A stretch of 44,105 nucleotides of DNA. Origin: a virus. A program made the translations under genes and the position numbers. Positions 1 through 44,105 of this stretch are shown here, piece by piece. The stretch covers positions 1-44,105 of IMG/VR virus record IMGVR_UViG_3300014501_000008; one strand, given 5' to 3'. The first letter of the stretch is position 1; each line of letters opens with the position of its first letter. The notes beneath the pieces are model-generated. The model did not search any database, was not told where the DNA came from, and saw only the letters and a list, made by a program, of their open reading frames with translations.

Positions 1-123
1 CAGCGTTATATCGACATCCCGGAGGATCTGGAGGGCTTTGCGCCCAGTTACATGATGACGGACGTGTACACCCACCTTGATTGGAAAGATCGGCTCAGAG
101 TGCTGGTAAGCGGAAACCTGCGC
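1..123. repeat. Direct terminal repeat, left copy
   Basis: Bases 1-123 are identical to 43983-44105. A gene that starts at 43911 reads in frame across the junction to its stop at 237, so the two ends belong together on a circle or a terminally redundant molecule. P22-like phages package by headful and are circularly permuted, so this repeat is more likely the overlap left by assembling a circular map than a fixed physical end. Confidence 0.97.
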
Positions 124-237
124 GTTACAACGCAGACCAAGACCGATGTAATCGTAACGAAAATGGTCTCTCAATCAGCGGTGAGCGTACTCGCGCCCAG
201 GCGAATGCCATCCGCCAACCCAGGAGTGCGGAAATGA
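1..237 (+). CDS. Hypothetical protein, 3' part of the junction-spanning gene
   Basis: Frame 1 is open from the first base to a TGA at 235-237. Joined to the copy beginning at 43911 it makes a 102-residue protein that starts MTDHCYVAPDP and ends PSANPGVRK. The middle is polar, with a short hydrophobic beta-like stretch rich in Val. I recognise it only as a small accessory phage protein; there is no catalytic or metal-binding motif. Its start overlaps the stop of the preceding zinc-ribbon gene as ATGA, so it belongs to the rightward early operon. Confidence 0.75.
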   Translation, partial: QRYIDIPEDLEGFAPSYMMTDVYTHLDWKDRLRVLVSGNLRVTTQTKTDVIVTKMVSQSAVSVLAPRRMPSANPGVRK

Positions 238-341
238 ATGTCGGGAAGTCATGCGGCCGATTAGCTCCGGGTGTCAGCCCCTCCTTAAGCGGCCCGCTAG
301 GCGCAAATCCTAGGGCCGTATGGCTCCCCGGCTCCCCGTAA
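234..341 (+). CDS. Possible 35-residue protein, perhaps truncated
   Basis: An ATG at 234 overlaps the upstream stop as ATGA, the coupling used throughout this operon, and opens a 35-codon frame ending WLPGSP. The frame fills most of the 120-base gap before the gene at 358. The final codons lie in a perfect 8-bp tandem repeat (322-329 and 330-337). Without one copy the frame would run on and stop at 359-361, making an ATGA overlap with the next gene, so the ORF may have been shortened by the duplication. The same stretch has strong hairpin potential, so a structured non-coding role is an alternative. Confidence 0.35.
   Translation: MNVGKSCGRLAPGVSPSLSGPLGANPRAVWLPGSP
322..337. repeat. 8-bp tandem duplication GGCTCCCC x2
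   Basis: GGCTCCCC occurs twice with no spacer at 322-329 and 330-337. Because 8 is not a multiple of 3, it changes the reading frame of the small ORF that begins at 234. It resembles the 10-bp duplication at 41286-41305, and both look like replication slippage. Confidence 0.9.
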
Positions 342-357
342 CGAGTTCTAACTCATC

Positions 358-552
358 ATGACTTCAGAGCCCTATTACGGTGAATGCCCTTGGTGCCACG
401 CTGACCACGGACTAGATGACAAGGTGCAGGAACTAGCCGGAAAGCCCCAGACGTGCGCTGCGTGCGGTAAGCAATTCGAGTTCGGTTATGACACCGGTTG
501 CGAGGAAGATATCGACGCCTTCTTTCCGTACATTTACAAGTATCCAAGTTAA
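358..552 (+). CDS. Small zinc-ribbon protein
   Basis: This 64-residue protein has two CxxC knuckles, CPWC near residue 10 and CAAC near residue 33, the arrangement of a single zinc ribbon, followed by an acidic and aromatic tail. No enzymatic motif is visible. It probably binds zinc and perhaps nucleic acid or a host protein. There is no clear Shine-Dalgarno sequence before the ATG; an inverted repeat GAGTT-CT-AACTC lies immediately upstream (344-355). It is one of several zinc-ribbon genes in the rightward unit. Confidence 0.7.
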   Translation: MTSEPYYGECPWCHADHGLDDKVQELAGKPQTCAACGKQFEFGYDTGCEEDIDAFFPYIYKYPS

Positions 553-567
553 CTCAGGATGATTTAG

Positions 568-825
568 ATGACCCTCACCGCCAATGAGATAATGCAGGAG
601 TGCCACTTCGGAATGACCGACGATTTTCCGAAAGGAGAAATCTATGCAAACGGTGCGCTGGACACGCTCCTGAAGCTCGGCGTTTTCACTGAGGAGCAGC
701 ATCGCCTGTGGGGGCTGGCCCTTAAGTCATGTCCGGGGCACAGGGACGGTGGTCGCGTGTGGTGCGCCTATTGCGGCAACCTGACCGAAGACGAAAGAAG
801 CTATGGAGAAAGGGACACCGGATGA
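568..825 (+). CDS. Hypothetical protein with C-terminal CxxC
   Basis: This is an 85-residue protein. AGGA about 8 bases before the ATG fits a ribosome binding site. The N-terminal part is acidic and probably helical; the last third has a CPGH...CAYC pattern that could bind a metal. I do not recognise the family. Its TGA overlaps the ATG of the next gene as ATGA, so the two are probably translationally coupled. Confidence 0.65.
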   Translation: MTLTANEIMQECHFGMTDDFPKGEIYANGALDTLLKLGVFTEEQHRLWGLALKSCPGHRDGGRVWCAYCGNLTEDERSYGERDTG

Positions 826-1112
826 CAAATCTTGTTGCGGATTTACGGGCGCAGTCTCACGTTGGCCTAACTGAGCTGCGCAACCGAGCTGCCGATGAGA
901 TTGAGCGCCTGCGCGCGAAAACCGTGATGCTGCGCGGGATACTTGACCGATTGGTAATGTGTGACACCAGCACGGAACTCGGCCAGATCATCACTGGGAA
1001 GGCAGCGGTTGAAGCGGCGCGGGAGTATGTCGCGGAGAAACGCAACGCTCACGAACCGGCTCCGCTGTATTCGCCTACTGACTCAGACGATACCCCTCAA
1101 CGTGGCCGTTAG
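822..1112 (+). CDS. Hypothetical helical protein
   Basis: This 96-residue protein starts at the ATG inside the ATGA overlap. A longer frame opens upstream, but its extra N-terminus is antisense-like arginine-rich sequence and is rejected. Residues 15-75 are rich in Leu, Glu, Arg and Ala and should form an extended helix or coiled coil. The C-terminus is proline- and aspartate-rich. No function can be assigned. Confidence 0.6.
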   Translation: MTNLVADLRAQSHVGLTELRNRAADEIERLRAKTVMLRGILDRLVMCDTSTELGQIITGKAAVEAAREYVAEKRNAHEPAPLYSPTDSDDTPQRGR

Positions 1113-1611
1113 ACTCTCATTCGTGGAGGAAGCCTCCCTCGAGTCCTACGCCATTGCATGGTTCGGGAAGGGGAATTTCTCCCACGTAGACGCCTTACGG
1201 GACGACGGCTCACGCTGGGGAGCACGCTCTGACAGCGTAGGCGGTAAGCCTCCCGGTATCCAGCTTCGCCCCGCAGGCTACGCAGAGTTCTCTAGGGAAG
1301 AGATATTCACCATACCAGCGACCCCTCTTGAGGAAGTCTCCTTTTGGGCATGGTGGGAGTCTCAGGAGGGCAAGCCCTACGACAAGCTTGAGATCCTGGG
1401 CTTCTTATTCGATAAGGACTGGATGCACCCCGGCTGGTATATCTGCTCAGCCGCAGGATACGCCTCCCTTGCCTCGATCGACCTCCTGCCCTACTCCCCC
1501 TACCTGCCGCCCAATAAGATCGATCCAGGCATGCTCTCGATGGTCGTGAGCTGTGTGCCGGGGGTTACTTGGGTGTCACCGCTGCCAGTTTCGCCTGCGC
1601 AGCCGCAATAG
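1102..1611 (+). CDS. Permuted papain-like (YiiX/NlpC-type) cysteine hydrolase
   Basis: This is a 169-residue protein read from a GTG at 1102 that overlaps the previous stop. The order of motifs fits the permuted NlpC/P60 or YiiX/LRAT superfamily: an early His in FSHVDA, then GAR and GGKPPG segments around a second polar site, and a late nucleophile-like Cys in WYICSA. Members cleave amide or thioester bonds, often in peptidoglycan peptides or lipids. Such a protein could act in lysis or in modifying the envelope. It is the last gene of the rightward unit and its 3' end overlaps the convergent leftward gene by 47 bp. The family call is by motif order only. Confidence 0.62.
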   Translation: MAVRLSFVEEASLESYAIAWFGKGNFSHVDALRDDGSRWGARSDSVGGKPPGIQLRPAGYAEFSREEIFTIPATPLEEVSFWAWWESQEGKPYDKLEILGFLFDKDWMHPGWYICSAAGYASLASIDLLPYSPYLPPNKIDPGMLSMVVSCVPGVTWVSPLPVSPAQPQ

Positions 1612-1846
1612 CTGCTACGAGCTTGGCATTGAGAGCCGCTGCGATCTGCTGTGAGAGGGCGCTTTCAAGCCCGGGCATGCCGCCGATGAATGCACCCTGA
1701 AGGGCAACCCAAGCCGCTGCAATCTTTAGGGGATCTCCCGCAGCCTGCCCGAAGGCAGTGAGGAATGTAAGTATGGGTGTGCCTTCGGTCGTGAGAAGGT
1801 CTGATTCTAGGACGGCAAGGATAGCTTGCCCAGTAGTCGTAGCCAT
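1565..1846 (-). CDS. Hypothetical alanine-rich protein
   Basis: This 93-residue protein starts at an ATG overlapping the upstream stop as TAATG. It is rich in Ala, Leu and Gln, and the C-terminal 40 residues form a clear amphipathic helix with Ala-Ala-Gln repeats. No motif identifies it. It is the last gene of the leftward late unit, next to holin-like proteins, so a lysis or virion-accessory role is possible. No terminator with a T-run is seen after it. Confidence 0.6.
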   Translation of the reverse strand: MATTTGQAILAVLESDLLTTEGTPILTFLTAFGQAAGDPLKIAAAWVALQGAFIGGMPGLESALSQQIAAALNAKLVAAIAAAQAKLAAVTPK

Positions 1847-2235
1847 TAAGGTTTCTCCGTATCTGCAGCCGGAACGCTCGTTTGTATCGTGACCGCAGAG
1901 GTGAGCGGAGGAACGGTACTTCCCGGGGTCGGTGCGGTGGTTGAGGTCGTGGTGGTCGTGGTCGTAGAGGGATCAGGTAGAGCTTGAGCGGCCTTTCGCC
2001 CAAAGAAGAATCCGACAATAGTAGCAAGAAGCGTCGTGAGTGAGGTAATGATCCCAGTCACGAAATTGAGCATGGCAGGATCAATGTTATGTCTGAAGAA
2101 GATAAGCGCAAACACCATCCCGAAGATTGCGGTGCAGAAGTAGAACGCCAAGCCGATCTGCGCCTTTGCTAGAAGCCAGTCCGTACAGGTCACTCCAATG
2201 AAAGTTAAGGGGACCTTGGGCTTACTCCAGAACAT
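1846..2235 (-). CDS. Holin-like membrane protein with Thr-rich tail
   Basis: This is a 129-residue protein. After a short basic N-terminus there are two hydrophobic segments, about residues 27-47 and 56-76, then FFFGRKAA and a 50-residue tail of low complexity containing eight consecutive threonines and many Pro and Ser. Two membrane spans with a polar tail in a lysis neighbourhood fit a holin or a holin-associated protein. The start lies inside an inverted repeat (2229-2245). The Thr run resembles linkers in envelope-spanning proteins. Confidence 0.6.
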   Translation of the reverse strand: MFWSKPKVPLTFIGVTCTDWLLAKAQIGLAFYFCTAIFGMVFALIFFRHNIDPAMLNFVTGIITSLTTLLATIVGFFFGRKAAQALPDPSTTTTTTTSTTAPTPGSTVPPLTSAVTIQTSVPAADTEKP

Positions 2236-2245
2236 GACATGTTCT
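2229..2245. promoter_or_regulatory. 8-bp inverted repeat at a lysis-gene start
   Basis: AGAACATG-A-CATGTTCT is a perfect inverted repeat with a one-base centre. It covers the short gap between the lysozyme-like gene and the holin-like gene and includes the latter's start codon. As DNA it looks like an operator for a dimeric regulator. As RNA the one-base loop would force opening of a few pairs, but a hairpin could still mask the start. Confidence 0.5.
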
Positions 2246-2634
2246 CATGAAAGCGAAATCCCCTCGTTAATTTGATCCACGGTATAGGGACATGAGCCGT
2301 TCTCATGCCAAATGATCGCAGTGATAATGGGTAGAAGAGAGGACGAAAGCTGGATCACCTGCATGGGTGAAATTTCGCATCTCTGGCATACATCATTGAC
2401 ATACGCTTGGGAATCATTCTCAGTCGAAGGAGCCCAACGCTCAATAGCAGCCTGAAGAGTATCGATCCCCTCCCGCTCGTAGCTTTGCAGGATGCGTGCA
2501 ATGGCGCGGATACCCCACTTCACATCTGTGAACTGTACGAAGTCAGGATCCGCTTGAAGGGCAGATTCTCCTTCCCAGATGGTCCCGGTGAGTCTTACGT
2601 TCCCAGGATTAAAATTAGCCTCCCCGCGAGTCAT
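2245..2634 (-). CDS. Lysozyme-like protein (PRD1 P5 / NPGNIR-type)
   Basis: This 129-residue protein reads from the ATG at 2634, which overlaps the holin-like gene's stop as ATGA. The N-terminus MTRGEANFNPGNVR, the WEG segment, and WGIRAIARIL...YERE...WAPSTEND...AYVNDV match the phage family often annotated as P5-like structural protein or lysozyme-like, typically with NNPGNIR and GIRAMARIL. That family is linked to muramidase or virion-associated lysis functions. The C-terminal 40 residues are hydrophobic. It is the best endolysin candidate together with the cysteine hydrolase at 1102-1611. Confidence 0.65.
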   Translation of the reverse strand: MTRGEANFNPGNVRLTGTIWEGESALQADPDFVQFTDVKWGIRAIARILQSYEREGIDTLQAAIERWAPSTENDSQAYVNDVCQRCEISPMQVIQLSSSLLPIITAIIWHENGSCPYTVDQINEGISLS

Positions 2635-2825
2635 CTGCCGAAGTGCAAGTTGCCATAATTGCCGCCCTGCACCACCGACAGGAGCCATAGCAGAATCAGG
2701 ACTCCAATCACGACGTAAATGACCGTGATCACGATGGGCGGGATGCCGGGGATCTGGCGAATACCCCAGAGCACAAGGCCGACCACGCACAGGAGAATGA
2801 AAAACGTTAATAGGGTTGCGATCAT
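2631..2825 (-). CDS. Small two-span membrane protein, putative holin
   Basis: This 64-residue protein has two long hydrophobic segments (about residues 2-20 and 28-50) separated by a short proline turn, and a polar C-terminus ending HFGR. AGGA about six bases before the ATG is a good ribosome binding site. Small two-span proteins directly before an endolysin gene are typical class II holins. The sequence also resembles small two-span membrane proteins of bacteria of the Thivi_2564 kind. Confidence 0.65.
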   Translation of the reverse strand: MIATLLTFFILLCVVGLVLWGIRQIPGIPPIVITVIYVVIGVLILLWLLSVVQGGNYGNLHFGR

Positions 2826-2834
2826 AAATATTCC

Positions 2835-3134
2835 TTACGGTTTAGTTTCATCACGCCCTTGCTGGCGTCCTTCTTCTAGTGTTGCGGCTTTGGCAACACC
2901 AGCATCTTCAGCCTGTTTTATGCCAGCCGCATGCCCGACTTCCTCGGCTTTCCTGACTAGATGCTCAGTCAGGCCGTCAGTTTGATCTTTCACGGCATCC
3001 ACCTTGGTTTCAACCTTCGCGCTGCGTTTCTCGCTGCGCCGGTCGTTCCTCAGAAGAATATAGAGATTAACAAACGGCAGCACGATGGTGCTGGCCCACG
3101 CCCGAAGCTCGGCGCTGACTTCAGCGAGGCTCAA
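2835..3134 (-). CDS. Membrane-anchored coiled-coil protein
   Basis: I place the start at the TTG at 3134, giving TTGA overlap with the tailspike stop and 99 residues. A hydrophobic segment (about residues 13-31) is followed by a basic stretch and a charged helix with heptad-like Val/Leu spacing (KVETKVDAVKDQTDGL). The topology, one N-terminal span plus a periplasmic or cytoplasmic coiled coil, is that of an i-spanin-like or holin-accessory protein. There is no sequence proof of a spanin. An upstream TTG at 3173 would add 13 residues inside the tailspike gene. Confidence 0.55.
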   Translation of the reverse strand: MSLAEVSAELRAWASTIVLPFVNLYILLRNDRRSEKRSAKVETKVDAVKDQTDGLTEHLVRKAEEVGHAAGIKQAEDAGVAKAATLEEGRQQGRDETKP

Positions 3135-5392
3135 TTGGGCACGTCCGCGCCAGTCTGAGAGATTTGCACCCAAGCCACATTATTCCACCTAAAAGTGATC
3201 GAGCGACTGAATGTATTGGCGGGATTCGTCCATGTGGACATTTTATAGATCGCATTGAAAGTCGCCGTTCCCGGTGCACTCGTCTGCGCACGAATCGTCA
3301 AGGTCAAATGCATCCCAAGCTTAGGGTTAAGGGGTGCGTTGATCGTAAAGTTATTGTTATCCGTGAGCGTGACAATGAAATCACTTCCAAGGGAGCAATC
3401 CGGTGTCATGGAAGCACTGTAGGTGAGGGTATTTGAAACGCTCACCCCGTCCTGCCACAGACCCGAGCTCGTAGCCGTGCCGCTGGCGCTTTCGATGATA
3501 TTACCCTGGCCGGGGAGGGTGTTATCCGCGTTGTAATAAGCAATGGCACTCACGCCCGGTGCGACATTCACCGTGTTCGCGCGGCAGATCACATTGAAGC
3601 AAGTCGCATCGATAGAGACGCCATTGCCTTGGGTGGCTTCCGTCCCTCCGCTTTCAAGAAGCGCATAGCCTAAGAAATTATCCTCGATCAATACGCCATC
3701 GCAGTTCTTAAGATCGATACCAGAACTACCGCCTATGGTTGCTGTGCTGTTGCCCGCAATGTAGCAGCGGGTAATGGAGCCTTTCTTTAAGCGCGTAGGA
3801 CTCCAGATGGGTGAGCCATAAAGCTGCATGCCCTGCTGGCTACAGCCGGAAATCGCCACTTGATCGATATCGATAATGGTTCCTTCATCGCTTGATACGA
3901 TACCCCTCTGAAAGCCTCCGAAGATGAAGCCATTCCTTAATATCAATCGACCGGCACTAGCGGATATACCAAAACCGTTACCGGGATTACCCGAACCGTC
4001 CAAGACAAACCCATCGACCTCGATATCGTAAAGGTCAGTTTGTGCGCTGTATTGGGAAATGGTCGGAAGCGCAGCAATGACAGAAGCCAAGTAACTCGCT
4101 GAAGCACTACCCGTGCCGGTAAGATTCATGGCAGTGCCGGATATGCGTGAGCCCACCACATTCTCAAGGATGACGTTTCGCTTGCGTCCTACCAAGTCCG
4201 TGGGTATCCACGGCTGGTAGAACATCGACTCGCCTACCCGAACTGTAGCGACCGCTATTGACTGATCGACATACAGGCCCGAAACCTTCGCGTTGTAGGC
4301 TGCGGTAATGGTCAAAGCCCCTTCAGCACTATTCGAGGTATTGCCGTTCGTAAAGTTGATATTCGTGAAGCGCAGGTTATGGGCATGGGAGCTTTGACGG
4401 ACACTCTCCGGAGTTCCTGAAGTCGCCCAGCCGAACTCATAGTCGATGCCGTCCGCCTGACCCTGACCGTTCATGAAAATATCTTCAAAGGAGCAGTTCT
4501 GCAGTCCACCGGTTAACTGAACGTGAAGGCCAAGAGGATTGTTCGTCGTCAGGCGCATGTTCTTTAGGTGACAGTTGCCCTGCGCCACCGTGAGCGAAGC
4601 ATCATAAGTATTGGGGAAGAACGCCCCACCACCGCACTCGCTACCCCTCGCGCCAAAGGTCACGCAGGCACACTGGTTAGACCCCCCCGTGAAGGCGACC
4701 GATATAGTCCCGTTCTGGAGCGTCGTATCGCGAATAGCGGTAATGGCTCCGGCTTCTGTTTCATTGCCTGACGCCGTGCCTTTGGTGAGCTGCCACGTCA
4801 CATCGTTGAACTCGAATACCACCCCCTCCACTGCGATCAAGTCGTTGAAATAGTAAATGTCGCTTCCGGTCGTATTGGGGAAGTAAAACGTACCCGCAGG
4901 ACCATTCGTTACAAACGTATTGAAGTACTGCGTCATGTAGAGCGTATTATTCGCAGCCGCTCCGGAACTGTTCGGGATAAGCCCTAGGCGCAGAAGGTTT
5001 CCATAGGGATAGATCGTATTCGGGGTGAAATTGATATTGGCTTCCGCGGCGGTCTGCGGATAGATCGCAGCCCCGATAATGGCGGGAGTGAGGGATAGGC
5101 CGTTCTGGATGCCGTTGACGGTCTTGATGGGATTGGAGGGCGGAACGGTATCGTTCGGGAACGTGAAGACGTAGGTGTATGCAACGTTCGGAGGCCCCCA
5201 GATGCTGCATTCACCCCGGAAGTCTAAAACGATAGGGTTGAGATTGCGTTGAGTGCCGGTAAAATCGGTATATGTAACGGCGGGAGTTGTAGTTCCGCTC
5301 TGATAGGTGTAGACCAGATACCCAACGGCAGGGTTTCCATTGTTATCGCAGAAGCGCTGCCAGGGCGATGGAAGCAAAGTCTGTATTGCCAT
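3131..5392 (-). CDS. Tailspike / receptor-binding beta-helix protein
   Basis: This 753-residue protein is read from an ATG. Residues 1-100 carry the P22-type head-binding fold: SPWQRFCDNNGNPAVG, then YTYQSGTTTPAVTYTD, then the WGPPNVAYTY turn. The remainder is rich in Asn, Gly, Ser and Thr, with repeated short strands typical of a right-handed parallel beta-helix. The C-terminal 90 residues look like a separate beta cap. Such spikes bind or cleave O-antigen or capsule. It sits between the ejection proteins and the lysis genes. The enzyme activity and substrate cannot be read from the sequence. Confidence 0.85.
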   Translation of the reverse strand: MAIQTLLPSPWQRFCDNNGNPAVGYLVYTYQSGTTTPAVTYTDFTGTQRNLNPIVLDFRGECSIWGPPNVAYTYVFTFPNDTVPPSNPIKTVNGIQNGLSLTPAIIGAAIYPQTAAEANINFTPNTIYPYGNLLRLGLIPNSSGAAANNTLYMTQYFNTFVTNGPAGTFYFPNTTGSDIYYFNDLIAVEGVVFEFNDVTWQLTKGTASGNETEAGAITAIRDTTLQNGTISVAFTGGSNQCACVTFGARGSECGGGAFFPNTYDASLTVAQGNCHLKNMRLTTNNPLGLHVQLTGGLQNCSFEDIFMNGQGQADGIDYEFGWATSGTPESVRQSSHAHNLRFTNINFTNGNTSNSAEGALTITAAYNAKVSGLYVDQSIAVATVRVGESMFYQPWIPTDLVGRKRNVILENVVGSRISGTAMNLTGTGSASASYLASVIAALPTISQYSAQTDLYDIEVDGFVLDGSGNPGNGFGISASAGRLILRNGFIFGGFQRGIVSSDEGTIIDIDQVAISGCSQQGMQLYGSPIWSPTRLKKGSITRCYIAGNSTATIGGSSGIDLKNCDGVLIEDNFLGYALLESGGTEATQGNGVSIDATCFNVICRANTVNVAPGVSAIAYYNADNTLPGQGNIIESASGTATSSGLWQDGVSVSNTLTYSASMTPDCSLGSDFIVTLTDNNNFTINAPLNPKLGMHLTLTIRAQTSAPGTATFNAIYKMSTWTNPANTFSRSITFRWNNVAWVQISQTGADVPN

Positions 5393-5394
5393 GA

Positions 5395-5490
5395 CTAGAT
5401 ACTTCGTGTTTCAAACATTGGGAGTTGCCCTTGCGGTGTATCTCTTCCGAGGTTACGCATTGATCCTCTGTCCTCTCGTCGGGTTTGCAT
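5395..5490 (-). CDS. Possible 31-residue basic peptide
   Basis: In the only sizeable gap between the ejection and tailspike genes, an ATG at 5490 is preceded by AGGGA at suitable spacing and opens 31 codons. The stop lies two bases before the tailspike ATG, which has no good ribosome binding site of its own, so coupling would make sense. The peptide is polar and basic (MQTRRED...PMFETRSI). The opposite strand has a hydrophobic frame here, which I reject. Confidence 0.4.
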   Translation of the reverse strand: MQTRREDRGSMRNLGRDTPQGQLPMFETRSI

Positions 5491-5498
5491 TCTTTTCC

Positions 5499-7556
5499 CT
5501 ACGGGCTCTGTGGCGGAATCTTCACAATCCGCGATTCCACGTTTTTCATCAGCGCGCGAGACTCTAGGGCCGTTGCGCCCTTGTTTGCCAAATAGCCGCC
5601 CAACGCTGAGCCGACTACTGTTCCAGGAGGCCCGGCAAGGGCAGTCCCAGTCAGACCACCGACAGCAGAACCTCCAAGCCTCATAGCTCCCATTGCACCC
5701 GAGCGCACGAGGTTAGCTTCCTGTACCGCTGCGCCTGGATAGCTTTGGTCTTTCTTCAGAATATTTCCCGCATCGTTCAAATCTCCAAGCTTCGACAGCA
5801 CTGCAGGCTTGTCTTGAAAGATAAGCGGTATGCGCGCTGAGTTGGTCCTGAGAGCCTGTGTTACCCCTTTAGCATTCCACATGCTCTGAGTGCTCTTACC
5901 AGCATCCGCAATCTTGGATGCGACGTGCGCCTGTAGAGATTCAATGGCCGCTTGACCTTCAGGCTGTAACTCTGGGGGAAGATTCCTGAGTGTCGTCATG
6001 ATGTGAGTCAGCTGCGCAACCGGCATCGTGGATACGGTATCCATGACCTTTTCCACAGGGACTGCACGATTGATCCCAGCGGGACCTGAAGAATCTAAAA
6101 TCTTGGCTATGCCGTTTGGATCATCTAGTGTCGCGCCGCGCTGAGACCTTAGCGCTCGAGCAGAGGAATACACATCATCGCCAGCAGCTTTAGTTACATC
6201 ATCGTCCAAGGCATCTTTGAGTTTTCCTACAAAGCCGCTGTTCTGGGGTGACCATGATTCATTCAGGTATTTCCTCATGGTTTCCGCTTGCGCTACGGTC
6301 CCAGAGAAGTTTCCATCATCGTCCACGATCCCTAGTTTCTTACCGTAGGCAAGGGCTGCACTTTGTAAGTGAACCCGGTCAGAATTGGTGAGGGACGAGT
6401 CATCATTCAGCGCATCTTTGAATCCAGGAAACTGGCCGCTTACTCCAGCCGCGCGTTCATCCGCTGTGTTGTAAAGCGTCTTGATGCCCTTGTTAAAATA
6501 GTCGGTCAGATCATCCAGAGGCTTGAGGAACGTCTGCCCGCGCTCGAGTTTCACAGCTTCGTCTTTGGCCGACCCCTCAATACCTCCGGTGTCCTGAACG
6601 ATGCTATCGGCGTGATCCTCTAAAGCTCCACGTTCATTGTCGATGACCTGCTTCATCCGCAACCCGTTGGGGCTTGTGAGCTTGGATTCCTGATAATCAT
6701 TCGAGGCGGTAGAAGCATCGCCCTGAATGGCGCTCTGACGAGTTTCAGGAACCCCCACCCTCTGTAGGATGGCCTGTCTTTGAGCCTGTTCTGCATCCGA
6801 AAGCGTAGCCCCAGGTTTAGCTATCGGAGCGGCTTCTGGGAACTGCACAGCCGCAGCTACCGGTGAAGGTCCACCCGCAGCAGGAGAGGCTTCTGCGGGA
6901 GGCTCCCAATACCCCGCCCTGGGTGCGCCAGAGGCGCTTAACGGCGGCGCAGTGGCCGGGGCGGTACTTGAGGCAGGGGTATCGATATAAGGCTCAGAAC
7001 GCACTGCCGCAGCGGCTTCTGGAGCGCCTTTAAGCTTCCCCGCCCACGGTACGAGGTATTGAGGGGCCTGGATGAGCGTATTCGCCGTCGCCCCCATAGC
7101 CCCGGCTACCTCAGGCGTTGCCCCACCTCGAGTCGCCCAGTCCGTCACCGCAGGGCCTGCTGTCTCAGCCTCCTTCTGGCCCAGATAGCTTGCCGCATTG
7201 CCCATGTCGGCTGCGGTTTGTTTACCCAGTTCGGTTCTAGGCTGGTAGGTGAGAGCCTTTTCAGTATCAGCTTGGACTTTGCTTGCGGCGTCACTATCGC
7301 CTCCAGCCGCCAAGCTTCCAAGGTATGTGAGGCCGCCGGCAAGCTTACCGATGCCACCCGTCGCACCGGCTAACTGCCCTTCCTGAAACCCCACGTACCG
7401 ATCAAAAAGGCTAGGCTCCTTAGGGGTATCTGGGACTGGATGCGGAGATGAGCCACCAGAATCCAAGAAGGTCTGTAAATTACCCGCTTGAACGACAGGC
7501 GCGGGCTTCTGCCCTCCCGAATCCAGGAAGGCTTGCAGGTCCGTATCGTCGGACAT
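5499..7556 (-). CDS. Putative DNA ejection (internal virion) protein, gp16-like
   Basis: This is a 685-residue protein. It starts with two copies of LQ(A/T)FLDSGG (about residues 7-15 and 27-35), followed by a Pro/Ala-rich region and long helical segments. The C-terminus is an Ala/Gly-rich hydrophobic stretch (GLTGTALAGPPGTVVGSALG), as seen in injected pilot proteins that enter membranes. Position between another ejection candidate and the tailspike matches P22-like gene order. It starts as TAATG with the upstream gene. There is no lytic transglycosylase motif. Confidence 0.65.
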   Translation of the reverse strand: MSDDTDLQAFLDSGGQKPAPVVQAGNLQTFLDSGGSSPHPVPDTPKEPSLFDRYVGFQEGQLAGATGGIGKLAGGLTYLGSLAAGGDSDAASKVQADTEKALTYQPRTELGKQTAADMGNAASYLGQKEAETAGPAVTDWATRGGATPEVAGAMGATANTLIQAPQYLVPWAGKLKGAPEAAAAVRSEPYIDTPASSTAPATAPPLSASGAPRAGYWEPPAEASPAAGGPSPVAAAVQFPEAAPIAKPGATLSDAEQAQRQAILQRVGVPETRQSAIQGDASTASNDYQESKLTSPNGLRMKQVIDNERGALEDHADSIVQDTGGIEGSAKDEAVKLERGQTFLKPLDDLTDYFNKGIKTLYNTADERAAGVSGQFPGFKDALNDDSSLTNSDRVHLQSAALAYGKKLGIVDDDGNFSGTVAQAETMRKYLNESWSPQNSGFVGKLKDALDDDVTKAAGDDVYSSARALRSQRGATLDDPNGIAKILDSSGPAGINRAVPVEKVMDTVSTMPVAQLTHIMTTLRNLPPELQPEGQAAIESLQAHVASKIADAGKSTQSMWNAKGVTQALRTNSARIPLIFQDKPAVLSKLGDLNDAGNILKKDQSYPGAAVQEANLVRSGAMGAMRLGGSAVGGLTGTALAGPPGTVVGSALGGYLANKGATALESRALMKNVESRIVKIPPQSP

Positions 7557-9115
7557 TACTGCGGCAGTGAGCCGTTATTCGTGAGCGAATCAATGATTCG
7601 TTTCTTCTGCCCCAAAGCCTTCAACCCTTGAGGCCCAAGCTTCTGCACGATGGTATCGACTTCTGATTTATCGCCTCGACGCTGAGCATCCTCGAGCCGA
7701 AAAAGATTGATATCGAAGTTCTGCCCAAAGGCTTGCTGATAGGCCGGGACAGAATCGAAGTTGCTCTGATTCTGCGTGACCTTCTGTAAGCCCTGGATGT
7801 ACTTCATGCGGGCGGAATTCACCGCATCATTGACCTTGGTGATTTCCTTGATGGCTCCGGGATTCTGTTGCACATTTCCCGTAGCAGCGCCAGAAGTCTC
7901 TTGGCCCGCGTTGGTATTAGGAACTCCCATCGTGTTCAACCCGGCAATTGTGTTCTGCGCTAAATAATGGCCGATCTTCTGGTAAGCATCTCCAGCACCT
8001 CCGGGGAACTGAGAGGCAATATGATTCCAGATATCCTTACCAGGACCCGTTGCAGGACCACTATCGACAAGCCGTAAAATCTCGCCATTGCGGTAGCGAG
8101 TAGCTTGCGGATTATTCTGTGGATCCGTGGTGATGGCATTAGCGTTGGTAACAGCTGCCATGTTGTTTTTATTCTGTTCCGCATACTGCGCTTGCTGCTG
8201 TGCAGGAGCATTCGGCCCCGGACGTGCAATGGCAGGAAGCTGGCCTGGGGTCTGCGGTGCTGCTGGTCCCGCTGGGGTTGTCAGTGGCGTCGCGCTCTGG
8301 CCATTATCACCTATTCTGACCAATTGCTGATTGGGTCCGGATACGACTCCAGGTGCAACCCCCATAGATACATTAGGTCCATTGAAAGTCGGAATTCCAG
8401 TGCTCTTGGGAGCAGTCCCGAAGCTTGTGACATTCCCGCGCTGCACGGAAACTGTCTGCGGATTCTGCTGTGCCTGCTGGCCTCCCACATCCTGACCTTG
8501 CATCTGAATGGCCTGGATGCCATCGGAGAGCTTTCCCTGTGGTGCGTGCTGGGTCACGGGGCCATAAATCTGAGCAACTCGCTGAGCATCTGGGGAGAGC
8601 TTCGAGAAGTTATTAATGAACTGATCGACCTTTGCCCTTCCCGCATTCACTCCCGTAGTCGGGTCGGCTTGGTCGGACACTACATCGGGGTCTTTAGCGA
8701 GCGCCCCCATACCCTGACTGAATTGCGTGAGTAACTGCCCATTCAGAGTCGCAAGGGATTGCTTATTCGTGAGCTGGCGATTCTTGATATCGAGAAGCGA
8801 TTGCATGATGCCGGGCTTCGCGTTCCCTGCACCCTGATAGGCGTGAGACTGCAAAGCGCTATCCACGTCCGTCGTCCCGTCAGAGCTGATATGCGCGCTA
8901 GGGTCCCACTGCTGGAAGAAGTTTTGAACGCCTTGCTGCTCACCTGCTTTGAGTTGTTCCTGCTGAACCTGCGCGGCTTGTCCCTGTAATCCTTGCTGCT
9001 GCTGCTGAATACCCAGTTGCTGGGATTTTAAGGACAGCAGACTCGATATGGTCTGCAAGCCCTTCTGTGGGCTGACATCTACGTTTTGAGCGACAGGAGC
9101 GCCGAAGTCTGCCAT
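7556..9115 (-). CDS. Putative DNA ejection protein, Gln-rich, gp20-like
   Basis: This is a 519-residue protein. Residues 15-70 are extremely Gln-rich (QQLGIQQQQQGLQGQ) and probably helical. The middle is Pro/Gln/Asn-rich and disordered-looking, and the C-terminal third is a charged helical region (SARMKYIQGLQKVTQNQ). The composition and the position among three consecutive ejection candidates fit P22 gp20- or gp16-like pilot proteins. TGATG coupling joins it to the upstream gene. Confidence 0.6.
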   Translation of the reverse strand: MADFGAPVAQNVDVSPQKGLQTISSLLSLKSQQLGIQQQQQGLQGQAAQVQQEQLKAGEQQGVQNFFQQWDPSAHISSDGTTDVDSALQSHAYQGAGNAKPGIMQSLLDIKNRQLTNKQSLATLNGQLLTQFSQGMGALAKDPDVVSDQADPTTGVNAGRAKVDQFINNFSKLSPDAQRVAQIYGPVTQHAPQGKLSDGIQAIQMQGQDVGGQQAQQNPQTVSVQRGNVTSFGTAPKSTGIPTFNGPNVSMGVAPGVVSGPNQQLVRIGDNGQSATPLTTPAGPAAPQTPGQLPAIARPGPNAPAQQQAQYAEQNKNNMAAVTNANAITTDPQNNPQATRYRNGEILRLVDSGPATGPGKDIWNHIASQFPGGAGDAYQKIGHYLAQNTIAGLNTMGVPNTNAGQETSGAATGNVQQNPGAIKEITKVNDAVNSARMKYIQGLQKVTQNQSNFDSVPAYQQAFGQNFDINLFRLEDAQRRGDKSEVDTIVQKLGPQGLKALGQKKRIIDSLTNNGSLPQ

Positions 9116-9882
9116 CAGGTACTCGGAACAAAGCCACTACTCGGAGGTGCCCCCGAGAGATTGTAATTGAGATTCGTGGCATTTGGATCGTTAACAGATC
9201 CTAGGCCTGAAATCGTACTATTAGTATTATTGTTGTTATTGAGAAGATAAGCCAAGGAACTCCCTGCACCCCCTAAGGAATTGGTAGCGCCTACAATGCC
9301 TCCAGCCTGAGAACCGGCCGCTGCGGCTTGCGCCTGCGCAATTCCCGTACCTAGTTGAGTGCCCGCAGTGCCGGTGTTCGAGGCTGCATTCTGGCCCAAA
9401 CCCGCAAGACCTGAGAGCCTGCCAAAGACGTTACTCTGCTGAGTCTGGTAGCGGTTAAAGGCATTCTGATAGCCCGTCGCCGCCATGCTTTGATTGAAAC
9501 CCATCAAGTCTTTAAGCGATGCGCCTGAGAGCGCACCTAATCCCGGAGTATCGGCATTCCTAACCGCCTGCCCCCCGGTTTGTAATTGAAACTGGTAGCC
9601 GGGATCCTGATTCGCTAGATAGTCCTGTGCGGTAAAGGGTGCGGTGAGAGATCCATACCCTGCCGCTCCTTTTCCCGTGAGCCCCAAGTCAGTCGATAGA
9701 GCGTTCGTTGCATTGACGCCGGCATTACGGAATGGCGTCTCATAGCCTGCGATGGTGTTGAACATGTTCTGCTGGGTATTGGCCGCCTGTTCCTGTCCAG
9801 AGGCTTGCTTGCCCGCAGCCAAGTTACTGCCTACAGCACCCACTATGGCACTTCCGCCTATCGCTACAGCAATCCAAGTCAC
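9115..9882 (-). CDS. Putative DNA ejection protein (gp7 / DNA transfer protein p32-like)
   Basis: This 255-residue protein starts at a GTG in a GTGA overlap. A hydrophobic N-terminus (IAVAIGGSAIVGAVGSNLAAG) leads into Gln/Ala helices. The pattern ETPFRNAG...NAL and DPGYQFQLQTG...QAVRNA matches the phage family annotated DNA transfer protein (p32 of Bcep22-like phages). The C-terminus has a run of Asn codons (NNNNNTN). It presumably travels in the capsid and helps the DNA cross the periplasm. Confidence 0.7.
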   Translation of the reverse strand: MTWIAVAIGGSAIVGAVGSNLAAGKQASGQEQAANTQQNMFNTIAGYETPFRNAGVNATNALSTDLGLTGKGAAGYGSLTAPFTAQDYLANQDPGYQFQLQTGGQAVRNADTPGLGALSGASLKDLMGFNQSMAATGYQNAFNRYQTQQSNVFGRLSGLAGLGQNAASNTGTAGTQLGTGIAQAQAAAAGSQAGGIVGATNSLGGAGSSLAYLLNNNNNTNSTISGLGSVNDPNATNLNYNLSGAPPSSGFVPST

Positions 9883-10319
9883 TGCAATAGCTCCTGGTTT
9901 TGCTCAAGGTGGATCACTGGTGGAGGCTCTATCAGAATTTCCTCGAGCTTCACCAAATCCGTCTCACCTGTCACATGCACGGTTTTCCACACGGTGTCCT
10001 CTTCGATATAAAGAAGCTTCTGGATTCCAGCCTTGGATACAAAAGTCATAGGAGCGCGTAGCACTTCTCGCCTACCATCGTCATGGAAAATCACACAGCA
10101 TCCTTTTTCAATGATGTTGAAGTGCTCGGTTTTATGGATTTTCCCAATGACCAAAGAGCCAGCAGGCATGAAGATCTCCCGCAAATAGACTCCGGGGGCA
10201 AAGCGGTGCGTGACCGGACACTCAGGCTGATTCGCAAGTTTCTTACATTCCTGAACGAGATAGGCGACCTTTTCTCGGTAACTCAATTCATCCGTGGAGG
10301 AACAAACTACATCGCTCAT
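9879..10319 (-). CDS. Cupin-like virion-region protein
   Basis: This is a 146-residue protein with ATGA overlap. Residues 40-110 show the beta-rich cupin layout: GVYLREIFMPAGSLVIG, then HKTEHFNIIEKG, then a later strand pair with DGRREVLRAP. The HxxxH(F) and following Glu positions are compatible with one metal site but are not complete enough to assert one. Phages often carry such jelly-roll proteins next to neck and ejection genes. A Cys-containing helical segment (CKKLANQPECP) precedes the domain. Confidence 0.55.
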   Translation of the reverse strand: MSDVVCSSTDELSYREKVAYLVQECKKLANQPECPVTHRFAPGVYLREIFMPAGSLVIGKIHKTEHFNIIEKGCCVIFHDDGRREVLRAPMTFVSKAGIQKLLYIEEDTVWKTVHVTGETDLVKLEEILIEPPPVIHLEQNQELLQ

Positions 10320-10966
10320 CTGGGAAAGAACGTGAGTGCCGGCGGACTCGAATACGTCACCCGCAAGGAGCTACTGGCGATCATCTGAAAGACCCCGCCA
10401 ATCACTCCTGTGGGATAGAACATCTGCCCGTCCTTCGAGTATTCGATGAGACTCACTGCACCCCCACTCACGATCACCGAGCCTGAGACAATCGGCGTAT
10501 AGACAAAGGGCGTCGTTCCCACAGAAATGGTCGTCTCAGGGGTCGAATTCGTACCAAACGCTTGATTCGTGACGTTGAGCAACAAACGCCACCAAGGGCC
10601 TGTAATCTGCCCCTGTGAATCGGTCATGGCTTCGCTACGATCCAGCATCTTGTTCGGCAGGTTCGGTAACTTCGCCGCTCGGGATATCGGCCCCGTAGTC
10701 GGACTGACGGGTCCTGAGGACACCGTTAAAACCACCGTAGAGCCCTGCAAGGCGAAGGTTCCTGCGGCCGGCACGGAGGAGATGACCGTACCTGCCAGGG
10801 CCGCATTCGCCTGATAACTTGCGGTGGTCTGAAAGCCCGCACTCGTCAATGACACCGTTGCCGCTGCAAGGGTGAGGGTATCCACCACCGGCACATAAGC
10901 CCGCGGGGAGAGCATCCCGACGGAAGTTTGACCGGCAGAAACTCCAACCAGCGCAATCGTCGTCAA
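10316..10966 (-). CDS. Virion protein with a PASTA-like domain
   Basis: This 216-residue protein starts at a TTG in a TTGA overlap. Residues about 26-86 match the PASTA consensus: VPVV, then a helix ending LTSAGFQT, then AGTVISSVPAAGT and GSTVVLTVSSGP. PASTA domains normally bind muropeptides or beta-lactams in Ser/Thr kinases and PBPs. The rest (DRSEAMTDSQGQITGPWWRL) resembles short phage structural proteins. It may contact peptidoglycan during entry or serve as a neck or tail fibre part. Confidence 0.6.
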   Translation of the reverse strand: MTTIALVGVSAGQTSVGMLSPRAYVPVVDTLTLAAATVSLTSAGFQTTASYQANAALAGTVISSVPAAGTFALQGSTVVLTVSSGPVSPTTGPISRAAKLPNLPNKMLDRSEAMTDSQGQITGPWWRLLLNVTNQAFGTNSTPETTISVGTTPFVYTPIVSGSVIVSGGAVSLIEYSKDGQMFYPTGVIGGVFQMIASSSLRVTYSSPPALTFFPR

Positions 10967-11415
10967 GGAATAGTCACTATCGCAGTCCCCGGCGCATTGA
11001 CGGGTAACGTCAGGGTGAGCGTGGCAGTACTGATTGTCGTGGACCCAAAGTTAATGACGCAGATCGCCCGGTTACCCTGAGTCGCGTTGTAAATGAGCAC
11101 CGTATCGAAAGGCGTACTGAGCGTGACCGTGGTGTATACGAGTGACCCCGAGGGCGTCCAGATGCCCGCTGTACCGCTCGTGGAGGGTGCCGTGGCATTC
11201 GTAAGGACGATACCCCCAGCGGTGTAGTTCGCTCCAGACACCTCCCCCGTAGCGCTATAAACGCTCGTAGCGGCCCCCAGGGAGGCACTTACCAAGTACA
11301 GCGCACCCATGAGGGTATCCGCCGCGGTCGTCGCTCGGGCCACCGTAGGGCCTAGGGCATGGAATCCTGAAAGGATCTCGCTTTTGAATGACGAGCATAA
11401 AGCGCTCGTACTCAA
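10963..11415 (-). CDS. Small beta-rich structural protein
   Basis: This is a 150-residue protein, TTG start in a TTGA overlap with the gp10-like gene. A short helical start is followed by beta-strand-rich, Thr/Ala/Gly-rich sequence with no acidic patches (STATLTLTLPVNAPGTA), typical of phage beta-sandwich appendage proteins. It lies between the neck protein and the PASTA protein. No specific family is recognised. Confidence 0.6.
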   Translation of the reverse strand: MSTSALCSSFKSEILSGFHALGPTVARATTAADTLMGALYLVSASLGAATSVYSATGEVSGANYTAGGIVLTNATAPSTSGTAGIWTPSGSLVYTTVTLSTPFDTVLIYNATQGNRAICVINFGSTTISTATLTLTLPVNAPGTAIVTIP

Positions 11416-12944
11416 AAGAGGGTTGCTCCGATCACATCTCTTCCCACCGGATCGCTCACCCGCACATCGAACACCCGATCATGCCCTATGGCGTTCGTTC
11501 CGAGCCTGCGCGCATCCGCTCGGCCCCTTGTGGCACCGATCTGGCCTAAGTCCATCAAGCGCTCATTCCCGTAGGAGGAGCCGCTGTCGTCCGACCACTT
11601 GAGCATGACTCGGGGCATGGAGCCCTGACCTGTCACCAAGCCAACCCCGATCCTGAAGTCCAGTTGCAGGTAGTGATACCGCTGACGTCTCCGGGATCCT
11701 CCATCCCAGATATGCGGAGTTCTGCGCCAAGCCACCAAGGGCTGTCCGGCATCGGTATAAATCTGCCGGTTCATCCAGTAGATGTTACCGTTTTGATAGT
11801 CACCAACAAGGTGCATTCCTTGGAAATTGAGATGGCAGTTACTTCTATGCCGATGGAAGAGTCCGAGTGTTGGATCGTAAGAAGCTCTCGCATGCCACTT
11901 GTTCGTTGAGCCATCGTAGACCCATGTGGCATCAGCGGTGGGAAAAGTGAGCATGTAGAACTCATGGCCATCCTCTTGATAGACGTATCCCAAGGCATCA
12001 GAAACCACAGGGTATTTGGCAATCGCATCGCTGATCGCAGGAGTCGAAACAGCCTCACAAGAGAAGCCTACGGTCTTAACAATGGTGTACTGGCCGCGCT
12101 CGGATTTGGAGAGCCAGATCAGACCCTCTTGACCCTCGGTAGCAAAGCGCGCAATGGAGTGAACTGCGCAGCACCCCACCTGGATCATCGTCGAGACTAA
12201 GCGCTGGAACGGGAAATACTGACCGCCCGCGTCATACCAGATCTCAGTCGTCTTTTCCCCGACTAACCACAGTTCCTCCTTATTCTCGTAGAGAGTAACA
12301 AGAAGATCCGTTGCTCCATCCTTCAGTGCGAAGTAAGTGCCATTGAACGGCAGCGTGCCGTACTGCGGGTAGTTCGTGTAAAAGATCTGCGTACCGGGCA
12401 GATTGAACACCATCCAGCCGTCGATAAAGGCGACCCTATCCGCTCCTAGGAATCCGGGGTCCGTGATGAGCGCGACATGCTGAGTTGCATTGTGATAGAG
12501 ATAGCCGTTCGCTCCGTCCACAATCCACGTATAGCCCGATGCACCCCCATCGCGAATGACCACAGGACCGCTGTTGGATAGTAAGGGTCCGTAGGTAATC
12601 GCACCCGTTACAGGGTTTACGATAGGAATACCAACGAGTTTTGCGGTCAATACCGGCCAAGTCGTTTGGGTCGCCGGTTGCTGTACCGTCACCACATAAA
12701 CTTGATTGCCCGATACCCAAATGGACTGATTCCCACCTGGGATTTCCCAGCAGCCCCTCACGGGTCCAGTACCGAGCGAGAGGAGAGTCTCTAGGCCGGG
12801 ACAACCGAGAAGGGCTGTGGGAGTCTTGGCGTTCTTGGTTTGAGCTATCTCAACATACCAATTAACGCAGATTTCAGTATCTTGTCCAATCGCGGGAGCA
12901 ACGTAGCTATCCCCGACGAAACCGAAGTCGCTTCCCTTTGGCAT
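11412..12944 (-). CDS. Packaged-DNA stabilisation protein, P22 gp10-like
   Basis: This 510-residue protein is read from an ATG in a TAATG overlap with the gp4-like gene. The N-terminus (YVAPAIGQDTEICVNWY and LLGCPGL) and later segments on reading contact values (ERGQYTIVKTVGF, YQEDGHEFYMLTF, GDYQNGNIYWMN) match the phage stabilisation-protein family of tail factor gp10. In P22 this protein forms part of the neck between gp4 and the tail needle and keeps DNA in the head. A frame opening 10 codons earlier exists but breaks the coupling pattern. Confidence 0.8.
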   Translation of the reverse strand: MPKGSDFGFVGDSYVAPAIGQDTEICVNWYVEIAQTKNAKTPTALLGCPGLETLLSLGTGPVRGCWEIPGGNQSIWVSGNQVYVVTVQQPATQTTWPVLTAKLVGIPIVNPVTGAITYGPLLSNSGPVVIRDGGASGYTWIVDGANGYLYHNATQHVALITDPGFLGADRVAFIDGWMVFNLPGTQIFYTNYPQYGTLPFNGTYFALKDGATDLLVTLYENKEELWLVGEKTTEIWYDAGGQYFPFQRLVSTMIQVGCCAVHSIARFATEGQEGLIWLSKSERGQYTIVKTVGFSCEAVSTPAISDAIAKYPVVSDALGYVYQEDGHEFYMLTFPTADATWVYDGSTNKWHARASYDPTLGLFHRHRSNCHLNFQGMHLVGDYQNGNIYWMNRQIYTDAGQPLVAWRRTPHIWDGGSRRRQRYHYLQLDFRIGVGLVTGQGSMPRVMLKWSDDSGSSYGNERLMDLGQIGATRGRADARRLGTNAIGHDRVFDVRVSDPVGRDVIGATLF

Positions 12945-13981
12945 TAGCTCGCAAATCCGCCACTGAGGATCCACGAAGCATTTGCCCTGCGGTGGCCCAT
13001 GAGCGCTGCATCGTAATTGGCAACCGCTGCAGGAATCGCATTCAAATTTCTGATCGCATCCTTACTTTCCTTCGCCATCTTGATAATCGCACCAGGCAGA
13101 GGATCATCGTAATACTCAGGCCAGATCTCTTGCGCGAGATTCCATTTAATGGCCCTGGAATAGCCTTGCGGCAGGTTAATGGGCTGCGTGACGTTCTGGA
13201 ATTCCGAGATGATGGTATCCGTCCATATATGCACCTCAACCGCAGCGCTCGGAGCCGGATAGCAATAGATCGTCCCGAATGGATAAGTGGGATTGTAGTA
13301 AATCACCAAGGGCCAAGGCCCTGGCAATTGCTTCAATCCGAGCTCAGTCCATTGGCCTTCCGAGATGATATCGATTGGGAAGTCCAAAGCACCCGAGGAA
13401 GTCGAGAAGCGCGAGAAGGCTTTAGTGATCCTCAAGGGCCTCGGAATCGCAAAGTCTCCAGGGATCGTGTATTGGAACTGCTCTGCTAATACCGTAGTCG
13501 AGAGCGCATTGGCTGAGAGCTGCAAGCTATTCGTGCCGATGCTGGTTACGGTAGTTCCAGATGGCAGGTAGTTCAAAGCATCCACGACCCCAGAGCCCAC
13601 GATCACTCCACCAGGGACAGTGACGTTCGTAATGACCTCCGAGCCTTGCTGAAGCTGGCCGGTAAAGATCCCTCCCACAGTCACTCCCACGCTGTACTCG
13701 TTCTTGCCTCCTACCCACGAGAGAATATTCTCGTTGCTTGAGAACACCATGAGCTTATCGAGCGACCAGGAATCAAGCATATCGTTCAGAGTCTCCAATA
13801 CATCCGCCACGTCCACTCCGTTTAATCTCTGGCCCGGTGAGTAAGAATTGATTCTCTTCAGCGCTCCCTGAATGAGATTATTGACAGTGTAGGTTGCCTG
13901 GAAGAACGTGGGCGCTGAGGGTACTGGAATCGGAGGCGGTGTGACTCCGCCTGACTGGCCTAAAAGGAGTGGTAAGAGCAT
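12944..13981 (-). CDS. Tail accessory factor, P22 gp4-like
   Basis: This is a 345-residue protein, ATG start in a TAATG overlap. After a Pro-rich, hydrophobic N-terminus, residues 30-75 carry the gp4 signature: LIQGALKRINSYSPGQ...DVLETLNDMLDSWSLD, followed by a beta region and the C-terminal helices LPQGYSRAIKWNLAQEI. In P22 gp4 binds the portal and extends the neck. At 345 residues it is about twice the P22 protein, the extra length being a central beta domain, as in other gp4-like proteins of podoviruses. Confidence 0.78.
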   Translation of the reverse strand: MLLPLLLGQSGGVTPPPIPVPSAPTFFQATYTVNNLIQGALKRINSYSPGQRLNGVDVADVLETLNDMLDSWSLDKLMVFSSNENILSWVGGKNEYSVGVTVGGIFTGQLQQGSEVITNVTVPGGVIVGSGVVDALNYLPSGTTVTSIGTNSLQLSANALSTTVLAEQFQYTIPGDFAIPRPLRITKAFSRFSTSSGALDFPIDIISEGQWTELGLKQLPGPWPLVIYYNPTYPFGTIYCYPAPSAAVEVHIWTDTIISEFQNVTQPINLPQGYSRAIKWNLAQEIWPEYYDDPLPGAIIKMAKESKDAIRNLNAIPAAVANYDAALMGHRRANASWILSGGFAS

Positions 13982-14670
13982 TAGCTACCCATCCCTATCA
14001 TCATCTGAGCACCGTTCTCACCACTTCCCGAAACAGTCGGCATATAGGCCGCATTGATCGCAACCCATGCCGTACTTCCTCCCATCATGCCAAAGTTACT
14101 TGTTACTCCCGAACTACTTGAGAGAACGAGGTACGCTATGGAAGTTGCCAAGTTATTATTGGTTAAATCCTGATAAATACTCGTATAGCCTGATGGGGTC
14201 CCCCATCCAGTTTCTGCCGCTCCCGCACAGGCAATAGAAACTGCAAGATCCGAGGATGTCGCAAGTGCTGCTGTAGCTCCGGTACTGACAGGGCCGGTAG
14301 AGGCTGCACTGCTGTTCCCTGCGACCTGATCTAAAGCGGAAAGCCCTGACCATTCAGTGAGGATAGCCTGACCATAAGAGTTAGCTCCAGTGCCGAACTT
14401 CGCTGTAGAGGTTGCTAAATGAGTTCCGGCATTAGCCAAGGAAAGCCGTAAGATATCGCAGGAATACCGAGAACCCTCTATTTCCTGATCCGCGCTATAG
14501 GCTCCCTGCGCATCACTCGCAGTAACCCCGCCACCCGTTGCATCGAAGTTCGCATGGCTTACGAGGAGAAGGAGCGTATTGCCGCTCGTCACCCCGGTGA
14601 GCGTACAAGCAGCGCTGATGGTGCCTGCGAATTCCCCAACTGTTGACTTTTGAACGAGTGCAATTGCCAC
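13981..14670 (-). CDS. Structural or appendage protein, hypothetical
   Basis: The real start is probably the GTG at 14670, sharing one base with the preceding TAG and giving 229 residues. A longer frame upstream is only the shadow of the 955-residue gene. The sequence is Ser/Thr/Ala/Gly-rich and beta-structured with SGNTLLLLVSHAN near the N-terminus, a pattern common in phage proteins between neck and fibre genes. No motif indicates an enzyme. Confidence 0.62.
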   Translation of the reverse strand: MAIALVQKSTVGEFAGTISAACTLTGVTSGNTLLLLVSHANFDATGGGVTASDAQGAYSADQEIEGSRYSCDILRLSLANAGTHLATSTAKFGTGANSYGQAILTEWSGLSALDQVAGNSSAASTGPVSTGATAALATSSDLAVSIACAGAAETGWGTPSGYTSIYQDLTNNNLATSIAYLVLSSSSGVTSNFGMMGGSTAWVAINAAYMPTVSGSGENGAQMMIGMGS

Positions 14671-17537
14671 TAGAAATTCGTCCCTATAGGGCCTGTCCCA
14701 TCGATCGCCCCGCAGGGACCGCCCGTTTTTCCGGCCGTTGCCGCTGCGCCCGTAATCGCAAAGCTTGCGGCATTGGCGAGCGCCGGTGTCCCACTGAAGG
14801 GCGAACCGCCGCTGACTGAGTTCGCATCGTACCCGAGCCCCTGCCAAGCGGCCAAAGACAGATTGTCATTGCCGCCGCTAAAATCCGTGGCGAACGTCAT
14901 GCCGTTGGTGTTGTTGCCGTAATAATTATAGTTCACCGATGCGCCTGTAATGCCGAACTCGCTCTCGACCCACAAGGCCCCCGCGCTAAAATCGCCATTG
15001 TCGTAAGCCGGTGACGCGCCGCTTGAATAGACGATGTTATTGTAGAAGTTGAAAGGCCCTGCGCCCGACGATGCCCCGTCGAAGTACGCAGCTGTGAAGC
15101 GAGACACCGGCGCATAAAAAGTGTTGCTATAGGCCGTGACTGCGCCCGTGATCTTCGTCGTGTCCTCGCCGTACCCATCATAAGAACCCACAATGATGTT
15201 GTGGTGGAGGGTCAATGTCTCCCCGGTTCCGGGGATAATCCCCTTCAGCACTGCCGTTTGCCCCTGGTTGATGTAAGAACCGAAGGTGCCGCAATCCAGA
15301 TAGCTGTAAGAGATTGTCGCCCACTGATTCGTGTCCTTCATCTGAATCGAGTAGCCGCAACCGTAGATCGTACAATTCATGACGATGAGGCCAACAGTCT
15401 TATAGGACGTTATACCGCCCATGCCATATGGAAAGTAGCTACCGCCCGAAGTCGTGCAATTATAGATCTTAGTATTGAGCACCTGCGGAGCGCTGCAGTT
15501 GCCGAGAAAGATGCCGCCCGGATTTTCTATAGATGTGCTGCAGATGCAATCGTAAACCTGGCAATTCTTGATCACGACGCCGTTTAACACTGTCCCTTGA
15601 ATATCGCCAAACTGGATAGCGGCATAGTTGGCATTGCGCGCGACAATTCCATCGAGTGTCACGTAGCCAGGATTAGGAACGGCCGGTGTGTTGTAAAATG
15701 GCTGCCCCATAAGGACTGCACCAGAACTGACCGGAGCTGCACCACCGCTCGGGTTCGCGCAATCGATGATGGCCCAGCGCGCTTGATAGACCCCAGCACT
15801 CGTGCAGGAGGCGATGTAAGTGCTGGCGCTTGACGTACCGCCGTTTATTTTGAGAGCGGCACCTGTCGTCATTGCCTGCATCACCGAATAGAGCGTCGTC
15901 TGCACCCCTCCGATGGTTCCATGCTGAATCGGCGTCTGCACACCGCCCACATCTCCAATAATTCCCACACTCTTGCCAGCATAGGTTGCCTGCTTCGAAT
16001 TCAGCGCCGTGATCGACCATGGACTCGCAAGTGTGCCAGCATTGTTATCATCGCCGGTGGGCGAGATGTAGTAATTGAACGAGGCAGCGGGAATATTGCT
16101 GCATTGGCCATTGTAGTTCTCAGGACAGGCTTTAACGAAATTGGCATTGCTCGCAATGAACGGCGCTACAACCGTAGCCCAGTCACCGGGACTCGCTCCA
16201 TTTTGAACGATCGTCCACAGAATGGCGTTGGCCTTCAGTGTCGAGGTCGCAAGACTGTAGATCTTTGCCACCGTGTTGCCGGAGGTGTAATCCGGCTCCT
16301 GTACCTGAGGAACACAGGGCATTAATCCCGCGCTGTAATTGACTCCCCCGCCGATGACGAGCGAGTTACCGCTGCCCGTATTTCCTAAGAATGCCTGCTG
16401 GGCGAGGATATACACTCCGGGAGTCCCGCCATTCGGATTATTTTGGTTGATGACATCTGGACCTGAAAATGCACCGCGCCCGTTATAGACGGATGTAACC
16501 ATCGATCCTAGGAAGGTCATCTGAGAGGCGGTGCTCGTATCAGCCCCAGTGGGGGCGTAGTTCAGACTCGTCACCCACGTCGTTTGTGTCCATGCCGATT
16601 GCAGCGCGGCATTGAACGCCTGCATCTGGGCCGCCAACGCTCCCGAGGAATACCCTGACGGTGGGGATGAAAGAGAAACAATGCTCTCATCACCATCTAC
16701 GACGTATTGAAAAAGCGGGTGAGTATTGAACGTGTACGCGCCAAGCGTGGCTGTTGCCAACGCTTTGAAGAGCGCAATCTTGCGGTTCATCACGTTCGTG
16801 TTCCAAATCGAGGCCCCTAAAGAGCCGTTAGATGTACTCACGTAATAACCGGACTGAGAACCGTTTGCCCCAGGACCGTAAGTCCCACTACCGCCGTTCA
16901 GGATGTAGTTAGGGACACCATTCCCGTAAGGATTACTGCTATTGGTGTACCCTCCGAAGGTGCGCGTTGCGATGATGCAGCCGAATATCTTTCCGGGAGC
17001 TACTGCCTGCCAGGCATTGAAATCGGCAACGATCTGGCTGAAGTTATAAGTCCCCAGAGTCGTTGGCTCAAGATTATTCCAATAGTAGTTATTGAGATAC
17101 CCAGAGACAGCCGAAGATGCCACTAGGCTCATTTCCCCTGCCACGTTGCTTCCGGGAGAGTTCACCGCATAGTGAGCGGGATTCCACTTGATGTTCCCCG
17201 TGGGAGGGACGGAATTCGTCACCACCATGACAGGAGCTGATGGTTGGCTCACGTCGGCTTGGGCACTGTTATCGACTCCCATGAGTCTGAAAGAATAAGA
17301 CGTGGAGGCGCTAAGCCCAGACACCAGATAAGGAAAAGCGCTGGGCGCAATCTGCGCAAAGTTCCCCCAAAATGGCAAAGGACCCTGGCTCAACTGTTGC
17401 AGGATGTAATAATTAATCCCGGTCTGAGGTTCGCTCGAGGGCGTAACGAGATTGATCTGAACGGCGGTCGTAGAATCCGCGACCGCCGAGATGACTGGAG
17501 GCGTCGGGACGAGCGCCGCGAGCGCTACGATGAACAT
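14670..17537 (-). CDS. FN3 / glycoside-hydrolase-like / beta-helix composite protein, putative depolymerase
   Basis: This is a 955-residue protein. Residues about 11-108 form a fibronectin type III domain (PTPPVISAVADSTTAVQI ... SASTSYSFRLMGVD). Residues about 113-480 read like a TIM-barrel glycoside hydrolase (NIKWNPAHYA; WNNLEPTTLGTYNFSQIV; VVDGDES). From about 490 (YYISPTGDDNNAG) to the end it is a Cys- and Asn-rich right-handed beta-helix resembling pectate-lyase-type repeats. A polysaccharide depolymerase on the tail is the natural inference. The catalytic residues of the barrel are not assigned. The N-terminal MFIVALAALV is hydrophobic but lacks a basic n-region. Confidence 0.68.
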   Translation of the reverse strand: MFIVALAALVPTPPVISAVADSTTAVQINLVTPSSEPQTGINYYILQQLSQGPLPFWGNFAQIAPSAFPYLVSGLSASTSYSFRLMGVDNSAQADVSQPSAPVMVVTNSVPPTGNIKWNPAHYAVNSPGSNVAGEMSLVASSAVSGYLNNYYWNNLEPTTLGTYNFSQIVADFNAWQAVAPGKIFGCIIATRTFGGYTNSSNPYGNGVPNYILNGGSGTYGPGANGSQSGYYVSTSNGSLGASIWNTNVMNRKIALFKALATATLGAYTFNTHPLFQYVVDGDESIVSLSSPPSGYSSGALAAQMQAFNAALQSAWTQTTWVTSLNYAPTGADTSTASQMTFLGSMVTSVYNGRGAFSGPDVINQNNPNGGTPGVYILAQQAFLGNTGSGNSLVIGGGVNYSAGLMPCVPQVQEPDYTSGNTVAKIYSLATSTLKANAILWTIVQNGASPGDWATVVAPFIASNANFVKACPENYNGQCSNIPAASFNYYISPTGDDNNAGTLASPWSITALNSKQATYAGKSVGIIGDVGGVQTPIQHGTIGGVQTTLYSVMQAMTTGAALKINGGTSSASTYIASCTSAGVYQARWAIIDCANPSGGAAPVSSGAVLMGQPFYNTPAVPNPGYVTLDGIVARNANYAAIQFGDIQGTVLNGVVIKNCQVYDCICSTSIENPGGIFLGNCSAPQVLNTKIYNCTTSGGSYFPYGMGGITSYKTVGLIVMNCTIYGCGYSIQMKDTNQWATISYSYLDCGTFGSYINQGQTAVLKGIIPGTGETLTLHHNIIVGSYDGYGEDTTKITGAVTAYSNTFYAPVSRFTAAYFDGASSGAGPFNFYNNIVYSSGASPAYDNGDFSAGALWVESEFGITGASVNYNYYGNNTNGMTFATDFSGGNDNLSLAAWQGLGYDANSVSGGSPFSGTPALANAASFAITGAAATAGKTGGPCGAIDGTGPIGTNF

Positions 17538-18542
17538 TTACTGATACGCGACGTTCGCTAGAACCTGTCCCGCCAATACGGCGGTCGTATCGTTATCCGC
17601 ATAGGCTCCTGTGATGGTGAATCCGATGCCCGATGAGAATACGAGGCCCGGAGGGATGGGAATGACTGCACCGGCCCCTGCTGTATTCCCCGGCACCATG
17701 ACACGCCATACGGGCGTTCCGGAGCCTGCGGTCGGGATCGTACCGCTGTTGTAGAGCTTCATATACGCCGCCCCCGCACCGCTATTGCCGACCACTAGGG
17801 CCGCAATCTGCCCCGCCGAGGACTTGACCAGGGTGGCATTCGTGGTGGCGGCTGAGATCAAGCTATAAGGCGCTGCGCCCCCATTGGTTGCGGCATCGAC
17901 CACCACCCGCATCTGGCGAGCGGCCGTGATGCGTGGGATGCCCATGAAGCCCGAAGTCACTGCGGAGGCCGAATCGTTGAATGCGTAGGCTAAGGGTATG
18001 GCTTGCGTGGAGCCGGAGGAGAATGCTGAGGAGTTATCCGTCACAGCCTGCAGGGAGCCTGCCGCCACGTTCACTTTAAGGTTCCCAGAGCCATCTACAT
18101 TGAGGGCTGCCAGGAGAGCGCCTGAGGCGCTCTGCGCGCCCACAGCGGTCGCAAGGGAGGGATAGGCAGCCCCTATGGTGCTGGCGGTGCCTCCAGAACC
18201 CCCACCGGCTGAGATGTTGACCTTGACGTTACCGGAGGAGTCGAGCTGTAGATCTCCCCTCCAGCCACTGGTAAGAGAGGGAGCCGAGGAGTTGTAGACC
18301 CCAGATATCTTGACTCCAAAGCCACTATCCGGACCTCCAGCCCCGATATTGCCGATGATCGACTGGGCAGTAAGAAACTGCGTGGGGAGAGGATTAGATG
18401 ATCCCACCGCAACGGGATCGGCCCCAGTCGCTTGAGTTTCCATGACCACGTACTCATGGAACATGGAGGTTGAATCAAGCCACGTCGCCGCCTGAAGTCC
18501 AGCCGGTGGAATGACGGCAACATTAACGCCGAGCTTAGCCAT
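17538..18542 (-). CDS. Virion structural protein, hypothetical
   Basis: This is a 334-residue protein, ATG, ending one base before the 955-residue gene. It has low charge and is rich in Ala, Gly, Ser and Val. Internal repeats of the form LQLDSSGNVKVNISAG / LNVDGSGNLKVNVAAG occur at about residues 98-113 and 145-160. The C-terminus (ADNDTTAVLAGQVLANVAY) is typical of phage appendage proteins. It is probably a minor capsid or fibre component. Confidence 0.62.
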   Translation of the reverse strand: MAKLGVNVAVIPPAGLQAATWLDSTSMFHEYVVMETQATGADPVAVGSSNPLPTQFLTAQSIIGNIGAGGPDSGFGVKISGVYNSSAPSLTSGWRGDLQLDSSGNVKVNISAGGGSGGTASTIGAAYPSLATAVGAQSASGALLAALNVDGSGNLKVNVAAGSLQAVTDNSSAFSSGSTQAIPLAYAFNDSASAVTSGFMGIPRITAARQMRVVVDAATNGGAAPYSLISAATTNATLVKSSAGQIAALVVGNSGAGAAYMKLYNSGTIPTAGSGTPVWRVMVPGNTAGAGAVIPIPPGLVFSSGIGFTITGAYADNDTTAVLAGQVLANVAYQ

Positions 18543-18714
18543 TAGTAATTTCCTCTACAGGAGGCGCTTCAGCCTCTGGAAGTGGTGGCGTGACAGGAGC
18601 GACCAATTGATGGATGCCATCCAGCACCTGGTTGATGTGGTCGCGGTGAGTTCTTAAGGCAATGGAAGTCGCTTCCAACTGTGCGATATTGAGAGTCAGC
18701 GTGTATTCATCCAT
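18535..18714 (-). CDS. Small acidic helical protein
   Basis: This 59-residue protein reads from an ATG in a TGATG overlap with the upstream gene and itself overlaps the next ATG by 8 bp. A Leu-rich helix (LNIAQLEATSIALRTHRD) precedes a Pro/Glu tail. Its size and position fit a small chaperone or assembly factor for adjacent appendage proteins, which is only a guess from context. Confidence 0.6.
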   Translation of the reverse strand: MDEYTLTLNIAQLEATSIALRTHRDHINQVLDGIHQLVAPVTPPLPEAEAPPVEEITNG

Positions 18715-19091
18715 CAGGCAAAAACCCATTGACCCGATTTGTAAGACACGATGACATTCGTAAGCGGTTGTAAATAAGCCGTGACTCCTTGCGGACAGGA
18801 GAATTTATTGCCCACGGAAGAACTCGCTGAAAGATGCGAGAAACTAATGATATCCGTCGTACTCAGATTCATAATCAAAACACCCCACCCATCCGGAAAT
18901 CCCACATTGCTTAGACCCGTGATGACAGACCCTCCCGAGGCTGCAGTGAGGTATAGACAATTAATCCCAGCATTTAACCCGGTCGGTGAATAATTGTTCT
19001 GCGTAGAGCTCAGCGTAGCGCTTAAGGATGAGCCGAAGTTCATAGGGTAGTTATTGAGATTTTGATCTGGAGCAATCAGTACAAATGTCAA
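18714..19091 (-). CDS. Appendage protein sharing a domain with 24367-24981
   Basis: This is a 125-residue protein starting at a TTG with AAGGTG six bases upstream. From about residue 30 to the end (QNNYSPTGLNAGINCL ... FSCPQG ... VSYKSGQWVFA) it aligns by eye with the C-terminal half of the 204-residue protein at 24367-24981 (QNNYAPSGYVAGTTNL ... FSCPTG ... LIYTGSQWSFA). The domain seems to be a beta-sandwich used on phage appendages. One gene carries it alone, the other has an extra N-terminal domain. Confidence 0.62.
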   Translation of the reverse strand: MTFVLIAPDQNLNNYPMNFGSSLSATLSSTQNNYSPTGLNAGINCLYLTAASGGSVITGLSNVGFPDGWGVLIMNLSTTDIISFSHLSASSSVGNKFSCPQGVTAYLQPLTNVIVSYKSGQWVFA

Positions 19092-19100
19092 TGGGGCACC

Positions 19101-19139
19101 TTAGAAGCTAGAGAGCGCCGCGCGCTTCAATGTGCTCAT
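19101..19139 (-). other. 12-codon micro-ORF between two genes
   Basis: ATGAGCACATTG... opens in an ATGA overlap with the stop of the exported-protein gene and ends with TAA at 19101-19103, inside the AAGG that serves the next TTG start. It reads MSTLKRAALSSF. It fills the 44-base gap and may exist to carry ribosomes to the weak TTG start. Confidence 0.3.
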
Positions 19140-19489
19140 CGTTTGCCCTTCTCGGCCTTCTTATCTGGCTGCTTCTCGCCCTGCTTCGCAAGCGCCTCGG
19201 TCACCTGCGGACACTGATCTTGACCCTGACGCGTGACGACGCCGTTGGTCGGGTTGTCCTTCAGGCACGCGGTCATCTCCTGCCAGAGCTGCGTAATCAC
19301 AGCTTGATCCACTGCCTGCGGGTGCAGCGTCACAATCGCCTGCAGCAACTGCAGAGGAGCCACCGCGAGGGCTCTGGGCAACAGCACAAGATCGGGCGGT
19401 GGCTGTGCGGGCTGAGGAGGAGCGGGTTCGTCCGCCCACGCGCTTGAGGCTACAAACGACAACAGCATCATCAAATAAACTTTTCTCAC
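19136..19489 (-). CDS. Exported small proline-rich protein
   Basis: This is a 117-residue protein from a GTG with GGAG eight bases upstream. A Sec signal peptide is obvious: basic MRKV, hydrophobic YLMMLLSFVASS, and an AWA-DE cleavage site after about residue 19. The mature part starts with a Pro-rich stretch, continues with helices containing two Cys (TACLKDN, DQCPQV), and ends very lysine-rich (KQPDKKAEKGKR). No family is recognised. A periplasmic protein in a late phage operon could assist lysis or act on entry or superinfection. Confidence 0.65.
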   Translation of the reverse strand: MRKVYLMMLLSFVASSAWADEPAPPQPAQPPPDLVLLPRALAVAPLQLLQAIVTLHPQAVDQAVITQLWQEMTACLKDNPTNGVVTRQGQDQCPQVTEALAKQGEKQPDKKAEKGKR

Positions 19490-19548
19490 TTAACACGCTC
19501 CCGCTTGAATGACCATATTTTCGTTTAACATGTTAAAAACCCGTGGCA
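19490..19548. promoter_or_regulatory. Intergenic gap with perfect 14-bp palindrome
   Basis: TTTAACATGTTAAA at 19524-19537 is a perfect palindrome in one of the few real gaps of the leftward unit. On the minus strand an ATG at 19516 opens an 8-codon frame whose TAA abuts the GTG of the exported-protein gene. The palindrome could be an operator. No good promoter or T-run terminator is seen. Confidence 0.35.
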
Positions 19549-22401
19549 TTAATGTACTGGACACCAGTAGTCATACAAAGACGAGGCTGCCGCAGTCGTT
19601 AGCGTCAGTGTCGCTGTCCCTGCGCTATACGCCGTGGTGTAAACGGGTGGCGTGCCGGAACGGGCTGCCACAAGACATACAGGAGCATTGCCAGAGGGCT
19701 GTGAAAACGTCATCGTGCAGGCGGTAGCTCCGCTACCTGTGTTAATCGTGCCCGACATATTCGTACCCCCAGCCCATATCGACTGACCGGTGCCGCACGT
19801 GGAAAGCGCGGACGGCAAACGTGCTACGGGGAATGTTTGATAAGACCCCAGTACAGACCCAGTGGGTAACGAATAGGTCAGAATTCCAAGGGCATTGTTC
19901 GCGACCACAGTGCTAGCGCCGTCACTTGTGACACTAACCCCAATTCCTGTCGCGCCCTCATTCGCTGAATTGCCTGTAGCAATCAGCGTACCGCCCGTTT
20001 GAGAAATCAAGGGAGAGGCATAAGCACTTGTAGATAAGGAAAACTTGACGTTCTCCACATCCAAAAGGCCGCTACTTATGCTGAAAGCCGGATAGGCGGT
20101 ATTATTGTGAGCATAAATACCGCCAGATACCCGCAAATTTCCGCCAGACACGCAAATAGGAGCGGCAATCGGACCTGCACCATCGGCAATATTTAGGTTG
20201 GTGATCTGGGTATGGCCAGCAGCAAAGTTCAGCGAGCATGTCGAGGTGGCAGAATACCCAGTCTTATAGATACCCGTAAAAATGTTGGCTAGACCGCCGC
20301 TTACTTCAAGATTCGTGGCAACCCCATCTAGCATGACATTGCTATATTCAGAGGGTGCTGTTGAATTATCGGCATCTGAAGTAATCAGAAAACGAGCGCC
20401 GACAAAACCCACATCCTCTGCATTAAGTCCATCCATACGTCCAATCTGCCAGCCGATGGTCGTACCATCCCCCCACGCGCCAGATGTTTGCCATCCGAAT
20501 GGCCAATCATGCCAGCCACGTACATGACTGAAGTCCCGCCCCCCGTCCGCTCTCCATCCTATATTAAGGCCGCCGCACTCAATATTATTCATCGTAGGCA
20601 CAACGTTGGCGGTAGTAGAGCCTTGAGTATCTATGCAATTCCATGCACCATCGAAATGCAGATTCCAGAGACGCGGTCGATTTGCGCTGACATCGTAAAT
20701 CACTGCTGGATATTCGCAGATTTGCGTGCTGACGCAAGAACCTATGGGCAATGCTCCGGCACGGGCGGGATTGAGTACGATCGTATCGCCGCTTGTAACG
20801 CCCGTCGCAGTAACGGGGGTAGAAAGCGCAAGCGTATAAGGGCCACTGCCACTGATAGTAACGGTTGTTTGAGAAACAAGTCCCGCCCTCGCACTATCGA
20901 AGGCAATCCATCCCGTGACAGCATTACCGATACTCGCGACTGTAATGCTAGTTGCACCTGAGGAATATGAACCGCTCGCGGTTGTCGAGACCTGCGCGGG
21001 TTGGGTATCTATAAATCCAATATCGTGTACACAGGGACTCCCCAATTCTGCACCGGTAAGAACGATACCGCCGCTTGCGGAAGCTGAAAAACCGTACCCC
21101 CGAACCATGAATGTGACATGGTCGCCATCCCCATAGAGACACTGGCTGGGGCCGAGACTTATTTGCTCATTGTAAAGATACGTGCCAGCAGGCAAATGGA
21201 CGTCACCAACAACCGAGCCGGGGCGTGACGTATTGGCTACAGCGGCATTAATTGCCGCACCACTATCGGCAACCCCTGTTGGATCTGCGCCGAAGTTCAA
21301 AACGTTCGCGACATCGGCTTGGGAAGCTGAGAGCGGACGCGCGGTGCTGCCGCCTGCGGCGAGGATTCCGCCAGTAGGGCCAATAGTCAACCCAGGCCCC
21401 TGGTACTGATTGCCGCTGAAAACGAAATTGGTGAAATCAATGCCAACCCCAGCAGCCATTGCGCTGCCTGAGAGATGCTTGGTACCGCCGATCAACGTGC
21501 CCGTGGGAGATACCGGGGAATAGCCTTCCGGTCCACCAAAGGACAGCACGACTGCCCAACCTGGATTTGGTCCACTTGCGGGGAGGCTTGAACTCATAAA
21601 CGCAAGTCCCGCATCGAACTGGCTGCCTGCGGTTGCATCCAAGCTCGCCTGCACAATCTTCACGGCCTCCTTGAGCGCGGTGCTGCACCCGACCATGCAA
21701 GTGATGTCAATCTCTTTTCCGAATAAGCCGTTGAGATACGTCGCGCTCCCGTTCGCGACCAGGGCATCCACATAGCTGTAGAAATACCCGTAAGGAGTCC
21801 CGCTCGTGCCGCCGTCATTCGCATCGACGTACATGGTCGAGGAAGCCCCGACGTAGCTTGCCTCGTAGGGGATGGCGGAATTGCCGCTCTCGGCGGTGAA
21901 CGTGCTGATGACCGCTAAGCCACTGCGTCCGCCCGTCAGCGCCGCGCCGCCAAAGTTATAAGTAAACTCCGCGCATCCCGGCAAATAAGTATTCGCCGCC
22001 ATGTTGTCGGAATTGCAAGTCCAACTGTAGCCGATCGAATTGGTGGTTGAAGTCGGTGTGCCGGTGAGCGCGACGCTCGCAAGCTCTGCGAATTGCGCAG
22101 GTACAACGGACGAGCCGCTTTTCGTGATTGTGCCTGCGGCAATGTTGAGTCCGGGAAACGTCTTATTGGAAAGCGTCTGAGTATCAGAAATACCTACTGG
22201 AGCTGATCCTCCAGAGGTCACAACTCCAAGTGGGAGAATTGTTTGTGGGGTTGGGGCAGCGGGCACCCCCGATGAATTCCCTTGAACAGTGCCGGAAGGA
22301 ACCACTGGGGTCACTTGGGCCTGCGCCAGAAGCGGCAGAATTGTCAGAAGCAGCAGTAACCGCTTCCCCGCTGTGAGTGGGGAGATCATGTCAATAGCCA
22401 T
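19549..22401 (-). CDS. Exported fibre-like protein with pectate-lyase beta-helix
   Basis: This is a 950-residue protein, ATG. The N-terminus has GKR, a Leu-rich core LLLLLTILPLL, and an AQA-Q signal-peptidase site at about residue 29. Next come a GN(S/T)SG...P linker, a domain (about 100-330) paralogous to one in the neighbouring 663-residue protein, then a pectate-lyase-3 type beta-helix opening with VLNFGADPTGVADSGAAIN (about residue 370). The last 95 residues contain four spaced Cys (TCGT, ACTMTF, VCLV, DYWC) shared with the neighbour. It looks like an exported or periplasmically folded polysaccharide-binding protein rather than a standard tailspike. Confidence 0.68.
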   Translation of the reverse strand: MAIDMISPLTAGKRLLLLLTILPLLAQAQVTPVVPSGTVQGNSSGVPAAPTPQTILPLGVVTSGGSAPVGISDTQTLSNKTFPGLNIAAGTITKSGSSVVPAQFAELASVALTGTPTSTTNSIGYSWTCNSDNMAANTYLPGCAEFTYNFGGAALTGGRSGLAVISTFTAESGNSAIPYEASYVGASSTMYVDANDGGTSGTPYGYFYSYVDALVANGSATYLNGLFGKEIDITCMVGCSTALKEAVKIVQASLDATAGSQFDAGLAFMSSSLPASGPNPGWAVVLSFGGPEGYSPVSPTGTLIGGTKHLSGSAMAAGVGIDFTNFVFSGNQYQGPGLTIGPTGGILAAGGSTARPLSASQADVANVLNFGADPTGVADSGAAINAAVANTSRPGSVVGDVHLPAGTYLYNEQISLGPSQCLYGDGDHVTFMVRGYGFSASASGGIVLTGAELGSPCVHDIGFIDTQPAQVSTTASGSYSSGATSITVASIGNAVTGWIAFDSARAGLVSQTTVTISGSGPYTLALSTPVTATGVTSGDTIVLNPARAGALPIGSCVSTQICEYPAVIYDVSANRPRLWNLHFDGAWNCIDTQGSTTANVVPTMNNIECGGLNIGWRADGGRDFSHVRGWHDWPFGWQTSGAWGDGTTIGWQIGRMDGLNAEDVGFVGARFLITSDADNSTAPSEYSNVMLDGVATNLEVSGGLANIFTGIYKTGYSATSTCSLNFAAGHTQITNLNIADGAGPIAAPICVSGGNLRVSGGIYAHNNTAYPAFSISSGLLDVENVKFSLSTSAYASPLISQTGGTLIATGNSANEGATGIGVSVTSDGASTVVANNALGILTYSLPTGSVLGSYQTFPVARLPSALSTCGTGQSIWAGGTNMSGTINTGSGATACTMTFSQPSGNAPVCLVAARSGTPPVYTTAYSAGTATLTLTTAAASSLYDYWCPVH

Positions 22402-29266: not shown

Positions 29267-31437
29267 GTGCCATTGGACTTAGGTTTGGCAGCTTCAGCCC
29301 TCTGAGCTGCCTTCTCAGCCGCTTCTGCGGCCTCTCGGTCATATTTACCCTCGACGTGCTTACCGATGATCGCGCCACCTTCGCGGATCTCAGCGACCTG
29401 TAGAGCGGTATGCGCACGGGTATGGGTATCCTCGGTCTTGGTAAAGGCATCGGTTGCGGTATCAGCCTCAGCACGCTTGTCTCGCAAGTGCTCGACCTGA
29501 AGCTTCGTAGCCTCCTGGTGCAGTGTCTTGGTCAAGCCGTGCTTGATATCCATCTGAGCGGCCTGTAACGCCTGCTGAGACTGCGTGAGCTGCTGGTTTA
29601 GCGACTTGATGATGTTCTTCGCTCTGTCAGACATGCCCTCTGTAGCCTTCTCAAGCTCCTGAGGCATACCGATGACCAGGCGGTCAGCCAACTCCTCGGA
29701 GTAGGCCGTATCTAATCCTCGTAGAACGAGATCTGCGCCTTTCTGGGCTACGACCTCACCCAACGGAGTACCCAAGAGGGTTATCAGTTTCTCGGCCCCC
29801 TCCTGACGCTTGGTGTCGTATCCAGGGCCGGTATCCATGACTACCGCATATTTACCGATGGTGAGGTCGTTCTTCTTAAGGGGAGCCCCGGTCTTATCGT
29901 CAACCGTCTGCTGGTTGATCATGACCATCTCAGGCCGACCATCCTCCTGGATGATCCGCTGCGCTCGCGGGGTATCGTAGTAGTACGGGATCAAATCCAG
30001 AATAATCCGCCCAGTGAAGTCGATCGCTAACGTCTGGTAATCGTAATACTGGTAATGGACATCATCCGCCAGCGCGCGACGTTCCTGTAATGCAACCCCG
30101 GAGATCACCTCACCCTGCTTATCCTGACCCGGATCGTGCGGCATGCCCGCAATGGCGAGGAGCTGCCTCTCTGACTCCTGTGAGGCTTCCGTGAACCCAG
30201 CCTCGACTTGGGCAGGCTCCTGCCTCTCAGGCAGCGGTAATAGCACACCTCCCGGACCCTCTACCGCATTACCGACGAGGACTGGATAAGCCTTCTGATT
30301 CGCATCAGACCACTCAGGATGCCCGTCGATCACCCCCACATAAGCCTTGTACGGGGCTTTGGAGGTGAGAGCCAAGCGTTCGGCCTTGGAACTTTCCCAG
30401 TAGTTCACGAGCCTTGCAGGCTCCATCATGTCCTCGATCATGCCCTTACGGGCAACCTTACCGTTCAGGTCAAGGACATTGCCGGTACAGAGGATGATCG
30501 GGATGTATTCGCCTGGGAGTTCTCGCTTCTCCACGACCTCACGACCGTTCAACCGATACCACTCGAGCTGCTTCTTGTAAGTCTTACGCTCGAAGGGTTT
30601 ACCGTCGGGGCCGGTAATGAATCCATGCGCTTCAGGGTCTGTAAGAGCCTGCTTGAGCACTCCAGGCGCAAAGTCAGAGGCGAACTTCGTCGTCCCGTCC
30701 ACCATCTTGAACAAGCGTTCAGGCTTTTCGATGATGCGGTAGTACTCGGCTAGCCTTATTTCGTCCTTAGACTCCCACTCAAGGTCACCCTCACCCATGC
30801 CTGAGTCGTTGAACGCGGCGTTATCGGCGTTTGGATACTCTTGGCGGTACCGGACTCGCTTCATCTTCTCCGAGATGACGTATTTCTTGGAATCCGAGCC
30901 GTCAGGCAGTATGGATCCCGGATCCTTGTACACCGTGAAGCTGTTACGGATAGGGTAGATGGTGAGCTGCTGATCGAAGGAATCAGCACTCACATACTCA
31001 CCCACTACGCGCCAGTACCCCCAGCCGATGTGAAGGGCAGAAGCGCCTCCGGTGTCATACGCCACAGAGGCTTTGGAGCGGTTCTCAATCTCACGGGTGA
31101 GACCATTGACCAGTGCAGCCTTCTCCACGTCCGCCCCGTCTCCTACCGGGTGACATTTGATGCGTGGGCGCTGCTGCTTCATGCCGTTCTCGATGCGCTT
31201 CACGAGCATCGCGGTATGGTTCACCGTGATCGATAGCCGTCCATCGACCCCACGATCCCTATACAGGTCCTGCGGCCACTGACCCTCCCCTCCTTGCAGG
31301 AAGTTCAGTGCCTGAATCCCTCTTGAGCGGTTATCGCTCTCCGCATCGATGCACTGACGCAGGAACTCTTTGACTTCGGTGAAGATCTCCTTCTTGGTGA
31401 CGGCATCGACATCATCGAAGCCACTGGCAGTTCTCAG
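29257..31437 (-). CDS. Portal protein, P22 gp1-like, CTG start proposed
   Basis: The first conventional start (GTG 31224) would remove about 70 conserved residues. The same frame is open upstream with EVKEFLRQCIDAESDNRS, FLQGGEGQWPQDLYRDRG, GRLSITVNH, exactly what precedes the QQRPRIKCHPVG motif in P22-like portals. It reaches a CTG at 31435-31437 overlapping the terminase stop as CTGA. That gives 726 residues, against 725 for P22 gp1. Later regions include the wing and stem segments and a helical C-terminal barrel (SLNQQLTQSQQALQAAQMDI). It forms the dodecameric DNA gate. The start codon is inferred. Confidence 0.85.
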   Translation of the reverse strand: MRTASGFDDVDAVTKKEIFTEVKEFLRQCIDAESDNRSRGIQALNFLQGGEGQWPQDLYRDRGVDGRLSITVNHTAMLVKRIENGMKQQRPRIKCHPVGDGADVEKAALVNGLTREIENRSKASVAYDTGGASALHIGWGYWRVVGEYVSADSFDQQLTIYPIRNSFTVYKDPGSILPDGSDSKKYVISEKMKRVRYRQEYPNADNAAFNDSGMGEGDLEWESKDEIRLAEYYRIIEKPERLFKMVDGTTKFASDFAPGVLKQALTDPEAHGFITGPDGKPFERKTYKKQLEWYRLNGREVVEKRELPGEYIPIILCTGNVLDLNGKVARKGMIEDMMEPARLVNYWESSKAERLALTSKAPYKAYVGVIDGHPEWSDANQKAYPVLVGNAVEGPGGVLLPLPERQEPAQVEAGFTEASQESERQLLAIAGMPHDPGQDKQGEVISGVALQERRALADDVHYQYYDYQTLAIDFTGRIILDLIPYYYDTPRAQRIIQEDGRPEMVMINQQTVDDKTGAPLKKNDLTIGKYAVVMDTGPGYDTKRQEGAEKLITLLGTPLGEVVAQKGADLVLRGLDTAYSEELADRLVIGMPQELEKATEGMSDRAKNIIKSLNQQLTQSQQALQAAQMDIKHGLTKTLHQEATKLQVEHLRDKRAEADTATDAFTKTEDTHTRAHTALQVAEIREGGAIIGKHVEGKYDREAAEAAEKAAQRAEAAKPKSNGTAK

Positions 31438-32768
31438 AAGCGATAGCCTCGATTGATAGGACGCTGGGGAATGGGGATCACTTCAGGCTTCGTAAGCTCA
31501 GGGAATAGCTCAGACATGCCCCACACGAACGCATCCGCACGGTTTGGGCTCTGATCGCCCATGTAGCCGTAGGTAGTAAATGCGCACAGTTCCTCCTCTA
31601 GTTCCCTGAAATAGCCGTGCAAGCGGACACGGCCGGTTTCCATCAAGCTTGAAATAGGCTCGGCGCGGACAGCCTTTCCCCGACTTGCAATAAGTGATTT
31701 GAAAGGGGTTCGCGGTCGCGCCGAGTGAATCACATTCTTAACCATCGCTCCGCCGAAGTTCGTCTCGGCAACGATGATATTAGCCTGGTGCCTATCGAAA
31801 GCCTGGGTTGCGACCTTTCCCCAAGTCGCAGGACCGGCTTTACAGGTCAGATCCTCCAAGAGATAGCCATTGCCATCCAAACCAAGCCCACAGACGACGA
31901 TACCAATCTCATCGTTATCGACGTTCTCGGTCTCATCGGAACCAGATGGATCAACTGCCACGATGATGCGCAGCATCTCTGGCAAGTCCTGATCGATGAC
32001 TCTCCATTTGTCGATCAGCTCATCGCTAAAGAGCGCGTTCGGAGCCGATTCCCTGAACTCACCTCGTAGGAAGCGATTCTGCAAGCGTCCGGATAACCCC
32101 TGGAGCGTAGAGAGATATTCCGCGCCCAGGTTCATCACATTGTCCTGCGGATTCATCTGCAGACAGGCATAGTTCTCAGGCCGCGCCATCTCGCGACGCG
32201 TCTCCGGGTCCACCTTCAGCTTAAATAGCTTGTAGGTCCAATGCCCCTTGTCCGGAGGGTTTTCGTCATAGTACATCTTGAGCGGCAGCACGCGAGGCGC
32301 CCGACCCTCAATGCCCTGGTAACACAACTGCGCCAAGCGTGTGACGGCAATGTTTCGCGAGTTCCAGGGGATCTGTGAACACTCGTTAAGGTAGATCGTC
32401 GCGTACTCATTGCCGAAGATCTTTTCCGTGCGCTCCTTGTCGTCCAGTCCACCGAACCAGATCTCTGCGCCATTCTCATACGTCGCATACAGTTCGGTTT
32501 TGTTCAGTTCGTATGCCACATCCGGATAGCACAGGCTCATCATCTTCGGAAAGGTATCCATGACAATGGACGCCTTGATATGCCCGTACCTGAATCTCAG
32601 GATGGCATGGCGACTGTTAGGCGACTTCAGCGCACGCACTGCACAGGCCCGTACTAAGAGAAACGTCTTACCGCTTCTTGAACCCCCGAACAGCATGATG
32701 TGCTGCGCCGAGCTCGCAAGTAATCGGTTCGCCTCCTCTTGCTTGGCAGTGAGGCTAAAGCTCGCCAT
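31434..32768 (-). CDS. Terminase large subunit
   Basis: Read from the ATG at 32768 (MASFSLTAKQEE), 444 residues. Walker A is GGSRSGKT at about 28-35; the Walker B/catalytic Glu is in ATIYLNEC at about 129. The RNase H-like nuclease domain shows VAVDPSGS at about 273, AETNFGG, and NRADAFVWG near the C-terminus. It powers headful packaging and cuts the DNA. An ATG at 32801 would extend the N-terminus by 11 residues with a 47-bp overlap into the small-subunit gene; the shorter form begins like relatives. Confidence 0.88.
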   Translation of the reverse strand: MASFSLTAKQEEANRLLASSAQHIMLFGGSRSGKTFLLVRACAVRALKSPNSRHAILRFRYGHIKASIVMDTFPKMMSLCYPDVAYELNKTELYATYENGAEIWFGGLDDKERTEKIFGNEYATIYLNECSQIPWNSRNIAVTRLAQLCYQGIEGRAPRVLPLKMYYDENPPDKGHWTYKLFKLKVDPETRREMARPENYACLQMNPQDNVMNLGAEYLSTLQGLSGRLQNRFLRGEFRESAPNALFSDELIDKWRVIDQDLPEMLRIIVAVDPSGSDETENVDNDEIGIVVCGLGLDGNGYLLEDLTCKAGPATWGKVATQAFDRHQANIIVAETNFGGAMVKNVIHSARPRTPFKSLIASRGKAVRAEPISSLMETGRVRLHGYFRELEEELCAFTTYGYMGDQSPNRADAFVWGMSELFPELTKPEVIPIPQRPINRGYRF

Positions 32769-32991
32769 CCGTACTGGTGATATGGATGGGGCGGTCAGCA
32801 TCCCCTATGTGCGTGTTCTCAGTGGCGGCTAGATCCGGGAGAGTTTTCTTCAAAAGACCCAATCCAGCGGTTACCTGGGATGAGGTCATTTCCACTTTCC
32901 CAAGTACGTGATCCGTAAGCCGCTTCGTGAGCATGCTGGTTCGGATCCGGTCTCGTACCTTTTGTGGTGTCCATGCCCCGCGCTGAGCCAT
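32755..32991 (-). CDS. Terminase small subunit candidate
   Basis: This is a 78-residue protein from an ATG with GGAGA eight bases upstream. TPQKVRDRIRTSMLTKRL, DHVLGKVEMTSSQV and GLLKKTLPDLAATE match the short proteins that precede large terminases in podoviruses and are taken as small subunits. The helical, basic sequence fits DNA recognition at packaging start. Its first 173 bases are also covered, in another frame, by the HNH-like gene. Confidence 0.7.
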   Translation of the reverse strand: MAQRGAWTPQKVRDRIRTSMLTKRLTDHVLGKVEMTSSQVTAGLGLLKKTLPDLAATENTHIGDADRPIHITSTDGEL

Positions 32992-33457
32992 TGAAGTTCT
33001 CCAAAATCCACTGAGCAAATGTGATGAGCTGCTCCGGGCTCGCGTTACTCTTCATGCGATTAGCAAGGTAGCTAATCACTCTAACATTTCCTCTCACATA
33101 ACCTAACGACGAGTCGATGCGATCTACGCTTGCGCTCGTATCACGCTTTGCGCTGTCCAGCACAAATCCGAACACCGGACAAGCGACTGGCACAACGATA
33201 TCGCTAGGCTCTAGGTTAAACTCAAATCCTAGGCGCTTAGCGCGGGCGCGACATTCAAGGAATAGATACCAAGCAAGCTTCTCTCTGCGCTTGCTCTTTC
33301 GGATCTCTCGATAACGCACCGCGTTCTTGGCTACGTGCTGCTTGTTATATGCGGCCACGCAAGGTTTGCATTCGGCGCAATAACCGCTGCTCTTGGTCCG
33401 ATTGCGAGCGAACTGCCCTAGCGGCAGTTCAAGCTTGCATGACCAGCAACGCTTAAT
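32819..33457 (-). CDS. Zinc-ribbon / HNH-like (endonuclease VII-like) protein, ATT start proposed
   Basis: Two parts are visible. Upstream of the first usual start (GTG 33358) the frame is open and encodes KRCWSCKLELPLGQF...GYCAECKPC, the classic zinc-ribbon prefix of this phage family. It begins at an ATT (33455-33457) overlapping the previous stop TAA, after GGGGTGAG. The main domain has CPVFGF then SVDRIDSSLGYVRGNVRVIS and LANRMKSNAS, typical of phage HNH/Endo VII-like proteins. The last ~58 residues run through the terminase small-subunit gene in another frame and look non-native, so the original stop may be lost. Possibly a packaging-associated nuclease or a homing-type enzyme. Confidence 0.62.
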   Translation of the reverse strand: MKRCWSCKLELPLGQFARNRTKSSGYCAECKPCVAAYNKQHVAKNAVRYREIRKSKRREKLAWYLFLECRARAKRLGFEFNLEPSDIVVPVACPVFGFVLDSAKRDTSASVDRIDSSLGYVRGNVRVISYLANRMKSNASPEQLITFAQWILENFNGSARGMDTTKGTRPDPNQHAHEAAYGSRTWESGNDLIPGNRWIGSFEENSPGSSRH

Positions 33458-33842
33458 CTCTCACCCCACAAACGTCCGCTTCACGCACCACGAGATGCAG
33501 CTCGCCATCCATCATGACCTCTTGAAAGTTGTACCCCAAGCCGTCGTAAATGTTCAAGCCTCCCAGCTCCACAATATCACCCTCTTTCACATCGGTCGGC
33601 TGGAAGTGATTGCTTCTCGTCATGGCGCTCTTTTGCCCTTCGGCGTTGAGCTTGTATTTCCAGGGGTTATGACCGTGGCCCACCGCTTTGACGATGCCTC
33701 GTACTGGACGTCCAAAGCGAACGGTTTCGATGCTGTCTGACGGATCGAAGGGCAGGGGCTTGAGGATGATAACGTCGCGAAGCGGCCGGAGCTTCTGGCC
33801 TGGCTCGATAATCGTAACAACTTGAGCTTGCCGTCCACGCAT
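33453..33842 (-). CDS. GroES-like (Cpn10-fold) phage protein
   Basis: This is a 129-residue protein, ATG directly after the TAG of the preceding small gene. RPLRDVIILKPLPFD at the start, a mobile-loop-like middle, VKEGDIVELGG, FQEVMMDGELHLVVREADV and GVRD at the end follow the co-chaperonin layout (R-P-L-x-D-x-[IV]...GD.V...ED[IV]). Phages such as T4 use GroES substitutes to fold coat protein. Whether this one docks on GroEL is unknown; the mobile-loop IVL/GGI motif is not obvious. Confidence 0.6.
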   Translation of the reverse strand: MRGRQAQVVTIIEPGQKLRPLRDVIILKPLPFDPSDSIETVRFGRPVRGIVKAVGHGHNPWKYKLNAEGQKSAMTRSNHFQPTDVKEGDIVELGGLNIYDGLGYNFQEVMMDGELHLVVREADVCGVRD

Positions 33843-33989
33843 CTATTTCTTTTTCTTGCGGCGCTTATATTCGCTGTAGGCGACAGCTGCGCGTTGGGAT
33901 TGCTTGGGGAAGTCTTTCCTTGCTTCGCCTGATCCCATGTACCGGGAAACAAACGAGCTAAGCTTTTCGCCTGCGTGTGGAGATGGCAT
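33843..33989 (-). CDS. 48-residue basic phage protein
   Basis: MPSPHAGEKLSSFVSRYMGS, then EARKDFPKQSQRAAVAYSEY and a KRRKKKK tail. The pattern F(V/I)xRxM...xFPxQxQRxAVxYSxxR is a recurrent small phage motif, also found at the ends of larger virion-morphogenesis proteins. The basic tail suggests nucleic-acid contact. The stop TAG is immediately followed by the ATG of the GroES-like gene. It would be the first gene after the proposed late promoter. Confidence 0.72.
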   Translation of the reverse strand: MPSPHAGEKLSSFVSRYMGSGEARKDFPKQSQRAAVAYSEYKRRKKKK

Positions 33990-34014
33990 AGAGTCAGTTA
34001 TTGCACGTTAGCGG

Positions 34015-34043
34015 AAAATACCCGTTACACGGTTAGGATTCAA
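34015..34043 (-). promoter_or_regulatory. Candidate late promoter just after the Q-like gene
   Basis: Leftward reading gives TTGAAT (34038-34043), a 17-base spacer, and TATTTT (34015-34020). Each hexamer matches the sigma-70 consensus at 4 of 6 positions. The -35 box overlaps the last codons of the Q-like gene, the place of the late promoter in lambda-like phages. A transcript would start about 19 bases before the 48-residue gene. The match is modest; position is the main argument. Confidence 0.45.
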
Positions 34044-34428
34044 CCTCTAGTTCCTCTAGGAATCCTCTGATTCGCCACCGAGCGCGAGTCAGTACAGCTT
34101 TGAAGTTACCAAGCGATCGAATCCCAGTGCATCGTTGCCATAGTGTTTCTTGAGCCGCCCACACCGTGTAATAGGTTTTGACGACTCCCTTATCGATCGC
34201 TCCCAGCCGTGCAATAGCCGCGTCTGTAATGGCAATGGCGTCAGGCATATCTGTGGGTGGTCTTGGACTGCCGGCAAGAATTCCCCCCTCCCCAGCACGC
34301 TCTGTGACGGACCTTGATGGGTATCCAAGCTCTACAGGATCCCGCGCCCACTTGCCCCATATTTCAAGTCTACGATGGATATATCGAATCTCGGGAGACA
34401 TGGAATCGTGGGCTGGACTGCTAAGCAT
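34033..34428 (-). CDS. Q-like antitermination / late regulator
   Basis: This is a 131-residue protein, ATG overlapping the glycosyltransferase stop by 8 bp. RRLEIWGKWARDPVELGYPS near the N-terminus and DAAIARLGAIDKGVVKTYY, TLWQRCTGIRS...FKAVLTRARWRIRG in the C-terminal half match phage antitermination proteins of the Q type, with a sigma-region-4-like HTH. Such proteins let RNA polymerase read through terminators from the late promoter. It is located directly before the packaging genes, as expected. Confidence 0.72.
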   Translation of the reverse strand: MLSSPAHDSMSPEIRYIHRRLEIWGKWARDPVELGYPSRSVTERAGEGGILAGSPRPPTDMPDAIAITDAAIARLGAIDKGVVKTYYTVWAAQETLWQRCTGIRSLGNFKAVLTRARWRIRGFLEELEVES

Positions 34429-35881
34429 GTATCTCCCCGTTCAGCGTTCTTAAGCGTAATTGCGGATACTTTGCAGCGAGAATCCTCGAAGATTCATGAT
34501 AATCAGGCGGAAGTGAGTGATCATGCTGGCTATTGTGGAAAACAGGCACGCGGACGATATTGCAGGCATATCTCTGGCATAGATCGGTTCCATAAGTGTG
34601 CCAGCCGAGCTTAGGGTCAAGCGTAACCTCACGACGCATCAAGAGTGCGAATTCCTCAATGCTATTCGGCGTACCCTCGACCGGATGATCGAACCTCCAT
34701 CCCCTATCAATGGCAAAGCCTGCGTGCTTATCGTCGATTAAGCCCGCAAAGCCGATCACGTCAACCCACTCGGATTCCTCATCCAAGATGGTTTCGATCT
34801 CCTCCCGACAGCCTTGCGGCCACCACGTATCGTGATGGCAGAATAGAATCCAGTCTGTCTTAGCTTGGGCTTTGCCTTGCTCCCACGCATCTGCGGCTGA
34901 GCTTGCGCCCACGACTTTAAGGATAGGCACGTCTACGAACGCAGGAGAAGCCCTCAGATTGGCGTTGTAGACCCCCTCATTGTTGGACGTGACGACGACG
35001 GTAAACGGTCTACGGTGCTTAGGCTTGCGTAGGATGAGGCCAGCGGTGCAGGCGTGAAGGTAACGGTTCTGGAATTGCTGGTATTCGAGACGATTGATCT
35101 TCTGGGTGAGAGCTTCTTCTAGGAAGTTCTTCTCCGGGGCGCGCCGCATATTGTAGTAATTCCACGATTCCGCGCCTGCCCGCTTCTCACTATATTGAAC
35201 AAGCTTCTGGCATTCGTTCACGAGCATTGAGTAGGAAACCCCAACACTATCTAGGCTTTGCTCTGATACTACCGCTTTCCCATTCGTGAACAGATACGAG
35301 CATCGGACTATCTCGAACACCCCCGGATCGTAGAAGTGCATATTCAGCACAACCTTGCTACGGGCGATATAGCTATCGCGCTCCTCCCCGTACACCCCGA
35401 AGAGATGCACGACGTTCAATCCCTTGGCTTTCAGCTCATCGAGGATCTTGCTGCGTCGCTCGTTCAGTGAGCCGTAGAACAGCACATCGATATCCTGCAC
35501 CTCTGCGGGCTTAATCCTCTCAAGCTCCTTCACGTATCCGATGGGTACATGCCGAGCCTCGATCCCGAATAGAGCTTTCATACGCTCGACGTTTTGGCTC
35601 GAATAATCCCACACCTCGTGGGACTTCAGGTTCTTGATGTAATTCTCAGTGAAGCACGGGGATGCTCCGACCTGTTCTGAGTTGTAGACGATGCAGTTGG
35701 AGGGTAGGTTTTCGGCTAGATGACCTCCGATCACCACATTATGGCAGCGCTCATGTTGCGCACTCATGGTGACTTCGTGGCCTAGGTGCTGCAGGCCGTA
35801 GAACACGGTCTCTGCGAACTCTGCCAAGCCCAACGCGTGGACATAGCCCTCCGGCCGTACCGTGAGGATATGTAATTTCAT
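34421..35881 (-). CDS. Two-domain glycosyltransferase
   Basis: This is a 486-residue protein, ATG. Residues 1-280 look like a GT-B-type transferase as used by phages (VLFYGSLNERRSKILDEL at 133-150, then SKVVLNMHFYDPGVFEIVRC). From about 291 a second GT-A domain begins: PFTVVVTSNN, then ILFCHHDTWWP with the metal-binding HHD at 349-351, and GTDLCQRY and HNSQHDHSLP near the end, resembling the StrF-type family. One polypeptide thus carries two transferase folds. It could modify phage structural proteins or host surface sugars. It precedes the Q gene, so it may be expressed before the late genes. Confidence 0.75.
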   Translation of the reverse strand: MKLHILTVRPEGYVHALGLAEFAETVFYGLQHLGHEVTMSAQHERCHNVVIGGHLAENLPSNCIVYNSEQVGASPCFTENYIKNLKSHEVWDYSSQNVERMKALFGIEARHVPIGYVKELERIKPAEVQDIDVLFYGSLNERRSKILDELKAKGLNVVHLFGVYGEERDSYIARSKVVLNMHFYDPGVFEIVRCSYLFTNGKAVVSEQSLDSVGVSYSMLVNECQKLVQYSEKRAGAESWNYYNMRRAPEKNFLEEALTQKINRLEYQQFQNRYLHACTAGLILRKPKHRRPFTVVVTSNNEGVYNANLRASPAFVDVPILKVVGASSAADAWEQGKAQAKTDWILFCHHDTWWPQGCREEIETILDEESEWVDVIGFAGLIDDKHAGFAIDRGWRFDHPVEGTPNSIEEFALLMRREVTLDPKLGWHTYGTDLCQRYACNIVRVPVFHNSQHDHSLPPDYHESSRILAAKYPQLRLRTLNGEIHA

Positions 35882-35882
35882 C

Positions 35883-36000
35883 TCAGAACGTACATGTGGG
35901 CTTAGCTCCCATAACCCGATTAGCCTGCATTGCTTTCATGGACAACCGCACCACTGACACAGGACGCAATCCTGTCCTAACCACTTGCGCCAGAAACAGA
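35883..36000 (-). other. 118-base gap with a weak short frame
   Basis: Between the Ig-like gene and the glycosyltransferase the leftward strand has a frame from GTG 35984 to TGA 35883 (33 codons, ending GAKPTCTF) with no convincing ribosome binding site. An inverted repeat ACAGGA-TTGCG-TCCTGT also lies here. I see no tRNA or promoter. The frame may be a remnant or spurious. Confidence 0.25.
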
Positions 36001-36330
36001 TTAGGACACAGAAAAAGCCGATGGCGGTTGAGGTACTGGAATCGCAGCAGGCAACGTGAACGTCGCCTCAGTACTCCAAGCACTTGCAGTAGTCGCCGTA
36101 TTAGCCTTTACAGCCGCCGCCAGTGGTACCCCTGTGGGTAGCACTGGCACGAGGAGCGAGAGGGGCTCTGAGGTCGCTGTGGAAGGTACAGTGACACTGT
36201 ACGCATACGTTCCTGCCGCCGTTCCCGCCACTATCCTTGCACCGACCGTATAGCCCGTAATCTCTCCGGCCGCTATCGCAGAGCCGTCTACGTTCTTGGT
36301 GGGATCGGTCCAACTTGCAGTCGTAGGCAT
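36001..36330 (-). CDS. Ig/FN3-like beta-sandwich protein
   Basis: This is a 109-residue protein, ATG, two bases after the preceding stop. ASWTDPTKNVDGSAI...GEITGYTVGAR and later AYSVTVPSTATSEPLSL, SAWSTEATFTL follow the strand pattern of one fibronectin-III or Ig-like domain, the second part ending in a Pro-rich tail. Phage Ig-like proteins decorate capsids or aid binding to host surfaces. Here it is well upstream of the head genes, next to the second Ig-like gene. Confidence 0.62.
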   Translation of the reverse strand: MPTTASWTDPTKNVDGSAIAAGEITGYTVGARIVAGTAAGTYAYSVTVPSTATSEPLSLLVPVLPTGVPLAAAVKANTATTASAWSTEATFTLPAAIPVPQPPSAFSVS

Positions 36331-36332
36331 TT

Positions 36333-37151
36333 TTAGAGCGCCTTCGAGGGTGCGTTAGGCGGAACAGGCGCACCAGTCGCGCGATTAACTGCGGATGAGC
36401 CCATACCCGGTGCTACCGAACTCACAGGTGCTGCTTGAGATGCAGAGGTAACCGTAACCGATGCCGTACCTGTCACCGTAGAGGTCGTGGTAGATGTAGC
36501 CGTCACCGTATCCGTGCCGGACTGGGGAGCGGTGTAGTTGCCATTCACATCGATCGTTCCAGAGACTGCACTCCAAGTGACCCCTGTGGGAGCCGCGGAG
36601 AAGCTCTGAGTAGCACCAGGAGCTAAGGTGACGGTTGCGGGTGTGATGACTTCGCCTGAGGCTGCTCCGCCCGTATTAGAGGCTGTCATGACCGGAGCCG
36701 AAAGAGGAGCCAGAGTCTGACCTGCGACGCTGATCGAAACTGGAAGCGATGTGGCACCTGCGGTGCCTGCGGTGTCGGTGCAGAATGCGCTATAGGCATC
36801 GGATCCTGTGACCGGGGATGAATCCACATAGGTCATACTCGCCGTAAATGGAGTAGGTGCAACATTGGTGAGGACCACCAAGGAGGCAGGGCCTGCGCCT
36901 GTATTCCTCAGAATCGAGAGACTTTGGATCTCTGAGAGCTGATTAGTCGTTCCGTCCGTTCTCGTGGAGGGAAGCGTGATCGTTAACGTGACGGTGCCGA
37001 GTGCGACACCTTGAATAGAAGCCATGTGTGTTTCCTTTACAGTAATTCGGAAGCCAGAAAGAGTGGGAGCGCTCAGGGGCGCTTTGCAATGCTCGTGATG
37101 TCGCAAGTCTCGATAGTCGAAGAAAGTACGGCAACGATCACAGAAAATCAT
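36333..37151 (-). CDS. Ig-like (Big-type) protein with in-frame zinc-finger leader
   Basis: Two starts are plausible. ATG 37025 with AAGGA nine bases before gives 230 residues: a beta domain with FN3-like turns, then residues about 120-200 as an Ig-like fold (APGATQSFSAAPTGVTWSAV, GTIDVNGNYTAPQSGTDTV), and a Pro-rich end. ATG 37151 overlaps the nuclease stop as ATGA and adds 42 residues with CDRC...HHEHC, a small zinc-finger motif. The two are in frame without a stop. The cell could make both forms, or a stop between two genes has been lost. Confidence 0.65.
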   Translation of the reverse strand: MIFCDRCRTFFDYRDLRHHEHCKAPLSAPTLSGFRITVKETHMASIQGVALGTVTLTITLPSTRTDGTTNQLSEIQSLSILRNTGAGPASLVVLTNVAPTPFTASMTYVDSSPVTGSDAYSAFCTDTAGTAGATSLPVSISVAGQTLAPLSAPVMTASNTGGAASGEVITPATVTLAPGATQSFSAAPTGVTWSAVSGTIDVNGNYTAPQSGTDTVTATSTTTSTVTGTASVTVTSASQAAPVSSVAPGMGSSAVNRATGAPVPPNAPSKAL

Positions 37152-37546
37152 AGAAGTTTCAGTGCTTCGATAGCATCGGTTAAACTTAACACCACGGGAG
37201 TCCCGGTGCTAGATAAAAACTCATCCTGCTCGGCCTGGTCCTTACGCTTCCGTCTCCTACCGCTCTTAGTCGGAGTCTTGCACTCAATCGGCTGCCATAA
37301 GAACGTTTGATATTTAGATGACCAGTACAGCGTGAGCAAATCCGAGGGGAGTTTCGTCCATACCTTCACTCCCATTTTCCGTAATCCGTCGACTATGGGA
37401 GCCTGAGAAGCATCCGCCCTATGTGTATATCCTCGCCTACCCACTTCACGTCTCCCACAGCAAACGCATTTCCAGATCTCCTCCCAGTCACCACTCACTC
37501 GATGATTCTCGTGAGTACTAACTTCCCCTCCGCAAGGACAGATCAT
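37148..37546 (-). CDS. PD-(D/E)XK (VRR-NUC-type) nuclease
   Basis: Read from ATG 37546 (MICPCGGEVSTH), 132 residues; a GTG at 37597 could extend it by 17. A zinc ribbon CPCGG...CVCCGR comes first. Then ADASQAPIVDGLRKMGVKVW, a hydrophobic strand with SDLLTLYW, QPIECKTPTKSGRRRKRKD, and QDEFLSSTGTPVVL follow the core of VRR-NUC / resolvase-like nucleases: the D in SDLL and the ECK supply the metal ligands. A branched-DNA or resolving activity is likely. Its stop overlaps the next start as ATGA. Confidence 0.68.
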   Translation of the reverse strand: MICPCGGEVSTHENHRVSGDWEEIWKCVCCGRREVGRRGYTHRADASQAPIVDGLRKMGVKVWTKLPSDLLTLYWSSKYQTFLWQPIECKTPTKSGRRRKRKDQAEQDEFLSSTGTPVVLSLTDAIEALKLL

Positions 37547-37683
37547 ATTTAGCCATGCCCGTTGGTGAATTCCGCGCAGTCGTAGCCTAAGGACCACTGA
37601 CTACGCAGATAGCTATGCCCGTCGGAGCCATCCCGCTGTGAGCTACTTTCCCAAGCCGAGCTTGGTTGTCGTTTCGCGGCTTC
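37547..37683 (-). other. 137-base gap with open but startless frame
   Basis: After the TGA of the small gene at 37684, the same leftward frame stays open for about 44 codons (EAAKRQPSSAWESSSQRDG ... AEFTNGHG) but has no ATG, GTG or TTG. It may be readthrough sequence or a dead 3' end. A 6-bp hairpin CCAAGC-TCG-GCTTGG is also present. I see no promoter or RNA gene here. Confidence 0.3.
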
Positions 37684-37842
37684 TCACTTAGCCTGCCGCG
37701 CCCAGTAGGTGACACGCCCCCGCTTCTGGGTCTCAAACCCCATAGCGGCGGATTTCACGGCCTTTGGGGTCAAAGTCAGCGCGGGTTGCATGGAAAGGCG
37801 ATTGGCCTTAGGATTGGCCCGCAGTCTGAACAATTGCACCAT
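37684..37842 (-). CDS. Small basic protein, hypothetical
   Basis: Starting at ATG 37842 with GGGGAG eight bases upstream, 52 residues: MVQLFRLRANPKANR, then LTLTPKAVKSAAMGF and ETQKRGRVTYWARQAK. It is strongly basic (about 13 Lys/Arg, one Glu) and could bind DNA or RNA. A TTG at 37866 would extend it by eight residues. No known family is recognised. Confidence 0.55.
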   Translation of the reverse strand: MVQLFRLRANPKANRLSMQPALTLTPKAVKSAAMGFETQKRGRVTYWARQAK

Positions 37843-37864
37843 AAACCAGCTCCCCGCTGTACGC

Positions 37865-37886
37865 AAGGCCCCTTCATCGGGGCTTT
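37865..37886 (+). terminator. Hairpin, possible rightward terminator
   Basis: AAGGCCCC-TTCATC-GGGGCTTT can form an 8-bp stem followed by GTCGTTT on the + strand. No + strand gene lies upstream, so its job is unclear; on the minus strand it covers the end of one gene and lacks a T-run. It could stop stray rightward transcription or fold in the leftward mRNA between two genes. Confidence 0.35.
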
Positions 37887-38143
37887 GTCGTTTCTGGTGA
37901 TGCCAATTGATCGAAAAAGCTCTCCCAGATTTTAGATAGCTTAAGGGTGAGCTCGAAATCCCTATCCAACTCTTGCTCTAGCAATTGTTCCCTCAGATCA
38001 GCGATTGCCGCTTCCTCTGTAGGTCCGCGCCCGATTGGACAGTTGGAGTCAGGGGCACCATCGTAGGTGTCATCGTCCACCGCGCTCCAATCCATGCTGC
38101 GGCCTGGGATAGGCGGGTAAACGTACTCAGTGCGGATCTTCAT
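37874..38143 (-). CDS. Conserved small phage protein
   Basis: This is an 89-residue protein, ATG. PPIPGRSMDWSAVDDDTYDG, then APDSNCPIGRGPTEEAAIADL, is a pattern I know from many small proteins of Gram-negative phages (PIP.R..DWSA...YDG...PIG.G.T..EAI.DL). The C-terminus is a charged helix. The function is unknown in every case I know. It sits second or third in the leftward early genes. Confidence 0.72.
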   Translation of the reverse strand: MKIRTEYVYPPIPGRSMDWSAVDDDTYDGAPDSNCPIGRGPTEEAAIADLREQLLEQELDRDFELTLKLSKIWESFFDQLASPETTKPR

Positions 38144-38288
38144 AATACTTCCTCACAGCTGCCAAGTACGAAATGGCAGGGATGCACTCATCCTCCTCGG
38201 GATACCCAAGGCAGACGATTCCACTGTCGGCTAAGTACCCCAGGTACGTGCCGTTTATGTGGATGTGAATGGGCTTTTCGCTCTGCAT
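38127..38288 (-). CDS. 53-residue hypothetical protein
   Basis: MQSEKPIHIHINGTYLGYLA, then IVCLGYPEEDECIPAISYLA and a short polar tail. It is acidic with two Cys separated by nine residues. The ATG has GGACC upstream but no strong ribosome binding site. The 3' end overlaps the following gene by 17 bp, the normal close packing here. Family unknown. Confidence 0.55.
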   Translation of the reverse strand: MQSEKPIHIHINGTYLGYLADSGIVCLGYPEEDECIPAISYLAAVRKYYEDPH

Positions 38289-38333
38289 GGTCCGTGTATG
38301 ACTTCCGATCTCTGATCCTGACCTTTTCCTTTT

Positions 38334-38537
38334 TCACTTCTTCACCTTGCGTCCATTCATGTGATAGGTGAAACGTCTCTCAATCCCTAAAGCCTCAAGG
38401 AGCTGCGGTGTGGGCTTTCTAATCCCATTTAGCACTAAGCTGATGAGCCCTTGAGATACCCCAAGCTCCCGTCCAAGCTCAACCTGATTGCTTGCCTTAA
38501 GTCGGGACCGCAAGACTTCTACCGGATTTATTTCCAT
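38334..38537 (-). CDS. Cro/CI-type HTH regulator
   Basis: This 67-residue protein reads from the second of two nearby ATGs; ATG 38543 would give 69. The helix-turn-helix is clear: NQVELGRELGVSQGLISLVL, roughly residues 18-37, followed by NGIRKPTPQLLEALGI. There is no dimerisation or cleavage domain, so it is Cro-sized, not a full lambda-type repressor. It is the first leftward gene and probably controls the divergent promoters. The transcript may begin at the second ATG, with no leader. Confidence 0.78.
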   Translation of the reverse strand: MEINPVEVLRSRLKASNQVELGRELGVSQGLISLVLNGIRKPTPQLLEALGIERRFTYHMNGRKVKK

Positions 38538-38543
38538 GCGCAT

Positions 38544-38572
38544 ATGATAATATTTCGTAAAGGGTATTGCAA
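38544..38572 (-). promoter_or_regulatory. Leftward promoter of the regulator gene
   Basis: TTGCAA (38567-38572), a 17-base spacer and TATCAT (38544-38549, 5 of 6 consensus). The expected start, 6-7 bases on, falls on the ATG at 38537, so the mRNA may be leaderless, as for lambda cI from PRM. There is no Shine-Dalgarno sequence before either ATG. Confidence 0.6.
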
Positions 38573-38595
38573 ATCTATTTCGCTTGCGGTATTGT
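38567..38595 (+). promoter_or_regulatory. Rightward early promoter sharing the -35 box
   Basis: The same palindromic TTGCAA (38567-38572) read rightward has a 17-base spacer and TATTGT (38590-38595). The expected start is about 38602, giving a short leader with AAGGAG before ATG 38621. Two polymerases could not use the shared hexamer at the same time, so the two promoters are mutually exclusive in this reading. Confidence 0.55.
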
Positions 38596-38620
38596 GATTC
38601 CCATGAGCAAGGAGATACGA

Positions 38621-38794
38621 ATGGACGTACCGGAAGAGTTCCGCGCCTTGCTGGCGCTGCACCCGTCTACAAAATATTGGGACGATGTACTGAAGCGCAT
38701 AGTGGAATGCACCCCGGAGCCTGTCAGGCATACCACTGAATATTACGAGCGCCGCTGCGAGCCTCTTCTGGAGCCCACCGATGAATCCCGATGA
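38621..38794 (+). CDS. First rightward early protein, hypothetical
   Basis: ATG 38621 has an excellent AAGGAG six bases upstream and gives 57 residues; ATG 38603 (six residues longer) has none. MDVPEEFRALLALHPSTKYW is followed by a helix and an acidic end. It has no HTH. As the first gene after the early promoter it could be a regulator or host-takeover factor, but nothing in the sequence proves this. Confidence 0.62.
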   Translation: MDVPEEFRALLALHPSTKYWDDVLKRIVECTPEPVRHTTEYYERRCEPLLEPTDESR

Positions 38795-38945
38795 AAGGCA
38801 GAGCCTCATTGAGCGCCGCGCCGAGCTTCAATTTGAGATAGCAAAATTAGGGATTGCAATGCGTCCCATGAGAGTGAGGCGTGAAGAATACGAGCGGGAG
38901 TTACGGGAGATCGAGGAAATATTCATGGAGATGGAGAATGCGTGA
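38781..38945 (+). CDS. Small coiled-coil protein
   Basis: This is a 54-residue protein, ATG, overlapping the previous gene by 14 bp. It is almost wholly helical and charged (RQSLIERRAELQFEIAKLG; EYERELREIEEIFMEM) with heptad-like Leu/Ile spacing. Probably a small dimer or trimer that binds a partner. Family unknown. Confidence 0.6.
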   Translation: MNPDERQSLIERRAELQFEIAKLGIAMRPMRVRREEYERELREIEEIFMEMENA

Positions 38946-39021
38946 CGCGGACAATCAGTTGACGTTCTTTATCATCTTCTGCGCCATTGCAGGCTTCGTT
39001 ATCGTGCTTCTGTTCGGGTGA
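38938..39021 (+). CDS. 27-residue single-span membrane peptide
   Basis: ATG 38938 has GATGGAG just upstream and overlaps the previous stop by 8 bp. The product is MRDADNQLTFFIIFCAIAGF followed by a short Val/Leu-rich end and Gly: a polar N-terminus and one hydrophobic span. Small phage membrane peptides like this can act in exclusion, signalling or membrane protein regulation. The open frame, ribosome site and tight packing argue it is made. Confidence 0.55.
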   Translation: MRDADNQLTFFIIFCAIAGFVIVLLFG

Positions 39022-39024
39022 GGT

Positions 39025-39189
39025 ATGGAAGAGCCTGGATGGGAGATGCAGGAAGAGTGCGAGAGACGCGAGCACGATGAGGAACAAGCCTTACTTGCCG
39101 CCGATCACGGATACCTCGAGTGGCTTGAGGCGACTGATGAATGGCTTAGATCAACGACGGGAGAGATCGATGTACGCGACAGTGACTGA
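39025..39189 (+). CDS. Acidic 54-residue protein
   Basis: It starts three bases after the preceding stop, with GAGGT upstream. MEEPGWEMQEECERREHDEE and an end of TTGEIDVRDSD make it strongly acidic (about one third Glu/Asp). Acidic early proteins of phages are often nucleic-acid mimics or host inhibitors; that is only a thought. The 3' end overlaps the next gene by 20 bp. Confidence 0.55.
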   Translation: MEEPGWEMQEECERREHDEEQALLAADHGYLEWLEATDEWLRSTTGEIDVRDSD

Positions 39190-39622
39190 AATTGGAAAGA
39201 CTCAAAAAGGCACCCCCAAGCTAAAGCTAAACGGCACTTGGGTCTTTGCTGGCAATCTCACCATCGACGGGATCGTAGTCGGTCGGGACATTGAGTACTG
39301 GGTTAAGCCTTTCAAGATGGCGAATGGCAAATCCATCGACATGCTAGAGGCGTGGCTTCCATCCAAGCCTCTCCCCGTGGCTTCCACGCCGACAGATGTA
39401 CCCCCGGTAGTACCCCAAGGGTCTAGGGAGATCCCCGCTAATTACGCCTTAGGGAACGGTGCAGAATCGATTCCTGAGGCAGAAATGAGATACATCAGTA
39501 ACGAGATAGCGGCTCTTATCACCGCAAACGTCATTAAGGCTCCGGCAGACATCCGCACTTGGGTGCTTGCTCTCAGAGCTTCGCTTAAGCCCGCGGATGA
39601 GTTTGAGACCGAAATTCCGTGA
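39170..39622 (+). CDS. Hypothetical protein, possible OB-type N-terminus
   Basis: This is a 150-residue protein, ATG with GGGAGAG upstream. The first 65 residues (MYATVTEIGKTQKGTPKLKL, WVFAGNLTIDGIVVGRDIEY) look like a small beta barrel such as an OB fold. A Pro-rich linker and an acidic helical C-terminal half follow. The layout, barrel plus acidic tail, recalls single-stranded DNA-binding proteins, and the next two genes are recombination-type. No nucleic-acid-binding residues can be asserted. Confidence 0.55.
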   Translation: MYATVTEIGKTQKGTPKLKLNGTWVFAGNLTIDGIVVGRDIEYWVKPFKMANGKSIDMLEAWLPSKPLPVASTPTDVPPVVPQGSREIPANYALGNGAESIPEAEMRYISNEIAALITANVIKAPADIRTWVLALRASLKPADEFETEIP

Positions 39623-39939
39623 TCTCCGAGGAACAGTGTGAGAACGCCTTGAAGTACCTTGCAGCAACCGATGAGACAGGAGCGATCCTGAAGGGGCAGG
39701 TGGCCTCCAAGGAGTATCTGGCTAAGTTGGCCCGCTCTAAGGTCTTTCTCCTGTCTGAAGGCTCCGTAGAGGCTAGGAAGGCTACAGCGGAAGTATCCCC
39801 TGAGGTGCAGGGCGCAGAGATGGATTACTGCACCGCAGTGGTGGAGTACGAGAAAGTCCGAGCGAAGCGCGCTACTCGTGAGCTGGTGGTCGAGACTTGG
39901 CGTACTTGTTCGGCAAACCAGCGGCGCGGAAACATATGA
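39619..39939 (+). CDS. Conserved phage protein next to a recombination nuclease
   Basis: This is a 106-residue protein, GTG in a GTGA overlap. The helical core with ASKEYLAKLARSKV, AEMDYCTAVVEYEKVRAKRA and the end LVVETWRTCSANQRRGNI is a recurring phage signature (KRA...L(V/I)(I/V)E.WR...ANRRGN(I/V)). Its role is unknown. It usually accompanies single-strand annealing or Ref/HNH genes, as here, and its stop overlaps the Ref-like ATG. Confidence 0.7.
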   Translation: MISEEQCENALKYLAATDETGAILKGQVASKEYLAKLARSKVFLLSEGSVEARKATAEVSPEVQGAEMDYCTAVVEYEKVRAKRATRELVVETWRTCSANQRRGNI

Positions 39940-40334
39940 AACTTTCCTCATACATGACCCGTACCGAGAAAGAGCGCATTACGCTCATGTTGAAAATCGG
40001 GTGCCTCGCTTGCAAGGATGAACGCCAAAGGCTAGAGAATCCTTCGTGGTTTACCCTGAGGCCAGAGGTTCATCACTTGATTGAAGGTTCTCGCAGGCTA
40101 GGACATCGCTATACGATTCCCCTATGTCCGGCACACCACAGGGGTCAATGGACCGAGGAACAGCGCGACTATTGGAAGGCCCTGAAGATCGAGAACAGAC
40201 CCTCCATTGCTGAGAGCCGCAAGAGTTTCTATGCCCGCTACGGTACAGAACATGCGATGTGGGAGAAAGTTCAGAACACTCTCGCACAACCGATTGCTTG
40301 GCCAGTGAGCAAGATCTTCAAGAGAGCCTCATGA
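39936..40334 (+). CDS. Ref-like HNH (RecA-dependent nuclease family) protein
   Basis: The ATG at 39936 overlaps the previous stop as ATGA and gives 132 residues. IGCLACKDER, PEVHHLIEG, RRLGHRYTIPLCPAHHRGQW are the metal- and DNA-binding motifs of the phage P1 Ref / recombination-enhancement family: two Cys, an HH pair, and the final CxxHH. Ref makes RecA-targeted cuts. The family call is strong, the RecA dependence is by analogy. This is the only clear DNA enzyme in the rightward unit. Confidence 0.78.
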   Translation: MKLSSYMTRTEKERITLMLKIGCLACKDERQRLENPSWFTLRPEVHHLIEGSRRLGHRYTIPLCPAHHRGQWTEEQRDYWKALKIENRPSIAESRKSFYARYGTEHAMWEKVQNTLAQPIAWPVSKIFKRAS

Positions 40335-40510
40335 GCCTGCCCTACCTCTCACTCCATATGACCGCTTTGAGGGAACAGCGAGATGCTGCCGTGCGCGAGC
40401 TTGAGGAGCTGAAGGAACTTCTGCGCATCTGGGCGGGGAAGGATTACACCAATGCGATGACAGCACGGCAGTGGCTCATCGAAGTTGCGAGGGATGTACG
40501 TCATGTCTGA
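40331..40510 (+). CDS. Small helical protein
   Basis: This 59-residue protein is read from ATG 40331 in an ATGA overlap. MSLPYLSLHMTALREQRDAA continues into a coiled-coil-like helix and ends TARQWLIEVARDVRHV. A longer upstream frame is only the shadow of the Ref-like gene. Function unknown. Confidence 0.58.
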   Translation: MSLPYLSLHMTALREQRDAAVRELEELKELLRIWAGKDYTNAMTARQWLIEVARDVRHV

Positions 40511-40691
40511 AGAGGAGCGTGTACCGGAGCGGTACTTGGGCGACGCCGTGTATGCGTCATATGACGGGTATCACATCTGGCTCAAGACCGGCGACGGCAA
40601 CAATCAAAGAATCGCACTAGAGCCTGCGGTGTACCGCGCGCTCGTTGACTACCACACAGAACTGGAGAAATTCTATGAAAACGCTCGCTGA
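40503..40691 (+). CDS. Conserved small phage protein
   Basis: This 62-residue protein starts at ATG 40503, overlapping the previous stop by 8 bp. DAVYASYDGYHIWLKTGDGN then QRIALEPAVYRALVDY is a motif I know from many small phage proteins (VYA.FDG..I.L.T..G....I.L.P.V...L..Y). It is probably a compact beta-helix-beta fold. Its role is unknown. Confidence 0.65.
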   Translation: MSEEERVPERYLGDAVYASYDGYHIWLKTGDGNNQRIALEPAVYRALVDYHTELEKFYENAR

Positions 40692-41124
40692 GATGAGGGA
40701 CGCCGCCACCAAGTTATACGAGCGCCAGATGGCGACATTCGACAAGCTTGAGGGCTACTACGGGGCGCTGAGTGAGGAGTTCGAGCCGTTGAACCCCTAC
40801 GCCTACGCGGACCCTTTCGACCTAAACGTGACGATTACCGGCGACAAGGCGAAGCTCGCCAAGGCGTTTGGGATTCTGCGCCGCAATGGTTTCGTACCTG
40901 ACGCGAGGCCCAAGGAGAAGGACACGAGCTTCAACACGCATTTTCGTCAGACGGATGGCACCTCGATATACCTGTCGTTTTCTTCAACGGTCTGCAAGCG
41001 CGTCCAAGTCGGCACGCGCACGGTTGAGGAACCCGTCTACGAGATCCAGTGCGACGAGCGGCCAATCGACGAAAGCGGGCACGAGATTCCCAAGACGAGT
41101 CCGGACGCGGAGTTGCCGTTTTGA
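40675..41124 (+). CDS. Hypothetical early protein
   Basis: This is a 149-residue protein, ATG 40675, overlapping the previous gene by 17 bp. It begins with a charged helix (KTLAEMRDAATKLYERQMA). The middle alternates strands and helices (FDLNVTITGDKAKLAKAFGI, FNTHFRQTDGTSIYLSFSS), and the end is acidic (ESGHEIPKTSPDAELPF). The acidic tail ending in Phe resembles the protein-contact tip of single-stranded DNA-binding proteins, but there is no OB-fold evidence. Family unknown. Confidence 0.6.
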   Translation: MKTLAEMRDAATKLYERQMATFDKLEGYYGALSEEFEPLNPYAYADPFDLNVTITGDKAKLAKAFGILRRNGFVPDARPKEKDTSFNTHFRQTDGTSIYLSFSSTVCKRVQVGTRTVEEPVYEIQCDERPIDESGHEIPKTSPDAELPF

Positions 41125-41382
41125 CCAAAGAAGCGCTTACATCGGAGAAGCGCCCTATTTGCGAAGGCTGCGGCTGCGAGCTTGACCCGGAGACGTGTCA
41201 CTGCGGCGACCCTATCGAAGGCCATAGCGCCTACGGTGGCCATACAGCCGTGCCGATGGGGTGCCAGTGTGGCCGGGAGCCGCCTGAGCCCGATGGAGCC
41301 CGATGGCGAGTGTTATCGCGGAGGGGAAGCGGCAAGCGCCTTAGCCGAGGAACAGGCGCGCATACAGCGAGAACTCAAATGA
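41121..41382 (+). pseudogene. Zinc-ribbon gene frameshifted by a 10-bp duplication
   Basis: A TTG at 41121 overlapping the previous stop opens CEGCGCELDPETCHCGD...PMGCQCGREPPEPDG, a known phage Cys-rich motif (three CxC/CxxC pairs). At 41286-41305 GAGCCCGATG is duplicated; downstream the original frame turns to Arg-rich nonsense, while the next frame reads ECYRGGEAASALAEEQARIQ and stops at 41382 in an ATGA overlap with the next gene. Removing one repeat restores one gene. As it stands, the frame runs on into the next gene, giving a possible 178-residue fusion (41121-41657). Confidence 0.7.
41286..41305. repeat. 10-bp tandem duplication GAGCCCGATG x2
   Basis: Two perfect adjacent copies (41286-41295, 41296-41305). 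The duplication shifts the zinc-ribbon gene's frame by one base and removes its stop. It may be recent slippage, a population variant, or an assembly error; read data would tell. Confidence 0.95.
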
Positions 41383-41657
41383 GCGACAAGCCCTCAAAGG
41401 ATGTTTCTTTGCTTGATTATCTGCGGGAGGTCAATCCGCACAGCAGTCCGAGCATGGCTGCGCTCTACATGCGGGGTGGCGCTGACGCGATCGAGCGGCT
41501 GATAAGCGAGCGTGACCGAGCCAACGACTTACTACGACGCTCATGGTTCAGGGCCTCAAGCAGAGAGCCAGACTTACACAACGAAGTACTCAAACACTTC
41601 GGATATGCCGATACGAGAGAAGCGATGCACGAATCCGAGACGAGCCGTGGCACTTAA
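41379..41657 (+). CDS. Hypothetical helical protein
   Basis: ATG 41379 overlaps the repaired stop of the zinc-ribbon gene as ATGA, giving 92 residues. MSDKPSKDVSLLDYLREVNP is followed by helices with Arg-rich segments (DAIERLISERDRANDLLRRS). It is in frame with the mutated upstream gene, so translation can now also arrive from there. Family unknown. Confidence 0.58.
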   Translation: MSDKPSKDVSLLDYLREVNPHSSPSMAALYMRGGADAIERLISERDRANDLLRRSWFRASSREPDLHNEVLKHFGYADTREAMHESETSRGT

Positions 41658-42000
41658 AATTCCATTGGATTTGGAGGTCTATCGTCGGCCACATTGGACT
41701 GATCCCAAAGACATGGGAGATAGGCACAACGGCTGCTTTCAGATTCCCAAGCGCTTTATGGTGATCGTGGCAAGCTCTGGCGAGGGCTGGGAGCACGTCT
41801 CGGTCAGCGTCAAGGATCGTTGCCCGACGTGGGAGGAAATGGAGTGGGTCAAGCGAAGGCTCTGGGAGGACACCGACACGGTGATGCAGCTTCACGTGCC
41901 GCCAGCCGAACATAAAAACCTTCATCCGTACTGCCTGCACTTATGGCGTCCGCTGCAAGCAGAGATCCCGAGGCCGCCAAGCATCTTTGTTGCACCCTAG
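41647..42000 (+). CDS. Conserved phage protein (DUF7694-like)
   Basis: From GTG 41647, 117 residues; other starts up to 41512 lie inside the previous gene. The block NGCFQIPKRFMVIVASSGEG, WEHVSVSVKDRCPTWEEMEW, VMQLHVPPAEH and HPYCLHLWRPL...IPRPPS is a well-conserved unknown family of phages. The invariant His, Cys and Trp suggest a functional site, but no activity is known to me. Confidence 0.72.
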   Translation: MALKIPLDLEVYRRPHWTDPKDMGDRHNGCFQIPKRFMVIVASSGEGWEHVSVSVKDRCPTWEEMEWVKRRLWEDTDTVMQLHVPPAEHKNLHPYCLHLWRPLQAEIPRPPSIFVAP

Positions 42001-42009
42001 GAGAATGAC

Positions 42010-42204
42010 ATGACGACCAAGGTACGAATCACGAACATCAAAGAAGAAGGTAACGCGCATAGCAATGGCGACGTTGTTGTGCACGGACTTGCTGCGGGCC
42101 GGGTAATTCTGGCTCCTGGTGAGTCACACGAGGAATGGCTGAAGCACGGCGATCTGCCTGAGCCTCTGACAATCACCGAGCGATGGCCGTCACAGCCCAA
42201 GTAG
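42010..42204 (+). CDS. Small beta-rich protein
   Basis: This is a 64-residue protein, ATG with TAGGAG upstream at good spacing. MTTKVRITNIKEEGNAHSNG, then VVHGLAAGRVILAPGESHEE and a short acidic end. It reads as a single small beta barrel. Proteins beginning KVRITN...N.G....V with APGES/EEW are common in phage early regions, function unknown. Confidence 0.6.
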   Translation: MTTKVRITNIKEEGNAHSNGDVVVHGLAAGRVILAPGESHEEWLKHGDLPEPLTITERWPSQPK

Positions 42205-42228
42205 GCGCACTGAACGGGGAACGAGGCA

Positions 42229-42393
42229 ATGAAAGTTGATCCGAGAGTAGTTGAGCCATTCAATAAATGGTGGCGTGAACGCAATCACTGCGAGCCTAGT
42301 CCACAGGCTGTCGAGGCGTTTGCTGCTGGATTTAAGGCTGGAATGCAACGCGCCGTAGACGATGCCTGCGCCATCATCCGTAACACGAAGTGA
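42229..42393 (+). CDS. 54-residue hypothetical protein
   Basis: ATG 42229 follows GGGGAACGAGGCA, a fair ribosome binding site. MKVDPRVVEPFNKWWRERNH, EPSPQAVEAFAAGFKAGMQR and a short Cys-containing helix. The EAF..GF.AG segment resembles small phage proteins with a helical hairpin. Function unknown. Confidence 0.6.
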   Translation: MKVDPRVVEPFNKWWRERNHCEPSPQAVEAFAAGFKAGMQRAVDDACAIIRNTK

Positions 42394-42399
42394 CATAAC

Positions 42400-42645
42400 A
42401 TGTGGCAGCTAATTAAAACAGCGCCTAAAGACGGGTCCGACATTATCGTCGGCTTTGACTTCGCTAGTGTGTGGATAGTGCATGTGGCGTGGTACCGAAA
42501 CGAGGGAATCGAGAATGGCTGCGAAAGTTCAGAAGATGTTGGTTGGTGGTCCTACGTGCGTCACAGCGTCACGCAGGAAAAGTTGGAGGGCCACTATGAG
42601 CCAACTCACTGGATTCCGCTGCCGCCAGTGCCCGCTCTGACATAG
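42400..42645 (+). CDS. DUF551-like small protein
   Basis: This is an 81-residue protein, ATG six bases past the previous stop. MWQLIKTAPKDGSDIIVGFD at the start and THWIPLPPVP at the end frame the DUF551-type pattern (W..I.TAPKDG..I...., ...THW.PLP.PP). This family is widespread in phages and mobile elements and has no established function. Confidence 0.72.
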   Translation: MWQLIKTAPKDGSDIIVGFDFASVWIVHVAWYRNEGIENGCESSEDVGWWSYVRHSVTQEKLEGHYEPTHWIPLPPVPALT

Positions 42646-42656
42646 TAACCGCACAA

Positions 42657-42863
42657 ATGAGAATCAAGCTCACAGACGACCTTGTGCACGCGATCCGGGT
42701 ATCGGGCCTCACCGATGCCTTCTGGGCGCGCACGCTCAAAACGTCCGTGGGCGTGATTTTCAACGCGCGTACAGGCGTCACGCACAAGGGCCACTCCACG
42801 CCACCGGACAAGCGCCCGAGGCGTCCTGGCGGGCGGTATGCGGCTAAGGAGGCCATACGCTAA
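42657..42863 (+). CDS. Small basic protein, possible DNA-binding
   Basis: This is a 68-residue protein, ATG. KLTDDLVHAIRVSGLTDAFW followed by ARTLKTSVGVIFNARTGVTH has the length and spacing of a short HTH (helix, turn, helix with GV.F..R.G.TH), and the C-terminus is very basic (DKRPRRPGGRYAAKEA). The resemblance is to phage proteins that recognise DNA through a minimal HTH; unproven. The stop overlaps the next ATG. Confidence 0.58.
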   Translation: MRIKLTDDLVHAIRVSGLTDAFWARTLKTSVGVIFNARTGVTHKGHSTPPDKRPRRPGGRYAAKEAIR

Positions 42864-43129
42864 TGGGCTACTTCAGCAATGGCAGCGAGGGCATGGACTA
42901 CTACGAGGCGTACTGTTCCAAGTGCGTATTCGACAAGGACCAAAGCTGCCCTATCTGGAATCTGCATCTTTTGCACAACTACGACGAGTGCAACAAAGAT
43001 GGCAGCTTCCTTCACAAGCTGATTCCGCGCTCGAAGGACCATTTGAGCAACGAGGAATGCAAGTTCTATATGCCAGCTCCGAGCATGGGGCTGCCACTAA
43101 ACGATCCTAGTGCGGAGGCGAGCAAGTGA
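42863..43129 (+). CDS. Cys-rich conserved phage protein
   Basis: This is an 88-residue protein, ATG in a TAATG overlap. MGYFSNGSEGMDYYEAYCSK, then CVFDKDQSCPIW, NYDECNKDG and NEECKFYMP. Five Cys at conserved places suggest a zinc site. The MGYFSNGTEG...Y...YC..C.....C.IW pattern is frequent in phage early regions. Its function is unknown. Confidence 0.7.
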   Translation: MGYFSNGSEGMDYYEAYCSKCVFDKDQSCPIWNLHLLHNYDECNKDGSFLHKLIPRSKDHLSNEECKFYMPAPSMGLPLNDPSAEASK

Positions 43130-43470
43130 GTATCTACGAGGAAAGGCGGGGCCATTGCACGCCCAGCTACAGCCCCGAAGCGCCGATGTCGGTCAAGGAG
43201 TTCCTAGAGAAAGCCTTGGCTGCAATCAGGCGTCGGCGTGGGCTGATTCATGGCTCTTGGAACAACCGCCACGGTGTATGCGCTATGGGAGCTTTCGGCG
43301 CAAAGCATGATGGCGCTGTGGTGCCCTACGCTATAGGGAATGCCCTGCAAGCCTTCAATGACTCCATGCCGAAGGCGACGCCAGCACTTCGGCGGCGCAA
43401 GGTCATTTCGTGGCTTGAGAACAAATTGGCGTCGCTACCGACTCCCAATGGAGATGCGCGGAATGAGTGA
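43126..43470 (+). CDS. Hypothetical protein
   Basis: This is a 114-residue protein, GTG in a GTGA overlap. The N-terminal part is polar; VKEFLEKALAAIRRRRGLIH then GSWNNRHGVCAMGAFGA is reminiscent of the DUF6197-type pattern (A..LI...G...G.......C..GA). The C-terminal half is helical and basic. No role known. Confidence 0.58.
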   Translation: MSIYEERRGHCTPSYSPEAPMSVKEFLEKALAAIRRRRGLIHGSWNNRHGVCAMGAFGAKHDGAVVPYAIGNALQAFNDSMPKATPALRRRKVISWLENKLASLPTPNGDARNE

Positions 43471-43654
43471 AACTCAATACGATCTGGACTCTGATCGGTT
43501 AACCGAGCCGTGCGATGAGTGCGGGGAACTAAATGCCAGTTGTACCTGTAGCCCTGAAGACTATTGCACGTGCAACTTCTCGAATGAGCCGGATGCGAAG
43601 GGACATGCTAGTTATTGTCCCCTACACGCTCCCAGCGCAGAACCGCGCACATGA
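43463..43654 (+). CDS. Small Cys-rich zinc-binding protein
   Basis: This is a 63-residue protein, ATG overlapping the previous stop by 8 bp. PCDECGELNASCTCSPEDYC, then CNF and YCPLHAP: eight Cys and two His in a short length can make two zinc sites. The stop overlaps the next ATG as ATGA. It belongs with the other zinc-ribbon genes of the operon. Confidence 0.65.
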   Translation: MSETQYDLDSDRLTEPCDECGELNASCTCSPEDYCTCNFSNEPDAKGHASYCPLHAPSAEPRT

Positions 43655-43914
43655 GCTTTGTCACCATTGCCGAGGAAACCCGCAAGGCCAGAAAGGCGCA
43701 TCGGTGCATCTGGTGTGGGCAGCAGATACTTCCCGGCGAAACGTACAGATACGTCCGTGGCGTCTTCGAGGGCGACCCTCAGAGCAACCACTACCACCAG
43801 GAGTGTGACAACGCTTGCAGCTTGTGGGCCGCTGAGGAAGGCGGCGACGGTGAGTTCGCACCATACGAGAATGAGCGCCCAAAACCTGAAGATCAAACGG
43901 AGCCAAGCAAATGA
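43651..43914 (+). CDS. Zinc-finger phage protein
   Basis: This is an 87-residue protein, ATG 43651. KARKAHRCIWCGQQILPGET, then YVRGVFEGDPQSNHYHQECD is a LIM/ribbon-like CxxC...HxxC pattern often found in Gram-negative phages (R(K/R).H.C..C...I..G..Y.......G.......H..C). The C-terminal end is acidic and probably flexible. The stop overlaps the next start as ATGA. Confidence 0.7.
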   Translation: MSFVTIAEETRKARKAHRCIWCGQQILPGETYRYVRGVFEGDPQSNHYHQECDNACSLWAAEEGGDGEFAPYENERPKPEDQTEPSK

Positions 43915-44105
43915 CAGACCATTGTTACGTTGCCCCAGACCCTCGATCGGCCTTTACCAGATTCGTGGACCGGCTATTTCCGCAGCGTTATATCGACATC
44001 CCGGAGGATCTGGAGGGCTTTGCGCCCAGTTACATGATGACGGACGTGTACACCCACCTTGATTGGAAAGATCGGCTCAGAGTGCTGGTAAGCGGAAACC
44101 TGCGC
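43911..44105 (+). CDS. 5' part of the junction-spanning gene
   Basis: ATG 43911 in an ATGA overlap. It reads MTDHCYVAPDPRSAFTRFVD, then FPQRYIDIPEDLEGFAPSYM, and continues at the left end of the window to 237 (102 residues in total). The window ends inside the repeated 123 bases, so this copy is incomplete only because of the linear display. No function known. Confidence 0.75.
   Translation, partial: MTDHCYVAPDPRSAFTRFVDRLFPQRYIDIPEDLEGFAPSYMMTDVYTHLDWKDRLRVLVSGNLR
43983..44105. repeat. Direct terminal repeat, right copy
   Basis: Identical to 1-123. See the left copy: removing one gives a circular map of 43,982 bp with uninterrupted genes across the junction. Confidence 0.97.

What the first reader, a model, noticed from the sequence alone, without database searches (positions are those of the whole stretch)
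19549..24382. Two paralogous fibre-like proteins carry Sec signal peptides and a shared four-Cys C-terminal domain
The 663- and 950-residue proteins both start with textbook signal peptides (AFA-QG and AQA-QV sites), share a GN(T/S)SG linker and a middle domain, and end in a common domain with Cys at CGT, CT(V/M)TF, C(R/L)V and DY(D/W)C. Their centres differ: a trimeric shaft-like repeat in one, a pectate-lyase-type beta-helix in the other. Tail fibres normally fold in the cytoplasm. Signal peptides plus paired Cys suggest oxidative folding in the periplasm: secreted polysaccharide-active proteins, superinfection or biofilm factors, or a virion part added outside the cytoplasm.
Basis: partly seen in the sequence, partly recalled or inferred. 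Interest (0 to 1): 0.78.

Follow-up and report, generated by a model that had tools for sequence, protein, structure and literature searches.

The report
Phage tailspike-like proteins built for export
This soil phage carries two extra tailspike-like proteins with secretion signals and even, probably paired, cysteines, so they should be exported and disulphide-bonded in the host's outer compartment, unlike ordinary tail parts that fold inside the cell; many related phages encode such proteins, yet I found no paper describing them.

Summary
The 663- and 950-aa genes (22391-24382 and 19549-22401, minus strand) begin with Sec-type leaders, share a linker and middle domain (BLASTP 3e-9), and end in a domain whose four Cys recur in 13 aligned sequences. 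The domain folds as a tailspike-type beta-sandwich.

They are not the phage's main spike: that is 3131-5392, without leader, with a PBR31-type virion-binding N-terminus. The two genes sit in a hypervariable slot between the major capsid and tail-tubular genes (12.8 kb here, 0.7 kb in PBR31).

Export is supported independently. Leaders accompany 9 of 12 proteins carrying the domain versus 25 of 516 other ORFs. Predicted mature exported spike/fibre-like proteins have an even Cys number in 30 of 31 cases (precursors 19/31, controls 146/308). A second family gave 17 of 17, a third, scored automatically, 29 of 36; leaderless versions gave 3/7 and 4/15. Some exported versions carry a virion-binding N-terminus that signal peptidase would expose.

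Best reading: a widespread, apparently undescribed class of Sec-exported, disulphide-bonded tailspike/fibre proteins, released or docked on virions at lysis. Export is well supported by sequence; virion attachment is inferred. SignalP and virion proteomics were not available.

The parts
22391..24382 (-). P0001, 663 aa exported tailspike/fibre-like protein, 6 Cys (all in the mature part)
   Evidence: no Pfam hit
24332..24382 (-). P0001 Sec signal peptide MVFRLSLLLFLLGTAFA, predicted cleavage before QG
   Evidence: rule-based; no SignalP available
24257..24295 (-). P0001 GN(T/S)SG..AAP.PQ linker just after the cleavage site
   Evidence: motif GN[STACN][ST]G.{1,4}A.P found in 8 ORFs of all fetched loci and window, all with hydrophobic leaders
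23318..24025 (-). P0001 middle domain shared with P0002 and with a leader-bearing ortholog in L026
   Evidence: BLASTP 3e-9; phmmer L026 5e-18
22691..22999 (-). P0001 repeat region (YadA-head-like by eye)
   Evidence: phrog_6002 6e-8, phrog_4636 3.3e-7
22391..22666 (-). P0001 C-terminal four-Cys domain
   Evidence: alignments A3/A6; AF2 pLDDT 85.7 beta-sandwich; Foldseek to phage tailspikes/depolymerases, weak
19549..22401 (-). P0002, 950 aa exported tailspike-like protein, 16 Cys
22318..22401 (-). P0002 Sec signal peptide MAIDMISPLTAGKRLLLLLTILPLLAQA; the real start may be further in, since the first codons overlap the stop of P0001
22243..22281 (-). P0002 GNSSG..AAPTPQ linker
21352..22074 (-). 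P0002 middle domain
   Evidence: BLASTP with P0001
21106..21309 (-). P0002 start of pectate-lyase-type beta-helix (PF12708)
   Evidence: E 1.5e-9, above gathering cut-off
19549..19827 (-). P0002 C-terminal four-Cys domain
19136..19489 (-). third exported gene, 117 aa, GTG start, MRKVYLMMLLSFVASSAWA-DE, 2 Cys in mature part
   Evidence: no relatives in fetched loci
3131..5392 (-). the phage's canonical tailspike, 753 aa, no leader, 13 Cys; virion-binding N-terminus
   Evidence: 41% identity over 111 columns to PBR31 tailspike N-terminus, E 3e-20
12944..13981 (-). tail tubular protein A, far end of the hypervariable slot
   Evidence: 44% to PBR31
26777..28147 (-). P22-type major capsid protein, near end of the slot
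   Evidence: phrog_283 8e-64; 48.6% to PBR31

Best explanation
P0001 and P0002 are accessory tailspike/fibre-type receptor- or polysaccharide-binding proteins of a P22-type-capsid podovirus that are exported through Sec, lose their leader at AFA/AQA, and fold with disulphide bonds in the periplasm of a diderm host. P0002 may also cut polysaccharide with its pectate-lyase-type helix. They cannot join virions while these assemble in the cytoplasm. They meet the virions only when the holin opens the inner membrane and the cell lyses. There they most likely dock on particles through a short N-terminal module, or else stay free and clear or occupy receptors on debris. Directly seen: leaders, tailspike-type domains, conserved Cys, position in the late operon, a separate canonical tailspike. 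Well supported by statistics: export and disulphide pairing (about 0.9). Inferred: docking on virions (about 0.45), free action after lysis (about 0.35), enzymatic activity of P0002 (about 0.4).
For: Leaders go with the four-Cys domain: 9/12 domain proteins pass the leader rule versus 25/516 other coding-strand ORFs, Fisher 1e-9; the three that fail have a hydrophobic leader by eye. Mature Cys even in 30/31 exported proteins (binomial 3e-8), including 18/18 without the four-Cys domain and 11/11 whose leader holds an odd number of Cys; precursors 19/31; other ORFs 146/308. Counted by contig, 18 of 19 show only even counts (read). Second family: 31 IMG/VR loci with a tailspike N-terminal domain; 17 have a leader placed exactly before it and 17/17 mature parts are even, 7 without leader 3/7. 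Third family (BcepC6B gp19/PBR31 gp35 tip), automatic: leader versions 29/36 even, leaderless 4/15, Fisher 8e-4. BcepC6B gp19 and PBR31 gp35: leader core diverged while the mature N-terminus ATL.PIQLLNPAGSTSGQAI is kept. C-terminal fold like phage tailspike/K1-lyase C-termini. The GN(T/S)SG linker occurs only in leader-bearing ORFs, 8 of 8.
Against: No SignalP run and no experiment. The leader rule is home-made and in the hand sets cleavage sites were chosen by eye. One domain protein (L091) is odd, as are 7 of 36 in the automatic set. A lipoprotein with 3 Cys (L072, one of them the lipid Cys) was left out of the final count. P0001 and P0002 have no recognised virion-attachment domain and the phage already has a normal tailspike, so virion docking is unproven. 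AlphaFold on P0002 failed (pLDDT 37.5), so catalytic residues were not examined. The PDB fold matches are weak (E about 0.06-0.1, TM about 0.4).
Confidence: 0.62

Rival explanations
1. The proteins are exported and stay free. After lysis, or in the periplasm, they bind or trim O-antigen, capsule or slime, so that progeny are not trapped on debris or neighbouring cells, or so that superinfecting phage find no receptor.
For: Canonical tailspike present separately in the window; likewise PBR31 gp34 plus gp35 and BcepC6B gp18 plus gp19, the leader-bearing gene directly before the holin. No attachment domain recognised in P0001/P0002. A leader-bearing GH5 cellulase-type protein lies beside a four-Cys protein in L002. 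A bacterial secreted tailspike-like enzyme, WceF, exists (PMC7949094).
Against: In two other families the exported versions keep the same N-terminal module as cytoplasmic virion versions, which a free enzyme would not need.
Confidence: 0.33
2. The leader is not cleaved and not used for export: it is a hydrophobic peg or docking peptide of an ordinary cytoplasmically folded virion protein.
For: Genes lie in the virion operon; some structural proteins do carry hydrophobic termini (general knowledge).
Against: Even-Cys bias appears only after the leader is removed; in the gp19/gp35 pair the leader core changes while the mature start is conserved; A-x-A-type sites precede the conserved mature starts.
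Confidence: 0.05
3. Lysogenic conversion or moron adhesins that decorate the surface of an infected or lysogenic host (like phage-borne YadA-type adhesins).
For: P0001 has YadA-head-like repeats by eye; the genes sit in a hypervariable accessory slot.
Against: No YadA anchor or other outer-membrane anchor domain found; same strand and run as late virion genes with overlapping starts, so expression should be late. Whether the phage is temperate was not tested.
Confidence: 0.08

Closest known systems
Podovirus tailspikes (P22/Sf6, PBR31 gp34; window 3131-5392)
   Same: Pectate-lyase-type helix in P0002 (PF12708) and a C-terminal beta-sandwich resembling Sf6 and K1-lyase C-termini
   Different: Sec leader, even Cys, no recognised N-terminal virion-binding domain; encoded in a different place from the main spike
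Burkholderia phage BcepC6B gp19 and Xanthomonas phage PBR31 gp35 (annotated tail fiber / putative structural protein)
   Same: Sec leader, even mature Cys (4 and 2), GN.TG..A.P linker in PBR31 gp35, encoded next to the main spike and before the holin
   Different: Unrelated C-terminal tip (RARRVR family), no beta-helix; their leaders are not discussed in the one genome paper read (PBR31, PMC10975493)
Leader-bearing tailspikes with an ATLLP N-terminal domain in IMG/VR (L110-L140)
   Same: Exported tailspike architecture with even Cys in mature part
   Different: They keep a virion-binding-type N-terminal domain, absent from P0001/P0002
Pantoea stewartii WceF (secreted bacterial tailspike-like glycanase, PMC7949094)
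   Same: Tailspike-like helix protein exported across the inner membrane
   Different: Bacterial gene, Tat not Sec signal, acts on host's own stewartan
YadA-type trimeric autotransporters
   Same: Sec leader and head-like repeats (P0001, by eye)
   Different: No membrane anchor detected

Membership tests
Sec/SPase I exported proteins | positively charged n-region, hydrophobic core, A-x-A cleavage site at the true N-terminus | tested here: met
   with a home-made rule; start codons and overlap read
Sec/SPase I exported proteins | actual cleavage and periplasmic location | not testable with these tools
   needs expression and N-terminal mass spectrometry
Disulphide-bonded periplasmic proteins | even number of Cys in the mature protein, conserved Cys | tested here: met
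   P0001 6, P0002 16, third gene 2; set-wide 30/31 against 146/308
Podovirus (P22-like) tailspikes | N-terminal head/tail-binding domain | tested here: not met
   none found in P0001/P0002 by Pfam or PHROGs; present in 3131-5392
Podovirus (P22-like) tailspikes | right-handed beta-helix | tested here: met
   P0002 only, by profile: PF12708 E 1.5e-9; model failed
Podovirus (P22-like) tailspikes | C-terminal tailspike beta-sandwich | tested here: inconclusive
   BFVD top hit E 5.5e-5 to an uncharacterised phage protein; K1-lyase C-terminal proteins and Sf6/K64-1 only weak
YadA-type trimeric autotransporters | C-terminal membrane anchor | tested here: not met
   no Pfam hit in P0001 at E 0.1
Secreted polysaccharide lyases/hydrolases | catalytic residues and activity | not tested
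   no usable model of P0002; no assay

The most novel reading that the evidence does not exclude
Many tailed phages build their particles in two compartments: the particle in the cytoplasm, and some disulphide-bonded spikes or fibres in the periplasm after Sec export, joined only when the holin breaks the membrane. In several families signal peptidase would expose the very N-terminus that docks on the virion.
Probability: 0.4. Interest if true: 0.92.

Novelty: new variant of a known kind. Interest (0 to 1): 0.76.

Why it matters
Tail fibres and tailspikes are taken to fold and assemble in the cytoplasm. A class that goes through Sec and folds with disulphides would change how receptor-binding proteins are annotated and expressed (a wrong compartment could give misfolded protein), and would make a concrete, cheap question testable: do periplasmic spikes reach virions, or do they act free at lysis? 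It is visible in cultured phages (BcepC6B, PBR31, probably P26218), so the test does not need this uncultured phage.

Tried and rejected
Whole-protein tblastn against 50,697 phage records: nothing for P0001, only the short helix start for P0002. Single-protein scans of viral contigs: 1 locus for P0001, none for P0002. Four-Cys domain in cultured phages and plasmids: none. In GTDB genomes: 22 and 14 pattern matches, none confirmed; patterns were narrow, so absence is not shown. PDB sequence search: none for P0001; for P0002 only antibody light chains at E above 0.02, taken as chance. AlphaFold of P0002 355-950 from a single sequence: pLDDT 37.5, discarded. A heuristic signal scan without charge and cleavage rules gave many false leaders, hence the stricter rules. 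The idea that P0001/P0002 are the main tailspikes was dropped after the PBR31 comparison. Ten literature searches found no description of Sec-exported tailspikes or fibres; only open-licence papers are held.

Full report
SETTING. The window is a 44,105-base IMG/VR virus record. Its minus-strand late genes are those of a podovirus with a P22-type capsid: terminase 31434-32801, portal 29257-31224, scaffold 28165-29151, major capsid 26777-28147, tail tubular A and B 12944-13981 and 11412-12974, and a DNA-ejection protein 9115-9882. The closest cultured relative by capsid is Xanthomonas phage PBR31 (48.6%).

THE OBSERVATION. Both ORFs, their leaders, the shared linker and middle domain and the four C-terminal Cys are as described. 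Under a strict leader rule these two are the only coding-strand ORFs of at least 120 aa that pass in the whole window. A third, shorter gene right behind them (19136-19489) has an equally good leader.

NOT THE MAIN SPIKE. In PBR31 the order is capsid, two small genes, tail tubular A, and the tailspike comes late, before the holin. In the window the late-position gene 3131-5392 carries the PBR31-type tailspike N-terminus (41%, E 3e-20) and no leader. P0001 and P0002 lie in the capsid to tail-tubular-A gap, which is 0.7 kb in PBR31, 0.8-8.9 kb in 44 relatives and 12.8 kb here. Several relatives carry leader-bearing proteins in or near the same slot: L039, L040/L044, L070, L068, and by eye L008 and L026. 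Many others carry leaderless proteins there. It is an accessory slot.

THE C-TERMINAL DOMAIN. Alignment searches found it in about ten other IMG/VR contigs. All four Cys are kept in 11 aligned sequences at 33-91% identity to the first and in 13 after extension. An AlphaFold model from 13 sequences has pLDDT 85.7 and is a seven-strand beta-sandwich. Foldseek's only strong hit is an uncharacterised phage protein (E 5.5e-5). Weaker ones are mostly phage tail fibres and K1-type polysaccharide lyase C-termini, and in the PDB the K64-1 depolymerase and Sf6 tailspike. Membership in that fold group is likely but not proven.

LEADERS GO WITH THE DOMAIN. By rule, 9 of 12 domain proteins have a leader against 25 of 516 other coding-strand ORFs and 4 of 173 on the opposite strand (Fisher 1e-9). 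The three misses (L093, L094, L100) have hydrophobic leaders by eye. Many of the other leader-positive ORFs lie next to domain genes (L002, L070, L087, L090, L100, L102), so exported genes come in clusters.

CYS PARITY, AN INDEPENDENT TEST. Proteins that fold with disulphides in the periplasm tend to have an even Cys number (general knowledge of Dsb systems). A first hand-picked set, chosen by leader alone before parity was counted, gave 16 of 17 even. A second batch gave 14 of 15; its one odd member, a lipoprotein whose lipid Cys was counted, was left out of the merged list. That list gives 30 of 31 even for mature parts (3e-8) but 19 of 31 for precursors. All 11 proteins with an odd number of Cys inside the leader become even once it is removed, and 18 of 18 without the four-Cys domain are even. 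Other ORFs in the capsid-relative loci are even in 146 of 308.

OUT-OF-SAMPLE FAMILIES. (a) The virion-binding-type N-terminal domain found behind a leader in L100 was used to scan viral contigs: 31 loci. In 17 distinct cases a leader sits directly before ATLLP.G.Q.F or an equivalent start; 17 of 17 mature parts are even. Seven leaderless versions begin with similar residues right after Met (for example MTATLLPNAKQQF) and are even in 3 of 7. One of the 17 (L110) is the L100 protein already counted. (b) BcepC6B gp19 and PBR31 gp35 have diverged leader cores but a conserved mature start. Their tip also ends T7-like tail fibres of Pectobacterium phage CB5 and Klebsiella phage SAA231, which have no leader. 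A viral-contig scan found at least 435 relatives. Scored automatically on the best 80 loci, leader versions are even in 29 of 36 with Cys, leaderless versions in 4 of 15 (Fisher 8e-4). Two leaderless versions (L194, L199) begin with a similar PAGSTSGQ-type segment. So one N-terminal module can occur in exported and in cytoplasmic form.

MECHANISM. Shown by sequence: leaders, tailspike-type parts, Cys, gene position. Strongly supported: export and oxidation. Inferred: particles form in the cytoplasm and can meet the exported proteins only after the holin opens the membrane. The shared N-terminal modules suggest docking on the virion. For P0001 and P0002, which lack a recognised docking domain, free action at lysis is almost as likely. 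P0002's helix suggests polysaccharide binding or cutting, untested.

LIMITS. No SignalP, no experiment; leader rule and some start codons were my choice; several proteins come from the same contigs (by contig, 18 of 19 show only even counts, read). Host unknown. Novelty rests on ten searches of open-licence papers only.

Noticed in passing
window 19136-19489 (-): Third leader-bearing gene, 117 aa, proline-rich, 2 Cys, directly behind P0002; no relatives in fetched loci.
   Followed up: partly
window 26777 to 13981: Gap between capsid and tail tubular A is hypervariable, 0.7 kb (PBR31) to 12.8 kb (here); an accessory insertion slot of this phage group.
   Followed up: yes
window 14670-17537 (-): 955-aa protein with no Pfam or PHROG hit; by eye a fibronectin-like start followed by a possible glycosidase part; similar start in L007.
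   Followed up: partly
window 18714-19091 and 24367-24981 (-): Two leaderless paralogs (42% over 107 aa) flanking the exported genes, both ending QW.FA.
   Followed up: partly
window 29195-29266 (-): ARAGORN tRNA with a four-base anticodon between portal and scaffold genes, probably a false hit.
   Followed up: no
L002 9923-12772: Leader-bearing GH5 cellulase-type protein (PF00150, 1.6e-14) in a viral contig beside a four-Cys exported protein.
   Followed up: partly
L106 15489-15998 (Rhodoferax phage P26218_24): Leader-bearing 169-aa protein two genes after the tailspike, unannotated; 2 Cys in mature part.
   Followed up: partly
window 10316-10966 (-): PASTA domain (PF03793, 8e-6) in a probable virion gene between tail tubular B and the short tail fibre.
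   Followed up: no
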